A stretch of DNA of 64,000 nucleotides, taken from NCBI RefSeq assembly GCF_000269985.1, contig NC_016109.1, positions 3,720,001 to 3,784,000 on the forward strand, in the 5' to 3' direction. Both the position numbers and the translations under genes were made by a program. Of this stretch, positions 1-64,000 are shown piece by piece (the first letter of the stretch is position 1; each line of letters opens with the position of its first letter). This DNA is from Kitasatospora setae KM-6054 (GTDB lineage Bacteria; Actinomycetota; Actinomycetes; Streptomycetales; Streptomycetaceae). Below the pieces are notes generated by a model. It made no database searches, was not told where the DNA came from, and saw nothing but the letters and a program-made list of their open reading frames with translations.

Positions 1-2
1 GC

Positions 3-2138
3 GGGCGGGCGGTCGGCGCGGCCGGGTTCGACACCCGCAGCGGCGAGTTCGTGCTGGTCTCGGCCGGGGCGGTGGTGCTGGCCACCGGGCCGTGCGGACG
101 GCTCGGGCTGCCGAGCAGCGGCTACCTGTACGGCACCTACGAGAACCCGACCAACGCGGGCGACGGCTACGCGATGGCGTACCACGCGGGCGCGGAGCTG
201 TCCGGCATCGAGTGCTTCCAGATCAACCCGCTGATCAAGGACTACAACGGGCCGGCCTGCGCGTACGTCGCCAACCCGTTCGGCGGCTACCAGGTGAACC
301 GGCACGGGGAGCGGTTCGTCGACTCCGACTACTGGTCGGGGCAGATGATGGCCGAGTTCGCGGTCGAACTCGCCTCCGAGCGCGGCCCGGTGTACCTGCG
401 GACCACCCACCTGCCGGAGGAGACCGTGCAGGCCCTGGAGTCGATCCTGCACACCACCGAGCGCCCCAGCCGGGGCACCTTCCACGCCGGGCGCGGCCAC
501 GACTACCGCACCCACGACGTCGAGATGCACATCTCCGAGATCGGCCTGTGCGGCGGCCACAGCGCGAGCGGCGTCTGGGTGGACGAGAACGCCGCGACCA
601 CCGTGCCGGGGCTGTACGCGGCCGGCGACCTGGCCTGCGTGCCGCACAACTACATGATCGGGGCGTTCGTCTTCGGCGAGCTGGCCGGCACCCACGCCGC
701 CGGCCGACTCCCCGCCGTGCGGGCCGCGTTGCCGGACGACCAGGTCGCCGACGCGCACCGGCTGGTCTACCGGGCGCTGGAGCACCCCGACGGGCCGCCG
801 CAGCAGCAGGTCGAGTACAAGCTGCGGCGCTTCGTCAACGACTACATCGCCCCGCCGAAGACCGGCGCCCGGCTCTCCGTCGCGCTCGACCACTTCGAGC
901 GGATGCGCGGCGAGGTCGCCTCGATCGGCGCCCGCACCCCGCACGAACTGATGCGGGCGGTCGAGGTCGACTTCATCCGGGACTGCGCCGAGATGGCCGC
1001 CCGCGCCTCGCTGGCCCGCGAGGAGTCCCGCTGGGGCCTCTACCACCAGCGCCTGGACCGCCCCGGGCGGGACGACGGCCGCTGGTTCCGGCACCTCAAC
1101 CTGCGCCGGCGGGCCGACGGCGCGATGGAGTTCCTGACCCGGCCGGTCGCGCCCTACCTCGTCCCCGTCGACGGGCTGGAACCGCCCGCCGGAGAGGTCG
1201 AACTGCTCGGCACCGTCGAGGCGATGGTGGTCGGCCGGACCGGAGTGAGCGCCGCCGCCCCCGACCGGACGGCCGCCGCCGGGGCGGCCAGACCGCGCGG
1301 CCGGGTGCTGGAAGTCCTGCGGGCCGAGGGCCCGGCGGTCATCGGCTACCTGACCGACCCCGACCCGGACGTCCGGCTGGCCGCCGTCGCCGCCCTCACC
1401 GAACACACCCCCGACGGCACCGGCCGCGCGCTGGCCGCCGCGCTCGGCGACCCCGACGGGCGGGTCCGCGGCGCGGCCACCGCCGGCCTGCGCGAACTGG
1501 TCGAGGTGCTCGACGCCTCGCTCGGGGACGCGCTGGCCGCCGCCGCCGACTCCCCCGACCCGGTGGTCCGGGCCAGCGTCCAGGAACTCGCCCGCGCCCT
1601 GCGGACCGGCTCGGTGGAGCTGTTCGCCGCCGGCCTGCGCGACCCGGAGACACCGGTACGGCTCCAGGCCGTCCGCGGCCTGGTCGCCCTGGACGCGGCC
1701 GCCGCGCTGGCCGCCGGCGCGGCCGACCCCGCCCGCGAGGTCCGGGTCGCCGTCGGCGAAGGACTGGGCGCCGTCGGCTCCCCCACCGCCGCCCCGACCC
1801 TCGCCCGGCTCGCCGCCGACCCGGACCCGCTCGTCCGGGCCGGCGCCCTCACCGGCGCCGCCGCCCTCGGCGGAGCCGGCCTGGCCGACCTCGCCGAACG
1901 CCCCGACCCGGCCTGGCAGGTCCGCAAGGCCGCCGCGGGCGTCCTCGGCGCCGCCGGCCGCTGGCCGGCGCTGGCCGCCCTGGCCGCGGACGGGAACGCC
2001 GACGTCCGCAAGGCCGCCGTCCGCGCGCTGGCGGCGGGCACCGCCGAACCGGCCGTCGAGGCGGCCCTGCGCGAACGCCTCGCGGACGGCGACGCGGACG
2101 TCCGGGCGTACGCCCGGCTGGCGCTGAAGGGGGCGTAG
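3..2138 (+). CDS. FAD-dependent fumarate reductase/succinate dehydrogenase-type flavoprotein fused to HEAT repeats (5' partial)
   Basis: The reading frame is already open at the left edge, so the GTG at 51 is probably internal and the N-terminal FAD dinucleotide-binding part is missing. The first ~350 visible residues look like the flavoprotein subunit of fumarate reductase, succinate dehydrogenase and APS-reductase-like enzymes: a GDGYAMAYHAGAEL segment, a FAD-contacting YAAGDLACVPHNYM segment and a C-terminal helical domain. After a linker near residue 400 come about eight degenerate HEAT repeats of roughly 30 residues (for example DPDPDVRLAAVAALTEH and DPDGRVRGAATAGLREL) running to the stop. 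HEAT arrays usually mediate protein contacts, so the fusion may tether the oxidoreductase to a partner. The substrate cannot be told from this fragment. Confidence 0.75.
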   Translation, partial: GRAVGAAGFDTRSGEFVLVSAGAVVLATGPCGRLGLPSSGYLYGTYENPTNAGDGYAMAYHAGAELSGIECFQINPLIKDYNGPACAYVANPFGGYQVNRHGERFVDSDYWSGQMMAEFAVELASERGPVYLRTTHLPEETVQALESILHTTERPSRGTFHAGRGHDYRTHDVEMHISEIGLCGGHSASGVWVDENAATTVPGLYAAGDLACVPHNYMIGAFVFGELAGTHAAGRLPAVRAALPDDQVADAHRLVYRALEHPDGPPQQQVEYKLRRFVNDYIAPPKTGARLSVALDHFERMRGEVASIGARTPHELMRAVEVDFIRDCAEMAARASLAREESRWGLYHQRLDRPGRDDGRWFRHLNLRRRADGAMEFLTRPVAPYLVPVDGLEPPAGEVELLGTVEAMVVGRTGVSAAAPDRTAAAGAARPRGRVLEVLRAEGPAVIGYLTDPDPDVRLAAVAALTEHTPDGTGRALAAALGDPDGRVRGAATAGLRELVEVLDASLGDALAAAADSPDPVVRASVQELARALRTGSVELFAAGLRDPETPVRLQAVRGLVALDAAAALAAGAADPAREVRVAVGEGLGAVGSPTAAPTLARLAADPDPLVRAGALTGAAALGGAGLADLAERPDPAWQVRKAAAGVLGAAGRWPALAALAADGNADVRKAAVRALAAGTAEPAVEAALRERLADGDADVRAYARLALKGA

Positions 2139-2157
2139 CGGCCGGTCGGGAGCGCGA

Positions 2158-2190
2158 CCGGGGGCGCGCGGTGCACCCGCGCGCCCCCGG
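2158..2190. terminator. Bidirectional terminator hairpin
   Basis: A perfect 14-bp stem (2158-2171 with 2177-2190) with a 5-base loop TGCAC lies between two convergent genes. There is no T-run, as is common for actinomycete terminators. Confidence 0.7.
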
Positions 2191-2220
2191 CCATCAGCCG
2201 TCGACCGGACCGCCGGACCG

Positions 2221-3123
2221 TCAGACCGTCAGACCGCGGCTGATCAGGTCGATCAGGGCGAAGGCGAACAGCGAGATGCCGACGAACCCGTTGGTGGAGA
2301 AGAACGCCCGGTTCAGCCGGGACAGGTCGTGCGGCTTGACGATGGTGTGCTCGTAGACGAACGCCCCGGCCACCACGGCGAGCCCGCACCAGAAGAACGC
2401 GCCCGCGTCGGTCAGCACCGCGTACCAGGCGAGCAGCGCGGTGGTGACCGCGTGGCAGACCCGGGCGCCGGTGATCGCGGCGGGGACGCCGAACCGGGCC
2501 GGGACGGAGCGCACGCCGGTGCCGCGGTCGGCCGCGACGTCCTGGCAGGCGTAGATCAGGTCGAAGCCGCCGATCCAGACGCCGACCGCCAGGCCGAGCA
2601 CCACCGCCTCCCAGGACCAGCTGCCGGTGACCGCCAGCCAGGCCCCGATCGGGCCCATCGCCTGGGCCAGGCCGAGGATCGCCTGCGGGAAGTCGGTGAA
2701 CCGCTTGCCGTACGGGTAGACCACCATCGGGACGACCGCGACCGGCGCCAGCAGCAGGCAGAGCGGGTTCAGCAGCGCCGCCGAGCCGAGGAAGACCACC
2801 AGCGCGACCGCCGAGCCGGTGTACGCGGTGCGCACCGAGACGGCGCCGGTGACCAGCTCGCGGCCGGCGGTGCGCGGGTTCCGGGCGTCGATCTCGCGGT
2901 CGATGATCCGGTTGGCGGCCATCGCGAAGGTGCGCAGGCCGACCATGCAGACGGTGACCAGCAGCAGCTCGCGCCAGTGCACCGACCGGTCGGCGAGGAA
3001 CATCGCGGTGAGCGCGGCGATGTAGGCGAAGGGCAGCGCGAACACCGAGTGCTCGATCGCGACCAGCCGCAGGAAGGCCCGGGTCCGGCTCGGCGGGGCC
3101 TCGAAGGCGTCGGCTGTCGTCAT
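2221..3123 (-). CDS. mqnP: Menaquinone biosynthesis prenyltransferase MqnP (UbiA family)
   Basis: A 300-residue integral membrane UbiA-type aromatic prenyltransferase. The two Asp-rich Mg-diphosphate motifs are visible: NRIIDREIDARN (about residue 71) and the second near YACQDVAADRGTG (about 191). Nine or so hydrophobic segments cover the rest. It lies directly downstream of the UbiD-family decarboxylase mqnL, which fits the futalosine menaquinone pathway: MqnP attaches the polyprenyl chain to the 1,4-dihydroxy-6-naphthoate core in the membrane. The length matches the family. The closest alternative is a 4-hydroxybenzoate prenyltransferase of ubiquinone synthesis, which actinomycetes lack, so MqnP is preferred. 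Confidence 0.85.
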   Translation of the reverse strand: MTTADAFEAPPSRTRAFLRLVAIEHSVFALPFAYIAALTAMFLADRSVHWRELLLVTVCMVGLRTFAMAANRIIDREIDARNPRTAGRELVTGAVSVRTAYTGSAVALVVFLGSAALLNPLCLLLAPVAVVPMVVYPYGKRFTDFPQAILGLAQAMGPIGAWLAVTGSWSWEAVVLGLAVGVWIGGFDLIYACQDVAADRGTGVRSVPARFGVPAAITGARVCHAVTTALLAWYAVLTDAGAFFWCGLAVVAGAFVYEHTIVKPHDLSRLNRAFFSTNGFVGISLFAFALIDLISRGLTV

Positions 3124-3205
3124 CAGAGCCCGTGCTCCGGCTGACCCCCGCGGGTGCGGGGAAGGGCTTCCTGCGCCCGGACCACGTCCGGCAGGCTGTC
3201 GGGTG

Positions 3206-4663
3206 TCACAGTCCGTACTCCTTCCAGCGGCGGGTGACCCGGGCCGCGGTCTCCGGGTCGGAGGCGACCATCTCGGGCCAGCCGCCGTCGCGGGTGTAGC
3301 CCTCCTCGGGGAGCTTGCGGGTGGCGTCGATGCCCGCCTTGCCGCCCCAGAACTGCTGGTAGGAGGCGTGGTCCAGGTGGTCGACCGGGCCCTCGACGAC
3401 CGAGAGGTCCCGGCTGTAGTCGACGTTGCCCAGGGCCCGCCAGGCGACCTCCTGGTAGTCGTGCACGTCGCAGTCGGCGTCCACCACGATGATCAGCTTG
3501 GTCAGCGACATCATGTGGGCGCCCCAGATGGCGTGCATGACCTTCTGCGCGTGCTTCGGGTACTTCTTGTCGATCGAGACGATCACGCAGTTGTGGAAGC
3601 CGCCGGCCTCGGGCAGGTCGTAGTCGACGATGTCCGGGATGATCACCTTGAGCAGCGGCAGGAAGAAGCGCTCGGTGAACTTGCCGAGCGGCCCGTCCTC
3701 GGTCGGCGGCCGGCCGACCACGATGGACTGCAGCAGCGGGCGGCGGCGCGTCGTCACGCAGTCGATGGTCAGCGCCGGGAACGGCTCCTGCGGGGTGTAG
3801 AAGCCGGTGTGGTCGCCGAACGGGCCCTCGGGCAGCAGCTCGCCGGGCTCCAGCCAGCCCTCCAGCACCACCTCGGCGTCCGCCGGGACCTGCAGCGGGA
3901 CGGTCTTGCAGTCGACCATCCGGACCCGCTCGCCCGCGACGAACCCGGCGAACAGGTACTCGTCGATGTCGCCGGGCAGCGGCGCGGTGGCCGCGTAGGT
4001 GACGGCCGGCGGGCAGCCGAAGGCGATCGCGACCGGCAGCTTCTCGCCGCGCCTGGCGGCCACCGCGGCGTGGTTGCGGCTGTCCTTGTGGATCTGCCAG
4101 TGCATGCCGATGGTGCGCTTGTCGTGCCGCTGCAGCCGGTACAGGCCGAGGTTGCGGACGCCCGAGTCCGGGTCCTTGGTGTGGGTGAGGCCGAGGTTGA
4201 AGAAGGAGCCGCCGTCCAGCGGCCAGGTGAACAGCGCGGGCAGCCGCTCCAGGTCGACGTCGTCGCCGGTGAGCACCACCTCGTGGACCGGCGCGTCGGC
4301 GGACTTCACGTTCCGCGGCGGGACGTGCGCCATCGAGGCGAGCTTGCCGAACGCGTCCCGGAAGCCGGTGAAGCCCTGCGGCAGTTCGGGCTTGAGCAGG
4401 CCGCCGATCTTCTCGGCGATGTCGTCGGGCGACTTGAGGCCGAGCGCCTTGGAGAGCCGCCGCTCGGTGCCGAAGACGTTCATGGCCAGCGGCATCGCCG
4501 AGCCCTTGACGTTCTCGAAGAGCAGCGCGGGACCCTTGGCCTTCTGCACCCGGTCGACGATCTCGCCGACCTCCAGGTAGGGGTCGACCTCGACCTTGAT
4601 CCGTTTCAGGTCGCCTTCCCGCTCCAGCGCCCGGAGGAAGGAACGGAGATCGTCGTATGCCAT
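3206..4663 (-). CDS. mqnL: Menaquinone biosynthesis decarboxylase MqnL (UbiD family)
   Basis: A 485-residue UbiD-family, prenylated-FMN-dependent decarboxylase beginning MAYDDLRSFLRALEREGDL, a typical family N-terminus. Recognisable family segments are GMHWQIHKDSRNH, IAFGCPPAVTYAA, EGPFGDHTGFYTPQEPFP and the C-terminal IWGAHMMSLTKLIIVVDADC. It should remove the carboxyl group from the dihydroxynaphthoate intermediate of the futalosine pathway. The UbiX-like flavin prenyltransferase that makes its cofactor is not in this window. An 82-base gap separates it from mqnP, with which it is probably co-transcribed. Confidence 0.87.
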   Translation of the reverse strand: MAYDDLRSFLRALEREGDLKRIKVEVDPYLEVGEIVDRVQKAKGPALLFENVKGSAMPLAMNVFGTERRLSKALGLKSPDDIAEKIGGLLKPELPQGFTGFRDAFGKLASMAHVPPRNVKSADAPVHEVVLTGDDVDLERLPALFTWPLDGGSFFNLGLTHTKDPDSGVRNLGLYRLQRHDKRTIGMHWQIHKDSRNHAAVAARRGEKLPVAIAFGCPPAVTYAATAPLPGDIDEYLFAGFVAGERVRMVDCKTVPLQVPADAEVVLEGWLEPGELLPEGPFGDHTGFYTPQEPFPALTIDCVTTRRRPLLQSIVVGRPPTEDGPLGKFTERFFLPLLKVIIPDIVDYDLPEAGGFHNCVIVSIDKKYPKHAQKVMHAIWGAHMMSLTKLIIVVDADCDVHDYQEVAWRALGNVDYSRDLSVVEGPVDHLDHASYQQFWGGKAGIDATRKLPEEGYTRDGGWPEMVASDPETAARVTRRWKEYGL

Positions 4664-4738
4664 ACCTGTCAGTATCCGGCACGGGCTAACCTGAGGCCGC
4701 CAAGGGTCCTGTCCGAAACGTCACCGGAGTTCCGCGCT

Positions 4739-5158
4739 GTGCTGAGAGTCGTGCCCATGGTGGCGCTGCTGGCCCTCTGGGTCTGGGCGTTCATCGACTG
4801 CCTGACCACCCCCGAGGACGAGATACGCCACCTGCCCAAGGTGGTCTGGGTGATCGTCGTGCTGTTCTTCCCGCTGGTCGGCTCGATCGCCTGGCTGGTG
4901 GCCGGCCGCGACCGCACCGGCGCCCGCCGCCGCCGGGCCCCCTGGCCGGCCGGCCCGACCGCCGGGTACCCGGAGTACGAGCGCCCCCGGCGCCCGCTCG
5001 CGCCGGACGACGACCCGGAGTTCCTGGCCTCGCTGAAGCGCGGCAACGAGCAGCACGAGGACATGCTCAAGCAGTGGGAGGCGGACCTGCGCCGCCGCGA
5101 GGAGGAGCTGCGCCGCGGCGGCGACGGCCCCGAGGACGAGGGCCGTCCCAAGCCCTGA
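4739..5158 (+). CDS. Small membrane protein with PLDc_N domain
   Basis: A 139-residue protein starting at GTG 4739 (MLRVVPMVALLALW); the frame is open far upstream, but only this part looks protein-like. Two hydrophobic segments (about residues 5-20 and 38-58) surround the family signature FIDCLTTPEDEIRHLPKVVW, typical of the phospholipase D-nuclease N-terminal (PLDc_N) family. The C-terminal half is charged and probably cytoplasmic, with a likely short coiled coil (KQWEADLRRREEELRR). Function is unknown; members are widespread in Streptomyces. It is divergent from mqnL, with 75 bases between the two starts. Confidence 0.75.
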   Translation: MLRVVPMVALLALWVWAFIDCLTTPEDEIRHLPKVVWVIVVLFFPLVGSIAWLVAGRDRTGARRRRAPWPAGPTAGYPEYERPRRPLAPDDDPEFLASLKRGNEQHEDMLKQWEADLRRREEELRRGGDGPEDEGRPKP

Positions 5159-5176
5159 TGCGCCTTTTGGCGCATC
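5157..5176 (+). terminator. Terminator hairpin after the PLDc_N gene
   Basis: The sequence GATGCGCC-TTTT-GGCGCATC overlaps the stop codon and forms a perfect 8-bp stem with a T4 loop. Confidence 0.6.
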
Positions 5177-5509
5177 CCTACCATCCGGGTCCGCCCACCC
5201 GGCCCGCACCCCGTCCCGCCCGCCCCCGTGCGCCCCTGTCCGCGCCCGGTCGGCGGGCGGCTTCCGCGTGCCCCCGATCCGGCCGCTGACCTGCTGCTTC
5301 GACCACTCCCCCGGCTCCCGCGCGGGGGGTGCCCGGCCGCCCGTCCGCGGTGACCCGGCGGTAGGCCCGTGCGCCCCCCTATGTCGAGCCTGTACAGCGA
5401 TCGGCCCCCGACCTTGTACGGATTCGACGCCGAAACGCGGGCGCACTGACTCGTACTGTCGTAACAGAAGAGGTGTTCGCTGCCCCACGCGAGCTTGGAG
5501 TGGTTCGAA
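5177..5509 (+). promoter_or_regulatory. 333-base region upstream of the carboxylase genes, no gene seen
   Basis: No plausible coding frame is seen. The last 120 bases are less GC-rich and should carry the promoter of the downstream carboxylase pair. A GGAG at 5497-5500 sits 9 bases before the ATG at 5510 and decides that start over the in-frame TTG at 5495. I could not assign -35/-10 boxes with confidence. Confidence 0.4.
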
Positions 5510-7102
5510 ATGACGGTCCTGCACGATGCGCCGGTCGGCGGCGAGGCTCCGGCCGACGCCCGTAGTCGGGTCGCCGAGCTGCACGAACTGCGCGAGCAGG
5601 TCCGCCGCGGGCCCAGCGAGAAGGCCACCGAGGCGCAGCACGCCAAGGGCAAGCTGACCGCCCGGGAGCGGATCGAGCTGCTGCTGGACGAGGGCTCGTT
5701 CCACGAGGTGGAGCCGCTGCGCCGGCACCGCGCGCAGGGCTTCGGCCTGGAGGCGAAGAAGCCGCACACCGACGGCGTGATCGTCGGCTGGGGCACCGTG
5801 CACGGGCGGACGGTGTTCACCTACGCGCACGACTTCCGGATCTTCGGCGGCGCGCTGGGCGAGGCCCACGCGCAGAAGATCCACAAGATCATGGACATGG
5901 CCATCGCGGCCGGCGCGCCGCTGGTGTCGCTGAACGACGGCGCCGGCGCCCGGATCCAGGAGGGCGTCACCGCGCTGGCCGGCTACGGCGGCATCTTCCA
6001 GCGCAACACCCGGGCCTCCGGCGTGATCCCGCAGATCAGCGTGATGCTCGGCCCGTGCGCGGGCGGCGCGGCCTACAGCCCGGCGCTGACCGACTTCGTG
6101 TTCATGGTCCGCGAGACCTCGCAGATGTTCATCACCGGCCCGGACGTGGTCAAGGCGGTCACCGGCGAGGAGATCTCGCAGAACGGCCTCGGCGGCGCCG
6201 ACGTGCACTCCTCGGTCTCGGGCGTGTCGCACTTCGTCTACGACGACGAGCAGTCCTGCATCGAGGAGGTCCGCTACCTCCTGTCGCTGCTGCCGCAGAA
6301 CAACCGCGAGATGCCGCCGTCCGTCCCCGCCGACGACCCGGTGGACCGCCGCAACGACTCGCTGCTCGACCTCGTCCCGGCGGACGGCAACCGCCCGTAC
6401 GACATGCGCAAGGTCATCGAGGAGATCGTCGACCACGGCGAGTACCTGGAGGTCCACGAGCGCTGGGCCACCAACGTGATCTGCGCGCTGGCCCGGATCG
6501 ACGGCCACGTGGTCGGCATCATCGCCAACCAGCCGCAGTCGCTGGCCGGCGTGCTGGACATCAACGCCAGCGAGAAGTCCGCGCGCTTCGTCCAGATGTG
6601 CGACGCCTTCAACATCCCGCTGGTCACCATGCTCGACGTGCCGGGCTTCCTGCCCGGTGTCGACCAGGAGCACGACGGCATCATCCGGCACGGCGCCAAG
6701 CTGCTGTACGCGTACTGCAACGCCACCGTGCCGCGGATCCAGCTGATCCTGCGCAAGGCGTACGGCGGCGCGTACATCGTGATGGACTCCCGCTCCATCG
6801 GCGCCGACCTGTCGTTCGCCTGGCCGACCAACGAGATCGCCGTGATGGGCGCCGAGGGCGCCGCCAACGTGATCTTCCGCCGCGACATCAACGGCTCCGA
6901 GGACCCGGAGGCGACCCGCGCGCAGAAAATCAAGGAGTACAAGAACGAGCTGATGCACCCGTACTACGCGGCCGAGCGCGGCCTCGTGGACGACGTCATC
7001 GACCCCGCGGAGACCCGCGCGGTGCTCGCCTCCTCGCTGGCGATGCTCCGCACCAAGCACGCCGACCTGCCGAGCCGCAAGCACGGCAACCCGCCGATGT
7101 AA
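5510..7102 (+). CDS. accB: Acyl-CoA carboxylase, beta (carboxyltransferase) subunit
   Basis: A 530-residue biotin-dependent carboxyltransferase. It moves CO2 from carboxybiotin on the alpha subunit to acetyl- or propionyl-CoA, making malonyl- or methylmalonyl-CoA for fatty acids and polyketides. Both crotonase-fold halves are complete, with family segments AKGKLTARERIELLLDEGSF, NDGAGARIQEGVTALAGYGG, MLGPCAGGAAYSPALTDF (CoA oxyanion hole) and MLDVPGFLPGVDQE. The epsilon subunit follows 57 bases downstream. Whether the preferred substrate is acetyl-CoA or propionyl-CoA cannot be fixed without structural alignment, so the product could equally be called PccB; the N-terminal sequence resembles, from memory, the AccB-type paralogue of S. 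coelicolor. Confidence 0.9.
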   Translation: MTVLHDAPVGGEAPADARSRVAELHELREQVRRGPSEKATEAQHAKGKLTARERIELLLDEGSFHEVEPLRRHRAQGFGLEAKKPHTDGVIVGWGTVHGRTVFTYAHDFRIFGGALGEAHAQKIHKIMDMAIAAGAPLVSLNDGAGARIQEGVTALAGYGGIFQRNTRASGVIPQISVMLGPCAGGAAYSPALTDFVFMVRETSQMFITGPDVVKAVTGEEISQNGLGGADVHSSVSGVSHFVYDDEQSCIEEVRYLLSLLPQNNREMPPSVPADDPVDRRNDSLLDLVPADGNRPYDMRKVIEEIVDHGEYLEVHERWATNVICALARIDGHVVGIIANQPQSLAGVLDINASEKSARFVQMCDAFNIPLVTMLDVPGFLPGVDQEHDGIIRHGAKLLYAYCNATVPRIQLILRKAYGGAYIVMDSRSIGADLSFAWPTNEIAVMGAEGAANVIFRRDINGSEDPEATRAQKIKEYKNELMHPYYAAERGLVDDVIDPAETRAVLASSLAMLRTKHADLPSRKHGNPPM

Positions 7103-7159
7103 CGAGCGGTCAAGCGCGCCGAAACCTTTCCGAATCAAGCCTGGGGGAGAACAGGAACC

Positions 7160-7360
7160 ATGAGCGAACCTCTCGTCCGCGTCGTCCGCGGCTCGCTGAC
7201 CGCCGAAGAACTCGCCGCCCTGACCGCCGTCCTCGCAGCGCGGGCCGCGGTGGCCGCCGCCACCGCCGCCGCCCCGGTCGTCGAGCCCGTCGCCACCTGG
7301 TCGCGGGTCGAGCGCCGCCCGGCCTACTTCTCCCCCGTCAGCTGGCAGCAGGCCGCGTAG
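7160..7360 (+). CDS. accE: Acyl-CoA carboxylase epsilon subunit
   Basis: A 66-residue protein starting SEPLVRVVRGSLTAEELAAL and ending SRVERRPAYFSPVSWQQ. Both ends are the conserved parts of the small epsilon subunits that stabilise actinobacterial acyl-CoA carboxylase complexes; the middle is Ala/Val-rich and variable. It lies 57 bases behind the beta subunit with a GGGGGAGAA-type ribosome site at about 7143, so the two are surely co-expressed. Confidence 0.85.
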   Translation: MSEPLVRVVRGSLTAEELAALTAVLAARAAVAAATAAAPVVEPVATWSRVERRPAYFSPVSWQQAA

Positions 7361-7367
7361 CGGCCGC

Positions 7368-7424
7368 CGGTACGGCGCGGGGGCCGGAAGCGATCCGCTC
7401 GCTTCCGGCCCCCGCGCCGTACCG
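7368..7424. terminator. Bidirectional terminator, long perfect hairpin
   Basis: A 25-bp perfect stem (7368-7392 with 7400-7424) and a 7-base loop lie between the convergent accE gene and the leftward gene ending at 7437. Confidence 0.8.
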
Positions 7425-7436
7425 CCCGGACGGGCG

Positions 7437-7841
7437 CTACGCGGCGGCCAGCACGATCGGCCGGCCGGCGTGCATGGTGGTGAGGTTGGCCGCCAGCCGC
7501 TGCGGGTCCTGGGCCAGCCAGAGCCGGACCGCGGCGCCGAGCATGATGCTGGAGGAGCCGAGCCGGACGCCGGTGGACTGGGCGATCCGGGCGGTGGCGA
7601 TGGTGAGCAGGTCGGCCAGCTCGGTGGGGAGCCAGACGGTGAGCGCGCAGGGCGCCGGGGTGGTGATCGCGGCGAGCAGCCGGTAGGCGTCCGCCGTGCA
7701 GTGCAGGGTGGGCAGGACGTCCAGCAGCCCGTCGGCGACGACTTCGGAGACGTCGCTGTGGTGGCCCTGGGCGAGCCGTCGCAGCAGCGTGCGTTCCGCT
7801 GCGGTGATTCGGACGGTCATGATGACCTCGTCGCACTCCAT
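7437..7841 (-). CDS. Hypothetical protein, 134 residues
   Basis: I do not recognise a family. The frame shows normal high-GC codon use and a good ribosome site (GAGGAGGG about 10 bases before ATG 7841); a second ATG lies seven codons in (MTVRITAAERTLLRRLAQG). The protein is soluble, with no signal peptide. The N-terminal ~35 residues are helical and basic; the middle (PCALTVWLPTELADLLTIA) suggests a compact alpha/beta fold. It is isolated between the accE terminator and ccsB, 91 bases downstream of the end of the cytochrome operon. Confidence 0.55.
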   Translation of the reverse strand: MECDEVIMTVRITAAERTLLRRLAQGHHSDVSEVVADGLLDVLPTLHCTADAYRLLAAITTPAPCALTVWLPTELADLLTIATARIAQSTGVRLGSSSIMLGAAVRLWLAQDPQRLAANLTTMHAGRPIVLAAA

Positions 7842-7932
7842 GGTGGTGCGGCCCTCCTCGCGGCTTCGTGGTGCGGTGGGTGGTGGGGGTGGTGCTCGGT
7901 GGTGCGCGGTGCGGGGTGGTGCGCGGCGGGCG

Positions 7933-9054
7933 TCAGACGCCGGCGTACGAGTGCTTGCCGGTGACGAAGATGTTGACGCCGTAGTAGTTGAACAGCCAGC
8001 AGGCGAAGGCCAGCAGCGCCAGGTAGGCGGCCTTCCGGCCGCGCCAGCCGGCGGTGGCCCGGGCGTGCAGGTAGGCGGCGTAGGCGACCCAGGTGATGAA
8101 GGACCAGGTCTCCTTCGGGTCCCACTCCCAGTACTTGCCCCAGGCGGCCTCGGCCCAGATCGCGCCCGCGATGATGGTGAACGTCCAGAGCGGGAAGACC
8201 AGGGCGTTGATCCGGTAGGAGAGCTTGTCGAGCGTCCCGGAGGCGGGCAGCCGCTCCATCAGGTTGCCGGCCCGGACGGTCAGCCCGGCCGCGACCCGGT
8301 GCTCGTAGCGGTCCTTGAGCAGGTAGGCGCCGGTGGCGATGAACGCCGCGAAGAAGGCGCCGCCGCAGATGATCGCGGTGGAGACGTGGATGCCCAGCCA
8401 GTACGAGTGCAGGGCGGGGACGAGCTGCTCGGAGTCGGTGTACAGCACGGTGACGGCGATGCCCAGGAAGAGCAGCGCGGCGATCACCACCGGCAGGCCG
8501 AGCCAGCGGACGTTCTTCTTCGCGGCCAGCATGGCGACGTAGGTGGCGACCATCATCAGGGCGAAGGCGCAGGAGAACTCGTACATGTTGCCCCACGGCC
8601 AGCGCATCACCGACAGGCCGCGGCTGACCACGCCGCCGATGTGCAGCAGGAAGCCGAGGACGGTCAGCGAGACCGCGATCCGGCCGGCCAGGTCGGCCTT
8701 CTCGCTGGTGCCGGCCGGGCCGGGGCCGTCGGCCGGGCCGTCGTCGCCGCGGCCGCTGGTGACCGTGGTGGCCCCGGCGTCGGCGAGCGCGGTCCGGGTC
8801 AGGGTGGTGGTGCCGCCGCCCTGCGAGGCGACGGTGACGGTGACCTTGCGGACGCCCTTGGCCGCGGCCGCGGACTCGGCGACCGACTCCGCGAGGGAGC
8901 CCTGCTGCGCGGAGCGGACGGCGACGCCGCCCTTGGACCCGAAGGTCCACTCGATCATCTGGGCGAACATGGCCAGGGTGTAGACGGCCATCGCCGAATA
9001 GATCAGGTTGTTGGAGATCTGGGCCAACTGGGTGTTGACCTGCGCGAGCAGCAC
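7933..9054 (-). CDS. ccsB: Cytochrome c biogenesis protein CcsB/CcsA-type (ResC)
   Basis: A 373-residue polytopic membrane protein of system II cytochrome c maturation. It pairs with ResB to carry heme across the membrane and attach it to apocytochrome c. The heme-binding WGxxWxWD signature of the family appears as WGKYWEWDPKETW near residue 315, and conserved membrane His residues (for example FLLHIGGVVSRG and LGIHVSTAI) are present. An Ala/Gly-rich insert at about residues 60-110 between the first two membrane parts is typical of actinobacterial members. It starts 3 bases after resB ends and is the last gene of the resA-ccdA-resB-ccsB operon. Confidence 0.9.
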   Translation of the reverse strand: MLLAQVNTQLAQISNNLIYSAMAVYTLAMFAQMIEWTFGSKGGVAVRSAQQGSLAESVAESAAAAKGVRKVTVTVASQGGGTTTLTRTALADAGATTVTSGRGDDGPADGPGPAGTSEKADLAGRIAVSLTVLGFLLHIGGVVSRGLSVMRWPWGNMYEFSCAFALMMVATYVAMLAAKKNVRWLGLPVVIAALLFLGIAVTVLYTDSEQLVPALHSYWLGIHVSTAIICGGAFFAAFIATGAYLLKDRYEHRVAAGLTVRAGNLMERLPASGTLDKLSYRINALVFPLWTFTIIAGAIWAEAAWGKYWEWDPKETWSFITWVAYAAYLHARATAGWRGRKAAYLALLAFACWLFNYYGVNIFVTGKHSYAGV

Positions 9055-9057
9055 CGT

Positions 9058-10824
9058 CTACTCCTTGGTTTCCGGGGCGGTGGGGACGGTCGCGGCCGGG
9101 GGGTCGGTCGCGGCGGGTGCGTCGTCTTCCGGGCGGTCGGGGCCCGGCGGTTCGTCGGCGCTCGGTTCGTCGGCGCTCGGTTCGTCGGCGGCGGGCGCGT
9201 CGTCCTGGAGGTCGACGGCGAGCTCGGCCAGCTCCTCGGCGGTGCGGTTGGACTCGCTGCGGCCGAGGCCGGCCACCTCGACCAGGGTGCGGCCGTCGGC
9301 CGCGGTGCTCGCCCGGACCCAGATCCGGCGGCGCTGGACGAACAGCGAGCCGATCAGGCCGAGGATCGCGGCGACCGCGCCGGTCAGCGCCAGCGCGTTG
9401 CCGGGGCGGTGCGAGACGGTGAAGTTGGCCCACTGCTGGTAGCCGTCGAAGGTCAGCGTGCCGTAGCCGTCCGGCAGTTCCCAGCCCTGGCCGACCTTGA
9501 GGATGGCCTTCGCGGGCTCGCCGTTCAGCTGCAGCTTGGTCATCGCCTTGTCGTCGAGCTCGTACACGTTCTGCGGCAGGCCGCTGTCGGTGCGCAGGTC
9601 GCCGGCGTAGACGTTGAGGACCAGCTTCGGGTCGGCGGCGGCCGGGAAGGTCGAGATCGGGCCGGTGTGGGTGAAGTCGGCCGCGGCGGTGGGCAGGAAG
9701 AAGCCCTGGAAGGCGAGCTGGGTCTTCCGCCCGTCGGGGCCGGTGCCGTAGTCGTTGACCTTGATCACGCCGGGCGAGGTGACGTTGGAGTCCCGCGGCA
9801 GGAACACCGTCGGGCCGCGGTAGACGACCTCGCCCTTCGCGTTCCGGACGGTCACCACCGGGGCGAAGCCGTGCGCGGTCAGGAAGACCTTGGAACCGCC
9901 CACCTCCAGCGGGTGGTTGACCTCGATCCGGGCGTTCTTCTGCTTCCCGGAGTCGGCGCCCTCCCAGTACCGGACGTTGGCGACGAACTCCTTGGCGGTG
10001 CCGGCCGCCGGGCCCTGGGTCTGGTAGTCGGCGGTGAAGCCGTCCAGCTTGAAGCCGAAGGCGTCCAGGTCGTCGACGCCGTAGAACGCCGAGCCGGTGA
10101 AGTCGTCGAGCTGGGTGGTGGTGTTGGAGTAGCCCTGGCCCTCCAGCACGATCTTGGTGCCGGAGCCGCTGGACAGGCTGGCCCAGGCGAAGCCCGCCAG
10201 CAGGGCGAACAGCGCGAAGTGGAACAGCAGGTTGCCGGCCTCGCGCAGGTAGCCCTTCTCGGCGGCCACCGAGCCGCGGCCGGCCGCGGTCCGGAAGCCG
10301 CGCTTGGCCAGCAGCCGGTGCGCGGCCGCGGTGACCGCGTCGGGGGCGGCGTCGGTGTGCCAGGCCGCGTAGACCGGCATCCGGGTCAGGTTGCGCGGGG
10401 CGGCCGGCGGCCGGGCGCGCAGCACGCCGACGAACTGCCAGGTGCGCGGCAGGATGCAGCCGGCCAGCGAGACGAACAGCAGGATGTAGATCGCGGAGAA
10501 CCACACCGAGCTGTACACGTCGAAGAGCTGGAGCTTCTCGAAGAGCGGGGCGACGCCCCGGTGGTCGTTCTTCCACTCGGCGACCTTGAACGCGTTGGTG
10601 TTCTGCGGCACCAGCGAGCCGGGGATGGCCGCCAGCGACAGCAGGAACAGCAGCAGCAGGGCGACCCGCATCGAGGTCAGCTGCCGCCAGAACCAGCGCA
10701 GCCAGCCCAGCACGCCTATCCCGACCGGGGCGCTGTCGCTCTCCGCGGGCGCGCTGCTGAGCCGTTCGACGTCGGGGTCCTCGGCGGCGTCGGCCGGCTG
10801 GGGGCTGGTCTTCGTGTCGCTCAC
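9058..10824 (-). CDS. resB: Cytochrome c biogenesis protein ResB
   Basis: A 588-residue ResB-family protein starting at GTG 10824 (MSDTKTSPQPADAAEDPD). After a ~45-residue cytoplasmic tail come three hydrophobic segments (first: MRVALLLLFLLSLAAIPGS), a large exported domain of ~300 residues and a last membrane helix (ALALTGAVAAILGLIGSLFV). The exported loop and paired helices are the heme-handling parts of the ResB/ResC complex. The C-terminal ~100 residues are acidic and carry short SADEP repeats, probably disordered. The GTG lies just after the ccdA stop. Confidence 0.88.
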   Translation of the reverse strand: MSDTKTSPQPADAAEDPDVERLSSAPAESDSAPVGIGVLGWLRWFWRQLTSMRVALLLLFLLSLAAIPGSLVPQNTNAFKVAEWKNDHRGVAPLFEKLQLFDVYSSVWFSAIYILLFVSLAGCILPRTWQFVGVLRARPPAAPRNLTRMPVYAAWHTDAAPDAVTAAAHRLLAKRGFRTAAGRGSVAAEKGYLREAGNLLFHFALFALLAGFAWASLSSGSGTKIVLEGQGYSNTTTQLDDFTGSAFYGVDDLDAFGFKLDGFTADYQTQGPAAGTAKEFVANVRYWEGADSGKQKNARIEVNHPLEVGGSKVFLTAHGFAPVVTVRNAKGEVVYRGPTVFLPRDSNVTSPGVIKVNDYGTGPDGRKTQLAFQGFFLPTAAADFTHTGPISTFPAAADPKLVLNVYAGDLRTDSGLPQNVYELDDKAMTKLQLNGEPAKAILKVGQGWELPDGYGTLTFDGYQQWANFTVSHRPGNALALTGAVAAILGLIGSLFVQRRRIWVRASTAADGRTLVEVAGLGRSESNRTAEELAELAVDLQDDAPAADEPSADEPSADEPPGPDRPEDDAPAATDPPAATVPTAPETKE

Positions 10825-10826
10825 GG

Positions 10827-11600
10827 TCAGATTCCGATCGAGAAGTTCTGGGTGAGGTACTGGAGCTGGTTGACCAGCGCGTCCCACGCCCCGGTGACCA
10901 GGGCCAGGCCGACCAGGACGAGCATGCCGCCGCCGATCCGCATCACCCACTGGTAGTGCCGCTTGACCCAGCCGAAGGCGCCCAGCGCCCTGCGGAAGGC
11001 CAGCGCGGCCAGCACGAACGGTACGCCGAGGCCCAGGCAGTAGACGGCCATCAGCAGCGCGCCGCGCCCGGCACTGGCCTGGTTGAGGGCCAGGCCCTGG
11101 ATCGCCGCCAGGGTCGGTCCGATGCACGGCGTCCAGCCGATGCCGAACACCAGGCCGAGCAGCGGGGCGCCGGCCAGGCCGATCGCGGGGCGGCGGTGCG
11201 AGCGCAGCTCGCGCATGGTGAAGCCGGGCAGCAGGCCCATGAAGGCCAGGCCCATCAGCACGGTGAGCACGCCCATCACGACCGAGATGACCCGCCGGTG
11301 CTCCTGCAGGGTCTGGCCGAACGAGCCGAACAGCGCGCCGCCGGAGACGAACACGGCGGCGAAGCCGAGCACGAACAGCAGCGAGCCGGCCAGCATCCGG
11401 CCGCGCCGGGCGCCCCTGGCGTCGGAGAGGTCGGCGGCGGAGAAGCCGGTGACGTAGCTGAGGTAGCCGGGCACCAGCGGCAGCACGCACGGCGAGAAGA
11501 ACGAGACCAGCCCGGCGGCCAGCGCGATCGGCAGCGCGAGCACCAGCGCGCCGCTGCCGACCGTGTCGTTGTACCCGCTGGTGGCCAGCAGGCCGCTCAC
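10827..11600 (-). CDS. ccdA: Cytochrome c biogenesis thiol transporter CcdA
   Basis: A 257-residue membrane protein with six hydrophobic helices. It carries reducing equivalents from cytoplasmic thioredoxin to the outside to keep the apocytochrome CxxCH cysteines and ResA reduced. The first redox cysteine lies in VSFFSPCVLPLVPGYLSY (about residue 35) and the second in FGIGWTPCIGPTLAA (about 155), both with the expected flanking prolines. Its GTG start overlaps the resA stop by 4 bases (GTGA), so the two are translationally coupled. Confidence 0.92.
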   Translation of the reverse strand: MSGLLATSGYNDTVGSGALVLALPIALAAGLVSFFSPCVLPLVPGYLSYVTGFSAADLSDARGARRGRMLAGSLLFVLGFAAVFVSGGALFGSFGQTLQEHRRVISVVMGVLTVLMGLAFMGLLPGFTMRELRSHRRPAIGLAGAPLLGLVFGIGWTPCIGPTLAAIQGLALNQASAGRGALLMAVYCLGLGVPFVLAALAFRRALGAFGWVKRHYQWVMRIGGGMLVLVGLALVTGAWDALVNQLQYLTQNFSIGI

Positions 11601-12193
11601 TTCGACTCCGCCAGCACCCGGTCGACCATGCCCTGCAGGTCCTCGGCGGACAGCGCGTGCATGGCGCGGGCGGCCAGCCTGCCGTCCTTGTCGACCACGA
11701 TGGTGGTCGGGATGGACTGCGGGTTGAGGCTGCCCTTGGGGAACTTGAGGATCTGGGCGCCGTCCGGGTCGTAGATGCTCGGGTAGGTCACCCCGAAGTT
11801 CTTCTCGAACGCGACGGCGTTGGCCGGGTCGGTGTCCCGGGTGTTGATGCCGAGGAACTGCACCTGGTCGCCGTACTTCTCGCTGCTCTCCTGCAGGCCC
11901 TTGGCCTCGGCCCGGCAGGGGCTGCACCAGGAGCCCCAGATGTTGAGGACGACCACCTTGCCGCGGTAGTCGGAGAGCTTGAGGCCGCCGCCGCCGTCCA
12001 GCGAGGTGCCGCCGATGTCGGGGGCGGCGATCCGCTCCGCCGGGCTCGCGGTGTCGATGCCGCCCTTGCCGGTGACGAAGCCGACCCCGTCGCCGCCGCC
12101 GGTGGCGGAGCTGGAGCAGCCGGCGAGGACCAGGGTGGCGGCCGCGCCGAGTGCGGCGGTGAGGCGGATGCGGCGGCTGGACGTCCGTGACAT
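11597..12193 (-). CDS. resA: Thiol-disulfide oxidoreductase ResA/TlpA-like lipoprotein
   Basis: A 198-residue exported thioredoxin-fold protein. It has a lipoprotein signal peptide with lipobox LVLAGC (Cys about 28), a flexible Gly-rich linker, then an AhpC/TlpA domain with active site WGSWCSPCRAEAKG (CSPC) and the cis-proline segment QSIPTTIVVDKDGR. It should reduce the heme-binding cysteines of apocytochrome c, being re-reduced by CcdA, whose gene overlaps its stop. ATG 12193 was chosen because the signal peptide begins there (MSRTSSRRIRL). Confidence 0.9.
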   Translation of the reverse strand: MSRTSSRRIRLTAALGAAATLVLAGCSSSATGGGDGVGFVTGKGGIDTASPAERIAAPDIGGTSLDGGGGLKLSDYRGKVVVLNIWGSWCSPCRAEAKGLQESSEKYGDQVQFLGINTRDTDPANAVAFEKNFGVTYPSIYDPDGAQILKFPKGSLNPQSIPTTIVVDKDGRLAARAMHALSAEDLQGMVDRVLAESK

Positions 12194-12227
12194 GTGAAAA
12201 GTTTCGCATGGCTCTTCGGCCCGTTTT

Positions 12228-12260
12228 AGGGGGGTCCGGCCTTCTCGGCCGGACCCCCCT
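12228..12260 (-). terminator. Terminator hairpin between the hemL and res operons
   Basis: A perfect 14-bp stem (12228-12241 with 12247-12260), loop TTCTC, lies downstream of the leftward histidine phosphatase gene and 35 bases before resA. It probably ends hemL-phosphatase transcripts; being so close to the resA start, it could also act as a leader structure. Confidence 0.6.
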
Positions 12261-12345
12261 TGACCTGCGGGTTCTCCGCTTATGATCGTCTTAATTCGGG
12301 CATTTCGCCGCCCGCCGGGCTTACCGGCGCGGGGCCCGGTGCGAG

Positions 12346-13062
12346 CTACGCCCCGAAGCTCTTCCCGACCGGTTTGTCGCCCTTCTTCCCCCTGCCCACC
12401 AGGTGCGCCGGCAGCAGGTCGCGGGCCGGCTCGCGGTAGCCGATCGAGACGATCCGGTCGCCCTCGTAGGTGAAGCTGGTCAGCGAGGCCAGCGAGCACT
12501 GCCGCCGCCGCGGGTCGTGCCACAGCCGGCGCCGCTCCGCGAACGAGCGCAGGATCCAGATCGGCAGCTGGTGGCTGACGCAGACCGCCTCGTGCCCGCG
12601 CGCCGCGTCCCGGGCCGCCGCGACGGCACCCATCATCCGCACCACCTGGTCGAGGTACGGCTCGCCCCAGGACGGCTTGAACGGGTTGGTCAGGTACTTC
12701 CAGTACCCGGGGTTGCGCAGCGAGCCGTCGCCGACGCCGAAGGTCTTGCCCTCGAAGACGTTCTCCGCCTCGATCAGCCGCGGATCGGCCGCCACCTGGA
12801 GGCCGTGCGCCTTGGCGATCGGCTCGGCGGTCTCCTGGGCGCGCTCCAGCGGCGAGGCCACCACGTAGGTGACGTCCCGGTCCTTGAGGTGGTCGGCGAC
12901 CCGCTCGGCCATCTCCCGGCCCAGGTCGGAGAGGTGGTAGCCGGGGAGCCGGCCGTACAGCACGCCCTCCGGGTTGTGCACCTCGCCGTGCCGCATCACG
13001 TGGACGACGGTGGTCTCCCGGTCCTGCCGGTCCTGCTGGTTCTGCCGGTTCTGCTCGGTCAC
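12346..13062 (-). CDS. Histidine phosphatase (phosphoglycerate mutase-like) family protein
   Basis: A 238-residue branch-1 histidine phosphatase. The catalytic RHG motif is in [19 protein letters not shown] (about residue 24), and the second His is in [16 protein letters not shown] (about 165). After the RHG motif comes [16 protein letters not shown], as in the family. It starts at GTG 13062, overlapping the hemL stop by 4 bases. Members at this place in actinomycete genomes sit between hemL and resA; the physiological substrate is unknown. An N-terminal Gln/Arg-rich stretch ([11 protein letters not shown]) is unstructured. Confidence 0.82.
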
Positions 13063-14402
13063 TTGGCGGTCTCCTCGGTGGCCTGGGCGGCCGCCCGGGC
13101 GGCGGCGGGCAGGGCGGCGGCGATCCGCTCGATCGCGCGCTCGTCGTGCGCGGCCGAGACGAACCAGGACTCGAAGGCCGAGGGCGGCAGGTAGACGCCG
13201 CCGCTCAGCATCGCGTGGAAGAACGCGTTGAAGCGGAACGCCTCCTGGGTCCGCGCCTCGTCGTAGTCCGTCACCGGGCGCTCGGTGAAGAAGACCGAGA
13301 ACATGTTGCCCGCGGTCTGCAGCCGGTGCGCCACGCCCTCCTTGGCGAGCGCCTCGGTGACCAGGCCGGACACCTCGGCGGCGACCCGGTCGACCGTCGC
13401 GTACGCCTCGTCGGTGCAGTGCCGCAGCTGGGCCAGGCCGGCCGCGGTGGCGATCGGGTTCCCGGAGAGCGTGCCCGCCTGGTAGACCGGGCCGGCCGGG
13501 GCGAGGTGCGCCATCACGTCGGCGCGGCCGCCGAAGGCCGCGGCGGGGAAGCCGCCGCCCATCACCTTGCCGAAGGTCAGCAGGTCCGGCGCCCAGCCCT
13601 CGTGGGCGGCCTCCAGGCCGTACCAGCCGGCCTTGGAGACCCGGAAACCGGTCATCACCTCGTCCGAGACGAACAGCGCGCCGTCGGCCCGGCAGAGCTC
13701 GGACAGGCCCCGGTTGAAGCCGGGCAGCGGCGGGACGACGCCCATGTTGCCGGGCGACGCCTCGGTGATCACGCAGGCGATCTGGCCGGGGTGGGCGGCG
13801 AACGCGGCGCGCACCGCGTCCAGGTCGTTGTACGGCAGCACGATGGTGTCGCCGGCCTGGGCGCCGGTGACGCCGGGGGTGTCCGGCAGTCCGAAGGTGG
13901 CGACGCCGGAGCCGGCCGCGGCCAGCAGCGCGTCCACGTGGCCGTGGTAGCAGCCGGCGAACTTGACCACCTTGGCGCGGCCGGTGAAGCCGCGGGCCAG
14001 CCGGATCGCCGACATGGTCGCCTCGGTGCCGCTGGAGACCAGCCGGACCTGCTCGACCGGCGCGATCCGGGCGACGATCTCCTCGGCCAGCTCGACCTCG
14101 CCCTGCCCGGGCGTGCCGAACGAGGTGCCCAGGGCGACCGCCCGCCGGACCGCCTCCACCACCGCCGGGTGGGCGTGGCCGAGCAGCATCGGACCCCAGG
14201 AGCAGACCAGGTCCACGTACTCGCGGCCGTCCGCGTCGGTCAGGTACGGGCCGGTGCCGGACACCATGAAGCGGGGCGTGCCGCCGACCGCGCGGAAGGC
14301 CCGCACCGGCGAGTTGACGCCGCCGGGGGTGACGGCCAGGGCGCGGTCGAACAGCGACTGGGACTGGGGGGCTTCGTACGGGTAGCTCATCCGCTCGCTC
14401 AT
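13059..14402 (-). CDS. hemL: Glutamate-1-semialdehyde 2,1-aminomutase
   Basis: A 447-residue PLP enzyme that makes 5-aminolevulinate from glutamate-1-semialdehyde, the second step of the C5 heme pathway; the first step (HemA) is encoded at 44829-46235. Class III aminotransferase features are complete: [12 protein letters not shown] near the N-terminus, [17 protein letters not shown], the PLP-contacting DEVMTGFRV, and the Schiff-base Lys in [19 protein letters not shown]. Two start codons are possible, ATG 14402 and ATG 14390 (MSYPYEAP); the longer is given. Coupled to the downstream phosphatase. Confidence 0.92.
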
Positions 14403-14660
14403 CCGTTGGGTGCTGGGAGCGGTCGGGAACCGCTCTTACCCGCACATGGTCTCAAATCGTGTCCTGGCGTTCTGCATGTCGGGCCCGATCATCTGGAACG
14501 ATGATCCGTGTGCTGTTCCCATCACCGGCTGTGCCAAAGGTAAGGTCGAGTGACGCGCGCTCGTGTAGCACGCCGGCAGACGGGTAAGGGGCATGTTCGG
14601 AGGGACACCGACCATGCGAGGGTCTGTCGATTCCGGCGAGTTCCGGTGAGGATGGTCCGA

Positions 14661-15251
14661 GTGTCCGAGAGGCAGGACGGTTCCGACGAGGTCGCGGGGC
14701 GCAGCCGCCGGCCGCGCGAGACCGGCGGGGGAACGGGCAGGGGAAGGAGGGGCGAGGGCAGCGTGGGGGTCACCTACAAGTACTTCGGCGCACCGGACCG
14801 CGCGACCGCCGCCAGAGTTCCCACCGCCCTCGGCCCCGGTGGCCTCGGCCTCGACGCGGGCGAGCTCGGCGCCCTCGGCCGGCTCGGCGACCTGATGGAG
14901 ACCAGCGGCTCGGTCAACGGCCACCTCTCCACCAAGATCAAGCCGGAGACGATGAGCGCGATGGTGCTCACCGGCATCCAGGGCGTCCCGCTGCACCACG
15001 TGCCGCCGCTCGAACTGGTCGTCCTGCACCCCGACTACGCGGTCGTCCAGCTGCCGCACACCGTGGTCGAACCGCTCCGCAAGGCGGACGAGACCGAGCT
15101 CGGCGCCGCCGCCTTCATCTGGTCCACCGTCCCCGACCGCCGCGGCCCGCGGGACGCCTTCGTGATCTACCAGATGCTGCACGAGTGGCAGGACTTCGCC
15201 AACCGCCTGCACGAGGCCGGCCACCAGCTGTACTGCCTGGTCTGGCCCTGA
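14661..15251 (+). CDS. Conserved hypothetical protein, ~196 residues
   Basis: The frame is open from 14550, but the region before ~14760 is Arg/Gly-rich and low in complexity. GTG 14661 (MSERQDGSDEVAGRS) has a GAGG about 10 bases upstream; ATG 14652 is an alternative. The last ~160 residues, from VGVTYKYFGAPDRATAARVP, look like a real folded domain ending in LHEWQDFANRLHEAGHQLYC. I know similar proteins only as uncharacterised actinomycete proteins found beside hemL. No catalytic motif, signal peptide or membrane segment is evident. Confidence 0.6.
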   Translation: MSERQDGSDEVAGRSRRPRETGGGTGRGRRGEGSVGVTYKYFGAPDRATAARVPTALGPGGLGLDAGELGALGRLGDLMETSGSVNGHLSTKIKPETMSAMVLTGIQGVPLHHVPPLELVVLHPDYAVVQLPHTVVEPLRKADETELGAAAFIWSTVPDRRGPRDAFVIYQMLHEWQDFANRLHEAGHQLYCLVWP

Positions 15252-15271
15252 CCCGTCCCCCCGCCCGCTCC

Positions 15272-15313
15272 GGGCACGGGCAGGGCAGGGCAGGGCAGGG
15301 CGGGGCAGGGCGG
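15272..15313. repeat. GGGCA pentanucleotide tandem repeat
   Basis: About eight near-perfect copies of GGGCA/GGGCG lie just after the preceding stop codon, in a 280-base gap before the PEBP gene. Probably slippage-generated; no function is implied. Confidence 0.6.
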
Positions 15314-15531
15314 CTCCTGACGTTTCGTCAACTCCGTTCCCCTGTCAGCGGCAACGGCGGCGGCGCGGCAGTGGAGGAGGAGGCCCCGCGAGGCTCTGCG
15401 AGGGCCTGGGCAGCCGGAAGGCGTCGCGGCCACGGATCAATTATCGCACCGCGCAAGGGCATTGGGCGACCCGGAGAATCCGTGGCTAGGATCGCCCGGC
15501 ACTGCCCGACCTTCCGAGGGGGAAACCGCCG

Positions 15532-16092
15532 ATGACCGCGTCCGCCAGGCCGCCACTGCCGTTCGACTTCATGCGTCCCGTCCCGTCGTTCACCCTGCTC
15601 AGCGCCGACCTCGCCGACGGCGGCCGGCTCGGCGCGGAGCAGGCGCACGCGGGTGGCAACCGTTCGCCGCAGCTGAGCTGGTCGGGCTTCCCGCCGGAGA
15701 CCAAGAGCTTCGCGGTGACCTGCTTCGACCCGGACGCGCCGACCGGCTGCGGGTGGTGGCACTGGCTGCTGACCGACCTCCCGGCCGACACCGCCGAGCT
15801 GCCGGCCGGGGCGGGCGGCGGCGGGTTCCCGGGCCTGCCGGCCGGGGCCGTGCACGGCCGCAACGACTACGGGAGCAACGACTTCGGCGGGGCCGCCCCG
15901 CCGCCCGGCCACGGCCCGCACCGCTACGTGTTCGCCGTGCACGCCCTGCCGGTGGAGTCCCTCGGGCTGGCCCCGGACACCCCGGCGGCCGTGGTGAGCG
16001 GCACCCTGGGCTTCCTCGCGCTGGCCCGGGCCGTCCTGGTCGCCGAGTACGAGATCCCGGGCTCCCCGGGCTCCCCCGCCGGCCAGGACTGA
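15532..16092 (+). CDS. YbhB/YbcL family Raf-kinase-inhibitor-like protein (PEBP)
   Basis: A 186-residue soluble protein of the phosphatidylethanolamine-binding protein family. The ligand-pocket signatures are present: PQLSWSGFPPETKSFAVTCFDPDAPT (about residues 42-67, containing DPDAP), WHWLLTDLP, and the GPPxGxxxHRY-type segment seen as PPPGHGPHRYVFAVHAL. The start ATG 15532 follows GAGGGGGAAACCGCCG. Bacterial members have no settled function. It lies alone between gaps and is convergent with the truncated gene ending at 16111; an imperfect inverted repeat around 16092-16118 may terminate both. Confidence 0.87.
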   Translation: MTASARPPLPFDFMRPVPSFTLLSADLADGGRLGAEQAHAGGNRSPQLSWSGFPPETKSFAVTCFDPDAPTGCGWWHWLLTDLPADTAELPAGAGGGGFPGLPAGAVHGRNDYGSNDFGGAAPPPGHGPHRYVFAVHALPVESLGLAPDTPAAVVSGTLGFLALARAVLVAEYEIPGSPGSPAGQD

Positions 16093-16110
16093 CCGTCCGT
16101 CAGGGACGGG

Positions 16111-16452
16111 TCAGGGGGTGACCACCGCGAACGACGCGTCGGGTTCGTCCAGGGCCGCGAACAGCCGTGCCAGCACCGTGGCGTCGCCGTCCAGGGCGAT
16201 CCCGTCGGTGCCCTTCCCGGCCAGCAGGGCGAACAGCTGCGGCTTGGTGAGGGTGACGGTCAGGTCGGCCGGGCCGCCGTCGCCGGCGGTCTCGGCGTGC
16301 ACCAGGACGCCGTTGCGCAGGGTGGCCCGGTGGGTGGTGCCGAGGTCGGTGAACTTCCAGACGGTGCTGAGGTGTTCGCCCCAGGCCGCGGGCCCGTTGA
16401 CCCGGATCGCCAGCGAGTCGAAGACCTGGTCGACGGAGAGCGCCCCGGCCAT
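16111..16452 (-). pseudogene. Probable C-terminal remnant of an alkyl sulfatase (SCP2-like domain)
   Basis: The 113 residues from ATG 16452 read ALSVDQVFDSLAIRVNGP ... FTDLGTTHRATLRNGVLVHA ... LTKPQLFALLAGK ... LDGDATVLARLFAALDEPD ... FAVVTP. This is the pattern of the C-terminal sterol-carrier-like dimerisation domain of bacterial metallo-beta-lactamase-type alkyl sulfatases, which normally follows ~500 residues of catalytic and dimerisation domains. Those are absent: upstream lies the hairpin at 16513 and then the biosynthetic island. Weak family-like sequence seems to continue a little upstream of the ATG (to about 16500), as expected of a truncation. A free-standing SCP2-like protein remains possible. 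Confidence 0.5.
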
Positions 16453-16512
16453 GCTGCCCGCCGAGATCGGGGCCGCCCCGGCGCGCCGCCCGGCGCTGCT
16501 CCGAAGCGGTGA

Positions 16513-16554
16513 ACCGGCGCGGTTGTCCACAGGTCTGTGGACAACCGCGCCGGT
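16513..16554 (-). terminator. Terminator hairpin of the biosynthetic operon, containing two opposed DnaA-box sequences
   Basis: A perfect 19-bp stem (16513-16531 with 16536-16554) with loop GGTC starts 9 bases after the stop of the last island gene. Within the arms, TTGTCCACA (16523-16531) and TGTGGACAA (16536-16544) each match the Streptomyces DnaA-box consensus exactly. Termination is the simple reading given the position. Confidence 0.75.
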
Positions 16555-16562
16555 CCGTCCGC

Positions 16563-18077
16563 TCAGCCGGCGTCCGGCCCCGGGGCCAGGCGCCGGAGGG
16601 CGAGCCGGTCGATCTTCCCGTTGACGTTCAGCGGCAGGGCCGCGAGGCGGGTGCAGCCACCGGGGCGCATGTGGAGGGGCAGCCGGGTCGGCAGCCAGCG
16701 TTCCAGGGCCGCCAGGTCGACCGGTCCGGCGCAGAAGGCGTGGACGCCGCCACCGGCCTGGACGACCGCGGCCTCGGTGACGCCGGGGAAGTCGCGCAGC
16801 ACCGCCTCGATCTCCCCCAGCTCGACCCGGTGGCCGCTCAGCTTGACCTGGTCGTCCAGGCGCCCCAGGTGCAGCAGCCCGTCCGCTCCGACCCGCACCA
16901 GGTCACCCGTGCGGTAGTACAGTTCGGGGCCCGGCGGCCCGGCGCCGTTCCACGGTTGGGCCCGGCCGTCCGCCACCGCCGCGAACCGCCCGGCGTTGTC
17001 CCGGGGGTCGAGGTAGCCGGGGAAGCGCTGGGCGCCCCGCACGCACAGCTCGCCCTCCCGGGCGGGGCGTCCGTCGGGGTCGACCACCAGGTGCTCCAGG
17101 CCCTCGTGCGGCGTCCCGATCGGCACGGTGCCGTTGCCGGTGGCCGGCCAGTCCGCGGGCCGGCCCGGCAGGCGGAACCAGGTGCAGGCGACGGTCAGTT
17201 CGGTCGGGCCGTAGACGTTCTCGACCCCGGTGCCGGGGAACGCCTCGGCCCAGGTCCTGGCCTGTTGCAGGGTCAGCGGTTCGCCGATGAACACGCTGTG
17301 CCGCAGCGCCGTCCCGGTCCTGCGGGTCAGCGTTCCCAACCGTTCCGCGACGGTGACCACCGACGGGACCGAGAACCAGTGGGTGAGCCGCCGCTCGGCG
17401 ATGAAGTCGCCCGGTGCCAACAGGTCGGCCCGCTGCGGCACCACCACGGTGGCCCCGGCTCCCCAGGCGGCGAACAGGTCGAAGACCGACGGGTCGAAGG
17501 TCAGGTCGAAGGTCTGCGAGACCCGGCAACCGGGGGACAGCCGGTGCTGGACGATCGCCCGGGCGAGGTAGGCGGAGGCGTTGGCGTGGCTGATCGGCAC
17601 GCCTTTGGGGCGCCCGGTCGAGCCCGAGGTGAAGAGGATGTACGCCGTCCGCGCGGCGTCCGGCCGGACGACGGCGGCGTCCGCGCCCGCCGGTTCGGCC
17701 GGCAGGGTGAGCAGCGGCCGGTCCGGCGCGGGGCGGGAGCGGGGGCCGCCGGGATCCGCCGCCACCACCAGGTCCGGGTCGGCGGCCTCGATCACCAGCC
17801 GGTTCCGGTCCGCCGGGTGGCCCGGGTTCAGCGGGACGACCGCGGCACCGATCCGCTGCGCCGCCAGGTAGGCGGTGTAGGTCGCGGCGTTGCGGGCGGC
17901 CAGCAGCGCGACCCTGCGCGGACGGCCCCCGGCCCGCGCGGTCAGCCGGCCCGCGAGCGCTGCCGCCCGGCGCTCCAGCTCCCGGTAGGTCAGCACCTCG
18001 CCGTCCACTTCCAGCGCGGGCAGCTCCGGGTGGCGCGCGGCGGACCCGGCGAACCACTCGTACAGCGGGCGGTTCAT
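16563..18077 (-). CDS. Free-standing amino acid adenylation domain (NRPS-type AMP-binding enzyme)
   Basis: A 504-residue adenylation enzyme with all core motifs: A3 ILFTSGSTGRPKG, A5 NVYGPTE, A7 YRTGDLV, A8 GRLDDQVKLSGHRVELGEIE, and A10 LPLNVNGKIDR with the catalytic Lys. The pocket region FDPSVFDLF keeps the Asp that binds an alpha-amino group, so the substrate is probably an amino acid. By manual alignment to GrsA the remaining pocket residues read about P, F, F, V, I, V, V, A, a code I cannot assign. No carrier domain follows, so it must act on a carrier in trans, perhaps that of the 19306-21138 protein. Its ATG overlaps the condensation gene stop (ATGA). Last gene of the operon. Confidence 0.88.
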   Translation of the reverse strand: MNRPLYEWFAGSAARHPELPALEVDGEVLTYRELERRAAALAGRLTARAGGRPRRVALLAARNAATYTAYLAAQRIGAAVVPLNPGHPADRNRLVIEAADPDLVVAADPGGPRSRPAPDRPLLTLPAEPAGADAAVVRPDAARTAYILFTSGSTGRPKGVPISHANASAYLARAIVQHRLSPGCRVSQTFDLTFDPSVFDLFAAWGAGATVVVPQRADLLAPGDFIAERRLTHWFSVPSVVTVAERLGTLTRRTGTALRHSVFIGEPLTLQQARTWAEAFPGTGVENVYGPTELTVACTWFRLPGRPADWPATGNGTVPIGTPHEGLEHLVVDPDGRPAREGELCVRGAQRFPGYLDPRDNAGRFAAVADGRAQPWNGAGPPGPELYYRTGDLVRVGADGLLHLGRLDDQVKLSGHRVELGEIEAVLRDFPGVTEAAVVQAGGGVHAFCAGPVDLAALERWLPTRLPLHMRPGGCTRLAALPLNVNGKIDRLALRRLAPGPDAG

Positions 18078-19309
18078 CCGTCCCCTCCCGGCCCGGCCGC
18101 CGTCCCGGCCCCCGGCTGGGCGCGGAGCCCGGCCAGGACCGTCGCGTAGCGGTCGGCGAGTTCCCGCGCCGTCCGGTCGCCGACCCGGGCCGCGTCGTAC
18201 TCGACGACCAGCCAGGTGCGTCCGCCGGCGGCGTGCTCCTCGCGGAACAGCAGGAACCCGAGGGGGAAGCGGGCCCTCGGCGGGGCCAGCGGGAGCCACC
18301 GGGTCGAGCAGCCGGGGAGGTCGAGGGCGGGGACGGTGTCCAGGGCCAGCACGGCGGACGGCGGCGACTGGCCGGCCTGAGCCATGGCCCGCAGCGTCGC
18401 CGGGTCCAGCGCGGGCCCCTCCAGCCCGTCGAAGACCGCCTCGCAGACCTCCTCCAGGTGCTCGGCCCGCAGCCCGCCGACGGGCACCCGGGCGAGCACC
18501 GCCCGCATCCGCACCATGCTGTCCACCCGGTCGCCGTCGTGCCGGCCGCGCCCGGCGTCGGGGAAGCCGACCAGGAAGGTCCGCACGCCCACCACCTGGT
18601 GCAGCGCCTCCTGGAAGGCCGCCATGTGCAGGGTGAACGGGGTGACGGCGAACCTCAGGGCCGCCTCGTCGACGCCGTCGGGCAGGGCCGTCGGGGGGAG
18701 CGACGCCCCGCGCGGCGCCGCCCCGGCGGCCGGGAACGGGTCCTCCGGCGCGGGGCCGGCGAACGGCCGCGCCGGGGGCATCCGCGGCGGGGCCGGCGCC
18801 CGGTCGTGCCGGGGCGCGGCCGGCGCCTCGCCCGACGCGTAGGCCCGGGCGATGTCCCGGACCAGGAGCCGGGTGGACCAGCCGTCGACGACCACGTGGT
18901 GGGCCAGCAGCACGAAGCCGTGCAGGTCGCGGGCGATCCGTTGGATCCGGACGGCGGCCAGCGGCCCCCGGTCCGGGTCGATCCCGTCGCGCCACAGTGC
19001 CAGCGCCCGCTCCCGCAGCACGTCCGCGGCCTCGGCCCCGGGCGGCAGCGGCAGGTCCTCCAGCACCGCGTCGACCCGTCCGCCCGGGTCCGCCAGGACC
19101 GGCCACCCCGCGCGGACCCGGACGGCGGCCCCCAGCGCGGGGCGGCTCCCGAGCACCGCGGCCGCGGCGGCGCGCAGGCGGGCCGCGTCCAGCGGGCCCT
19201 CGATCAGGATCGCGGTCGGCTCGGTGTACAGCGACGGGACGTCCGAGACCTGCTCCTCGTACCAGAGCCCGGCCTGCTCCGGGGTGAGCCGTGCGTCCGC
19301 GCCGGTCAC
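18074..19309 (-). CDS. Free-standing NRPS condensation domain protein
   Basis: A 411-residue condensation-superfamily protein. The HHxxxDG active-site motif is intact as AHHVVVDGWS (about residues 136-145). The N-terminus (LTPEQAGLWYEEQVSDVPSLY) matches the C1-type start of condensation domains. The C-terminal half is divergent and the DFGWG latch motif is not obvious. It would join two carrier-bound or free aminoacyl groups; cyclisation or transfer to a small amine are alternatives. GTG 19309 overlaps the upstream stop (GTGA) and its own stop overlaps the next start (ATGA), so all three NRPS genes are translationally coupled. Confidence 0.85.
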   Translation of the reverse strand: MTGADARLTPEQAGLWYEEQVSDVPSLYTEPTAILIEGPLDAARLRAAAAAVLGSRPALGAAVRVRAGWPVLADPGGRVDAVLEDLPLPPGAEAADVLRERALALWRDGIDPDRGPLAAVRIQRIARDLHGFVLLAHHVVVDGWSTRLLVRDIARAYASGEAPAAPRHDRAPAPPRMPPARPFAGPAPEDPFPAAGAAPRGASLPPTALPDGVDEAALRFAVTPFTLHMAAFQEALHQVVGVRTFLVGFPDAGRGRHDGDRVDSMVRMRAVLARVPVGGLRAEHLEEVCEAVFDGLEGPALDPATLRAMAQAGQSPPSAVLALDTVPALDLPGCSTRWLPLAPPRARFPLGFLLFREEHAAGGRTWLVVEYDAARVGDRTARELADRYATVLAGLRAQPGAGTAAGPGGDG

Positions 19310-21138
19310 CGGGCCGCCTCGGGGGCAGCCCCGGACGGGCGGTCGCGCAGTTCGGCGTCGATCCACTCGGCGATCGCGACCGCCGTCCTGCGGCGGACCA
19401 CGATCCGCAGCGGCACCTCGACGCCGAACTCCTCCCGCAGCAGTTCGGCGGCGTTCGCGACCAGCAGCGAATGGCCGCCGCTGAGGAAGAAGTCGCTGTC
19501 CGCGGCGAAGCCGCCCTCGCCGAGCCGGTTCTCGCCGAGCACCCGCTCCAGGACCGCGCGGGCCCGTTCGGCCGAGGCGGACGGGCGGGCGGTTCCGGAT
19601 TCCCCGGTGTCGTTCGATCGCATCAGCGCGCTCCAGTCTGTCTTTCCGTTGACGGTGGTGGGGATCCGGTCGACCGACCGGATGGTGGCCGGGATCATGG
19701 CCGGCAGCAGGCGGTCCGCCAGGTGGACGCGCAGCCGGGCCGGCAGCCCGCGCGGATCGCCGGCCCCGGTCGGCACGACGTACGAGGCGAGGGCCGGCCG
19801 TCCGGCCGGGTCGCGGACGCCGTGGGTCCGGGCCAGCGCGACCTCGGGGTGGAGTTCGAGCGCGCCGTCGATCTCGCCCGGCTCCACCCGGTGGCCGCGG
19901 ATCTTCACCTGGTCGCCGATCCGGCCGTACACGACGATCCGCCCGTCGGCGGTGGTCCGGGCGAGGTCCCCGGTCCGGTACGCGCGCCGCGCGCGCCCGG
20001 TGTCCGGGTGCGGCAGGGAGCGGAACGCCGCCGACCCGGCGTCGGGGGCGCCCAGGTAGCCGAGGGCCACTCCCCCGCCGAAGACGACCAGTTCGCCGGC
20101 CTCCCCCGGGGCGACGGGTGCCAGGTCCCGGTCCGCGAGCACCAGGGCGAAGCCCGGGAGGAGCCGGCCCGCGTCGACCTCCCCGCCGTCGGCCCCGACC
20201 TCGCCGATCGAGATCATGCAGGTGGCCTCGCTGGGCCCGTAGGCGTTGAACACCCGGCGCCCGGGTGCGCTCCAGCGGTCGCCGGCGGCCCTGGTCAGCG
20301 GCTCGGACCCCGACACCAGGACCCGCAGCCCGGGCAGCCGCCGGGGGTCGAGCGCCCCGTGGGCGGTGGGGGAGAGCAGCACCGCGGTGATCCGGCGGAC
20401 GCGGAGCGCCTCCTCCAGCGGTGCGCCGACGAGCAGGGCGTCCCACTCGTCGAGGCAGAGCGCGGCTCCCACCGGGAAGGCCATCAGCAGTTCCCCCACG
20501 AAGGCGTCGAAGCCGGTGCTGGAGAACTGGAGGACCCGGTCGTCCGGACCGAGCCCGAGGCGGTCGCGCAGCCCGGCGGCCAGCGGGGCCAGTCCGCCCT
20601 GGGGCACCCGGACGCCCTTGGGGGCCCCGGTGGAGCCCGAGGTGAAGACCAGGTAGGCGAGGTCGTCGGGGGCGGCCTCCGCGACCAGTCCGCCGACCGC
20701 GGCGGGCTCCGCCCCCGGGCCGGCGGGCTCCGTCCCGGGGACGGCCGGTGGCAGCACCAGCGGCGGCGGCCCGTCCCGGCGTTCGGCCCGGGCCCGGTTG
20801 GCGGGGTCGGTGACCACGCAGCGCGGGTCGGCCTGCCGCAGGATCGAGTCGGTCCGCAGCGGCGGATGGGCGGGGTCCACGGTCAGCCAGGCCGCCCCGC
20901 GGGCGCTGGCCGCCAGGACCGCGGCGACCAGGTCCGGGCCCCGGTCCATCAGGACCGCGACGGTGTCCCCGGGGCGCACCCCGCGTCCGCCGAGCAGGGC
21001 GGCCAGCTCTGCCACCCGGTCGAGCAGGCGGGCGTAGGTCAGCCCGGTGCCGGCGGTCTCCAGCGCGAGCCGCTCGGGGTGCGCCCGGGCGGCCGCCAGG
21101 AAGATTCCGAACAGGGTGGGTGTCGGGTGCGCGGTCAC
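19306..21138 (-). CDS. NRPS adenylation-peptidyl carrier didomain protein
   Basis: A 610-residue A-PCP protein. Adenylation motifs: A3 LVFTSGSTGAPKG, A5 NAYGPSE, A7 YRTGDLA, A8 GRIGDQVKIRGHRVEPGEID, and A10 IPTTVNGKTDW. The carrier domain holds the phosphopantetheine serine in DFFLSGGHSLL (about residue 557). The pocket motif FDAFVGEL keeps the amino-group-binding Asp; the manual code is roughly D-A-G-L-L-S-A-C-M, suggesting a hydrophobic residue but not decisive. GTG 21138 is preceded by AAAGGAA. It is the only carrier protein visible in the island, so the free adenylation and condensation domains probably work with it. No MbtH-like protein and no thioesterase is encoded nearby. Confidence 0.9.
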   Translation of the reverse strand: MTAHPTPTLFGIFLAAARAHPERLALETAGTGLTYARLLDRVAELAALLGGRGVRPGDTVAVLMDRGPDLVAAVLAASARGAAWLTVDPAHPPLRTDSILRQADPRCVVTDPANRARAERRDGPPPLVLPPAVPGTEPAGPGAEPAAVGGLVAEAAPDDLAYLVFTSGSTGAPKGVRVPQGGLAPLAAGLRDRLGLGPDDRVLQFSSTGFDAFVGELLMAFPVGAALCLDEWDALLVGAPLEEALRVRRITAVLLSPTAHGALDPRRLPGLRVLVSGSEPLTRAAGDRWSAPGRRVFNAYGPSEATCMISIGEVGADGGEVDAGRLLPGFALVLADRDLAPVAPGEAGELVVFGGGVALGYLGAPDAGSAAFRSLPHPDTGRARRAYRTGDLARTTADGRIVVYGRIGDQVKIRGHRVEPGEIDGALELHPEVALARTHGVRDPAGRPALASYVVPTGAGDPRGLPARLRVHLADRLLPAMIPATIRSVDRIPTTVNGKTDWSALMRSNDTGESGTARPSASAERARAVLERVLGENRLGEGGFAADSDFFLSGGHSLLVANAAELLREEFGVEVPLRIVVRRRTAVAIAEWIDAELRDRPSGAAPEAAR

Positions 21139-23018
21139 GCGCGTTCCTTTCCGTTGTCGTCGTGCGCGTCTCCGCCGCGGGGTCCGGCGGCCACCCACAG
21201 GTACCGGCTGTAGGTGCTGATCCGGCCCTCCGCGACGGCGAACAGCCGCAGGCCGTGGCGGTCGGCGACGTCGAAGTGCGGGGGGACCGGTCCGCCGACG
21301 TCGACGGACCGCTCCTCCGCCGGGGCGAGCGGAACCGTCAGGGTGGTCGCCCACTCGGTGCCGTACAGGTCCTCGTGGAGCAGCGCGTAGCCGAGGTGGG
21401 CCACCACCGGGCGGCTGGTCCGGTTGGCCAGTACCGCGCGTTGGACGAGGTGCTCGCCGCGGACGGTGTGCCGGGGTCCTTCCAGGCGGCAGGAGACCGC
21501 GGCCCGGCGGTCCGCGTCGACGACCTCACCGCACACCGGGCAGGACAGCAGGGTGCGTTCCGCGTCGGGGTCGAGGGCGTGCCGCCAGTGCAGGCGCAGC
21601 CCCTCGGAGCCGCACTCGGGGCAGCTCTCGGGCTCCTGGGCGAGCACCCGGGAGGCGTCCGAGTAGCTGTCCATGAAGTGGTAGCGGCCCTGTGCCGTGA
21701 GGCTGGTGAGCTGTTCGGCGACGGCCCGGTCGATCCCGTCGAGCAGGTCCCGGCCGCGGTCCAGGCCCCGTACCGCCCGCTCGGACCCCAGGGCGTCGGC
21801 GAGTTCGGCCCAGACCTCGGCCAGTTCCGTCCGGGCGGCGTCCGGGCGGAACCGCTCCCCGGTGAACCCGCAGGTCCACAGGCGTCCGGCGGCCGCGGTC
21901 CGGTCGGCGAGCACCGCGAAGCGCTCGGCCGGGCGGTCGGACGCCGGCTCGACCCGGACCTCGCCCGGTTCCCCCCTGGCGACCAGCAGGATCCCGCCGT
22001 CCGGTTGGCGCAGCGCGTCCGCCGGGCCGCGCACGGTGATCCGGCCGGGGTCGGCCCCCGGGGCGATCCGGACGCCGCCGGCCGCCAGGTCGAGCGGCTC
22101 GCCGATCCGGCCGGCCGGCAGCCGCCGTCCCGGGTACGGGACGAGCCCCGGGTCGCCGAGCAGGACGAACCGCCCGTAGGCCCGCTCGCAGTCGGCCACC
22201 CCGCGGTTCACCGCGGCGACGGCCGCGCCGAGGGAGAGCCCGTCGCGCAGCAGCGCGGCGAACTGCGGGCCGGCCGCGTAGTGGCCGCCGCGCAGCCAGG
22301 GACTGGCGACCACGGCGACCGCGCCGCCCTCCAGCAGGGTCGGTGCGAGCGTGGTGTCGCTGGTGAACTGGGTGTCGCCCACCTTCTGCACCAGGCAGCT
22401 GTCGATGAAGACGATGCCCGCGCCCAGCGAGGCGGCGGGCAGCAGCTCGGCGTCCCCGTAGTGGAGGCGGTAGCAGCCCTCCCCCTGCACGCAGGAGGTC
22501 AGGCCGAGGGGCCGCCGCCCGTCCGGCCGCACCAGCGGCTCGTCCGCGGTGCGGCCGCAGATCACGCCGTCGGCGAGGTGCACCAGGCACTCCCGGCCGT
22601 GGGCCTTCAGCACCAGGGTTCCGCCGCCGTCGGCGGCCCGGCGGACCTCCTCGCGGGTGGCGGCGGGCCGGTCCGCGGTCGCGTCGATCAGCACCGACCG
22701 CTCGCCCAGCCAGGTGGGCGCGCTGACGGTGCGCTCCACCAGTGCGGCCAGTCGGCGGGGTCCGCGGGCGGTGAGCAGGCCGATGTGGTCCCGCTGCGAG
22801 GCCCGGGCGAGCCAGCGGTCCCCCACCGCCTCCGGGGAGGCGACCACGGTCAGCGGGCCCCGGGCGTCCAGGGCGAAGACCTCCGCGAGGTCGGCGAGTC
22901 GCAGGTGCGGCCGGCCGGTCCGGTTCGCGAGGGCGGCGGCCGCGGCGTCGGCCCGGTCACCGGTGGCCGACACCACCGTGCCGTCCCAGGACGGCTGTTC
23001 GTTCGTCGGGTCGGTCAT
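21135..23018 (-). CDS. Caspase/CHAT-like cysteine protease-fold protein with zinc ribbon
   Basis: A 627-residue protein of an unusual type. Residues ~130-295 look like a caspase-hemoglobinase fold (CHAT or gingipain-like clan CD): a strand then His in TLVLKAHGREC (His ~140), a strand then Cys in GIVFIDSCLVQ (Cys ~208), then GGAVAVVASPW and FVLLGDPGLVPYP, the segment that closes such domains. Residues ~465-495 hold two CxxC knuckles (CPEC, CPVC), a likely zinc ribbon. An N-terminal ~100-residue domain and a C-terminal beta-rich ~110 residues are unassigned. No signal peptide. Within an NRPS operon it may process or release a peptide, or cleave a partner. The family call is from motifs only. 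Confidence 0.6.
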   Translation of the reverse strand: MTDPTNEQPSWDGTVVSATGDRADAAAAALANRTGRPHLRLADLAEVFALDARGPLTVVASPEAVGDRWLARASQRDHIGLLTARGPRRLAALVERTVSAPTWLGERSVLIDATADRPAATREEVRRAADGGGTLVLKAHGRECLVHLADGVICGRTADEPLVRPDGRRPLGLTSCVQGEGCYRLHYGDAELLPAASLGAGIVFIDSCLVQKVGDTQFTSDTTLAPTLLEGGAVAVVASPWLRGGHYAAGPQFAALLRDGLSLGAAVAAVNRGVADCERAYGRFVLLGDPGLVPYPGRRLPAGRIGEPLDLAAGGVRIAPGADPGRITVRGPADALRQPDGGILLVARGEPGEVRVEPASDRPAERFAVLADRTAAAGRLWTCGFTGERFRPDAARTELAEVWAELADALGSERAVRGLDRGRDLLDGIDRAVAEQLTSLTAQGRYHFMDSYSDASRVLAQEPESCPECGSEGLRLHWRHALDPDAERTLLSCPVCGEVVDADRRAAVSCRLEGPRHTVRGEHLVQRAVLANRTSRPVVAHLGYALLHEDLYGTEWATTLTVPLAPAEERSVDVGGPVPPHFDVADRHGLRLFAVAEGRISTYSRYLWVAAGPRGGDAHDDNGKERA

Positions 23019-24277
23019 GCCGGGCTCCGATCGGGGTCGGGCGGGAGGGGGGCGGGTGCCGCACGGTCCGTCAGGGAGCGGACCCCGGGGACGAGGAGGG
23101 TGAGCACGGCCGAGGCGGCGAGGAGCGCCGCGGCGGCGGCGAACGTGGTGCGGGTCCCGGCGTGCTGGGCGAGCAGCCCGACCAGCCCCATGCTGACCGG
23201 CCGCGACACGGTGTAGCCGAAGAGGTCCCAGGACAGCACCCGGGACAGCGTCTCGTCGGGCACGTGCTTCTGCATGGTGCTCTGCCAGACGATGTCGGTG
23301 AACATCACCGCCGCCCCGGCCAGCACCTCCGCGACCACCAGGACCCCGAGGCCGGCGCCCGCGCCCATCGCCAGCAGCAGCGGCACCGTGAGCACCGAGC
23401 TCGCGAGGAAGGCGGGCATCGGGCGGCGGGGCACCAGCCGGGCGGCGGCCAGGCTCCCGAGGACGCTGCCGATCGAGAAGGCGGTCAGCAGCGTGCCCCA
23501 GGCGGTCGCTCCGCCGAGCACCCGCTCCGCGGCGATCGGCCCGAGGACGAACAGCGGTCCGGCCACGCACAGTTGGTTCACCACGAAGTAGCCGATCCCG
23601 GCGGTCAGCCAGGGCCGGGCCCGTACTTCGGCGGCACCGGCCCGGAGGTCGGCGAGCACCGAGGCGCGCTCCCCGCCCGCGTCCGCCGCCGCGGACCTCG
23701 TCCCGCGCCCGCCGGCCACGAGCAGCAGGGCGCCCGCCAGGAAGGTGAGCGAGTCCAGGCCCAGGGCCCAGGCGGGGCCGAGCGTGGCGGTCAGCACGCC
23801 GGCGAGCGCCGGGCCGGCGACGTTCGCCACCCCGGACACCGCCGAGATCGAGGCGTTCGCCTGCTGGAGCGCGGCGGGCGGCACCAGCTGCGGGACGAAA
23901 CCGCCGTAGGTGGGGAGGAAGCAGCCCGAGGCGAGGCCGTGGACGAGTTGGAGCGCCGCGAGGCCCGCCACCCCCGCGTGGCCGCCGAACAGCGCCGCCG
24001 CGGTCAGCCCCTGGGAGACGAAGCGCACCAGGTCCGACCCGACGAGGATGCGGAGGCGGTCCGCCCGGTCGGCCAGCACCCCGCCGAACAGCAGCGAGAC
24101 GGTGAGGCCCAGGACCCGTGCCGTGAGCACCGCGGACAGCGCCCCGGCCGACCCGGTCAGCGAGAAGACGGCGAAGGCCATGGCCACGCCGTTGCAGCCG
24201 TCGCCGAGGACGGACAGGGCCTGGGCGGAGGCGAGGTACCTGATCCTGCGGTCGCCGAGGACGGTACGCGGGTTCAT
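23015..24277 (-). CDS. MFS transporter (EntS-like exporter)
   Basis: A 420-residue twelve-helix major facilitator of the MFS_3/EntS group. It begins MNPRTVLGDRRIRYLASAQA, with the loop motif GGVLADRADRLRILV between helices 2 and 3 and GSVLGSLAAARLVPRRP between 8 and 9. It lies within the biosynthetic operon, overlapping the stop of the nucleotidyltransferase gene (ATGA) and the start of the caspase-like gene (ATGA). Export of the island's product is the natural inference; it may also give self-protection. Confidence 0.85.
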   Translation of the reverse strand: MNPRTVLGDRRIRYLASAQALSVLGDGCNGVAMAFAVFSLTGSAGALSAVLTARVLGLTVSLLFGGVLADRADRLRILVGSDLVRFVSQGLTAAALFGGHAGVAGLAALQLVHGLASGCFLPTYGGFVPQLVPPAALQQANASISAVSGVANVAGPALAGVLTATLGPAWALGLDSLTFLAGALLLVAGGRGTRSAAADAGGERASVLADLRAGAAEVRARPWLTAGIGYFVVNQLCVAGPLFVLGPIAAERVLGGATAWGTLLTAFSIGSVLGSLAAARLVPRRPMPAFLASSVLTVPLLLAMGAGAGLGVLVVAEVLAGAAVMFTDIVWQSTMQKHVPDETLSRVLSWDLFGYTVSRPVSMGLVGLLAQHAGTRTTFAAAAALLAASAVLTLLVPGVRSLTDRAAPAPLPPDPDRSPA

Positions 24278-25053
24278 GGGTGGTCAACTCCTGACGGGTG
24301 GGAGCCGTACGCCTGCGCGGCGGCGAAGCAGTACTGCACGTGATAGGCGTCCAGGTCGGGCGGGGCGGCGGGGCCGGGCTCCAGCCGTTCCCCCCAGCCC
24401 CGCACGGTCGGTCCGGGCAGCGTGACCCGCTCTCCGGCCAGGGCGATCTCCCCGGCCGCGGCGATCCGCGCCAGCGCCCGGACCAGCCTGGTCCGGACGG
24501 CCTCGCCCCGGGGGGAGCCCGCGGTGGGCAGCCGCCACTCCTCCCACCAGCCGGGAAGGGCGAGGAAGCGGTCCAGGCGCACGGTCCCGCCGTACGGCAG
24601 GATCCGGCTGAGCTGCTGGCGCACCAGGGCCGCCGCGCATCCGGCCGCCTGTTCGGCGTGCTCCGCGGCGCCCCGCACGGCCGTCCCCGAGGCCACCATG
24701 CTGATCCAGTAGCGCCAGGGCTCGTCGAGCGGTCCCGGCAGGATCACCCCGGAGGGGTCGCGGCGGAACGCCGCGCCGCGGCGGGCCGTCCGCAGGTCCC
24801 GGGCGAACAGCACCTCTCCCGGCCATTCCAGGTCGGGGTGCCGGTCGAACCTGCGGTGCAGCCGGGCGTACTCGGCGCTGAACGCGACGCGCAGGTCGAC
24901 GGCCTCCTCCAGCGGCACCTCGTCGCGCAGGACGACGACGAGGTCGATGTCGCCGGCCGGCCCCGACCGGTCGACGGCGCTGCCGGTCAGGATCACGAAG
25001 GAGGCCCGGCCGGCCGGTACCCGGTCGGCCAGGGCTTTGATCTCCTCGAACAT
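24274..25053 (-). CDS. Nucleotidyltransferase-fold protein
   Basis: A 259-residue protein whose N-terminus has the polymerase-beta-type nucleotidyltransferase signature: a helix, then ILTGSAVDRSGPAGDIDLVV with GS at 24-25 and the metal-binding Asp pair DxD at ~35-37. A third Asp/Glu is plausibly near residue 75 (HPDLEWPGEVLF). The remainder is helical, as in aminoglycoside or MNT-type enzymes. It could adenylylate the product (self-protection), an intermediate, or a protein. It starts 12 bases after the methyltransferase stop. The substrate cannot be judged from sequence. Confidence 0.65.
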   Translation of the reverse strand: MFEEIKALADRVPAGRASFVILTGSAVDRSGPAGDIDLVVVLRDEVPLEEAVDLRVAFSAEYARLHRRFDRHPDLEWPGEVLFARDLRTARRGAAFRRDPSGVILPGPLDEPWRYWISMVASGTAVRGAAEHAEQAAGCAAALVRQQLSRILPYGGTVRLDRFLALPGWWEEWRLPTAGSPRGEAVRTRLVRALARIAAAGEIALAGERVTLPGPTVRGWGERLEPGPAAPPDLDAYHVQYCFAAAQAYGSHPSGVDHP

Positions 25054-25065
25054 CGGAGGCGGTCT

Positions 25066-25986
25066 CTACTCCGCCGCGGCGGGCAGGTGGTCCGCGGCCG
25101 CGGCCCCGGCCCGGAAGTGCACCAGGCGCACCCCGCTCGGGATCATCACCCGGCCGTCCTCGGCGGTGTGCCCGGCGACGAAGGCGTCGATCCGGGCGAT
25201 CACCTCGGGGTCGTCCACCAGGCCGGGGAAGGTGTTGAGGTGGCCGACCCGGAACCACTCCCGGGCGGCCGCCGCGTCCTCGGCCACGGCCACCCCGGCC
25301 AGCCGGCGGACGTCCAGCGTGCCGCGCCCCTCCCGTTCGGCCCGCAGCAGCACGTCCTCGACGATCCGCCAGGTGTAGTCGCGGCCGGTGCCCGGGAACG
25401 GGGCGATCCGCTCCCACAGTTCGGTGACCAGGCGCTGCTCCGCGGAGTCCGCGTCGAAGAACAGCATCACCAGGTGGCCGTCCGCGGTGAGCAGCCGGGT
25501 CAGCCCGTCGACGATCCGGCGGGCCCGGACCAGGCCGGCCTCCGGGTCCCCGACGGAGACCACGCCGTCGGCCGAGGTCTCCTCGAAGCACTCCAGCAGG
25601 GGGTAGTTCAGCGACCAGAACGACCCGACCAGGTCGTAGCTGCCCGCCCGGCCCTCCGCCAGCAGGTCCGCCACCACGCGCTCGGTGTCGCCGACGGTGG
25701 CCTCGGCCGCGGGGAACGCGGACCGGAAGCGCTCGATCATGCCCTCGCTCTTGTCGGCACCGTGCAGGCTGCCGTAGCGGGCCAGCGGCCAGCTGGCCCG
25801 GCCCGGGCCGCAGCCCAGGTCCAGCGCCCGCAGGTCGCGCGGCCGGCCGTCCGCCGGGCCGTGGATCTCCTCCAGCAGCTCGGCGACCAGGTCGGTGTCC
25901 TCCGTGCCCCCGTAGTAGTGCGGGGGCAGCATCTCCTTGTAGACGTCGGCGTTCTTGTAGCCGATGTTGAAGGTCTCCACGGACAT
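25066..25986 (-). CDS. SAM-dependent class I methyltransferase
   Basis: A 306-residue Rossmann-fold methyltransferase. Motif I is clear, LDLGCGPGRASWPLARYG (about residues 56-73), followed by the acidic end of strand 2 in LHGADKSEGMIERF, and by SYDLVGSFWSLNYPLLECFE where the motif IV loop should be. The N-terminus FNIGYKNADVYKEMLPPHYYGG could form a substrate lid. It probably methylates the island's product or an intermediate on N, O or C; the acceptor is not predictable. It lies 28 bases downstream of the ArgRS-like gene in the same operon. Confidence 0.82.
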   Translation of the reverse strand: MSVETFNIGYKNADVYKEMLPPHYYGGTEDTDLVAELLEEIHGPADGRPRDLRALDLGCGPGRASWPLARYGSLHGADKSEGMIERFRSAFPAAEATVGDTERVVADLLAEGRAGSYDLVGSFWSLNYPLLECFEETSADGVVSVGDPEAGLVRARRIVDGLTRLLTADGHLVMLFFDADSAEQRLVTELWERIAPFPGTGRDYTWRIVEDVLLRAEREGRGTLDVRRLAGVAVAEDAAAAREWFRVGHLNTFPGLVDDPEVIARIDAFVAGHTAEDGRVMIPSGVRLVHFRAGAAAADHLPAAAE

Positions 25987-26014
25987 GGTGTCTCTCCTTC
26001 GGTCTGGGATCGGT

Positions 26015-27511
26015 TCAGGCGGCTCGGACCGAGCCGGCGGTGTCGTGCGAGCGGTCGGCCCGGAGGCCGAGCAGGCCGCTCACCTGTTCGTGGGTGTGCA
26101 GGAACCACTCCCGGGCCCAGGGCGGGACGGCCCCGGCGCGCGCGGCGCGGCGGTAGGCGGTGGCGAGGTCCACCAGGTAGCGGGCGAGCGGGTGCGGGCT
26201 GCGCAGGTGGAGCGCGCCGTGCGCCGCGCCGAGGCTCCGCAGCAGGGCCGTCGCCAGTTCGCGGGCGGCCGGGTGCGGGAGGCCGGCCTCCGGGCCGACC
26301 CCCGTCCCGTGCGAGGCCAGCTCCAGCGCCTCGGCCACCCGCCGGTGCGGGCGGCCGGTCAGCGCGCCGACGTCCAGGGCCCGGCGGGGCCGGCGGAGCA
26401 TCATCTCCAGGGCGGTCGAGGCGAGTCGGTCCGCGTCCTCGCGGTCCACCTCGGCCACCGTGATGAGCCGGTTCTGCCGGGAGGAGAACTTCCGGCCGCG
26501 GTCGTGGATCGTGCCGAACGCCACGTGCTCCGACGTCCGCCCGCGGGCCGCCAGCACGTCGCGCAGGGCTCGCTGCAGCAGCGTCTGGTCGTCGCCGATG
26601 ACGTGCAGCATCAGGTCGGCGGCCGGGTCGCGGGCGAGGCTGTTGGCCACGTCCCGGAGGAAGTACAGCGAGGACCCGTTGGCCCGGGCCACCGGCACCA
26701 GGCCGTCCGGACGGCGCAGGCACCAGGTGCCGTTGACCGCCACCGCGGGGTGTTCGGCGAGCAGTTCGTGCAGCAGGGAGTCGAGCGGGCCGGTGACGGC
26801 GCTCTCCCGTTCGAAGTGGTCCACCTCGGCGTGCACGAGCCCCATGTCGGCGACCGCCAGGTCGACCATCCGGTCGACGAATCCGGGCCGGGGGTCGGTG
26901 GGGTCCGCCAGTCGGGCCCGCAGGGCGACCGGGTCCCGCAGTTCGGGGGGCACCGCGCGGTCCAGCCAGGGGTGGGCCGCGGTCAGCCGCTCGATGTCCG
27001 CCGCGCGTTCGCCCAGCACCATGTTCACCAGGGCGTACAGCACGCCGGCCGCGGTGTCGAAGCGCATCCCGGGCGGGATCGCCCGGGTCCGGGTGCGCGC
27101 CATGATCCAGTCCAGCAGGACCACTTGGCGACCGTGGTCGTTGACGAAGTAGTGCACCCGCACCTCGGCCCCGGCGGAGCGGAGCAGTCGGGCCAGCGAA
27201 CCGCCGATCAGCGTGCTGCGCAGCGCCCCGAGGTGCATCGGGTGCACCGGGTTGATGCTGGTGTGCTCGACGATCACGCGTCGGCCCCGCAGGTGCGTGC
27301 TCCACTCCTTCCAGTACGTGTGCTGGAAGGAGCGGGCGTACTCGCCGAGTTCGTGCCAGGGCAGGGGCGCCTGCCGGGGTGCGCCGGTCCGGTCGCGGTA
27401 GTGCAGCCGGCCGTCGCGGTTCCAGTGGACGGCGTGGGCCGGGTCGGCGTGGTCGCCGAGCAGTTCCCGCAGGAGCGGGTTGACCGGGAGGGAGTGGTCG
27501 CGGTCCCGCAT
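26015..27511 (-). CDS. Arginyl-tRNA synthetase-like protein, N-terminally truncated, altered HIGH motif
   Basis: A 498-residue class I synthetase paralogue of the ArgRS family. Family segments are clear: NPVHPMHLGALRSTLIG (~88-104), HYFVNDHGRQ, SLYFLRDVANSLARDP, HVIGDDQTLLQRALRDVL, a KMSKS-equivalent KFSSR (~341-345), and a C-terminal helical DALR-like domain ending VSGLLGLRA. Two oddities: the N-terminal tRNA-D-loop-binding domain of ArgRS is missing, and the second His of HxGH is Ala (HLGA). Like the CysRS-derived ligase MshC of mycothiol synthesis, it may activate an amino acid and pass it to a small amine rather than tRNA; tRNA charging is not excluded. Its ATG overlaps the dehydrogenase stop by one base. 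Confidence 0.78.
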   Translation of the reverse strand: MRDRDHSLPVNPLLRELLGDHADPAHAVHWNRDGRLHYRDRTGAPRQAPLPWHELGEYARSFQHTYWKEWSTHLRGRRVIVEHTSINPVHPMHLGALRSTLIGGSLARLLRSAGAEVRVHYFVNDHGRQVVLLDWIMARTRTRAIPPGMRFDTAAGVLYALVNMVLGERAADIERLTAAHPWLDRAVPPELRDPVALRARLADPTDPRPGFVDRMVDLAVADMGLVHAEVDHFERESAVTGPLDSLLHELLAEHPAVAVNGTWCLRRPDGLVPVARANGSSLYFLRDVANSLARDPAADLMLHVIGDDQTLLQRALRDVLAARGRTSEHVAFGTIHDRGRKFSSRQNRLITVAEVDREDADRLASTALEMMLRRPRRALDVGALTGRPHRRVAEALELASHGTGVGPEAGLPHPAARELATALLRSLGAAHGALHLRSPHPLARYLVDLATAYRRAARAGAVPPWAREWFLHTHEQVSGLLGLRADRSHDTAGSVRAA

Positions 27512-28467
27512 CACCAGCCTCCTTCCCAGGCGGCCACCGCGGCCTCGGACCGCGCCGCGGTGGGCGGGCGGTGCAGCAGCACCGTGTTGGTGAGGCCGTG
27601 GGCGGCGCAGTACCCGGGCGCCCCGGCCAGCAGCCGGCGGAAGTCCACGGCCGGGAGCAGGCGCGCGCCGGGCCGGTCGAGTCCCCGGCGGCGGAGGGCG
27701 TCCGCGATCCGCGCGGAGCGCTCGGGCGCCCACTCCTGGAGGACGGCGCACACCGGCATCAGCGCGAGCAGCAGTTCGCCGTGCCAGGGGACCGCGTCGG
27801 TCTCCTGTTCCAGCTGGTAGGCCAGGTAGTGCTCGGTGCCCTCCTCGAACCAGGCGTCGCCGGTCCGCAGGCCGGCCTCCACCTTCGCGATCAGCAGCGC
27901 GGCGGTCCCGGACGGGTCGGGTGCCTCGTCGTGCAGGCCGGCCAGGGTCCGGTCGACCAGGTCCCGCGCGGTGCGCAGGAGCGGTTCGTCCACCTGGTGC
28001 GCCAGGAGGCGGTCCCGCACGGCCGACTCGACGCTCAGCAGGTCGCCGGTGCTCCACCGGTGGCCGGCGGGCGGGGCGGCGGCCAGCAGGGCCCGGTCCA
28101 GCACGACCGCGTCGGGCAGGCCGGTCTCCCGGTACTCCACCGCGTCACCGACCCGCAGGGCGGCGACCGGACTGAACGCGGCGTCGGTGGACAGCAGGGT
28201 CGGCACGGTGAGCAGCGGCAGTCCCGCGTCGGCGGCGGCGACCTTGGCGCGGTCCATGACCGCGCCCGCCCCGACCGCCAGGATCCGTGTGGTTCCGGCG
28301 TCCGGCACCGGTGCGGGGCCGGTCTCGATCCGGGCCGCCCCGGCGCCGAGCAGGGGCGCGGCGGCGGCCCAGGCCCGCGGCGAGGTGACGACGAGGTCGG
28401 TCCGGCCGATCGGGCCGAGCCGGTCGAGGCCCTCGATGACGCGGATCCGGTCGTGGGTGGGTGGCAT
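27511..28467 (-). CDS. Glycerol-1-phosphate dehydrogenase-like (DHQS-fold) oxidoreductase
   Basis: A 318-residue protein of the iron/zinc-dependent dehydrogenase and dehydroquinate-synthase fold, closest in pattern to sn-glycerol-1-phosphate dehydrogenases (AraM/EgsA type). It shows a dinucleotide-binding VGAGAVMDRAKVAA, PTLLSTDAAFSPVAAL, GDLLSVESAV with the metal Asp, and two metal His in GTEHYLAYQLE and PWHGELLLALM. ATG 28467 has a strong CGGAGGACC ribosome site. In this operon it probably reduces a keto or aldehyde group, or oxidises an alcohol, perhaps handing an aldehyde to or from the neighbouring aldehyde-dehydrogenase-like enzyme. A lipid role is less likely in this setting. Confidence 0.72.
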   Translation of the reverse strand: MPPTHDRIRVIEGLDRLGPIGRTDLVVTSPRAWAAAAPLLGAGAARIETGPAPVPDAGTTRILAVGAGAVMDRAKVAAADAGLPLLTVPTLLSTDAAFSPVAALRVGDAVEYRETGLPDAVVLDRALLAAAPPAGHRWSTGDLLSVESAVRDRLLAHQVDEPLLRTARDLVDRTLAGLHDEAPDPSGTAALLIAKVEAGLRTGDAWFEEGTEHYLAYQLEQETDAVPWHGELLLALMPVCAVLQEWAPERSARIADALRRRGLDRPGARLLPAVDFRRLLAGAPGYCAAHGLTNTVLLHRPPTAARSEAAVAAWEGGW

Positions 28468-28502
28468 GGTGGTCCTCCGTCGGAACGGGCTCGGGAGCGG
28501 GC

Positions 28503-29672
28503 TCAGGAGCGGGGGAGGTGTCGGCCGGCGGGGGCGGACATCTCGAAGGGGACGAGCGCCGGCCCCGGGCGGACTCCTCGGGCCTGGCGGACGAACGTGG
28601 TGCGGCGGTAGCCGCCGAACGACGCCATCGCGTTCTCCTGGTCGTACTGGGTGGAGCCGATCGCGACGTGGCCGAAGTCGAGGGTCCCGAAGGACGGCAT
28701 CCGGCCGTGGACGGTGAGCCCGAGGGCGAAGTCGCCGAGTTCGAGCATCTGCCGCAGTTCCCGGTCGGAGCGGTAGCGGACCAGCGGCAGGATCGGGCAG
28801 TACTTCTCCTCCAGCACCACGGCGCTGTCCGCGGCGGCCTCCAGGACGGAGGTCTCGTACAGGTCGGGGCCGATCCGGCCGCCCGCCCGCAGCACGGTGC
28901 CGGCGGCGGGGTCGGTGATCCGGCGGTACCAGTCCTCGGCGTGCGCGGTGAGCAGCAGCGGGCCGACGTCCGTGGCGGGGTCGGTGTTCGGTCCGTAGCG
29001 GACTCCGTCCAGGACCCGGTCGAGTTCGGCGGTGAACCGGTCGAACACGGCGTCGGCGACGTAGACCCGCTCGGTGGCCAGGCAGTCCTGCGAACTGTTG
29101 AACAACCGGGTGGCCGCGACCGCCGCCGCGGCGGCCGCCGGGTCGGCGTCGGCCGCCACCACGAAGGCGCAGCACCCCGGCCCCTGGTAGACCATCCGGG
29201 TCCGCTCGGGGAGCCGCTGGTGGAGCCGCTCGGCCCGGGCCGGGCCGCCGCAGAACACCACCCCGGCCGCGTCCTCCCCGGTCCGCCGCTCGAACGACTC
29301 CCAGTCGTCCCGGTCGGCCCGCACGTCCAGCCCGGCCCGGCGGGCGATCGACACCACCCGCTCGACCACGTGCCGGCTGGCGGTGGCCGGGCGCACCAGG
29401 ACCCGGTTGCCCGGGAGCAGGGCCCCGACCGCGAACAGGACGAAGGAGTAGAGCGGGAGGGTGGCGGGGAGCCGCACGTGGACGGTGCCCAGCGGCACCC
29501 GTCCGGCCAGCCAGGCGACCTGGCGCCGGTCGAGCGCCAGCCCGGCGTCGGCCCACTGCCACTCGGTCTCCGCGGTGCGGACGGTCTCCACCGTCGCGGC
29601 CAGGGCGATCAGCTCCGGTTTCTCCTCGGCGAGCAGCCCTCTCAGGATTTCGAGTTTCCTCAGAATTTCCAT
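28503..29672 (-). CDS. Aldehyde dehydrogenase-superfamily protein lacking the usual general base
   Basis: A 389-residue ALDH-fold protein, ~100 residues shorter than most. The catalytic Cys is at ~197 in LFNSSQDCLATERVYV. Three standard residues are changed by manual alignment: the oxyanion Asn is Thr (LPATLPLYSF), the NAD-site Lys is Arg (VLVRPAT), and the general base Glu is Gln (~163, MVYQGPGCCAFVV). Loss of that Glu is a feature of CoA-acylating and reductive members, so it may reduce an activated acyl group to an aldehyde or make a thioester rather than oxidise to an acid. ATG 29672 has GGAGG upstream. It is the first gene of the leftward operon. Confidence 0.75.
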   Translation of the reverse strand: MEILRKLEILRGLLAEEKPELIALAATVETVRTAETEWQWADAGLALDRRQVAWLAGRVPLGTVHVRLPATLPLYSFVLFAVGALLPGNRVLVRPATASRHVVERVVSIARRAGLDVRADRDDWESFERRTGEDAAGVVFCGGPARAERLHQRLPERTRMVYQGPGCCAFVVAADADPAAAAAAVAATRLFNSSQDCLATERVYVADAVFDRFTAELDRVLDGVRYGPNTDPATDVGPLLLTAHAEDWYRRITDPAAGTVLRAGGRIGPDLYETSVLEAAADSAVVLEEKYCPILPLVRYRSDRELRQMLELGDFALGLTVHGRMPSFGTLDFGHVAIGSTQYDQENAMASFGGYRRTTFVRQARGVRPGPALVPFEMSAPAGRHLPRS

Positions 29673-30030
29673 CAGATCCTCCGGAACGGTTTGTGGCGAT
29701 CCTGTCGAGAAGGTCCGGCCGGTCAGTCCCAGCCGATGTCGCCACCCGATCCGACCACCACTGCGCCCCGGTTTTCCGCCACCGCACCGGACGGGACGGA
29801 GGAAGGCGCGGCAAAGATGGAAACGATTGCGGCGAAGGTGACGACGAAAAGGGAAGCCCGGATCACCGAAAAATCCAATCTGATCGGATGGATCATTTTC
29901 CTCGAGGCCGGATCCCAGTGTCTCCGCCCCCTTCGACAGCAATGCTTCCCGACCGCCTTCACCCGGTCCAGGGCTGCCGTTTGGCCTATGATTGACGTCC
30001 CGACCTGGCCAATACTCAATGGGGGGCAAA
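29673..30030. promoter_or_regulatory. Divergent promoter region of the biosynthetic island
   Basis: A 358-base non-coding region between the leftward operon and the rightward regulator gene. It is noticeably richer in A/T than the genes (for example around 29815-29900). For the regulator, a plausible -10 box TATGAT lies at 29987-29992, giving a ~30-base leader; no good -35 is seen. The ribosome site GGGGGGC precedes ATG 30031. This is the likely target of the LuxR-type regulator. Confidence 0.5.
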
Positions 30031-31041
30031 ATGGACAATGTCGGCGATTTTCAACGGCCGCCGACGGGATTGGGCGGCGTTGATGTCGCGGTGTACGCCG
30101 CAGTGGCCCAGGGGCACGGCGCGGACGGCGCGGACATGGCCCGCCGGGTGGGGTTACCGTTGGCCGAGACGCTCGACTCGCTGGCCAGGCTCTCCGCGTT
30201 CGGACTGGTCAGGGGGAGCCTCACCCAGCCGCCGGGAGTGGTGGCGGTCCATCCGGGGGTGGCTGCGGAGCTGGCCCTGCGGGACGCCATCGAGGGCGCG
30301 CGGGAGCGCCTGACCGGCCTGGAGGAATTGCGGGAGTCCATGCTTTCCTGCCTGCCCCACTACGGCGAGAGCGACCCGTCCGAAATCCTGCTCGAAGCCT
30401 CGGAGGTATCGGCGTTCCTCGCCGGCGAGATCAAGCGGGCCGAGCACGAGGTACTGACCGTCCAACCCGGCGGGGTGCGCAATCCGTCCACCCTCGACTC
30501 CGTGCTCTCCCAGGAGCTGGAAATGCTCGGCCGGGGAATCAGCCGGAGAATTCTCTACCAGCACACGGCGCGCGGATCGCTCGCCATGCAGTCCTTCGTG
30601 TCGTCCCTCTGCGCCGCAGGCGGAGAAGTCCGCACCGTGGACGTGCTGCCCGACCGCATGGTCGTCATCGATCGGCGTGTCTGCGTCATACCCCGTCGCC
30701 TCACGAATTCGGGCCCGCCGGCCGGGGTCGCCATCATGTCGCCGAGCACCATCGGGTTCGTCGTCGATCTTTTCCAGCGGCTGTGGGATTCGGCCACGCC
30801 TTTCACCGCCACCGAAGCGGTGCGGGAGGAGGTACTGGACGAGGTGAAGCGGGCCGTCCTGCACGCCCTGGCCCTGGGCCTGACCGACGAGACGGCGTCG
30901 CGCCGGCTGGGCATGTCCACCAGGACGTTCCGCCGCCACCTCTCGACCGCGATCTCCGACCTGGGCGCGACCAGCCGGTTCCAGGCCGCGGTGATGGCGG
31001 TGGAGCGGGGCGTCATCGAGCTCTCGCCCTCCGACGCCTGA
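30031..31041 (+). CDS. LuxR-type transcriptional regulator with TTA codon (cluster-situated)
   Basis: A 336-residue regulator. The N-terminal ~90 residues look like a winged helix of the TrmB kind (VAVYAAVAQGHGADGADMARRVGLPLAETLDSLARL), the middle is a ligand- or partner-binding domain, and the C-terminus is a LuxR/GerE helix-turn-helix (LGLTDETASRRLGMSTRTFRRHLSTAISDLGATSRFQA). Codon 42 is TTA (30154-30156), so translation should need the bldA leucyl-tRNA, tying expression to development. It diverges from the operon and is probably its activator. ATG 30031 was chosen for its ribosome site; an in-frame ATG at 30019 is less well placed. Confidence 0.83.
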   Translation: MDNVGDFQRPPTGLGGVDVAVYAAVAQGHGADGADMARRVGLPLAETLDSLARLSAFGLVRGSLTQPPGVVAVHPGVAAELALRDAIEGARERLTGLEELRESMLSCLPHYGESDPSEILLEASEVSAFLAGEIKRAEHEVLTVQPGGVRNPSTLDSVLSQELEMLGRGISRRILYQHTARGSLAMQSFVSSLCAAGGEVRTVDVLPDRMVVIDRRVCVIPRRLTNSGPPAGVAIMSPSTIGFVVDLFQRLWDSATPFTATEAVREEVLDEVKRAVLHALALGLTDETASRRLGMSTRTFRRHLSTAISDLGATSRFQAAVMAVERGVIELSPSDA

Positions 31042-31042
31042 C

Positions 31043-31089
31043 CCGGGGTCCGTCTTCCCGGCCCGTCCGGCCGGGAAGACGGACCCCGG
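31043..31089. terminator. Bidirectional terminator between the LuxR-type regulator and ArgRS genes
   Basis: A perfect 20-bp stem (31043-31062 with 31070-31089) with a 7-base loop fills the gap between the two convergent stop codons. Confidence 0.85.
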
Positions 31090-32853
31090 TCACATCCGCT
31101 CGGGGGCGCGCAGGCCGAGCAGGTCCAGGCCCTGCGCGAGGGTGTCCGCGGTGAGGCGGCACAGCGCCAGGCGGTTGGCCCGGCGGGCCGGGGTGTCGGC
31201 CTTCAGGACGGGGCAACTGCCGTAGAACTCGGTGAGCGCCTTCGCCAGGGCGAAGAGGTACCCGGCCAGCCGGTGCGGCTCGGCCTCGTCGGCCACCTCC
31301 CGGAGCACCTGCCCGAAGCCCTCGAGCTGCAGGATCAGGGCGCGCTCGGCGGGTTCGAGCGGCAGTCCGGGATCGACCTCCGGGGCCGGGTCGACCGCCT
31401 GGGCCTTCCCGAGCAGGGTGCGCAGCCGGGCGTGGGCGTACTGCAGGTAGACCCCGGTGTTGCCCTGGAGCGAGACCATCTGGTCGATGTCGAAGACGTA
31501 GTTCTTGGTGCGCGACGTCGAAAGGTCGGCGTACTTGACCGCTCCGATGCCGGCCGCCCGCGCGACGTCGTCGAGCTCCGCCTCGGAGAGCTCGTGCGGC
31601 TTGTCGGCGACCGCCCGGTGGGCCGCGGCGACGGCGGCGTCCAGCAGCTCGGCGAGCCGCACGGTGCCGCCCTCCCGGGTCTTGAACGGCGTTCCCCCGG
31701 GGCCCATGACCGTACCGAACGGGACGTGCACGGCCTCCACCCCGGCGGGCAGCCAGCCGGCCCGGCGGGCGGTGGCGAAGACCATCTTGAAGTGCAGCGA
31801 CTGCCGGGCGTCGACGACGTAGAGGATCCGGTCGGCGCGCAGCTCCCGGACCCGGTGCCGGAGCGTGGCCAGGTCGGTGGCCGCGTAGCCGTAGCCGCCG
31901 TCCTTCTTCCGGACGATCAGCGGCACCGGGGCGCCGTCCGGTCCCGTCACGTCCTCGAAGAAGACGCAGAGGGCGCCGTCGCTCTCGACCGCGGCACCGC
32001 TGTGCAGCAGTTCCTCGGCGACCTCGTCGAGGAGGTGGTTGTACGTGGACTCGCCGGCCGAGTCCGCCTCGGTCAGCAGGACCCCGAGCCGGTCGTACAG
32101 CTGCTGGAAGGCGGCGGTGGAGACCGCCACCAGCTCCCGCCAGGCCCCGGTCGTCGCCTCGTCGCCGGACTGCAGCGCGACCACCCGGCCGCGGGCCCGC
32201 TCGACGAAGTCCTGGTCCCGTTCGAACTCCTTGCGGGCCGCCCGGTACAGGGTGTCGAGGAGTGCCACCTGCGCGGCGGCGTCCCCCTGCTCGGCCCGGC
32301 CGTGCCAGCCGGCCTCCGGGTGCTCGTCGAGGTACTGGATCAGCATGCCGAACTGGGTGCCCCAGTCGCCGAGGTGGTTCTGCCGGACGACCTCCCCGCC
32401 GAGGAAGGACAGCACCCGCACCAGGGAGTCGCCGATGACCGTGGTGCGCAGGTGCCCGACGTGCATCTCCTTGGCGATGTTGGGCGCCGAGTAGTCGATG
32501 ACCGTCCTGCTGCCCGCCAGCGGGAGGCCCACACCGAGCCGCGGGGCGGCCAGCCGGGCCGTCACCTGCGCCCACAGCAGGCGGTCGGCGAGGCGGAGGT
32601 TGAGGAAGCCCGGCCCCGAGACGTCGGCCGCGAACGGCCCCGCCGCCAGCTCGGACCGCAGCGCCTCGGCCAGGTCGCGCGGCGGACGACCGGCCTCCTT
32701 GGCCAGGGCCAGTCCGACGTTCGACTGGAAGTCGGCGTGCTCGGACGGCCGGACCAGCGCGTCCCGACCGGACAGGTCCTCCGGCAGGACGCGGGCCATC
32801 GCCTCCCGCACCGCGCGCTCCGCCAGACCCATCGCGGCGAGTACCTCGGTCAC
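31090..32853 (-). CDS. argS: Arginyl-tRNA synthetase (probably a second, island-associated copy)
   Basis: A 587-residue complete class I ArgRS: N-terminal tRNA-binding domain (EHADFQSNVGLALAKEAG), HxGH in NIAKEMHVGHLRTTVIGD, GDWGTQFGMLIQYL, YGYAATDLATL, the degenerate KMSKS FKTREGG typical of this bacterial type, and a C-terminal DALR domain ending LLGLRAPERM. GTG 32853 has GGGGGGAAG upstream. It sits beside the biosynthetic genes and their regulator rather than with housekeeping genes. If the genome has another argS, this copy may be a target-duplicate resistance gene or may supply Arg-tRNA to the pathway. Convergent with the regulator and transcribed from its own promoter. Confidence 0.88.
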   Translation of the reverse strand: MTEVLAAMGLAERAVREAMARVLPEDLSGRDALVRPSEHADFQSNVGLALAKEAGRPPRDLAEALRSELAAGPFAADVSGPGFLNLRLADRLLWAQVTARLAAPRLGVGLPLAGSRTVIDYSAPNIAKEMHVGHLRTTVIGDSLVRVLSFLGGEVVRQNHLGDWGTQFGMLIQYLDEHPEAGWHGRAEQGDAAAQVALLDTLYRAARKEFERDQDFVERARGRVVALQSGDEATTGAWRELVAVSTAAFQQLYDRLGVLLTEADSAGESTYNHLLDEVAEELLHSGAAVESDGALCVFFEDVTGPDGAPVPLIVRKKDGGYGYAATDLATLRHRVRELRADRILYVVDARQSLHFKMVFATARRAGWLPAGVEAVHVPFGTVMGPGGTPFKTREGGTVRLAELLDAAVAAAHRAVADKPHELSEAELDDVARAAGIGAVKYADLSTSRTKNYVFDIDQMVSLQGNTGVYLQYAHARLRTLLGKAQAVDPAPEVDPGLPLEPAERALILQLEGFGQVLREVADEAEPHRLAGYLFALAKALTEFYGSCPVLKADTPARRANRLALCRLTADTLAQGLDLLGLRAPERM

Positions 32854-32930
32854 GTGCGACTTCCCCCCAGTGCTGTGCGCCCCGGGTCGTCGGCCGCCGT
32901 CGGCCGCCGACCCGGCAGACTTCCGAGCTA

Positions 32931-32948
32931 GGTAATATATCACATACC
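32931..32948 (-). promoter_or_regulatory. AT-rich promoter/operator element of argS
   Basis: The 18-base GGTAATATATCACATACC stands out in a GC-rich leader 78 bases before the argS start. It has GGTA/TACC ends, and on the minus strand TATATT could serve as -10. Downstream, an 8-bp stem CCGGGTCG...CGACCCGG (about 32882-32915) could form in the transcript leader. Confidence 0.4.
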
Positions 32949-32988
32949 AGATGGGCCGAGGCGCGCCTCCGGAAGGCGCGGGCGGCCC

Positions 32989-33747
32989 TCAGGCGTCGAA
33001 GTCGTACTCCAGGACGTACGAGGCCGAGTCCAGCACCATCTCGTTGACCTCCACCGCCTGCCCGTCCTCGGCGAACGCGATCCGGTGCACCAGGAACACC
33101 GGGGTGCCGGGCGCCAGCGCCAGCCGCTCCGCCTCGTCGCCGGCGGGCATCCGGGAGCGGATCTGCTCCTGGAAGTGCACCGGCTTGTGCCCCAGTTCGG
33201 CGAGCCGGGCGTAGGTGCCGCCGGGGCCGGTGTCCGGGTCGGTGATCCGGCTGCCGGCGACCAACGCGGCCGGCAGGTACGAGTCGGAGAGCAGCACCGG
33301 CTTGCCGTCCAGCACGAAGCGGCGGCTGCGCACGCAGGCCGGCTCGTCGCCCTTGAGGCCGAGCACGGCGGCGATCCGCCCGGGCGCCCCGCGCTCGGTC
33401 ACGCTCAGCTGGTCGACCGTCAGCTCGCGGGAGGCTATGTCCGCCGACCAGACCGACTCGCCGCCGCCCCAGGTGCGGCCGGAGAGCCGCTGGATGCCGC
33501 GCCGCCGTATCGGCCGGAACTCCCGGACGAAGACGCCGACGCCCCGGCGGGCCTCCGCCACCCCCTGGTCCTTGAGGACGCCGAGGGCCTGGCGGGCCGT
33601 CATCCTGGCCACGCCGTACGTCGCCATCAGGTCGTTCTCGCCCGGGAGCCGGTCGCCGGGGCGGTAGCGGCCGGAGTCGATGTCGCGCCTGAGGTCCTCG
33701 GCGATCCGCTGGTACTTGGGCTGCGGGGCGGGTGGGTGACTGGTCAT
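32989..33747 (-). CDS. GntR/HutC-family transcriptional regulator
   Basis: A 252-residue regulator with an N-terminal GntR winged helix (PKYQRIAEDLRRDIDSGRYRPGDRLPGENDLMATYGVARMTARQALGVL in outline, ~residues 10-58) and a C-terminal UTRA effector domain ending in VNEMVLDSASYVLEYDFDA. UTRA domains usually bind sugars, amino acids or other small metabolites. Three TCTAGA-centred sites lie just upstream (33771-33842), suggesting autoregulation and control of the divergent ATPase gene. It is not obviously part of the biosynthetic island. Confidence 0.87.
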   Translation of the reverse strand: MTSHPPAPQPKYQRIAEDLRRDIDSGRYRPGDRLPGENDLMATYGVARMTARQALGVLKDQGVAEARRGVGVFVREFRPIRRRGIQRLSGRTWGGGESVWSADIASRELTVDQLSVTERGAPGRIAAVLGLKGDEPACVRSRRFVLDGKPVLLSDSYLPAALVAGSRITDPDTGPGGTYARLAELGHKPVHFQEQIRSRMPAGDEAERLALAPGTPVFLVHRIAFAEDGQAVEVNEMVLDSASYVLEYDFDA

Positions 33748-33770
33748 GGCGGCGGACTTCCTTCCCCTCT

Positions 33771-33842
33771 TCTCTAGACATCCTACGCGGGATGTGACCC
33801 CTGACGCATTGACATCTCTAGAGATTTCAGGTTGTCTAGAGA
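33771..33842. promoter_or_regulatory. Likely GntR operators: three TCTAGA-centred sites
   Basis: Between the divergent GntR and ATPase genes lie TCTCTAGACA (33771-33780), the perfect palindrome ATCTCTAGAGAT (33814-33825) and TGTCTAGAGA (33833-33842), the last being the exact reverse complement of the first. Such repeated dyads next to a GntR-family gene are the usual form of its operator. Confidence 0.65.
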
Positions 33843-33917
33843 TGTTGGGATCTGACATACCCTCATATCGGCTGCCGAGTCTCCGCCCATCGGGCGAAAC
33901 CGCGTGAGGAGCCCGCC

Positions 33918-34418
33918 ATGTCCGTCCACCGTCGATGGTTCTCACTGCCCCGCGAGCCCGCCACCGTCGCCGCCGGACGCCGCCGGGTCCGCGACCTCCT
34001 CACCGCCTGGAACACCCCGCTCGACCAGGACACCCGCTTCGCCCTCGACCTGGTCACCTCCGAACTGCTCGGCAACGCCGTGCGCCACGCCACCGGCCCC
34101 GCCGTCACCGTCGGCGTCCACGCCGACCCGCTGCACCACCGCGCCGTCATCGAGGTCTACGACTCCTCCCCCGCCCTCCCCGTCCTGCCCACCGCCGCCG
34201 ACCTGCCCGACGAGGACGCCGAGTCCGGCCGCGGCCTGCTGCTGGTCGCCGAACTCGCCCTCGCCCACGGCGTGGTCCGCAAGCGCGGCGGCAAGTGGGT
34301 CTGGGCCGAGATCGCCCTCCCGGGCGCCGCCGCCCGCCCCATCCCCGGCCCCCGGGACGGCACCCCGCGCAAGACCCCGCACGGCGGGGTCGCGCCCTGG
34401 GCGATGACCTGCCAGTAG
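33918..34418 (+). CDS. ATP-binding protein, RsbW-like anti-sigma-type histidine kinase fold
   Basis: A 166-residue GHKL ATPase. The N-box is in LVTSELLGNAVRHAT (~residue 48), the D-box region around IEVYDSSP, and the G-box in ESGRGLLLVAELA. There is no dimerisation or phospho-acceptor His, as in RsbW/SpoIIAB anti-sigma factors and the many such single-domain proteins of Streptomyces. The partner is unknown; no anti-anti-sigma or sigma gene is adjacent. It diverges from the GntR gene and shares its operator region, so it may be a target of that regulator. Confidence 0.8.
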   Translation: MSVHRRWFSLPREPATVAAGRRRVRDLLTAWNTPLDQDTRFALDLVTSELLGNAVRHATGPAVTVGVHADPLHHRAVIEVYDSSPALPVLPTAADLPDEDAESGRGLLLVAELALAHGVVRKRGGKWVWAEIALPGAAARPIPGPRDGTPRKTPHGGVAPWAMTCQ

Positions 34419-34446
34419 CCGGCCGGTCGGCCGGGCCGACGCGTCG

Positions 34447-35421
34447 TCAGATCGACGGGTCGCCCAGAGGCGCGGCCGTCAGCGCGCGGTGCAGCTCCGG
34501 CGTGCCGTGCCCCAGCCCGCGGGCCGCCAGCCAGGCCGCCGCGCCCGCGCCGTCGCCCGCGGTGCGGAGCGGGGCGGCGGGCCAGCGGGCGGCGAGCAGC
34601 GCGCGGAGTCGGGCGGCGAGCGGGGTGCCGGCGGTGAGCAGGCCGCCGGCCAGCACGACGGGCAGCGCGGAGCCGGGCGGGCGGAGCAGGGCGAGGGTGT
34701 CGAGCAGGTGGTCGGCGGCCCGGTCGACCAGGGCGCGGGCGGCGGGGTCGCCGGCCTCGGCGCGGGCCAGCACGACCGGGGCGAGCCGGGCCAGCCGGGT
34801 CGGGGCCTGGGCGTGGACGGCGGCGATCAGGGCGGAGCGCGGGTCCGCGCCCGGGCCGTCCGGGCCGGTCAGTTCCACGGCGAGGGCCGCGTGCAGGCCG
34901 GTCAGCGGTTCGTCCCGGTCGATGGCGGCGAGGGCGCCGGTGACGGCCTCCCGGCCGAGCCAGACGCCGGAGCCGCGGTCGCCCAGCAGCCAGCCGTGGC
35001 CGTCCGCGGTGCGGCGCACTTCGTGGTCGCGGATCTCGGCGGCCATCCCGCCCGTCCCGCTGAGCAGCACGTTCCCGTCGGGTTCGGCGGTGCCGGCCGC
35101 GTGCGCCAGCACCACGTCGTTGACCAGCACCGGGTGGGCGCCGAGCCCGAGGCCGTCCCAGAGTCCGGTGAAGTCCGGCCGGACCACCAGTCCGCCCGCC
35201 AGGCCCAGCACCCCGGCCGTCACCCGTCCCGGGTCGATCCCGTCGAGCGCGGCCCGCACGGTGCCGCCGATCTCGCGCGCGGCGGCGGCCACCCCGTGCG
35301 CGACCGGGTTCCCGCCCGCGCCCCGGGCCCGGCCGAGCACCCGCCCGTCCAGTGCGGCGACCACCGCCCGGGTGCTGGTCCCGCCGACGTCCACCCCGAG
35401 CACCAACGCCGCACCGGCCAC
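34447..35421 (-). CDS. BadF/BadG-type ATPase, N-acetylglucosamine kinase-like
   Basis: A 324-residue ASKHA-fold kinase. Phosphate-1 loop: LVLGVDVGGTSTRAVVAALDG; phosphate-2/adenosine elements: NVLLSGTGGMAAEI and PVVLAGGLLTAGTP; plus DGHGWLLGDRGSGVWLGREA, characteristic of eukaryote-type N-acetylglucosamine kinases. It probably phosphorylates GlcNAc or a related amino sugar from cell-wall or chitin turnover. GTG 35421 was chosen because AGGAGG lies 8 bases upstream; another GTG is four codons earlier. Convergent with the ATPase gene. Confidence 0.8.
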   Translation of the reverse strand: MAGAALVLGVDVGGTSTRAVVAALDGRVLGRARGAGGNPVAHGVAAAAREIGGTVRAALDGIDPGRVTAGVLGLAGGLVVRPDFTGLWDGLGLGAHPVLVNDVVLAHAAGTAEPDGNVLLSGTGGMAAEIRDHEVRRTADGHGWLLGDRGSGVWLGREAVTGALAAIDRDEPLTGLHAALAVELTGPDGPGADPRSALIAAVHAQAPTRLARLAPVVLARAEAGDPAARALVDRAADHLLDTLALLRPPGSALPVVLAGGLLTAGTPLAARLRALLAARWPAAPLRTAGDGAGAAAWLAARGLGHGTPELHRALTAAPLGDPSI

Positions 35422-35511
35422 CGCGCACACCTCCTGGCAGAGAGGTCCCCATGCTAGGCGGGCCCGGAAAACCGGTACCGTCCCCCGCCCGCCCCGGGCA
35501 GGATCGGCCGG

Positions 35512-36090
35512 GTGACGGAGACACCGAAGAGGCAGGTCAGGGCGCGGTACGACGAGGAGACCGTGACGGTCTACCAGGCGTTCCGGCCGGAGATCGCGGA
35601 GCCCGCGGTGGCCGGGGGGCGGTTCCCGGCGGCGTTCGACCCGGGGCGGATGACGTGGGTGAAGCCGTCGTTCCGGTGGCTGATGCACCGCAGCGACTGG
35701 GCCAGGAGCGAGGGGCAGCAGCGGGTGCTGGGGGTGGTGCTGTGGCGGGCCGGGTTCGACGCGGCGCTGGAGGCGGCGGTGCTGAGCTCGTACGAGCGGG
35801 GGGTGCACGCGTCGCGGGCCGAGTGGCAGCGGGAGCTGCGGCGCTCCGAGGGCCGGGCGCAGTGGGATCCGGAGCGCGACCTGGAGCTGCGGCCGCTGGC
35901 GCACCGCTCGCTGCAACTGGGCCTGAGCGGCTCGCTGGTGGAGCGCTACCTGGGCGAGTGGCTGGTGCGGATCGACGACCTGACGCCGCTGGCCCGCGCC
36001 CTGCACGCGACCCGGGACCCGGGGCTGCTGCCGCCGGAGCGGCCGTACCCGCTGCCCGCGGGCGCGGCCGTCCGACTGGGGGCGTCCTGA
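35512..36090 (+). CDS. DUF4291 domain-containing protein
   Basis: A 192-residue protein starting at GTG 35512 (MTETPKRQVRARYDEETVTVYQAF). It has the hallmark DUF4291 stretches TVYQAFRPEIAEPAV, MTWVKPSFRWLMHRSDWA and WDPERDLEL...HRSLQLGL. The family is widespread in bacteria and fungi and has no known function; the conserved Lys, Arg, His and Trp residues suggest an enzyme. It diverges from the sugar kinase with a 90-base gap. Confidence 0.87.
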   Translation: MTETPKRQVRARYDEETVTVYQAFRPEIAEPAVAGGRFPAAFDPGRMTWVKPSFRWLMHRSDWARSEGQQRVLGVVLWRAGFDAALEAAVLSSYERGVHASRAEWQRELRRSEGRAQWDPERDLELRPLAHRSLQLGLSGSLVERYLGEWLVRIDDLTPLARALHATRDPGLLPPERPYPLPAGAAVRLGAS

Positions 36091-36189
36091 GCTTCCGGAC
36101 CGGCGGGGAGGCCCCGCACAGCAGTCGAGCCGCCGACCGCACCCCGCCAGGAGGGTGCGGTCGGCGGCTCGCCGACCAGGGGCCGCGCG

Positions 36190-36429
36190 TCAGCCGACGT
36201 TGGCGCAGGAGTTGCCGAACGCCGGGTTCAGGGCGCCGATGACGTCCACCGAGTTGCCGCACAGGTTGACCGGGACGTGCACCGGAACCTGGATCTCGTT
36301 GCCGGAGGCCACGCCGGGGGAGCCGGCGGCGACGCCCTCGGCGCCGCTGCTCGCCATGGCGGAGCCCGCACCGGCGGCGACGATGCCCACGACAGCGGCG
36401 CCGACGGCGGCAGCCTTCTTGATGCTCAT
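36190..36429 (-). CDS. Short chaplin
   Basis: A 79-residue secreted amphipathic protein. A signal peptide (MSIKKAAAVGAAVVGIVAA..., cleaved near AMA-SS) is followed by one chaplin domain: GVAAGSPGVASGNEIQVPVH, VPVNLCGNSVDVIGALNPAF, GNSCANVG, with its two conserved Cys. Short chaplins assemble into amyloid-like fibrils that coat aerial hyphae and spores. There is no sortase signal, so this is the secreted class. Start ATG 36429 has GAGGAG upstream. It is divergent from the next two chaplins. A candidate ECF promoter CGCAAC-N16-CGTTGG lies at 36536-36509 on this strand. Confidence 0.93.
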   Translation of the reverse strand: MSIKKAAAVGAAVVGIVAAGAGSAMASSGAEGVAAGSPGVASGNEIQVPVHVPVNLCGNSVDVIGALNPAFGNSCANVG

Positions 36430-36878
36430 TGAGTCTCCTCGATAAATCAGATCTTCCAATTGCCGCGCCGGGGGCTGCCGGAAGGAAGCACACGGGACGT
36501 GCACCAGGCCAACGAAGCCGCCCCGGCACAGTTGCGCACGCCCCCGAACAATCACCCACTCGGCCTAATCCGCCGCATTCGGGTGATCGGTGGATCCGCC
36601 CGTTTCCCCGGCCGCGCCGACTCGTTCTTGCTGACGAACACCGCTCCACAGGCAGCCACCTGGCCGCCCTGGAAGCGCCGCGAAGCGACCGCTCCCCGCC
36701 GTGAGCGAGTGGTCGCGGGCGCACCCCGACGCGGCACGGATCGCCCAAGCCACGGGCGACACGAGGGTGTTGGGCCGCGTGAGTGACATTCACGGCGCAT
36801 CCGGAAAACACCGGGCGATGATGCCAATCGCCCGGCACCCGACCATCCGAAGTCGGGCAGAACGTGAGGAAGAAAGCT
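36430..36878. promoter_or_regulatory. 449-base divergent chaplin promoter region
   Basis: No gene is seen. For the leftward chaplin, CGCAAC (36536-36531) and CGTTGG (36514-36509) are spaced 16 bases on the minus strand, an ECF-type promoter like those described for sigma-BldN. A 13-base sequence TTCGGGTGATCGG at 36578-36590 recurs exactly at 40012-40024, upstream of another secreted-protein gene. No comparable promoter was found for the rightward chaplin at 36879. Confidence 0.55.
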
Positions 36879-37121
36879 ATGCGCAACTTCAAGAAGGCCG
36901 CGGTCCTGTCCGTCGCCGCCGCCGGCCTGGTCCTCGGCTCCGCCGGTCTGGCCAACGCCTCCGCGGGCGCCGAGGGCGTCGCGGCCGGCTCCCCCGGCGT
37001 GCTCTCCGGCAACCTGATCCAGGTCCCGGTGCACGTCCCGGTCAACGTCTGCGGCAACACCGTCAACGTCATCGGCCTGCTGAACCCGGCGTTCGGCAAC
37101 TCCTGCGCCAACGTCGGCTGA
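36879..37121 (+). CDS. Short chaplin
   Basis: An 80-residue secreted chaplin with signal peptide MRNFKKAAVLSVAAAGLVLG (cleavage near ANA-SA) and one complete hydrophobic chaplin domain with Cys in NVCGNTVNVIG and GNSCANVG. ATG 36879 has GAGGAAG upstream; an in-frame GTG at 36864 is less likely. Its mature part is nearly identical to that of the next gene, so the pair arose by tandem duplication. Confidence 0.93.
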   Translation: MRNFKKAAVLSVAAAGLVLGSAGLANASAGAEGVAAGSPGVLSGNLIQVPVHVPVNVCGNTVNVIGLLNPAFGNSCANVG

Positions 37122-37210
37122 ACTGCCTGACGCAGCGCCAGCGCCGCACCGCACCCCCGTGGTGCGGTGCGGCGCACCAACTCCCTGTGTGATCTAGGAG
37201 ATCAACCCCC

Positions 37211-37498
37211 ATGCAGAACGTGAAGAAGGCCGCCGTCCTGTCGGCCGCCGCCGCCGGCCTGGTCCTCGGCTCCGCCGGTCTGGCCAACGCCTCGGCCGGC
37301 GCCGAGGGCGTCGCCGCCAACTCCCCCGGCGTGCTGTCCGGCAACGCCGTGCAGGTGCCGGTGCACGTCCCGGTGAACGTCTGCGGCAACTCGGTCAACG
37401 TCATCGGCCTGCTGAACCCCGCGTTCGGCAACTCCTGCGCCAACGTCGACGCCCCGGTCGAGCACGTGCACCCGGCGCCGGTGGACGAGGACTGCTGA
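37211..37498 (+). CDS. Chaplin with His/Cys C-terminal extension
   Basis: A 95-residue secreted chaplin. The signal peptide and the domain to GNSCANV match the previous gene almost exactly, but instead of ending at ...NVG it runs on as DAPVEHVHPAPVDEDC, adding two His, five acidic residues and a terminal Cys. The extra Cys could cross-link fibrils, or the tail could bind metal. The ribosome site TAGGAG lies before ATG 37211. Lies 89 bases after the previous chaplin, probably on the same transcript. Confidence 0.92.
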   Translation: MQNVKKAAVLSAAAAGLVLGSAGLANASAGAEGVAANSPGVLSGNAVQVPVHVPVNVCGNSVNVIGLLNPAFGNSCANVDAPVEHVHPAPVDEDC

Positions 37499-37625
37499 AG
37501 TCCCCGCTGACAGGCATTCCCGTGCAGACTGCCCCCCGGCCCCGCGGCCGGGGGGCCGCCCGCGTTCCGCCCCCGCGCCCTCGCGGGACACCACACCCGG
37601 CACCCCACCCGTAAGGATTTGGCCG

Positions 37626-38009
37626 ATGACCCGGAAGACCACCGGCGCCGTGGCCGCGCTCGGCGCGGCGATGCTGCTCGGCGGCGTCACCGCCCAGGCC
37701 GCGCACGCCGAGCCCGCCGCGCTCGACGGGCTCCCCGCGCCCACCACCCACCTGCAGAACACCGACGCCCAGCAGGCGCTCACCGGCACCACCAGCGCGC
37801 TCGGCTACGCGGTCGCGCCGGTGAAGGAACTGCGGCTCGACCCGTGGGCCGGCTCCGGCGCGGACGTGCTGAACAACGGCGTCGCGGTCGTCCCCGACAA
37901 CGGGGTCGCCCCGGTCGGCACCGCCCCGCTGACCTCCCCGCTGTCCGGCGGCGGCGGCCCGAAGGACCTGCCGCTGGCCGGCCCGCTGCTCGGCGTGCTG
38001 CCGGGCTGA
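37626..38009 (+). CDS. Secreted hypothetical protein, 127 residues
   Basis: A signal peptide (MTRKTTGAVAALGAAMLLGG..., cleavage near AHA-EP) is followed by ~97 residues of Pro/Gly/Ala/Leu-rich sequence without Cys: APTTHLQNTDAQQALTGTTS, LRLDPWAGSGADVLNNGVAV and a Gly-rich end PLAGPLLGVLPG. I do not recognise a family. Its composition resembles that of the convergent secreted protein at 38097-38804, and its place between chaplins and rodlin-like proteins suggests a role at the aerial surface. Confidence 0.65.
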   Translation: MTRKTTGAVAALGAAMLLGGVTAQAAHAEPAALDGLPAPTTHLQNTDAQQALTGTTSALGYAVAPVKELRLDPWAGSGADVLNNGVAVVPDNGVAPVGTAPLTSPLSGGGGPKDLPLAGPLLGVLPG

Positions 38010-38027
38010 GCCCGCCGCTCCGGCCCC

Positions 38028-38080
38028 GCACGCGCGACGGCCCGGGTTCCCCAGCCGGGGGCCCGGGCCGTCGCGCGTGC
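38028..38080. terminator. Bidirectional terminator between two secreted-protein genes
   Basis: A perfect 19-bp stem (38028-38046 with 38062-38080) with a 15-base loop separates convergent genes. Confidence 0.8.
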
Positions 38081-38096
38081 GAGGGGGGAGGCCGGG

Positions 38097-38804
38097 TCAG
38101 AACCGGGCCTGGTCGAGGCCGCCGGCCAGGACGCCCACCGGGTCGGCCTGGTTGAGCATCTCGCCGGTGGTGGCGGTGGTGGTGCCGGCCAGGTTCTTCA
38201 CCGAGTCGGTGACCGAGATCTGGTCCTGCTCGCCGCCGAGCGAGGCGCTGGCGCCCGGGACGGCCTGGACCGGCGCGGTCACCAGGTGCGGGTCGACCTT
38301 GTCCAGGGTCAGCGCGGCGTCGGTGAGCTGGCCGCTCTCGCCCCGCACGAAGGAGACCGGCTGGCCGAGGCCGACCGCCGGGCCGCCCAGGCTGAGCGGG
38401 GCGGCCGGGGCGTCCACGCCGAGGGCGCCGAGTTCGGTGCTCCGGTCGACCTCGGGCAGCGGCAGCACGGCGCCCAGCGAGGGGCCGGCCTTGCCGCCGT
38501 TGAGGGAGGGCACCACGTGGTCCGGGATCGGCTGGGTCGGGCTCTGGCCGGTCTCGGTCGGCGGCATCAGCGGCGAGGTCGGGATCCCGCCGTGGACCTC
38601 GCCGCCGTCCGGCAGCAGCGGGAGCGGCGCGGTGGCCGCGCTGAGCGGGATGGTGAACGGCACCTCCTGGGTGGCGAGCCCGTTCTCGATCGCGGCCACC
38701 TCGGCCGGGGTCTTCGGGGCCGCCTGGGCCACGCCCTGCGCCGCCGCCACGCCGGCGCCGACCGCCAGCAGCAGGGCGCCGGTCGCCCGCTTGGAGAGCT
38801 TCAT
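38097..38804 (-). CDS. Secreted hypothetical protein, 235 residues
   Basis: A signal peptide (MKLSKRATGALLLAVGAGVAAA..., cleavage near AQA-AP) is followed by a Cys-free, Pro/Leu/Gly-rich mature protein, with segments IPLSAATAPLPLLPDG, LPLPEVDRSTELGALGVDAP and a C-terminus DQISVTDSVKNLAGTTTATT. No transmembrane anchor or sortase motif. Unassigned; similar low-complexity secreted proteins are common in Streptomycetaceae surface-protein loci. The 267 bases upstream to the rodlin-like gene hold both divergent promoters. Confidence 0.65.
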   Translation of the reverse strand: MKLSKRATGALLLAVGAGVAAAQGVAQAAPKTPAEVAAIENGLATQEVPFTIPLSAATAPLPLLPDGGEVHGGIPTSPLMPPTETGQSPTQPIPDHVVPSLNGGKAGPSLGAVLPLPEVDRSTELGALGVDAPAAPLSLGGPAVGLGQPVSFVRGESGQLTDAALTLDKVDPHLVTAPVQAVPGASASLGGEQDQISVTDSVKNLAGTTTATTGEMLNQADPVGVLAGGLDQARF

Positions 38805-38980
38805 CGTGTTCGCCGTTCGTTCGGGAAATTGGTTCGAGTGCCTGTGGGCACCCTGGCGAACGAGCCAGCTCCGGTGCGGATAGCGGGAGTTAACCGGAAC
38901 GGCTGAATAATCCGATCTCCGCATGGTCGACAATCCGACCGGCGCGCAGGGAAAGCCGAGATCGATGACGAATTTCCCCA

Positions 38981-39015
38981 AGAACCCGTAACTTTCCGAG
39001 TCGCCATTCTTTGAT
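38981..39015 (+). promoter_or_regulatory. Candidate ECF (sigma-BldN-type) promoter of the first rodlin-like gene
   Basis: CGTAAC at 38987-38992 and CTTTGA at 39009-39014 are separated by 16 bases, about 60 bases before the ATG at 39072. The -35 is identical to the one proposed upstream of rsbN. Confidence 0.45.
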
Positions 39016-39071
39016 CCCGACGACGACGGGGCAGCACCCCTCGAACGGCATTTCAGAGAGGTATCTCCACC

Positions 39072-39416
39072 ATGCTCAAGAAGACTTTCGCTACCGTCGG
39101 CCTGGCCGCCGCAGCGCTGGCCGCGGTGTCCACCCCCGCCGTCGCCATCGGCAACGCGGACGGTTCGGCCGGCTCGATCCAGGGCAACGGCGGCACCAAC
39201 GCCACCGGCACCTGGGGCAACAACAGCCCGAACTTCCACTTCGCCGACAACCCGAACCTGTGCCTCCCGGAGATCCACAACATCGGTGTCGCCGTGCTCG
39301 GCGTGGCCGTCCCGGTCGAGGTCGACGCGCTCAACAACCAGCCCAAGCAGACCTGCGTGGTCGGCCAGGGCACCCTCGGCAGCGGCGACGGCGGCGTCTC
39401 CCACCTGGTCGGCTGA
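39072..39416 (+). CDS. Rodlin-like secreted protein
   Basis: A 114-residue secreted protein: signal peptide MLKKTFATVGLAAAALAAVS ending at AVA-IG, then ADGSAGSIQGNGGTNATGTW, the core NLCLPEIHNIGVAVLGVAVP followed by VEVDALNNQPKQTC, and a SHLVG end. The order (AIG-start, GNG repeat, a CL-P segment, VAV...VPxEV...LN, QxC, SHL end) is that of rodlins RdlA/RdlB, which pave the spore and hyphal surface into rodlets with chaplins. It is shorter than classical rodlins (~130 residues) and divergent, hence 'rodlin-like'. Tandem paralogue follows. Confidence 0.7.
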   Translation: MLKKTFATVGLAAAALAAVSTPAVAIGNADGSAGSIQGNGGTNATGTWGNNSPNFHFADNPNLCLPEIHNIGVAVLGVAVPVEVDALNNQPKQTCVVGQGTLGSGDGGVSHLVG

Positions 39417-39564
39417 CCCACCGTCACTGCCCCCGGCGCGGAGCCCCACGCTCCGCGCGGCACCACCCGCCGGGCCGCTCCCCCGGCCCGGCGGTCACAG
39501 GACCCGGCGCGAGCCACGCACCGGTCCGGCGCTCCACTCCATCAGATCCGAAAAGGAAAACCCA

Positions 39565-39909
39565 ATGATCAAGAAGGCTCTCGCCGCCGCCGGCGTTGCC
39601 GCCGCCGGTCTCGCCACGATCGCCTCCCCGGCGATGGCCATCGGCGACGCGGACGGCGCCGCCACCTCGGTCCAGGGCAACGGCGGCACCAACGCCACTG
39701 GCACCTCGGGCAACCACAGCCCGAACTTCCACACCCTGGACAACCCGAACCTGTGCCTCCCCGAGGTGCACAACATCGCCGTCGCCGTCATCGGTGTCGC
39801 GGTGCCGATCGAGGCCGACGTCCTGGACAACAAGCCGTCGCAGACCTGCGTCGTGGGCCAGAACACCGTGGGCAGCGGCGACGGTGGCGTCAGCCACCTG
39901 ATCGGCTGA
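39565..39909 (+). CDS. Rodlin-like secreted protein, tandem paralogue
   Basis: A 114-residue protein, collinear without gaps with the preceding one: signal peptide MIKKALAAAGVAAAGLATIA to AMA-IG, GNGGTNATGTSGNHSPNF, NLCLPEVHNIAVAVIGVAVP, SQTC, SHLIG. The ribosome site AAAAGGAAAA precedes ATG 39565. No separate ECF-like promoter was seen in the 148-base gap, so co-transcription with the first copy is likely. Two Cys probably form one disulfide outside the cell. Confidence 0.7.
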   Translation: MIKKALAAAGVAAAGLATIASPAMAIGDADGAATSVQGNGGTNATGTSGNHSPNFHTLDNPNLCLPEVHNIAVAVIGVAVPIEADVLDNKPSQTCVVGQNTVGSGDGGVSHLIG

Positions 39910-39987
39910 CCTCCCGGTCGCAACCGACCGCCGGGTCCGGGGGAGCGATCCCGCGGGCCCGGCGGTTCCACGTCTCCGGCCGCTCCC

Positions 39988-40024
39988 GGAAACCCGTCCG
40001 TCTGCGGCGCGTTCGGGTGATCGG
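39988..40024 (+). promoter_or_regulatory. Candidate ECF promoter and shared 13-base motif
   Basis: GGAAAC (39988-39993), 16 bases, then CGTTCG (40010-40015) forms an ECF-like promoter ~95 bases before the small secreted-protein gene at 40111. Its -10 region overlaps TTCGGGTGATCGG (40012-40024), identical to 36578-36590 in the chaplin region. Confidence 0.4.
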
Positions 40025-40110
40025 AGCACCGGTGGGCGCGTGCAGCGCCGCTCCAGCCGCACCCCTGTGATCACGTAGAAGCACTCCCCATGACGCAGAG
40101 AGGAACTCCC

Positions 40111-40368
40111 ATGAAGAGCAAGCTGGGCAAGGCCGTCGTCACCACCGTCGCCGCGCTCGCGCTGGCCGGCATCGCCGCCCCCGCCTACGCGCACGTCGCC
40201 GTCGGCGGCGGCCAGGAGGGCGTGGCCACCGCCGACGAGCCCTTCGTCGCCGGCCACTGGGCGGGCTTCGCCGAGACCTCGCACATCTTCACCGCGGGCG
40301 GCGGCTACGGCTGGGCCACCGACACCGCCGTCGGCGGCGGCGAGGGCGGCATCGTCGCGATCGACTGA
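40111..40368 (+). CDS. Small secreted Gly-rich protein, 85 residues
   Basis: A signal peptide (MKSKLGKAVVTTVAALALAG..., cleavage near AYA-HV) is followed by a ~55-residue mature protein without Cys: HVAVGGGQEGVATADEPFVA, then HWAGFAETSHIFTAGGGYGW and a Gly-rich end. It contains three His and several aromatics. I do not recognise a family. ATG 40111 has AGAGAGGAA upstream. It stands at the end of the chaplin/rodlin block, with which it probably shares control and location. Confidence 0.65.
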   Translation: MKSKLGKAVVTTVAALALAGIAAPAYAHVAVGGGQEGVATADEPFVAGHWAGFAETSHIFTAGGGYGWATDTAVGGGEGGIVAID

Positions 40369-40542
40369 CGTCGCGACAACCCCCCTGGGCGCGGAGGCCG
40401 TCGGCGGCCGCCGCGCCCTTCGCCGTCCCCGCCCTGCGCGGACGCCCGCCCCGCCAACGCCCGCGCGCCGATACTCCGTTGCCCCGGTCGGTGCCGGCCG
40501 GAAGACTGGCCGACCGGACCGGCCACGGAGGGGAGAACGGTC

Positions 40543-41121
40543 ATGGAGAAGATCCCGACGCTGTTCGAGCGGGACGGCGCCTTCCGGGTGGTGGACCGCC
40601 CGCGCGCCGAGTGCGCCTGGGTGTTCGCCGGGGAGGGCGCGGCGACCGAGAAGCTGGACGGCACGAACGTCCGACTGACGGTCCGCGCCGGGCAGTTGGT
40701 GCGGGTGGAGAAGCGCCGCAACCCGAGCGCCGCGCAGAAGAAGGCGGGCATCGTGGACGGCTGGTACGCCGACACCGCCGAGGACGCCGCCGAGGACCGC
40801 TGGATCCTGGCCGCCGCCCGGGGCACCGACGTGGCCGGCTGGCCGGACGGCGAGCACCCGTGCGAGGCGCTGGGCCCGCGGATCCAGGGCAACCCGCTCG
40901 GGCTGGACGGGCACCTGTGCCTGCCGTTCGACCGGGAGGCGCCGGTGTACGAGGGGGTGCCGCGCGACTACCCGGGCCTGCGGGCGTACCTGGCGGAGCT
41001 GGAGAGCCGGTTCGCGCCGGGCGCGCTCGCCGAGGGCATCGTGTTCCACCACCCGGACGGGCGGCGCGCCAAGATCAAGCGGAAGGACTTCCCCGGGTCC
41101 GCCCGGCCCGGGCGCGCCTGA
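40543..41121 (+). CDS. Small RNA ligase-family protein (DUF5565-like)
   Basis: A 192-residue protein with the covalent nucleotidyltransferase signature: motif I TEKLDGTNVRL (Lys ~37, the AMP acceptor), then VRVEKRRNP (RxEKR-like), motif IV EGIVFHHPDG and motif V AKIKRKDFPG. It is far shorter than T4 Rnl1 and has no added C-terminal domain, so it is a minimal adenylyltransferase core. It could join or repair RNA; the substrate is unknown. It is alone, downstream of the surface-protein block and convergent with hemB, with no RtcA, Hen1 or kinase-phosphatase partner nearby. Confidence 0.72.
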   Translation: MEKIPTLFERDGAFRVVDRPRAECAWVFAGEGAATEKLDGTNVRLTVRAGQLVRVEKRRNPSAAQKKAGIVDGWYADTAEDAAEDRWILAAARGTDVAGWPDGEHPCEALGPRIQGNPLGLDGHLCLPFDREAPVYEGVPRDYPGLRAYLAELESRFAPGALAEGIVFHHPDGRRAKIKRKDFPGSARPGRA

Positions 41122-41145
41122 CGGTCCGTCAAGGCGGGCCCGCCG

Positions 41146-42147
41146 TCAGCGCAGCATCCCGGCGGCCTCGACCGCCCAGTAGGTGAGGATCTGCTCGGCG
41201 CCGGCCCGGCGGATCGAGGTCAGGGTCTCCAGGATGGTGCGCTCGCGGTCGATCCAGCCGTTGGCGGCGGCGGCCTCGACCATCGCGTACTCGCCGGAGA
41301 CCTGGTAGGCGGAGACCGGCACCGGGGAGGCGTCGGCGATCTGCCGCAGCACGTCCAGGTAGGACATCGCGGGCTTGACCATGACCAGGTCGGCGCCCTC
41401 GGCGACGTCCTGGGCGAGTTCGCGCAGCGACTCGCGGGCGTTGGCCGGGTCCTGCTGGTAGGTCTTGCGGTCGCCCTTGAGCGAGGAGCCGACGGCCTCC
41501 CGGAACGGGCCGAAGAACGCGGACGCGTACTTGGCGGTGTAGGCGAGGATGCCGGTGTCCTGGTGGCCCGCCGCGTCCAGCGCCCGGCGGATGACGGCGA
41601 CCTGGCCGTCCATCATGCCGGACGGGCCGACCAGGTGGACGCCCGCGTCGGCCTGGACGACGGCCATCTCGGCGTAGCGCTCCAGGGTGGCGTCGTTGTC
41701 GACCGAGCCGTCGGCGGCGAGCACCCCGCAGTGCCCGTGGTCGGTGTACTCGTCCAGGCAGAGGTCGGACATCACCACCACCTGGTCGCCGACCTCGGAG
41801 ACCACGTCCCGGATGGCGAGCTGCAGGATGCCCTCGGGGTTGGTGCCCTCGGTGCCGGTGGCGTCCTGCACCTCCGGGACGCCGAACAGCATCAGGCCGC
41901 CGACGCCGGCCTCGACGGCCTCGACGGCGGCCCGGCGCAGGGTGTCGCGGGTGTGCTGGACGACGCCGGGCATCGAGGTGATCGGCTTCGGCTCGGTGAT
42001 GCCCTCGCGGACGAACACCGGCAGGACCAGCTCGGCCGGGTGCAGCCGGGTCTCGGCGACCAGGCGGCGCATCGCCGGGGTGGAGCGCAGCCGGCGCGGG
42101 CGGACGGACGGGAATTCGGCGGACACTTCGAAGGCTCCCTGAGTCAC
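41146..42147 (-). CDS. hemB: Delta-aminolevulinic acid dehydratase (porphobilinogen synthase)
   Basis: A 333-residue enzyme joining two 5-aminolevulinate molecules to porphobilinogen. Active-site lysines lie in [16 protein letters not shown] and [12 protein letters not shown]; the metal/allosteric region reads [12 protein letters not shown], which keeps only two of the three cysteines of zinc-type enzymes, as in Mg-dependent or mixed actinobacterial forms. It is downstream of rex-hemA-hemC-hemD, separated from hemD by a 49-base gap that holds a hairpin. Confidence 0.93.
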
Positions 42148-42157
42148 GGAGAATGCG

Positions 42158-42188
42158 TCGGGGGGAGGCCCGAGGGCCTCCCCCCCGA
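42158..42188 (-). terminator. Hairpin between hemD and hemB
   Basis: TCGGGGGGAGGCCC (42158-42171) pairs with GGGCCTCCCCCCCGA (42174-42188) with one bulged C. It may end or attenuate rex-hemACD transcripts before hemB. Confidence 0.5.
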
Positions 42189-42196
42189 CCGGAGGG

Positions 42197-43816
42197 TCAG
42201 CGCGCCTTGCGGCGCGAGCCGGGGCGGCGTTCGCTCGGCCGGTAGACCGGCTCGCCCGCCGCGGTGGCGGCGTCCCGGCGGGTGGCCCCGAAGTCGGCCA
42301 GCGCCTGGGCGAGCGCGGACGCGGACGGGGCCGGGGCCATCACGTCCACCCGCAGGCCGTGCTCCTCCGCCGTCTTGGCGGTGGCCGGACCGATGCAGGC
42401 GATGACGGTCACGTTGTGCGGCTTGCCGGCGATGCCGACCAGGTTCCGGACGGTCGAGGACGAGGTGAACAGCACCGCGTCGAAGCCGCCGCCCTTGATC
42501 GCCTCCCGGGTCTCGGCCGGCGGCGGCGAGGCGCGCACCGTGCGGTACGCGGTCACGTCGTCGACCTCCCAGCCGAGCTCGACCAGGCCGGCCACCAGGG
42601 TCTCGGTGGCGATGTCGGCGCGCGGCAGCAGCACCCGGTCGATCGGGTCGAACACCGGGTCGTACGGCGGCCAGTCCTCCAGCAGGCCGGCGGCGGACTG
42701 CTCGCCGGAGGGCACCAGGTCGGGCTTGACGCCGAAGTCGACCAGCGCCTGCGCGGTGGTCTCGCCGACCGCCGCGACCTTGATGCCGGCGAACGCCCGG
42801 GCGTCCAGGCCGTACTCCTCGAACTTCTCCCGGACGGCCTTGACGGCGTTCACCGAGGTGAAGGCGATCCACTCGTAGCGGCCGGTGACCAGGCCCTTGA
42901 TGGCCCGCTCCATCTGCTGCGGGGTGCGCGGCGGCTCGACCGCGATGGTCGGCACCTCCTGCGGCACCGCGCCGTACGAGCGGAGCTGCTCGGAGAGGCC
43001 GTGGGCCTGCTCCTTGGTGCGCGGGACGAGCACGTTCCAGCCGAACAGCGGCTTGGTCTCGAACCACGAGTGCGAGGCCCGGTGGGCGACCTGCGCGCCC
43101 ACCACGGCTATCACCGAGGTCGCCGGGTCCACCGGGGCGGAGACCGGCGAGGGCAGCACCCGGGCGGCCTTCAGGTCGGCGGCGATGGCGGCCAGCGTGG
43201 AGGTGAAGGTGCGCTGCCGGGTGGTGGTGCCGGAGAGCGTCGCGGAGAGCGCCGCGTCGGGCTTGCGGCCGTGCGCGACCAGCGCGTTGGCGGTCGCGGG
43301 CAGCTGGCCCAGGGTGGTGCGGACCACCAGGGTGGTCTCCGGCACGCCCAGGTCGACGACCTGGCCGGCCAGCAGCGCCTCGGCGTCCACGAACCGGACG
43401 TCGGCGCCCTGGCCGCCGCGCAACGGCACGCCCGCGTAGGCGGGCACGCCCACCGACTGGGCGACGCCGGGGACGACCTCGAACGGCACACCGGCCTTGG
43501 CGCAGCGCAGCATCTCCTGGGCGGCGCAGCCGTCCAGGCCGGGGTCGCCGTCGACGGTGCGGACCAGGTGGCGGCCGGCCTTGACGGCGTCGGCGGCCAG
43601 GTCGGCCAGTTCCTTGCCGGCGTCGGCCGGGTCGATGACCTGGACGCCGCTGGGGCAGTGGGTGCGGACCGCGGCGGCGGTCAGCGGGTCGGCGATCAGC
43701 ACGTCGGCGGTGCCGAGCACGTCGACGGCGCGCAGGGTGAGCAGTCCGGGGTCGCCGGGGCCGGCTCCGAGGAAGGTGCAGCGCCCTGCGGGCGGGTGGA
43801 ATCCGGCGGCGGTCAT
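42197..43816 (-). CDS. hemD: Bifunctional uroporphyrinogen-III C-methyltransferase / uroporphyrinogen-III synthase
   Basis: A 539-residue fusion. Residues ~10-245 form a SUMT/CobA-type methylase domain ([20 protein letters not shown]) and ~265-510 a HemD uroporphyrinogen-III synthase domain ([54 protein letters not shown]). The synthase closes hydroxymethylbilane to uroporphyrinogen III; the methylase would start the siroheme/cobalamin branch. In the methylase half several usual residues of the signature GDP-x-VFGRG are missing ([15 protein letters not shown]), so its activity is uncertain. Its ATG overlaps the hemC stop (ATGA). Confidence 0.88.
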
Positions 43817-44832
43817 CGGGCGCGCTCCCCCATCAGGTCGGCCGCTCCGGTGTCGAGCAGCCGGGCGGCCAGGGCGCGGCCCAGGGCCGCGGCCTGCTCC
43901 TCGGCGGTCCCGTCGGGGACGAGCGGGCCGTTGGCGGACATCTTGATCAGTTCGGTGCCGTCGGTGCTGCCGACCACGCCGTCCAGGCGCAGTTCGGTGC
44001 CGGCCCAGGTCGCCAGCGCGGCGACCGGGGCGGAGCAGCCGGCCTCCAGGGTGGCGAGCAGGGCGCGTTCGGCGACCACGGCGGCCCGGGTCGGGCGGTG
44101 GTCGAGCCGGGCCAGGACGGCGGCCAGGGTCGGGTCGACGCACTCGACGGCGAGCGCGCCCTGCCCGGGGGCGGGCAGCATCAGCTCGGTGTCGAGGTGC
44201 TCGGTGATCTCGGCGGCGCGGCCGAGCCGGTTGAGGCCGGCGGTGGCCAGCACCACGGCGTCGAGCTCGCCGGAGGCGACGAAGCCGATCCGGGTGTCGA
44301 CGTTGCCGCGGATCGCCACGGTCTCCAGCTCGGCGCCGCGGGCCCGGGCCCAGGCGTTCAGCTGGGCCATCCGGCGCGGGGAGCCGGTGCCGACCCGGAC
44401 GGCGCGGCCGGTGCTCTTGCCGACCAGCTCGGCCAGGGTCAGGCCGTCGCGGGCGACCAGCGCGTCCCGGGCGTCCTCGCGCTCGGGGACGGCGGCCAGC
44501 AGCAGCCCGGCGGGGGCGGCGGTGGGCAGGTCCTTGAGCGAGTGGACGGCCAGGTCGATCCGGCCCTCCAGCAGGGCGTCGCGCAGGGCGGAGACGAACA
44601 CCCCGGTGCCGCCGATCCGGGCCAGCGACTCGCGGGAGACGTCCCCGTAGGTGGTGATCTCGACCAGCTCCACCCGGCGGCCGGTGATCCCGGCCACCGC
44701 CTCGGCCACCATGCCCGACTGGGCCATGGCGAGGGCGCTGCGGCGGGTGCCGAGGCGCAGCGGCGTCACTGTCTCTGGACCGTTCATGAGGCGATCGTCC
44801 TGGTCGTGCTGGGGGGCTGACGGGGTGTTCAT
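43813..44832 (-). CDS. hemC: Hydroxymethylbilane synthase (porphobilinogen deaminase)
   Basis: A 339-residue enzyme that polymerises four porphobilinogens. Motifs: LRLGTRRSALAMAQSGMVAE, HSLKDLPTAAP (catalytic Asp), RRMAQLNAWARARG, and the dipyrromethane-cofactor Cys in ATLEAGCSAPVAAL. ATG 44832 overlaps the hemA stop (ATGA), favouring it over the internal ATG at 44787. Confidence 0.93.
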   Translation of the reverse strand: MNTPSAPQHDQDDRLMNGPETVTPLRLGTRRSALAMAQSGMVAEAVAGITGRRVELVEITTYGDVSRESLARIGGTGVFVSALRDALLEGRIDLAVHSLKDLPTAAPAGLLLAAVPEREDARDALVARDGLTLAELVGKSTGRAVRVGTGSPRRMAQLNAWARARGAELETVAIRGNVDTRIGFVASGELDAVVLATAGLNRLGRAAEITEHLDTELMLPAPGQGALAVECVDPTLAAVLARLDHRPTRAAVVAERALLATLEAGCSAPVAALATWAGTELRLDGVVGSTDGTELIKMSANGPLVPDGTAEEQAAALGRALAARLLDTGAADLMGERAR

Positions 44833-46235
44833 CTGGTTGCTCCGGCGGGCGGGGCGGACGCTCCGGCGGGCGGGGCGAGGGCGGCCTGGGCGGCGGGGAC
44901 GCCGCCCGGTGGGATCGAGGATCCCGCCTGGGCGCCGATCGGGGTGCCGGAGACAGCGTGCACTGCCGCGGGGTCCAAGTCGAACAGTTCGCGCAGGGCC
45001 TCCGCGTAGGAGGCCCCGCCGGGTTCGGCGGCGAGCTGCTTGACCTTGACGGTCGGGGCGTGCAGCAGTTTGTCGACCACCCGGCGGACGGTCTGCGAGA
45101 TCTCCGCGCGGGAGCGCTCGTCCAGGTCCGGCAGCCGGGAGGTGAGGCGGGCGAGTTCGCCGCTGACCACTTCGGAGGCCATGGCGCGCAGGGCGACCAC
45201 GGTCGGGGCGATCCGGGCGGCGCGCTGCGCCTGGCCGAAGGCGGTGACCTCGTCCGCGACGATGCCGGAGACGGCGTCCACGTCGCCGGCGCCGGGGGTG
45301 GCGGCGTGCGCGTGCGAGAGGGTCTCCAGGTCGACCAGCAGCGCGCCGTCGAGGTCGCGGACGGTGTGGTCGACGTCGCGCGGCATGGCCAGGTCGAGGA
45401 AGGCCAGCGGCCGGGCGGCGGTGCGGGAGGCGAGCGCGGCGGCGACGGCGGGGGCGTCGATCACGGTGCCGGCCGCGCCGGTGCAGGAGATCACCAGGTC
45501 GACGTCGGCGAGCGCCTGCGGGACCTTCGCGAAGTCCAGGACGCGGGCGGCGCCGCCGAGGATCTCGACCAGCCGCTCGGCGCGGGCCGGGGTGCGGTTG
45601 GCGACCAGCAGGTCGGTGACGCCCGCGCGGGCCAGGGTGGCGGCGGCCAGCGAGCTCATCGAGCCCGCGCCGACCACCAGGGCGCGCTTGCCGGCGATCG
45701 GGCCGGCGCCGGCCGCGACCTGCTCCAGGCCGAAGGTGACCAGCGACTGGCCGGCCTTGTCGATGCCGGTCTCGCTGTGCGCGCGCTTGCCGACCCGCAG
45801 GGCCTGCTGGAACAGCTCGTTCAGGCCGCGGCCCGCGGTGTGCTCCTCCTGCGCCCTGGCCAGCGCGTCGCGCAGCTGGCCGAGGATCTGGCCCTCGCCG
45901 ACGACCATCGAGTCCAGGCCGCAGGCCACCGAGAACAGGTGGTGGACGGCGCGGTCCTCGTAGTGCACGTACAGGTGGGGGGTGAGCTCGTCCAGGTCGA
46001 CGCCGCTGTGCCCGGCGAGCAGCTGGGACAGCTCGGCGACGCCCGCGTGGAACTTGTCCACGTCGGCGTACAGCTCGATCCGGTTGCAGGTGTTGACCAG
46101 CGCGGCCTCGCCGACGGTCGCCGAGGCGGCCGCGTCGTGCAGCAGCCGGGTCGGGGTCTGGCCGGTGAGCGCGGCGCGCTCCAGCACGCCGACCGGCGCG
46201 GTCCGGTGGCTCAGACCGACTACCAGAAGACTCAT
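44829..46235 (-). CDS. hemA: Glutamyl-tRNA reductase
   Basis: A 468-residue NADPH-dependent reductase turning glutamyl-tRNA into glutamate-1-semialdehyde, first step of C5 heme synthesis. The catalytic Cys is at residue 50 in ALVNTCNRIELYADVD, with GEGQILGQLRDALARAQ, the NADPH-binding ALVVGAGSMSSLAAATLARAG, and the C-terminal dimerisation helices. An Ala/Pro-rich tail of about 50 residues follows the conserved part. HemL for the next step is encoded at 13059-14402, about 30 kb away. Confidence 0.93.
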   Translation of the reverse strand: MSLLVVGLSHRTAPVGVLERAALTGQTPTRLLHDAAASATVGEAALVNTCNRIELYADVDKFHAGVAELSQLLAGHSGVDLDELTPHLYVHYEDRAVHHLFSVACGLDSMVVGEGQILGQLRDALARAQEEHTAGRGLNELFQQALRVGKRAHSETGIDKAGQSLVTFGLEQVAAGAGPIAGKRALVVGAGSMSSLAAATLARAGVTDLLVANRTPARAERLVEILGGAARVLDFAKVPQALADVDLVISCTGAAGTVIDAPAVAAALASRTAARPLAFLDLAMPRDVDHTVRDLDGALLVDLETLSHAHAATPGAGDVDAVSGIVADEVTAFGQAQRAARIAPTVVALRAMASEVVSGELARLTSRLPDLDERSRAEISQTVRRVVDKLLHAPTVKVKQLAAEPGGASYAEALRELFDLDPAAVHAVSGTPIGAQAGSSIPPGGVPAAQAALAPPAGASAPPAGATR

Positions 46236-46266
46236 GCCCCCACCTCGTCGTGACGGATGTTCGTGC

Positions 46267-47145
46267 TCACGCCGGCATCACCGCGGACAGGTCGTCGTCC
46301 GGGCCGCCCTTGGCGGGTGCCGCGGGCGCGGCGGGCGCGGCCTTCGCCTGCTCGGCCTTGCCGCCGGCGGCCCGGCGCAGCTTCGCGGCGGCGGCGCGGA
46401 CCGGGCCGGGGGCGCGGTCGAGCACCGAGTCGCCCGCGGCCGGCTCGTCGCCGGCCTTGCGCTGCTCGTGGAAGGCGAGGATCTGCAGCTCTATCGACAG
46501 GTCGACCTTGCGCACGTCGACGCCGTCCGGCACGGTCAGCACGGTCGGGGCGAAGTTCAGGATGCTGGTCACGCCGGCCTCCACCAGCCGGTCGCAGACC
46601 TGCTGGGCGGCGCCGGGCGGGGTGGTGATCACGCCGATGGAGACGTGCTGGGTGGCGACGATCTCCTCCAGCTCGTCCATGTGCCGGACGGGCAGGCCGG
46701 CGGCGGCGGAGCCGACCACGTGGGGGTCGGCGTCCAGCAGCGCGGCGACCCGGAAGCCGCGGGAGGCGAAGCCGCCGTAGTTGGCGAGGGCGTGGCCCAG
46801 GTTGCCGATGCCGACGATGACGACCGGCCAGTCCTGGGTGAGGCCCAGCTCGCGGGAGATCTGGTAGACGAGGTACTCCACGTCGTAGCCGACGCCGCGG
46901 GTGCCGTAGGAGCCCAGGTAGGAGAAGTCCTTGCGGAGCTTCGCGGAGTTCACCCCGGCGGCGGCGGCCAGCTCCTCGGAGGAGACGGTCGGGACCGAGC
47001 GCTCGGAGAGCGCGGTCAGGGCCCGCAGGTAGAGCGGGAGGCGGGCCACGGTCGCCTCCGGAATGCCCCGCGCACGCGAGGACCTGCGCGCGGCGCCCGG
47101 GTCGGGCGTCTGCGAACTGCTGGGTGAGGGTCGGCCGATTGCCAC
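46267..47145 (-). CDS. rex: Redox-sensing transcriptional repressor Rex
   Basis: A 292-residue NADH/NAD-sensing repressor. N-terminal winged helix: IPEATVARLPLYLRALTALS ... VSSEELAAAAGVNSAKLRKD, then FSYLGSYGTRGVGYDV; Rossmann domain: VVIVGIGNLGHALANYGGF, LLDADPHVVGS, VGVITTPPGAAQQV-type segment; ending with a ~60-residue Ala/Lys-rich tail longer than in most Rex proteins. GTG 47145 has AGGAG upstream. It leads the rex-hemA-hemC-hemD operon, the order known from S. coelicolor, and a Rex operator sits just upstream, so it represses itself and heme synthesis when NADH is low. Confidence 0.93.
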   Translation of the reverse strand: MAIGRPSPSSSQTPDPGAARRSSRARGIPEATVARLPLYLRALTALSERSVPTVSSEELAAAAGVNSAKLRKDFSYLGSYGTRGVGYDVEYLVYQISRELGLTQDWPVVIVGIGNLGHALANYGGFASRGFRVAALLDADPHVVGSAAAGLPVRHMDELEEIVATQHVSIGVITTPPGAAQQVCDRLVEAGVTSILNFAPTVLTVPDGVDVRKVDLSIELQILAFHEQRKAGDEPAAGDSVLDRAPGPVRAAAAKLRRAAGGKAEQAKAAPAAPAAPAKGGPDDDLSAVMPA

Positions 47146-47191
47146 GCTGCTCCTGTGGGTGAAGCTGGGCTTGGACCGCCAGGCTATGCGT

Positions 47192-47209
47192 TTGTGAACG
47201 TGTGCACAA
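47192..47209 (-). promoter_or_regulatory. Rex operator (ROP)
   Basis: TTGTGAACGTGTGCACAA is a near-perfect inverted repeat matching the Rex operator TTGTGAA-N4-TTCACAA in all but one base of its outer arms. It lies 47 bases before the rex start, as expected of autoregulation. Confidence 0.88.
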
Positions 47210-47246
47210 AGATGGTGTCCGATTTGTCCCCGAACAGTGACACGCA

Positions 47247-47948
47247 TCACTCGTAACCCGCCGAACCGATCAGCGCCCGCGGGCCCTCCACCCCGGCCGG
47301 CCAGGGCCCGAGCTGCGCCACCCGGCGCAGCAGCGGGGCCGCGCCGCCGGCCCGCGCCGCCCGCGCGGGGGCCAGTCGCGGCCACGGCACCGGCGGCTGC
47401 CCGGCCGGCTGCTCGACCGACCGCTCCGGCGGCGGCTCCTCCGAGCAGCCGCCGGTCCGGCGGCAGTGCCGCAGCAGCTCCACCGTCGCCCGGGCGTCCC
47501 CCAGCGCGGTGTGCGCCGGGAACCAGCCGAGCCCGGCCGCGTCCACGCACGCCGAGAGCCCGTAGCCGCCCGCCTCCGGCAGCTGCCGGCGGGCCAGCCG
47601 CATCGTGCAGAGCAGCGGGACCTGCGGCAGCGCCACCCCGATCCGGGCGAACTCGCGCTCCAGGAACGCCCGGTCGCAGGTCACGTGGTGGCCGACCAGC
47701 ACCCGGCCGGCCAGCAGCTCCAGCAGCCGCGGCGCGATCTGCCGGAACCTCGGCGCGCCCAGCACGTCCGCCTGCGCTATCCCGTGCACGTGGGTCGGGC
47801 CCACCGGTCCGCCCGGGTCCACCAGCGTGGCGAACTCCCGCTCGGTGCGCAGCCCGGCGTCCAACTGCACCACGGCGACCTCGACCACCCGGTGGCGCCA
47901 GGGGCTACGACCGGTGGCCTCGACGTCGACGACGGCGTAGCCGCTCAT
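47247..47948 (-). CDS. DnaQ-like 3'-5' exonuclease (RNase T superfamily)
   Basis: A 233-residue DEDDh exonuclease. ExoI: YAVVDVEATGRSPWRH (Asp/Glu); ExoII: VLVGHHVTCDRAFLEREF (Asp); ExoIII: HTALGDARATVELLRH (His, Asp). After the ~175-residue domain comes a Pro/Ala-rich tail. ATG 47948 has GAGGAGGGCGCG upstream and is preferred over an earlier in-frame start. It probably trims DNA or RNA ends, or acts as a polymerase epsilon-like proofreader. Transcribed away from the rex promoter on the same strand. Confidence 0.83.
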   Translation of the reverse strand: MSGYAVVDVEATGRSPWRHRVVEVAVVQLDAGLRTEREFATLVDPGGPVGPTHVHGIAQADVLGAPRFRQIAPRLLELLAGRVLVGHHVTCDRAFLEREFARIGVALPQVPLLCTMRLARRQLPEAGGYGLSACVDAAGLGWFPAHTALGDARATVELLRHCRRTGGCSEEPPPERSVEQPAGQPPVPWPRLAPARAARAGGAAPLLRRVAQLGPWPAGVEGPRALIGSAGYE

Positions 47949-48075
47949 CGCGCCCTCCTCTTGCACAGCCCCCGGCGGACACGGAAACCGTTCGATCGTA
48001 AGCCGAGAGGAGGGCGAACTCCTAGGGCGATCTTCGTCGGGCGTCCACGAAGCAGTTCCGCGGGCGCCCCCGCCG

Positions 48076-48375
48076 CTACCCGCCCAGCGCCTTGCGCAGC
48101 CGGCTCTCGTCCACCCGCCAGAAGTCGTGCTGCCGCCCGTCGATCAGGGTGACCGGGATCTGCTCGGCGTACCGCTCGTAGAGCTCCGGGTCCTGGAGGA
48201 CGTCCTTCTCCTCGAAGGTCGCGCCGAGGTCGGCGGTGACCTTGAGGACGACCGCGCGGGCGTCCTCGCAGAGGTGGCAGCCGGGCTTGCCGACCAGCGT
48301 GACGACGGTGTCGGCGGGGTTCTTCTTGGCGCGTCGCAACAGGTTCACCGGTTCATTGTGCCGCCGCGCGTTCAC
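48076..48375 (-). CDS. Glutaredoxin-like (DUF836-type) thiol protein
   Basis: A 99-residue protein with one thioredoxin-fold domain: VTLVGKPGCHLCEDARAVV with the CxxC redox site, FEEKDVLQDPELYERYAEQI, and a cis-Pro in IPVTLIDGRQHDFWRV. GTG 48375 has GGAG upstream; GTG 48348 (MNLLRRAKKN) is an alternative giving 90 residues. Commonly found near rex and hem genes in actinomycetes. Its electron donor is unknown, possibly mycoredoxin or thioredoxin reductase systems. Confidence 0.8.
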   Translation of the reverse strand: MNARRHNEPVNLLRRAKKNPADTVVTLVGKPGCHLCEDARAVVLKVTADLGATFEEKDVLQDPELYERYAEQIPVTLIDGRQHDFWRVDESRLRKALGG

Positions 48376-48431
48376 TGCGGCGGCACTCCGCCGACACGGG
48401 GTCGGGCGGCCGCGCTGACTATGCTCGTCGC

Positions 48432-49379
48432 ATGGCCGCGCTGCGAAGGCTCACCCAGTCAAAGCGTTCCACCGACGACCGGACCGCCCTGGCGGGCGAG
48501 GCCGCGGCCGACGCCGCCCGGGCCCAGCTCCCGCCCGAGGACACGGCGGCGGAGGGGCCGCCGGCCGCCGCCGAGCCGGCCGGGGACCACACCCCGGTGC
48601 CCGGGGACGTCCGGGCCGCCGCGTTCTTCGACTGCGACAACACGATCCTGCGCGGGGCAGCGATCTTCTACCTGGGCGTCGGGCTGTACCGGCGGCGCTT
48701 CTTCTCCCGCCGCGACCTGGCCCGCTTCGCCTGGCAGCAGGCCGCGTTCCGGCTGCGCGGGTCGGAGAACCCGGACCACATCGCCGACGCCCGGGACAGC
48801 GCGCTCGGCCTGGTCGCGGGCAAGCGCACCGCCGACCTGGAGCAGATCTGCGAGGAGATCTTCGAACCGGTGCTGGCCGAGAAGGTCTGGCCGGGCACCC
48901 GGGCGCTGGTGCAGATGCACCTGGACGCCGGGCAGCGGGTCTGGCTGGTGACCGCCGCCCCGCAGGAGGTGGCCCGGCTGATCGCCCGCCGGCTGGGCAT
49001 GACCGGCGCGCTCGGCACCGTCGCGGAGACCGCGGACGGCGTCTACACCGGCCGGCTGGTCGGCGGGATGCTGCACGGCCCGGCGAAGGCCGCCGCGGTG
49101 CGGGCGCTGGCCCGCCGCGAGCAGCTGGATTTGGCGCGCTGCGCGGCGTTCAGCGACTCCGCCAACGACATCCCGATGCTGAGCCTGGTCGGCCACCCGT
49201 ACGTGATCAACCCGGACCGGGCGCTGCGCCGGCATGCGCGGGCGATGGGCTGGCGGGTGCGGGACTTCCGGACCGGGCGGAAGGCGGCCCGGATCGGCCT
49301 CCCGGCGGCGGCCGGGCTGGGCGTGCTGGCCGGGGCGGCCGCGGCGGCGGTCGCGGTGCACCGACGCCGGCGGGCCTGA
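48432..49379 (+). CDS. HAD-IB family hydrolase (SerB-like phosphatase), membrane-anchored
   Basis: A 315-residue HAD subfamily IB phosphatase. Motif I: AAAFFDCDNTILRG (nucleophile Asp ~67); motif II: VWLVTAAPQEVARL; motif III: GPAKAAAVRALARRE and AAFSDSANDIPML (Asp pair). The first ~55 residues are an acidic disordered tail, and the last ~35 hold a hydrophobic helix (GLPAAAGLGVLAGAAAAAVAV) ending in RRRRA, a likely membrane anchor. Homologues sit immediately upstream of bldN in Streptomyces. The substrate is unknown. Confidence 0.83.
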   Translation: MAALRRLTQSKRSTDDRTALAGEAAADAARAQLPPEDTAAEGPPAAAEPAGDHTPVPGDVRAAAFFDCDNTILRGAAIFYLGVGLYRRRFFSRRDLARFAWQQAAFRLRGSENPDHIADARDSALGLVAGKRTADLEQICEEIFEPVLAEKVWPGTRALVQMHLDAGQRVWLVTAAPQEVARLIARRLGMTGALGTVAETADGVYTGRLVGGMLHGPAKAAAVRALARREQLDLARCAAFSDSANDIPMLSLVGHPYVINPDRALRRHARAMGWRVRDFRTGRKAARIGLPAAAGLGVLAGAAAAAVAVHRRRRA

Positions 49380-49424
49380 GAGCGCGAGCGGACCTGAGAG
49401 CGCGAGCGGGCCTGAGAGCGCACT
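49375..49424. repeat. 18-base tandem repeat
   Basis: CCTGAGAGCGCGAGCGG(A/G) occurs twice perfectly (49375-49392, 49393-49410) and a third time in part (from 49411), starting in the stop codon of the HAD gene. Confidence 0.75.
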
Positions 49425-49886
49425 GGCGGGCCCCGGCCCGGCCCGCGTCAACACCGCGACGGCGACACGCCCCCCGGCGGGTGGTCGTGGCACGTCAGCG
49501 GGGGTGAACCGGCCCGCCCGGACGGATGGTCCGGGACCGTCCGGCGGTGACCGGAACTGATCGTTCGGCAGTCGGTCAAAGTCGTGGGTTGGGGGCGCGG
49601 ATAGCGGGGAAACCCGGCCCGCGCCCCGGTGTTCGGTCACCGGATGTGCACAAGTGGTCACATTGAGCCGGATGGATGGCGCCAACTCCGGTCACCGACA
49701 GGTGAATATGCGCAAGAAGTGGACCTCATCCGACCACTTCGACCACGCGGTGTAGCTGTCATTGCACAAAGCGTTATTCTCTCCTGGATGCACGCCACCC
49801 GAACGTCCCCGTGACGGGTGGTCCGTGCGGCGTGCTCTCCGCACAGGCGGAGGTGATCCGTCCACAGTTCTGCCTCTGGGAGTCCC
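49425..49886 (+). promoter_or_regulatory. bldN upstream region
   Basis: About 460 bases with no convincing gene. It contains the dyad TCACC-GACA-GGTGA (49692-49705), similar in half-site (TNAC/GTNA) to reported BldD operators but with a spacer one base longer, and repeated AAGTGG/CCACTT hexamers between 49650 and 49740. In S. coelicolor bldN is a known BldD target. The AT-richer stretch at 49755-49780 probably holds the promoter. Confidence 0.4.
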
Positions 49887-50777
49887 GTGTACCCACCCGT
49901 CCGGAACGACGCGCCAGCCACCTCCCGCCCGTCGACCGCCACTCTGCGCCGCGGTGTGCGCCTGGAACGGCTGTGGGCCGCGATCCGCGAGTTCGAACTG
50001 GCCGTTCCGCAGCTCGCGCCGGCCGGCCCGGCGTTCGCCGCGCCCGTCCCCGCGGTGCCGGTCGCGTTCGCCGCGCCGCTGCTGCGCTCGACCGCCACCG
50101 GCCCGACCGCCGCCGGCAGCCCGTCCGGCGGCGCCGCCCCGGCCGCGGGGGCGCGGGCCCGCACGGTGCCCGCCCCCGGCACCCGCGGCCGCTCGCGCAG
50201 CGCGCCCGCCGGGCCCGGCTACGACACCGAGCACAACCCGGTGGTGGAGCTGGTCGAGCGGGCCCAGAACGGCGAGAGCGAGGCCTTCGGGCGGCTCTAC
50301 GACCACTACGCCGACACCGTGTACCGGTACATCTACTACCGGGTCGGCAGCCGGGCCACCGCCGAGGACCTGACCAGCGAGACCTTCCTGCGCGCGCTGC
50401 GCCGGATCGGCACCTTCACCTGGCAGGGCCGCGACTTCGGCGCCTGGCTGGTGACCATCGCCCGCAACCTGGTGGCCGACCACTTCAAGTCCAGCCGGTT
50501 CCGGCTGGAGGTCACCACCGGCGAGATGCTGGACTCCAACGAGTGCGAGCGCAGCCCCGAGGAGTCGGTGCTGGAGTCGCTCTCCAACGCCGCCCTGCTG
50601 GACGCGGTGCGCCGGCTCAACCCGCAGCAGCAGGAGTGCGTGACGCTGCGCTTCCTGCAGGGCCTGTCGGTGGCCGAGACGGCCCGGATCATGGGCAAGA
50701 ACGAGGGCGCCATCAAGACGCTGCAGTACCGGGCGGTGCGCACGCTGGCCCGCCTGCTGCCGCCGGACGCCAGGTGA
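49887..50777 (+). CDS. bldN: ECF RNA polymerase sigma factor BldN
   Basis: A 296-residue sigma factor: region 2 LVERAQNGESEAFGRLYDHY ... TAEDLTSETFLRALRRIGTF, region 4 LDAVRRLNPQQQECVTLRFL ... SVAETARIMGKNEGAIKTLQYRAVRTLARLLP. Before region 2 is a ~115-residue Pro/Ala-rich N-terminal extension, a recognised property of BldN, made as a pro-protein and cleaved. The next gene encodes the DUF5667-type anti-sigma factor RsbN, which fixes the identity. Sigma-BldN is needed for aerial hyphae and directs chaplin and rodlin genes, which here lie at 36.2-39.9 kb. Confidence 0.92.
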   Translation: MYPPVRNDAPATSRPSTATLRRGVRLERLWAAIREFELAVPQLAPAGPAFAAPVPAVPVAFAAPLLRSTATGPTAAGSPSGGAAPAAGARARTVPAPGTRGRSRSAPAGPGYDTEHNPVVELVERAQNGESEAFGRLYDHYADTVYRYIYYRVGSRATAEDLTSETFLRALRRIGTFTWQGRDFGAWLVTIARNLVADHFKSSRFRLEVTTGEMLDSNECERSPEESVLESLSNAALLDAVRRLNPQQQECVTLRFLQGLSVAETARIMGKNEGAIKTLQYRAVRTLARLLPPDAR

Positions 50778-50924
50778 TCCGCCGGCCGTGGACGCGATAG
50801 CCCACAGACCGCCGCCCAGCCCGTCGCCGCCGCCCCCGGCGGCCGACGGGGCGTCAACCCGGGCCGGGCGTCGGCACGTCCGGGTGACGGGGCGGTCATC
50901 TGCTCTGCTTAATACGCCAGGGGG

Positions 50925-50965
50925 GTCGTGCGTAACCGACTCCCGACACCGCTCGTTGGCCAGCG
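50925..50965 (+). promoter_or_regulatory. Candidate sigma-BldN-type promoter of rsbN
   Basis: CGTAAC (50931-50936), 17 bases, then CGTTGG (50954-50959) lies ~130 bases before the rsbN start. The boxes fit ECF promoters described for sigma-BldN; RsbN is itself reported to be in the BldN regulon. The 315-base bldN-rsbN gap otherwise holds nothing recognisable. Confidence 0.5.
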
Positions 50966-51092
50966 TGCAATCCGCCACCGGGCCCGCAGTCAAGTGCGAA
51001 CTCGAACTGTCACCCGATGGTGTGGTTTCGGCCTGTCGGGACAACCAACCGGCGGGCCACGGTGTCGAAAACGACGAAGGGAGGTGTGGCCC

Positions 51093-52337
51093 GTGACGGC
51101 AAACGTGCTGGAGCACCGGCGGGCGAAGTCCTTCGCCGAGGCGCTGGAGGCCCACCAGAGTGACCACCGGAACAGCGGCTCGCACCGGGCCGGCTCCGCC
51201 GCCATGACCGAGCTCCTCGCCATGGCCGACGCACTCGGCGCGGTCCCCGCCCCCGGGCTCGCGGCCGAGACGCGGACGGTCCAACGCGCCCAGCTGATGG
51301 CCGCGTTCGAGCAGGAGTGGTCCGGCGGCGCACCCACCGCGGTCCTCCCCGCCCAGCGCGGCCGGCGCGCCCAACGCTCCCGCTGGGGCCGCCGGTTGGC
51401 GATCGGCGGCCTGGTCGCCGGCGTCGCGGTCGGCTCGCTGGCCGGAGCCGCCGCCGCGTCCACCAACGCCCTCCCGGGGGACGCCCTGTACGGCATGAAG
51501 CGCGGGCTGGAGGGCTTGCGCCTCGACTTCGCCGACAGCGACACCGAGCGCGGCGCCCTGCTGCTCCAGCAGGCGTCCACCCGGCTCGACGAGGCGCAGA
51601 GCCTGCTCGGCCGGGCCGACAGCCCCACCTCGCTCAGCCCGGCCACGGTCGACCAGGTCCGCCGCGCGCTCGACGACATGCACGCCGAGGCGCTGCGCGG
51701 CCGCGACCTGCTGCGCGCGGTCTACCGCAACGACGGCTCGCTCGCCCCGATGCGCCAGCTCGCCGGCTTCGCCGGGGAGGACCAGCGCTGGTCGGCCCTG
51801 CAGTCCAAGCTGCCCTCCGGGCTGAGCCCGCAGGCCAGCAAGGTCGACCGGCTGTTCGACGACATAAGCGAGGACGTCGCGCCGCTGCGCCTGGGGCAGG
51901 CCCCGGGCCAGAGCAGCGGCGGCGGCGACAGCGGCGGCGCCTCCTCCGGGGGCGGCGCGAGCAGCGGCACCGGCGCGGGCACCACCGCCGGCAGCTCGGC
52001 GGGCACCGGGACGGGCCAGCAGCCGCTGCTGCCCGGCCTGCCGGTCACCGGCGGCGCGGTCGGCGGGCACGCCCCGGCCACCGCACCGTCCTCCCGGGCC
52101 ACCCCGAGCACGCCGGGCGGCGGCGCCGCGGGCGGTCTCGGCGACCTGCTGGGCGGCCTGACCGGCAGCGGGGCCTCCCCCGCCGCGTCCGGCTCCCCGG
52201 CGGCCGGCGGGGGCGCCCCGGCGAACGCCTCGCCGGCCCCCTCCGGCTCCCCGGCGGCCCCGCCGGCGGACTCCGGGCAGGGCATCACCATCCCGCCGCT
52301 GATCCCGGGCCTGCTGCCCGGGCTGACGCTGAAGTAG
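51093..52337 (+). CDS. rsbN: Anti-sigma factor RsbN (membrane-bound, DUF5667)
   Basis: A 414-residue single-pass membrane protein. The N-terminal ~105 residues are cytoplasmic (VLEHRRAKSFAEALEAH, the sigma-binding part). One membrane helix follows (RLAIGGLVAGVAVGSLAGAA, ~107-126), then a DUF5667 domain outside (TNALPGDALYGMKRGLEGLR) to about residue 265, and a long Gly/Ser/Ala/Pro-rich low-complexity tail. It holds sigma-BldN at the membrane until released. GTG 51093 has GGGAGG eight bases upstream. The disordered tail of ~140 residues may span the cell wall. Confidence 0.9.
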   Translation: MTANVLEHRRAKSFAEALEAHQSDHRNSGSHRAGSAAMTELLAMADALGAVPAPGLAAETRTVQRAQLMAAFEQEWSGGAPTAVLPAQRGRRAQRSRWGRRLAIGGLVAGVAVGSLAGAAAASTNALPGDALYGMKRGLEGLRLDFADSDTERGALLLQQASTRLDEAQSLLGRADSPTSLSPATVDQVRRALDDMHAEALRGRDLLRAVYRNDGSLAPMRQLAGFAGEDQRWSALQSKLPSGLSPQASKVDRLFDDISEDVAPLRLGQAPGQSSGGGDSGGASSGGGASSGTGAGTTAGSSAGTGTGQQPLLPGLPVTGGAVGGHAPATAPSSRATPSTPGGGAAGGLGDLLGGLTGSGASPAASGSPAAGGGAPANASPAPSGSPAAPPADSGQGITIPPLIPGLLPGLTLK

Positions 52338-52344
52338 CGCGCCC

Positions 52345-52377
52345 CGGGTGGCGCCCACCGCCCGGGGGCGCCACCCG
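52345..52377. terminator. Terminator between rsbN and the acyltransferase gene
   Basis: CGGGTGGCGCC (52345-52355) pairs perfectly with GGCGCCACCCG (52367-52377), loop 11 bases, between convergent genes. Confidence 0.7.
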
Positions 52378-52390
52378 TCAGCCGAAGACG

Positions 52391-53397
<1,007 letters not shown>

Positions 53398-53401
<4 letters not shown>

Positions 53402-54471
53402 CGCGGCCTCGATTCCTGGTTCCGGGTGGGGTGGTTCCGGGCGGTGGGGCGGTCGCCGAGCGCGTCCGCGAGCCGGTCGGTGACGGCGGTCAGCCGCTCC
53501 GGCGGCAGCGGCCCGGGCGGGCAGTGCGCGACGAAGTCGGCGAAGGTCTCGGAGGTGGTCCGGCGCGGGGCGTAGCCGAACCGGTCACGCAGCTGGGCGG
53601 TGTCCACCACCCGCCCGTGGGTGAGCAGTTGGAGCTGCTCCTGTGAGAACGCGCGGTCCGCGGGGGCGGACAGCTGCCGGGCCAGCTGGGCGACCAGGCC
53701 GAGCGCGGGCCGCAGCAGCGGGACGGTGGGGCGGCCGAGCCGGCGGGCGCACTGGGAGAGCAGCAGGACGCCGTCCCCGGCGACGTTGTAGGTGCCGGTG
53801 GGGGCGGCGGCCAGCGCGGCCAGCCGCAGCACCTCCTGGGCGTCGTCCTCGTGGACGAACTGCAGCCGGGGGTCGTGGCCGAACGCGGTGGGCAGCAGCG
53901 GCAGCCGGAAGTACGCGGCGAGCGGGGTGTCGCCGTCCGGGCCGAGGATGTTGGCGAAGCGCAGCACGGTGACGGCGACGTCGGGGCGGCGGCGGGCGAA
54001 GCCGCGGACGTAGCCCTCGACCTCGGCGGCGTCCCGGGCGAAGCCGCCGGGGGGCAGCGCCTTGGGCTGGGTGCGCTCGCCGAACACGGCGGGGTCGCGG
54101 GGCGCGGAGCCGTAGACGGCGGTGGTCGACTTCACCACCAGCCGGCGCACGCCGGGGGCCTGCTGGCAGGCGCCGAGCAGCTGCATGCTGCCGATGACGT
54201 TGCTCTCCTTCACCGCGGCCCGCCCGCCGTGGCCGAGCGCGGTGACGTTGAGGTGCACGACGGTGTCGACGCCGTGCTCGGCGATCACCCGGGCGATCGC
54301 CGGGCGGCGCGGGTCGACCTGGGCGTACCGGACGCCGAACGGCAGTCCGGGCGGCGGCGGGGCGGCGTCCACCCCGACCACCCGGTCGACCTCGGGGTGC
54401 TCGGAGATCCGCTCGGCGAAGCGCGCGCCCAGCGGGCGCGCCACGCCGGTGACGAGCACGACCTTGCCCAC
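53398..54471 (-). CDS. NAD-dependent epimerase/dehydratase (extended SDR)
   Basis: A 357-residue SDR protein: dinucleotide loop VVLVTGVARPLGARFA, DTVVHLNVTA, VKSTTAVYGSAPRDP (catalytic Ser/Thr-Tyr, though the usual YxxxK Lys is not obvious), VTVLRFANILGP and QFVHEDDAQEVLRLA. GTG 54471 (MGKVVLVTG) has GGGAGG 10 bases upstream. It precedes and overlaps the acyltransferase gene, so the pair may modify a lipid or sugar-lipid together; the substrate is unknown. Confidence 0.82.
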
Positions 54472-54543
54472 GATGCCCCGACCTCCCTGGATGCCCACCC
54501 TGGGGTGCACCGTACCGCGCGGAGGGGACGGGGGCTCAAACGC

Positions 54544-54583
54544 CACTGCCCGCCCAGGGGATTTCTCCCCTGGGCGGGCAGTG
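54544..54583 (-). terminator. Terminator downstream of the 32-residue basic protein gene
   Basis: A perfect 18-bp stem (54544-54561 with 54566-54583), loop TTTC, lies between the leftward small basic-protein gene and the leftward epimerase. Confidence 0.8.
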
Positions 54584-54670
54584 CCAGACCGACGGCGCCA
54601 GTTCTACCTGCGTCGCTGAACGCGTGTGCGGGGTCGTCCCCCGCTGGAGCGAGGAAGGCGCCGACCGGTG

Positions 54671-54769
54671 TTACTTCTTGTTGCGACGCTGAACGCGAGT
54701 CCTCTTCAGAAGCTTGCGGTGCTTCTTCTTGGCCATACGCTTGCGACGCTTCTTGATGACAGAGCCCAC
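54671..54769 (-). CDS. AURKAIP1/COX24-type small basic ribosomal protein
   Basis: A 32-residue protein, half Lys/Arg: [20 protein letters not shown] followed by [11 protein letters not shown]. This is the conserved actinobacterial micro-protein annotated as the AURKAIP1/COX24 domain protein, thought to bind the small ribosomal subunit. GTG 54769 has GAGGAAATT upstream. Codons are less GC-biased than in its neighbours (AAG, CGT, CTT), typical of highly expressed small ribosomal genes. Confidence 0.88.
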
Positions 54770-54891
54770 GGAATTTCCTCGCTCACTCGGACCCGCGCCC
54801 GTGAGAGACGGGAGTCCATACGACTGACGGAGGGCCTAGCCTACCGTCCACGTCGCGTTTGCCGTAATCGGTGCCCCCTCGGGGCTCCGGC

Positions 54892-55101
54892 CTACGCGCT
54901 TTCCAGGCGCACGTAGGACTCCTGGAGGTACTCGTGCACCTTCTGCTCGGGCACCCGGAAGGAGCGCCCGACCCGGATGGCCGGAAGCTCACCGCTGTGC
55001 ACGAGACGGTAGACCGTCATCTTCGACACCCGCATCACCGAGGCGACCTCGGCCACGGTCAGGAAGACGACATCCTGCAGGGGACGCTCGCCGGAACTCA
55101 T
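54892..55101 (-). CDS. Excisionase-family helix-turn-helix DNA-binding protein
   Basis: A 69-residue MerR/excisionase-type HTH protein: VVFLTVAEVASVMRVSKMTV followed by YRLVHSGELPAIRVGRSFRV, PEQKVHEYL. There is no effector domain. It is a well-conserved Streptomyces gene a few genes from bldN and resembles small developmental regulators of the BldC kind, though its sequence differs from BldC. No phage or integrase genes are nearby, so it is unlikely to be a true excisionase. Confidence 0.83.
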   Translation of the reverse strand: MSSGERPLQDVVFLTVAEVASVMRVSKMTVYRLVHSGELPAIRVGRSFRVPEQKVHEYLQESYVRLESA

Positions 55102-55219
55102 GACCCATCACCCGACCCTTACCCGTGTGCAAGGCACCGGCTTCCCCTCCGGTGACTCCACCGGCACACGTGTATCCCCAGAGTAGTTATGCGTGGTACG
55201 GGTGGGAAGAGGGGGGCCC

Positions 55220-56059
55220 TCACCTGTTGTACGGTGCGAGATCCGCCCGTTGCAGTACGTAGTCGCTCAGCGGGACGTAGCAGCTCGGCGCGGAGCCGTC
55301 CTCCAGCGGGACGACCACCTCGACCAGGCCGTCCGCCTCGGCCGCGAACGGGGCGACGTCGTTGCAGTCCGCGATGCCGCCGGCCGGGATGCCGAGGCGG
55401 CCCGCGCCGCACAGCCAGCCGTGGTCGCCCAGCACCAGGTCGGGCGGGCGGTGGCCGGCGTCGGCGAGGGCGGTCAGGGCGAGCCGGACCGGCAGCGGGG
55501 AGTGGGTGTGCGCGAGGTCGCCGGGGCCGGGGCGGCCGGGGCCGTCCGGGCCGTCCAGGGCGCGCGTCACCAGCACGCCGTCGAGCACGTCGAGGTAACG
55601 GGGGCGCTCGCCCTCGGGGGTGGGCTCGCGGAAGCGCGTGCCCCGCGCGGGGGTGTGCACGGTGCAGCCGGCCGCTTCGAGCGCCTCGGCCAGCGCGCGG
55701 TGGAAGCCCGCCAGCTTGTTCGGGTGGCCGGTGCCGGCCAGCACGCTGCCGCGCCGGTCGGCGGTGCGGCGCAGCAGGGCGGCGAGCCGGTCCAGCGCGT
55801 CGAGGGTGCGGTCGGGGTCGATGGAGTCGGCGCCCTCGGTGTGGCGCGGGTCCGGGTTCACGCCGACCCGCTCGACCATCAGCGCCAGCACGGCGGCCTC
55901 GTCGCGGCGGGCGGCGGGGCCGAGGCCCATCAGGGACCTCGGGTCGCCCTGGGCGAACAGCCGGTAGTGCCGGAGGTTGTTCTGCCGGGGGGTGGGGACC
56001 TCGGGGCCGGCCAGCCGGTGCTTGACCAGGTAGGCGCGGAGCTCGTCGCGGGCGCTCAC
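55220..56059 (-). CDS. Conserved actinobacterial phosphatase-type protein
   Basis: A 279-residue soluble protein starting at GTG 56059 (MSARDELRAYLVKHRLAGPE), coupled to acuC by GTGA. Conserved-looking segments are PTPRQNNLRHYRLFAQGDPR, LAGTGHPNKLAGFHRALAEA, LDVLDGVLVTRAL, LPVRLALTAL and LVLGDHGWLCGAGRLGIPAG. Similar actinomycete proteins are often annotated as phosphatases; I see no classical phosphatase motif, so this is a placeholder. The co-transcription with a deacetylase gene is conserved in related genomes as far as I recall. Confidence 0.6.
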   Translation of the reverse strand: MSARDELRAYLVKHRLAGPEVPTPRQNNLRHYRLFAQGDPRSLMGLGPAARRDEAAVLALMVERVGVNPDPRHTEGADSIDPDRTLDALDRLAALLRRTADRRGSVLAGTGHPNKLAGFHRALAEALEAAGCTVHTPARGTRFREPTPEGERPRYLDVLDGVLVTRALDGPDGPGRPGPGDLAHTHSPLPVRLALTALADAGHRPPDLVLGDHGWLCGAGRLGIPAGGIADCNDVAPFAAEADGLVEVVVPLEDGSAPSCYVPLSDYVLQRADLAPYNR

Positions 56060-57243
56060 GGGATCAGCCCGTGGTGCGGCAGGACGGCCCGGCGGGTGGC
56101 CAGGATGGCCTGGTCGAGGCGGTCGGCGGGGTCGTAGCCGCCGTCCTGGAAGTCGGACCAGCGCGGGGTGGCGCCGTCGGTCATCCGCAGCGGTGCGGGG
56201 CGGCGGGTCAGCCGGTAGGTCTCGGCGCGCCAGGACTCCGGGGTCTCGGTGGCCGGGTCGACGGGGTGGCCGGCGGCGGTGGCGACCAGGTGCGTCCAGG
56301 CGCGGGGGACCACGTCGACCACCGCGTAGCCGCCGCCGCCGGTGGCGATCCAGCGGCCGCCGGCGTGCTCGTGGGCGAGCCGGTGGACGGCCTCGGCGAC
56401 GATCCGCTGGGCGTCGACGGTGACGGCGAGGTGGGCGAGCGGGTCCTCGACGTGGGTGTCGGCGCCGTGCTGGCTGACGATCACCTGCGGGCGGAACGCG
56501 GCCAGCAGCTCCGGCACCAGCGCGTGGAAGGCGCGCAGCCACCCGGCGTCGCCCGTCCCGGCGGGCAGCGCGAGGTTGGCGGCGGAGCCCCCGGCGTCCG
56601 GCCCGCCGGTCTCGGTGGCCCAACCGGTCTGCGGGAACAGCGTGCTGGGGCTCTCGTGCAGCGAGACGGTCAGCACCCGGGGGTCGTTCCAGAACGCCTG
56701 CTGGACGCCGTCGCCGTGGTGGACGTCCACGTCGACGTAGGCGACCCGCTCGGCGCCGAGCTCCAGCAGCCGGGCGATGGCCAGCGCCGGGTCGTTGTAG
56801 ACGCAGAAGCCGGACGCCTGCCCGGGCATCGCGTGGTGCAGCCCGCCCGCGAAGTTGACGGCGTGCGGGGTCTCGCCGCGCCAGACCGCCTCGGCGGCGG
56901 CCACCGACTGCCCGGCGATCAGCGCGGAGGCGGTGTGCAGCCCGGGGAACGCCCAGTTGTCGTCCGTCCCCAGCCCGTGCGCGAGGTCCGTCGCGGACGG
57001 GTCGGCGGCGGCCCGCTTCACCGCGTCGACGTACTCGGCGGTGTGCACCAGCCGCAGCGTCGACTCCCCGGCGGGCGGTGCCGAACGCATCGTCACGGAC
57101 GGCCGGTCGGTCAGCCCGAGCGCCTCGACCAGTCGCATCGTCAGCGCGAGCCGGGTCGGGTCCATCGGGTGGCCGGGTCCGAAGTCGTATCCGGTCTCGG
57201 CCTCGTCCCAGAACAGGTGCAGTCCGCAGGAGGTGTCCGCCAT
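56056..57243 (-). CDS. acuC: Acetoin utilization protein AcuC (class I histone deacetylase family)
   Basis: A 395-residue zinc deacetylase of the arginase/deacetylase fold. Motifs: PGHPMDPTRLALTM, NFAGGLHHAMPGQASGFCVY (tandem active-site His), VAYVDVDVHHGDGVQQAF (zinc Asp and His), LFPQTGWATETG, VSQHGADTHVEDPLAHLAVT (zinc Asp), and the Tyr loop GGGGYAVV. It probably deacetylates acetyl-CoA synthetase or other lysine-acetylated proteins. ATG 57243 is the only start consistent with the family, though its ribosome site is weak. Confidence 0.88.
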   Translation of the reverse strand: MADTSCGLHLFWDEAETGYDFGPGHPMDPTRLALTMRLVEALGLTDRPSVTMRSAPPAGESTLRLVHTAEYVDAVKRAAADPSATDLAHGLGTDDNWAFPGLHTASALIAGQSVAAAEAVWRGETPHAVNFAGGLHHAMPGQASGFCVYNDPALAIARLLELGAERVAYVDVDVHHGDGVQQAFWNDPRVLTVSLHESPSTLFPQTGWATETGGPDAGGSAANLALPAGTGDAGWLRAFHALVPELLAAFRPQVIVSQHGADTHVEDPLAHLAVTVDAQRIVAEAVHRLAHEHAGGRWIATGGGGYAVVDVVPRAWTHLVATAAGHPVDPATETPESWRAETYRLTRRPAPLRMTDGATPRWSDFQDGGYDPADRLDQAILATRRAVLPHHGLIP

Positions 57244-57316
57244 GCCCCACACCGTATCGGTGGCGGCCCCGGCGCCGGTCGCGCCGCCCCCGGCACGAGT
57301 GCGCACCCAAACGGAC

Positions 57317-57334
57317 AGATCCGATCACGGATCT
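57317..57334. promoter_or_regulatory. Perfect dyad in the acuC/winged-helix divergent region
   Basis: AGATCCG-ATCA-CGGATCT, two 7-bp arms, lies 74 bases upstream of acuC in an AT-richer stretch. A candidate operator for an unknown regulator. Confidence 0.4.
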
Positions 57335-57496
57335 AATGGGGATGATCCATTAACTCGTCGGATTCTCACGGCCCGTACCGGGCTTGGTGCGGAGCGTAGT
57401 CACCGTGTTACGTTCTGCGTCATCCGAAGCGAAAAAGTTTCGCCCCGGCGGTGCGCCAACACCCCGGGGCATGACACAGGAGTTCTCACCCCTCCC

Positions 57497-58372
57497 ATGC
57501 GAGTTCATCGTAGCGCGTCGAAGCGCAACTTCACGGTTCTCTCCAACTCTCTGCTGCAGGACCGCGGGCTGAAGTGCGCCGAGCGCGGCCTCCTCACCTT
57601 CCTGCTCTCCCTCCCCGACAACGTGCGGATGACCGCCGCGGACATCGCCGGCCACACGCAGGACAGCCTCTACCTCATCCGGAAGTCCCTCCGGGGGCTG
57701 ACCGCCGCCGGGTACTACAAGGTCGCCAAGGTCCGGATCGAGAAGGGGCGGATCATCTCCGTCCAGCACGTCACGGACACTCCGCACCAGTTCGGACCGG
57801 GTGTCGAAGGTCCGGTATCCGGTCCGGCCCCCTCCCTAAAGACAAAGAAACCAGGGAAAGAAAAAACCTCCCTCCCGCCCCTCCCGTCTGAACCTGAACC
57901 ACTCGCGCGCGAGCACGCGCAGGCCCCGCCGGGCGCACCCGGGCCCGCACCCGCCCGGGTGCCCGGGCCCCGCCGGGCCCCGGTCGACGAGCGGACCAGG
58001 CAGGCCGGCGACCTGCTGCTCCGCGTCGTCCGCCCGCAGCCCATGCTCCGGATCGGCGAGCTGGAGGCCCTCCGGCTGGCCCCGCTGGTCCTCGAATGGC
58101 TCGACCGCGGCTGCACCGAGGCCATCCTCGCCGCCGCGCTCCTCACCGGCCTCCCGACCCTGGTGCACAACCCCGCCGGGCTCCTGCAGCACCGCCTGAC
58201 CGAGAAGCTCCCGCCGTCGCTCGCGACCGCCCCGCCCGCCCCCGCCCACCGCTGCGCCGACTGCCAGCGGCCCGCCGCCCGCCCCGGGATCTGCCCGGAC
58301 TGCCGGCAGGCCAAGGACAGCCCCGCCTACAGCGGGGCTACCCACGCCCGCCCCGTCCGCGCGGCCCGCTGA
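57497..58372 (+). CDS. Winged-helix DNA-binding protein (actinomycete helix-turn-helix protein)
   Basis: A 291-residue protein. The N-terminus RNFTVLSNSLLQDRGLKCAE and the following GLLTFLLSLPDNVRMTAADI, IRKSLRGLTAAGYYKVAKVR form a winged helix of a type common in Streptomyces (sometimes labelled replication-initiator-like). A Pro-rich linker (~100-165) leads to a helical domain and a C-terminal CADC...CPDC pair of knuckles, a likely zinc ribbon. ATG 57497 fixes the start because the conserved region begins at once. The next gene is an orphan antitoxin; possible mobile-element ancestry, but no other such genes are seen. Confidence 0.72.
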   Translation: MRVHRSASKRNFTVLSNSLLQDRGLKCAERGLLTFLLSLPDNVRMTAADIAGHTQDSLYLIRKSLRGLTAAGYYKVAKVRIEKGRIISVQHVTDTPHQFGPGVEGPVSGPAPSLKTKKPGKEKTSLPPLPSEPEPLAREHAQAPPGAPGPAPARVPGPRRAPVDERTRQAGDLLLRVVRPQPMLRIGELEALRLAPLVLEWLDRGCTEAILAAALLTGLPTLVHNPAGLLQHRLTEKLPPSLATAPPAPAHRCADCQRPAARPGICPDCRQAKDSPAYSGATHARPVRAAR

Positions 58373-58402
58373 ACCGCACCCCACCGAAAGCACGGCACCC
58401 GT

Positions 58403-58651
58403 ATGCCCGAATCCCTCTCGATCACCGAAGCCCGCGCCCGCCTCGGCCGGCTGACCCGCCGCGTCGCCGACACCCGCGACCGCGTCACCCTCACCGTCCA
58501 CGGCCTCCCCGCCGCCGTCCTGGTCAACCCCCGCCAACTCGCCGACCTGGAAGCCACCCTGGCCTGGTACCGCACCCGCCTGCCCTCCCAGCACCCCCCG
58601 ACGGCCCCGGACCACGACCCGACCGCCCCGGACCACGACCCGACCGCCTGA
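58403..58651 (+). CDS. Phd/YefM-type antitoxin, no toxin nearby
   Basis: An 82-residue prevent-host-death family protein: SLSITEARARLGRLTRRVAD and VTLTVHGLPAAVLVNPRQLA, the DNA-binding dimer core. The C-terminal toxin-binding part is replaced by a 10-residue perfect repeat TAPDHDP(TAPDHDP)TA encoded by a 21-base duplication. No RelE/Doc/PIN toxin frame follows: the next gene is a convergent transporter. It may act as a stand-alone repressor. Confidence 0.8.
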   Translation: MPESLSITEARARLGRLTRRVADTRDRVTLTVHGLPAAVLVNPRQLADLEATLAWYRTRLPSQHPPTAPDHDPTAPDHDPTA

Positions 58652-58658
58652 GGCCGGG

Positions 58659-59873
58659 TCAGGCCGGGCTGTCCGCCAGGGCGGGCCGTGCGGCCGGGGC
58701 CGGGGCGAAGTGGGGGGCGAGCGGGAGGATGGCCAGCACCAGGAGCATGGGGGCGCAGAAGGCCCAGCGGTAGTCGGAGAGTTCGGCGAGGGTGCCGACC
58801 AGCGGGGAGCCGATCAGGAAGCCGACGTAGTTGAACAGGTTGAGGCGGGCGACGGCGGCGTCGCTGGCGTGCGGGAGGAGCCGGCCGCCGGCCGCGAAGA
58901 CCTGGGGGATGATCGCGCAGATGCCGAAGCCGAGGACGGTGAAGCCGAGGATCCCGGCCCAGGCGCCGGGGGCGAGGACGGCGATCAGGAAGCCGGCGGC
59001 GGCGACGGCGGTGCCGGTGCGGACCACCGGGAGGACGGTGAAGCGCTGGACGGCGCGGTCGCCGACCGAGCGGCCGAGGAGCATCGCGACCATGTAGCCG
59101 AGGTAGGAGAACTTGGCGAGGTCCTCGGGGCTGTGCAGGCCGTCGGTGAGGTACTTGACGCTGTAGTTGGAGACCGAGGCGTCCGCGATGTAGGCGAAGG
59201 CCATCACGGCGCACAGCGGCAGCAGCGGCTTCCAGGGGATCCGGCGGGCGGCCAGCGCGGCGGCCTCGCGGACGGCGTCGCCGAGTTCGGCGGGCCCGGC
59301 GAACCAGCGCCCGGCGACGAGCGCGGCGGGGACCAGGACGGCCGCGGCGCCGCCGAAGAGCAGCGGCAGCCCGGTGTCCCAGTGGGCGCCGGCGGCGGCG
59401 AGCGCGGCGCCGACGATGCCGCCGAGGCTGAACGCGGCGTGGAAGCCGATCATGATGCTGCGGCCGTAGCGGTGCTGGAGGCCGACGCCCAGCATGTTCA
59501 TCGAGGCGTCCAGGGCGCCCACCAGGAGGCCGAACAGGCCGAGGGCGAGGGCGAGTTGCCAGAGCCGCGTGCCGAGGCCGGTGAGCGCCAGGGTGAGGCA
59601 CAGCGCGGGCTGGACGACCCGCAGGACGCCGCGCGCGGTGGTGCGCTTGACCAGCGTCTCGGAGGTGATCGAGCCGACGCCCGCCAGGATAGGGACGGCG
59701 GCCAGGAAGACCGGCAGCAGGCCGTCGCTCAGGCCGTAACGTTTCTGCATGTCGGTGATGCAGGTGACCAGCAGCGCGAAGGTGGTGCCCTGGAGGAAGA
59801 ACGAGACCGCCAGCGCGGCCCGGGCCCGCCGCAGCCGGGGGGCGGGTTCGGCCGGGGCCGTGCTGACCTGCAT
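58659..59873 (-). CDS. MFS transporter
   Basis: A 404-residue twelve-helix carrier of the FucP/sugar-type MFS group common in actinomycetes: AALAVSFFLQGTTFALLVTC, SETLVKRTTARGVLRV (loop 2-3), LDASMNMLGVGLQHRYGRSI and GFHAAFSLGGIVGAALAAAG. ATG 59873 was preferred because GCGAGG lies 5 bases upstream; GTG codons lie 15-18 bases earlier. Substrate unknown. Convergent with the antitoxin gene. Confidence 0.85.
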   Translation of the reverse strand: MQVSTAPAEPAPRLRRARAALAVSFFLQGTTFALLVTCITDMQKRYGLSDGLLPVFLAAVPILAGVGSITSETLVKRTTARGVLRVVQPALCLTLALTGLGTRLWQLALALGLFGLLVGALDASMNMLGVGLQHRYGRSIMIGFHAAFSLGGIVGAALAAAGAHWDTGLPLLFGGAAAVLVPAALVAGRWFAGPAELGDAVREAAALAARRIPWKPLLPLCAVMAFAYIADASVSNYSVKYLTDGLHSPEDLAKFSYLGYMVAMLLGRSVGDRAVQRFTVLPVVRTGTAVAAAGFLIAVLAPGAWAGILGFTVLGFGICAIIPQVFAAGGRLLPHASDAAVARLNLFNYVGFLIGSPLVGTLAELSDYRWAFCAPMLLVLAILPLAPHFAPAPAARPALADSPA

Positions 59874-59968
59874 CGGGACCTCGCTCACCACCGACGCTAC
59901 CGGCCGGTACGCAACTGTTGGGCAGAGCGTAGGCGGTCGGCGGCGCCGGCGGGAGGGGTGCGACGGGA

Positions 59969-60634
59969 TCAGTTCGGCAGCAGCGCGATCGCGTCCGGCA
60001 GCGCCCCGAGCAGGCCGGTCGCGCCCGCCGAGGTGAGCTTGGCCGGGTCGGTGAGCGCCGCGTACCCGTACACGTCCATGCCGGCCGCGCGGGCGGCCAG
60101 CACGCCGTTGCGGCTGTCCTCCAGGACCAGGCAGCGGGCCGGGTCGACGCCCATGGTGCGGGCGGCGTGCAGGAACAGGTCGGGGGCGGGCTTGCCGACG
60201 CCGACGTCCTGGGCGGAGAACAGCAGGTCGTCGGTGAAGTAGCCGGACAGGCCGGTGAGCCGGTGCGCGGTGCGGATCCAGGAGTGGTGCGCCGAGGAGG
60301 CCACGCAGTAGCGGAGGCCCTGCTCCCGGAGGTGGCCGAGCAGTTCCGCCGCCCCGGCGACCGGCCGCAGTTCGGCCTCGAAGGCGGCGAACACCCGGTC
60401 GTGGAACAGGTCGTCGAAGCCGTCCGGGAGCTTCGCCCCGTACCGCTCGGCGATCACGTCGTGCACGGTGTGCGCGGCGGTGCCCATGAAGTCCCGGTAG
60501 GAGTCCTCGGTGCTGGTGGGGTAGCCGAGCTCGGTCAGGTACTCGGCGAGCACCCGGTTGGAGATCGGCTCGCTGTCCACCAGCACGCCGTCGTTGTCCA
60601 GGATCAGCAGGTCGTAGCTCACGGGGTCGCTCAT
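59969..60634 (-). CDS. HAD-superfamily hydrolase (beta-phosphoglucomutase/phosphatase type)
   Basis: A 221-residue HAD IA protein: motif I LLILDNDGVLVDSEPIS (nucleophile Asp within DNDG), motif II YCVASSAHHSWI, motif III VGVGKPAPDLFLHAARTMG, motif IV CLVLEDSRNGVLAARAAGM. The cap domain lies between motifs I and II. Members act on sugar phosphates or nucleotides. It lies 11 bases downstream of proC on the same strand and may share its transcript. Confidence 0.87.
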   Translation of the reverse strand: MSDPVSYDLLILDNDGVLVDSEPISNRVLAEYLTELGYPTSTEDSYRDFMGTAAHTVHDVIAERYGAKLPDGFDDLFHDRVFAAFEAELRPVAGAAELLGHLREQGLRYCVASSAHHSWIRTAHRLTGLSGYFTDDLLFSAQDVGVGKPAPDLFLHAARTMGVDPARCLVLEDSRNGVLAARAAGMDVYGYAALTDPAKLTSAGATGLLGALPDAIALLPN

Positions 60635-60645
60635 GCCGTCCGAGC

Positions 60646-61473
60646 CTACTTCCCGCCGCCGGCCAGCTCCCGGGAGCGGTCCCGGGCGGCCTCCAGGGCG
60701 CCGAGCATCGCGGCCCGGACGCCGTGGTTCTCCAGCTCGCGGATGGCCGCGATGGTGGTGCCCGCCGGGGAGGTGACGGCCTCGCGGAGCTTGACGGGGT
60801 GCTCGCCGGAGTCGCGCAGCATCACCGAGGCGCCGATCGCGGACTGCACGATCAGCTCGTGCGCGACCTGCCGGGGCAGGCCGAGCAGGATGCCCGCGTC
60901 GATCATCGCCTCGACCAGGAAGTAGAAGTACGCGGGGCCGGAGCCGGACAGCGCGGTCGCGGCGTCCTGCTGGCTCTCCGGGACGCGCAGCGCCTTGCCG
61001 ACCGAGCGGAAGATCGCCTCGGCCCGGAGCAGGTGCGCCTCGGCGGCGTGCGAGCCGCCGGAGATCACGCTCATGCCCTCGTCGACCAGGACGGGCGTGT
61101 TGGGCATCACCCGGACCACCGGCGTGCCGGGGGCCAGCCGCTCCTCGAACCAGCTGGTGGGGATGCCGGCGGCGGCCGAGACGACCAGCTTGTCGGCGGC
61201 GACGTGCTCGGCCAGCTCGTCCAGCAGGGTGCCCATGTCCTGCGGCTTGACCGCGAGGATCAGGGTGTCGGCGAGCTTGGCGGCCTCCGCGTTGGTGACG
61301 ACGGTGACGCCGTGGCGGTCGGCCAGCTCGGTGGCCCGCTCGGCCCGGCGGGCGGTGACCAGCACGTCGGCGGGCGAGGTGCCGGCCCGCAGCAGGCCGG
61401 AGAGCAGGGCCTCGCCGATCTTGCCGGTCCCGAGGAAGGCGATCTTCTGGCCGGCGGTCGTGGTGTCGCTCAT
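60646..61473 (-). CDS. proC: Pyrroline-5-carboxylate reductase
   Basis: A 275-residue NAD(P)H-dependent enzyme for the last step of proline synthesis. N-terminal Rossmann loop IAFLGTGKIGEALLSGLLRA, then LILAVKPQDMGTLLDEL, VVRVMPNTPVLVDEGMSVIS and the catalytic-domain signature ALSGSGPAYFYFLVEAMIDA with ATSPAGTTIAAIRELE (P5C-reductase signature). Complete and of normal length. Confidence 0.92.
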   Translation of the reverse strand: MSDTTTAGQKIAFLGTGKIGEALLSGLLRAGTSPADVLVTARRAERATELADRHGVTVVTNAEAAKLADTLILAVKPQDMGTLLDELAEHVAADKLVVSAAAGIPTSWFEERLAPGTPVVRVMPNTPVLVDEGMSVISGGSHAAEAHLLRAEAIFRSVGKALRVPESQQDAATALSGSGPAYFYFLVEAMIDAGILLGLPRQVAHELIVQSAIGASVMLRDSGEHPVKLREAVTSPAGTTIAAIRELENHGVRAAMLGALEAARDRSRELAGGGK

Positions 61474-61601
61474 GGGCCCCTCCGTGCACTGCGGTTGCGG
61501 TTCCTGCGCGCCATCTTGCCCCGGCAGGCACCCGCCCCGGCGGAGGTGTCCACCCTGCGGGCGCGGGGCGGCGGCGGGCCCGCGCCGGGCCGGCGGCGGA
61601 T

Positions 61602-62195
61602 TCAGCCCAGCTCGCGGTCGGGGACCACGCCGAGGACGAACGCGCCGTCCCGGACCAGCTCCTCGGTGACCCGCACGCCGGTGAGCCGCTCGGCCAGCGC
61701 GAGCAGGGCCGGCTCCGGCCCCGCTCCCCCGCCGGGCTGCACGCCGTCCGCGTCCGGCTCCGCGCCGGCCACCGCGCGCGGCTCGCCGTCCCGGTAGTGC
61801 CGGAAGCGCCCGGCCGGCCCGTCGCCCCCGCCGCCGCCGTGCTGCACCGCCTCGCCGCCGCCCCGGGAGAGCGCGGCGAGCCGCCCGCCGTCCACCCCGG
61901 CGCCCCGGTCGAGGGCCAGCAGCAGCGTCCAGTCGCCGCCGTCGCCGGGGACGGCGAGCGCGCCGACCGTGTACGAGTCCTCGTCCGGGTCCTCCAGCCA
62001 GGCGTAGAGCTCCTGTTGGCAGTCGAAGACGTCGTCGACGCCGTCGCCGAAGCCCTGCGGGACGGCGCCCAGCAGCTCCAGCACCTCGTCCGGGGTGCGG
62101 CCGCGGACCAGGGTGAGCGAGTAGCCGGAGTCCCGCAGGTCGGGGAACCAGGAGGAGTCGGCGGTCCAGGCGTAGTCGTGCGCGGTCGGCGTCAT
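61602..62195 (-). CDS. DUF6461-like hypothetical protein
   Basis: A 197-residue soluble protein. The N-terminus DYAWTADSSWFPDLRDSGYS followed by LTLVRGRTPDEVLELLGA and WTLLLALDRGAGVD has the look of actinomycete proteins grouped as DUF6461; the middle is Gly-rich, and the C-terminal helix PALLALAERLTGVRVTEELV is conserved-looking. Function unknown, with no catalytic motif. Confidence 0.65.
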   Translation of the reverse strand: MTPTAHDYAWTADSSWFPDLRDSGYSLTLVRGRTPDEVLELLGAVPQGFGDGVDDVFDCQQELYAWLEDPDEDSYTVGALAVPGDGGDWTLLLALDRGAGVDGGRLAALSRGGGEAVQHGGGGGDGPAGRFRHYRDGEPRAVAGAEPDADGVQPGGGAGPEPALLALAERLTGVRVTEELVRDGAFVLGVVPDRELG

Positions 62196-62288
62196 CCGTC
62201 CATTGTGGCCGGGCGGCCCGCTCCCGTAGGGGGAATCTCAGGGGCCCCGGCTCTGGATTCCGGCGCCCGGCGGGAGGACCGTGGAGAC

Positions 62289-62729
62289 ATGGGAAACGGA
62301 GAGTTGTCAGGACGCGAGAGCCGCCAGGTCGCCGTCGCCGCGGCGACGCTCGGACCGTGGCGGACGGCCGCGACGGTGGGCACGGTGGTCGGCGGGGCCG
62401 CGCTCGCGGTCGAGGTGTTCACCCTGGACTGGTCGTTGGACATCCTGTCCTTCCCGGTCAGCCTCGGCCTGTTCGTGTCGTTCCTGGTCGGCACGGTCGG
62501 CGGCCGGCTGCGCGGCGGCGAGCGGCGGCTGCGCCGCTGGGCGGACGCCCACCCGTGGCAGTCGGTGCTGCCGGCCGCCGGCGCGCTGTGGGGGCTGGAC
62601 ACCCTGGTGCTCTGGCTGCTGGGCGACCACAGCCTGCTCGGGGCGCTGTTCACCGCGCTGCTGCCGGCCGCCGCGCTGCTCGCGGTGGCGGGCGTGGTGG
62701 GCTCGGTGAAGGCCGCCCGCAAGGGCTGA
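62289..62729 (+). CDS. Small hydrophobic membrane protein, 146 residues
   Basis: Four probable membrane segments follow a short soluble start (MGNGELSGRESRQVAVAAAT): around TAATVGTVVGGAALAVEVF, LSFPVSLGLFVSFLVGTVGG, LPAAGALWGLDTLVLWLLG and ALFTALLPAAALLAVAGVVG, with a basic cytoplasmic loop RLRGGERRLRRWADAH between the second and third. No family recognised. GGAGG lies ~12 bases before ATG 62289. Confidence 0.65.
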   Translation: MGNGELSGRESRQVAVAAATLGPWRTAATVGTVVGGAALAVEVFTLDWSLDILSFPVSLGLFVSFLVGTVGGRLRGGERRLRRWADAHPWQSVLPAAGALWGLDTLVLWLLGDHSLLGALFTALLPAAALLAVAGVVGSVKAARKG

Positions 62730-62769
62730 CGGAACCTCACGTTTCCCCCCGTTGCCGGGGGCGTCGTCG

Positions 62770-64000
62770 GTGGACGACATAATCCCCGCCGTGCCGACGA
62801 CAGACGAGCCGGGTCCGGGGTCCTCCGGGCCCGGCCGAGACGACGACCCCTTCGAGGGGCTGGTGCTGGACGACGAGTTCGTCCGGTCCGCGACGAACAA
62901 GGAGGCGTCCGGGCGGGCCCGGATGCTGACCGAGCGGTGGAAGAAGGACCCGCCGCCGGAGAACGAGCCGTGGCGCCCCGCCACCGTCGTCCGGCTGGAC
63001 GACCGCCGCTCCCGTTGGCACCGCCGCCGGCAGCGGCGGTCGATCCGCCCGCGCCGGCCGTTCCGCCCCGGTCTGGGCAGCGCCCTGGCGCTGCTGCTGG
63101 TGCCGGTCCTGGTGCTGGTCGGCCTGGCCTCGCTGGGCGACGGCTCGACGCTGCCGCAGAAGTCCTCCGCGCTGCCCGCCCTGGGCGCCGAGACCGCCCC
63201 GCCGAGCAGCGCCCCGCCCACCCTGGCGCCCGAGGTGCCGACCCCCGAGCGCCCCTGGGCGGGCGCGCCCGCCGAGTCCTGGCCGAACGGCGCGGACGGC
63301 ATCGGCATGCCCACGGAGACGCCGGCCACCGGCGCGTTCGGCGCCCGGCAGGTCGCCGCGAACCTGGAGGCGGTGAAGGCGTACCTGGTCGCCAGCAACC
63401 TCGACCCGGAGGTGCTCTCCGGTTCGACCGCGCGGCCCGCCCTCGACCTGCTGGACGAGCAGAGCGCGGCGGACCTCTCCAAGGCGCTGGAGCACCCGAC
63501 CACCGAGGACGACCCGGCCTCCTGGCTGAGCCGCTTCGACCCGGCCTGGGCGGTACCGGTCACCGACCAGGTCAAGGTGCAGGGTTCGGTGACCTTCGAG
63601 GGCGACGGCGAGAACGGCATGCTGGTGCACACCGACGTCACCTACGTGTACGCGCTGCGCCCCGGCCCGGACGCGGGGAAGACCGCCGCCGGCGGCGCGA
63701 AGCCCGCCTCCTGGGCGCAGGCGGACCACAGCCGGGAGGTGGCCCGGGAGATCGTCCGCCGCTCGCAGGACTTCCGGTTCTACGACCCGGAGCGCTTCAA
63801 GGTGACGCCCGGGAAGCCGGTGCTGGGCGAGGGCAGCAGCGAGTTCGGCAACAACCGGTGCGAGATGGGCTCCGGCTTCCTGGAGCCGGAGTTCGACTTC
63901 ATGCGGGCCCCCGCGGCCGGCCCGACGCCGAGCGGGCCGGAGAGCGACCCCTACGACCGGACCAAGCCGCTGCGCACCGACGGGGAGTGCGGGCGGATCA
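62770..64000 (+). CDS. Single-pass membrane protein, actinomycete-specific (3' partial)
   Basis: The frame runs off the right edge. GTG 62770 (MDDIIPAVPTTDEPGPG) or GTG 62791 could start it. The first ~110 residues are charged and cytoplasmic, including DDPFEGLVLDDEFVRSATNK, with a basic patch RRSRWHRRRQRRSIRPRRP before one membrane helix (LGSALALLLVPVLVLVGLAS). A Pro-rich linker leads to an outside domain (~residues 175 on) with VKAYLVASNLDPEVLSGST and NNRCEMGSGF. Such proteins are conserved in Streptomyces, with no known function. Confidence 0.72.
   Translation, partial: MDDIIPAVPTTDEPGPGSSGPGRDDDPFEGLVLDDEFVRSATNKEASGRARMLTERWKKDPPPENEPWRPATVVRLDDRRSRWHRRRQRRSIRPRRPFRPGLGSALALLLVPVLVLVGLASLGDGSTLPQKSSALPALGAETAPPSSAPPTLAPEVPTPERPWAGAPAESWPNGADGIGMPTETPATGAFGARQVAANLEAVKAYLVASNLDPEVLSGSTARPALDLLDEQSAADLSKALEHPTTEDDPASWLSRFDPAWAVPVTDQVKVQGSVTFEGDGENGMLVHTDVTYVYALRPGPDAGKTAAGGAKPASWAQADHSREVAREIVRRSQDFRFYDPERFKVTPGKPVLGEGSSEFGNNRCEMGSGFLEPEFDFMRAPAAGPTPSGPESDPYDRTKPLRTDGECGRI

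Follow-up and report, generated by a model that had tools for sequence, protein, structure and literature searches.

An arginyl-tRNA synthetase paralogue in a small NRPS-type operon of Kitasatospora setae, a putative tRNA-independent arginine-adenylating enzyme

Few aminoacyl-tRNA synthetases are known as tRNA-free amino acid ligases, namely MshC, the MetRS-like enzymes, AS-A and the amino acid:carrier protein (aa:CP) ligases. MshC and a MetRS paralogue are described as class I synthetase-like enzymes of secondary metabolism in the available part of PMC2922099, and the MetRS-like PyrN acts without tRNA according to an excerpt of PMC8664883. No enzyme of secondary metabolism derived from arginyl-tRNA synthetase (ArgRS) was found among the matches listed in a search of open-licence papers, as represented by their accessible passages. 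In the accessible text of a 2022 review of duplicated synthetases, 'ArgRS' is absent and the single 'arginyl' stands in the title of a reference (PMC9437257). Neither word occurs in the portion at hand of a 2026 review of aminoacyl-tRNA-dependent enzymes in natural products (PMC12945691).

The gene g8 described here was analysed in a window of 64,000 nucleotides from Kitasatospora setae KM-6054, and all positions refer to this window. The original prediction regarded g8 as an ArgRS paralogue likely converted to an amino acid ligase.

The g1-g10 operon and the accessory ArgRS

The g8 reading frame runs on the minus strand from an ATG at 27511, preceded by GGAGG, to a TGA at 26015 (498 codons). 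Third-position GC was 0.92-0.98 in all ten 50-codon blocks, and the frame is therefore considered coding. It is one of ten tightly packed genes transcribed in the same direction from g10 to g1, with g10, g9 and g8 as the first three. Neighbouring genes overlap by 4 bases at five junctions and by 1 base (TGATG) between g9 and g8; at the remaining three junctions they are separated by 12, 28 and 35 bases. The genes and their neighbours are:

16563..18077, minus strand: g1, stand-alone adenylation (A) domain (PF00501, 226.8 bits)
18074..19309, minus strand: g2, condensation-domain protein (PF00668, 61.5 bits, residues 7-165; HHVVVDG by eye)
19306..21138, minus strand: g3, adenylation and carrier domains (PF00501, PF00550)
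21135..23018, minus strand: g4, 627 aa, caspase/CHAT-like by eye, with a zinc-ribbon trace
23015..24277, minus strand: g5, MFS transporter (Pfam)
24274..25053, minus strand: g6, nucleotidyltransferase-like, 259 aa (GS x9 DxD motif by eye)
25066..25986, minus strand: g7, methyltransferase, 306 aa (Pfam), with homologues beside accessory ArgRS in genomes G048 and G051
26015..27511, minus strand: g8, ArgRS-derived protein, 498 aa, the subject of this report
27511..28467, minus strand: g9, G1PDH/Fe-ADH-like dehydrogenase, 318 aa (PF13685, 47.5 bits)
28503..29672, minus strand: g10, aldehyde-dehydrogenase (ALDH)-like, 389 aa (PF00171, 107.4 bits)
29992..31041, plus strand: g11, TrmB/LuxR-type regulator (longest ORF, start approximate; PF00196, 23.8 bits, cut-off 23.5)
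31090..32853, minus strand: g12, complete accessory ArgRS, 587 aa, GTG start (TIGR00456, 451.3 bits, cut-off 261.65)
32989..33747, minus strand: g13, GntR/UTRA regulator

The genes g1-g10 form a small NRPS-type biosynthetic operon. The substrate codes of its two A domains, compared by eye with a reference, gave no clear match. In the alignment of g10 with ALDH the catalytic Cys is kept, and a Gln replaces the general-base Glu. An ALDH with Gln for the general-base Glu is expected to be acyl-transferring or acyl-reducing, not aldehyde-oxidising. When g9 was aligned with the G1PDH structure 5fb3, the Asp/His/His residues, which we assume to be ligands, and the NAD loop were found to be kept. Close relatives of g9 in the class were seen in its own genome only (1/188 genomes at E 1e-20). 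The CHAT-like name of g4, for which nothing scored above cut-off in Pfam, is tentative, because among four aligned homologues the putative Cys is conserved and the His is not. The match of g6 to Pfam Polbeta reached a sub-cut-off 13.3 bits, and a PDB search with g6 gave no match.

A promoter scan of 29500-34000 returned no sites, and one terminator-like site was present in the same interval against a mean of 1.4 in shuffles. The tRNA scan of the whole window found none. An anti-phage reading of the cluster was rejected on a PADLOC search at E 0.1, in which g8 and g4 had no match; g6, g7 and g9 matched weakly, the highest score being 35 bits for g7 against the mad2 model. Several short secreted chaplin-like proteins (by eye; 36190-40400) adjoin the insert, and some of them match near hemB in relatives.

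On a slightly longer reading of g12, PF00750, DALR_1 and Arg_tRNA_synt_N all match. The homologue and Pfam searches used this in-frame stretch (31090-32904), which starts 17 codons before the likely GTG; the NrtL model also matched g12 weakly, and the three papers listed for NrtL were unrelated, judged by their titles. The housekeeping ArgRS is located elsewhere, giving two complete ArgRS in the genome. The original prediction had g8 in a biosynthetic operon beside a complete ArgRS; the NRPS-type operon and the nearby complete ArgRS are both there, but g12 is a separate unit. It is separated from g8 by 3.6 kb, with g9, g10 and g11 (on the opposite strand) in between, and adjoins the GntR-type g13. 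Membership of g12 in the g8 operon is ruled out by these coordinates.

The g12-type ArgRS is a patchy accessory gene: at E 1e-60 it was present in 28 of the 70 genomes of the genus, with 46-79% identity to g12, in varied places and interrupted in at least one. Accessory ArgRS rows numbered 33 in the genus, and the context was read at 14 loci and at one more (G057). At 12 of the 14, no other g1-g13 gene was seen within the 20 kb read, one of these loci being at a contig end. Thus, the g12-type ArgRS is also found without any cluster gene nearby. The other two loci (G048 and G051), closely similar and counted as one case, have a g7-type methyltransferase nearby (45% identity), and homologues of g7 at E 1e-30 were confined to these two and the own genome among 394 family genomes. 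At about 5.7-11 kb of the locus in each case (L043 of G051, L044 of G048), a pyridoxal-dependent decarboxylase, the g7-type methyltransferase, a protein with a nucleotidyltransferase (NTase) motif and the accessory ArgRS occur together. Homology of the NTase-motif proteins to g6 was rejected (BLAST E 0.33; hhalign probability 2.7%), the motif alone being shared.

Homologues of g4 were present in three of 70 genus genomes at E 1e-10 (own, G038 and G057). In G057 the g4-like gene is followed on the same strand, after about 23 bases, by a g12-type ArgRS (49% identity), with the start as chosen in this analysis. At this locus (L090, 11302-18038) GNAT-like and MFS genes, assigned by eye, lie on the same strand as the g4-like gene and the accessory ArgRS. 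The g4 homologue of G038 has related A, A-PCP and MFS genes as neighbours; the 36 kb read there showed no g12-type match. Related NRPS mini-clusters were noted in Nonomuraea gerenzanensis (NZ_LT559118.1; L060, at about 14.4-25.4 kb of the locus) and in G038 (L092/L093). Both share a core of A (47% to g1), A-PCP, g4-like and MFS genes, with condensation-, ALDH- and BtpA-like genes named partly by eye; neither g8 nor g12 had a match in these stretches. In four of five relatives the hemL-hemB interval (named by eye) had no match to any of the genes tested there (g1, g3, g5, g8, g10, g12 and g13), and the operon and g12 therefore lie in one stretch that these four lack.

The repeated neighbourhood, with an accessory ArgRS beside cluster-type genes in two other lineages, supports, without proving, a role of g12 in serving the cluster as resistance or as Arg-tRNA supplier. 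It also points to an ArgRS-directed or arginine-derived natural product. Synthetase resistance has precedents in IleRS, TrpRS and SerRS, as given in the accessible text of PMC9437257.

Descent of g8 from ArgRS and the residues kept and lost

g8 is an ArgRS paralogue by descent. It matched PF00750 at 49.4 bits (cut-off 23.3), with the best stretch at residues 77-135, and in a PDB sequence search at E 10 the top 12 of 15 matches were ArgRS. It scored below the NCBIfam arginine--tRNA ligase cut-offs (NF002446, 132.5 against 399 bits; TIGR00456, 107.5 against 261.65 bits). The AlphaFold2 model, built with seven sequences, is moderate (mean pLDDT 64.9, pTM 0.50); ten-residue blocks in 71-330 have pLDDT 61-87, whereas 344-409, which includes R345, falls below 50. 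Foldseek placed ArgRS at ranks 1-20 (E 4.2e-14 to 1.3e-10), followed by CysRS and MetRS, with MshC (8hfm) at rank 43 (E 3.1e-4). VIA-align likewise gave ArgRS at ranks 1-12 (Z 17.2-15.3). The whole-model TM-scores with ArgRS were 0.29-0.39 only, and in most of the ArgRS rows of VIA about 300-330 residues superposed with an rmsd of 17-19 A; the human complex 4r3z superposed at 4.6 A over 248 residues (model residues 72-342). As the whole-model superposition is poor, it is the catalytic core that carries the structural match, and the arrangement of the domains is unreliable. These results uphold the predicted class I core of ArgRS type, with its superposition as qualified above. In the comparison with both ArgRS and MshC the model is nearest to ArgRS; MshC, offered as a precedent, is a fair analogy for the working mode but no closer relative than ArgRS.

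The N-terminal tRNA-binding domain is lacking, as had been predicted. PF03485 (Arg_tRNA_synt_N) gave no match at E 0.1, and in all 12 VIA rows the aligned ArgRS range begins at residue 102 or later, past its N-terminal domain. At the other end, the predicted DALR-like domain is seen as a profile trace only (DALR_1, 13.5 bits, cut-off 22.3), although ArgRS chains could be aligned structurally as far as residue 480-490 or so of the moderate model (end points, at residues 478-493, are all that these alignments give).

For residue comparison, g8 was aligned with 23 ArgRS, including the own housekeeping enzyme, accessory, plasmid-labelled and viral-contig sequences, one deltaproteobacterial and one archaeal. 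Five of ten accessory loci put forward were used (L014, L018, L024, L028 and L035 were dropped), and N-terminal residues were removed from rows L072 and L077. A column was counted if it was conserved in 90% or more of the 23 ArgRS, the reference rows being scored leave-one-out. Of the conserved catalytic-domain columns g8 keeps 14/16, a Tyr and a Lys being changed; of the N-terminal ones 0/5, all gaps; and of the C-terminal ones 6/16, in a region where the alignment is uncertain. The worst reference cases were 15/18, 4/6 and 13/19, respectively. Identity of the g8 core to ArgRS was 19-26%. Before E82, g8 has 81 residues (1-63 modelled at low confidence) against at least 115 in other ArgRS, the N-terminal lengths of several rows being upper values from open frames with unsettled starts. 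After R345 it has 153, where the others have 171-210, and both the YxQYAHAR motif and the PERM-like C-terminus usual in ArgRS are absent.

All eight yeast ArgRS pocket positions checked are kept (numbered on the 1bs2 chain): E148, S151, N153, H159, E294, Y347, D351 and Q375 correspond to E82, S85, N87, H93, E236, Y283, D287 and Q309. We take the roles of these positions, including holding of the guanidinium and the alpha-amino group, to be those in yeast ArgRS. The predicted KFSSR loop is present at 341-345, where R345 is the KMSKS-loop Arg, and N347 replaces a Gly two positions further on. Two other positions differ: H90 stands for K156, where the own housekeeping ArgRS has Gly, and A96 stands for H162. 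The latter belongs to HLGA, at 93-96, which had been pointed out as replacing HxGH. The motif is there, but it is weak as evidence of altered function, because the own housekeeping ArgRS reads HIGG; SVGH, SMGH and AYHH occur among the other aligned ArgRS. HLGA alone as proof of lost or changed activity is ruled out on the same ground. The AYHH variant is that of an ArgRS (L063, 2333-4075) on a 529-kb IMG/VR contig. As judged from the alignment, the arginine/ATP site of g8 appears selectively preserved while the tRNA-side elements went.

In an IQ-TREE phylogeny of 24 rows (the partial L064, L066 and L068 left out), g8 branched outside both ArgRS clades, in line with its expected placement apart from the ordinary clades sampled; its position is unsure because the end branch is very long (4.61 against a median of 0.61). 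No g8 orthologue was found beyond the own genome in the genus (1/70 genomes) or the class (1/394). In the family, 2/394 genomes matched, the own one and one with an ordinary ArgRS (L007), and the sister genus gave 0/392, an empty answer that would need a positive control to carry weight. The genome draws overlap, and the large searches scored three candidates per genome, so that distant relatives could have escaped them. One match, a deltaproteobacterial ArgRS, came from a pattern scan of genome contigs. Viral contigs had no orthologue; 41 plasmid records matched, none covering 80% of the query, and the three examined (H1, H2 and H13) were all ordinary full-length ArgRS. One plasmid-labelled record (L008, NZ_CP081947.1, 'Pseudomonas sp. 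DR48 plasmid') has an ArgRS of actinobacterial type, next to genes that by eye resemble lysA, hom, thrC and thrB, and looks mislabelled or foreign. As no orthologue was found, selection on g8 is not measurable, and the protein could be decaying.

Proposed function of g8

From the computed ArgRS descent, pocket, tRNA-side loss and operon context, we infer adenylation, tRNA independence and an acceptor. g8 is probably, though far from certainly, a tRNA-independent arginine-adenylating enzyme serving the g1-g10 cluster. Its former synthetase site would take up ATP together with L-arginine or a closely similar compound whose guanidinium is free; g8 would then make arginyl-AMP and pass the arginyl group to a non-tRNA acceptor. 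The most economical candidate acceptors would be the active-site Cys of g10, with reduction to argininal and then to argininol by g9; the carrier domain of g3; or an amine intermediate, in the manner of MshC. Carrier loading and amine ligation fit the data equally well as the g10 route, and the latter is weakened by the ALDH of the related Nonomuraea cluster, which keeps ELGG, so that the Gln of g10 is not cluster-wide. Against the whole proposal, a third activator is not strictly needed because two A domains already activate substrates.

It is rather unlikely that g8 has ceased to be an enzyme and serves as a sensor, decoy or immunity protein that binds arginine or a mimic of arginyl-AMP, in the style of HisZ. 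Such a role would suit its extreme divergence in the tree and the altered HIGH end and KMSKS+2 position, and HisZ, now a regulatory subunit, is described without adenylation activity in the excerpt of PMC9437257. However, H93, G95 and R345 of the ATP site and KMSKS loop are retained along with the arginine pocket and would be superfluous in a pure arginine binder.

A transferase that moves arginine from Arg-tRNA charged by g12 onto a metabolite is a thinner prospect still, though a complete ArgRS is close by. Its model is the IleRS-like SbzA, which does the same with Ile-tRNA as described in the available part of PMC6331615. In another system AglC, ArgRS and total tRNA give an arginyl phosphonate, according to the accessible text of PMC12866846. 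SbzA, as far as the source describes it, is a multi-domain class Ia protein, whereas g8 is without the N-terminal tRNA domain and has lost 10/16 conserved C-terminal columns.

That g8 activates a cluster substrate other than arginine, such as a guanidino amino acid that has been modified or cyclised, appears very improbable. The changes at K156 and H162 and the adjoining methyltransferase and dehydrogenases would agree with it, but the positions by which yeast ArgRS binds the guanidinium and the alpha-amino group are unchanged in g8. That g8 is a divergent minimal ArgRS still charging tRNA(Arg), as its lineage and intact pocket could suggest, is hardly credible in a genome that has two complete ArgRS already and for a protein with lost tRNA-side elements and scores far below the equivalog cut-offs.

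Under the favoured reading of g8 as an arginine-adenylating enzyme, an unlikely and more elaborate scheme can be drawn. g8 would hand arginyl-AMP to the acyl-reductase-like g10, and g9 would reduce the product further; the argininal/argininol unit would be built by g1-g3 (perhaps with g7 and g6) into an arginyl-adenylate mimic directed against ArgRS, with g12 as immunity, and g8 would be the first ArgRS-derived tRNA-free arginine activator. If true, the enzyme from which g8 descends would be the target of a poison made with the help of its own paralogue. A search of open-licence papers for argininol as an ArgRS inhibitor found none.

Comparison with known systems

g8 resembles ArgRS in its catalytic fold, arginine pocket and HxG and KxSxR signatures, and differs in having no N-terminal tRNA domain, YxQYAHAR or C-terminal end, in its shorter C-terminal part and in falling below the equivalog cut-offs. 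With MshC, as portrayed in the excerpt of PMC2922099, it would share the use of a class I synthetase core as a tRNA-free ligase; MshC is CysRS-derived and has a known amino sugar as acceptor, whereas g8 is nearest to ArgRS in sequence and fold. The MetRS-like domain of PyrN, Spb40 and Tri28 is also a class I synthetase-like enzyme of secondary metabolism but, in the accessible descriptions, has a cupin and a lysine N-hydroxylase as partners, and neither family was found among g1-g10 in Pfam at E 0.1.

SbzA of the SB-203208 pathway likewise resembles a synthetase and is encoded in a Streptomyces cluster that also has adenylate-forming enzymes and carriers; it differs in being IleRS-like and multi-domain and in using Ile-tRNA (PMC6331615, in its available part). 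The amino acid:carrier protein ligases are synthetase homologues without the tRNA domain, as is g8, and load a carrier protein, but they are class II and are listed for Ala, Gly and Ser in the portion of PMC9437257 at hand. Synthetase-derived enzymes in secondary metabolism are thus already known (MshC, PyrN, SbzA), and the ArgRS parentage would be the new part. If the case of g8 holds, it adds a new parent enzyme to these systems and a ready arginine activator.
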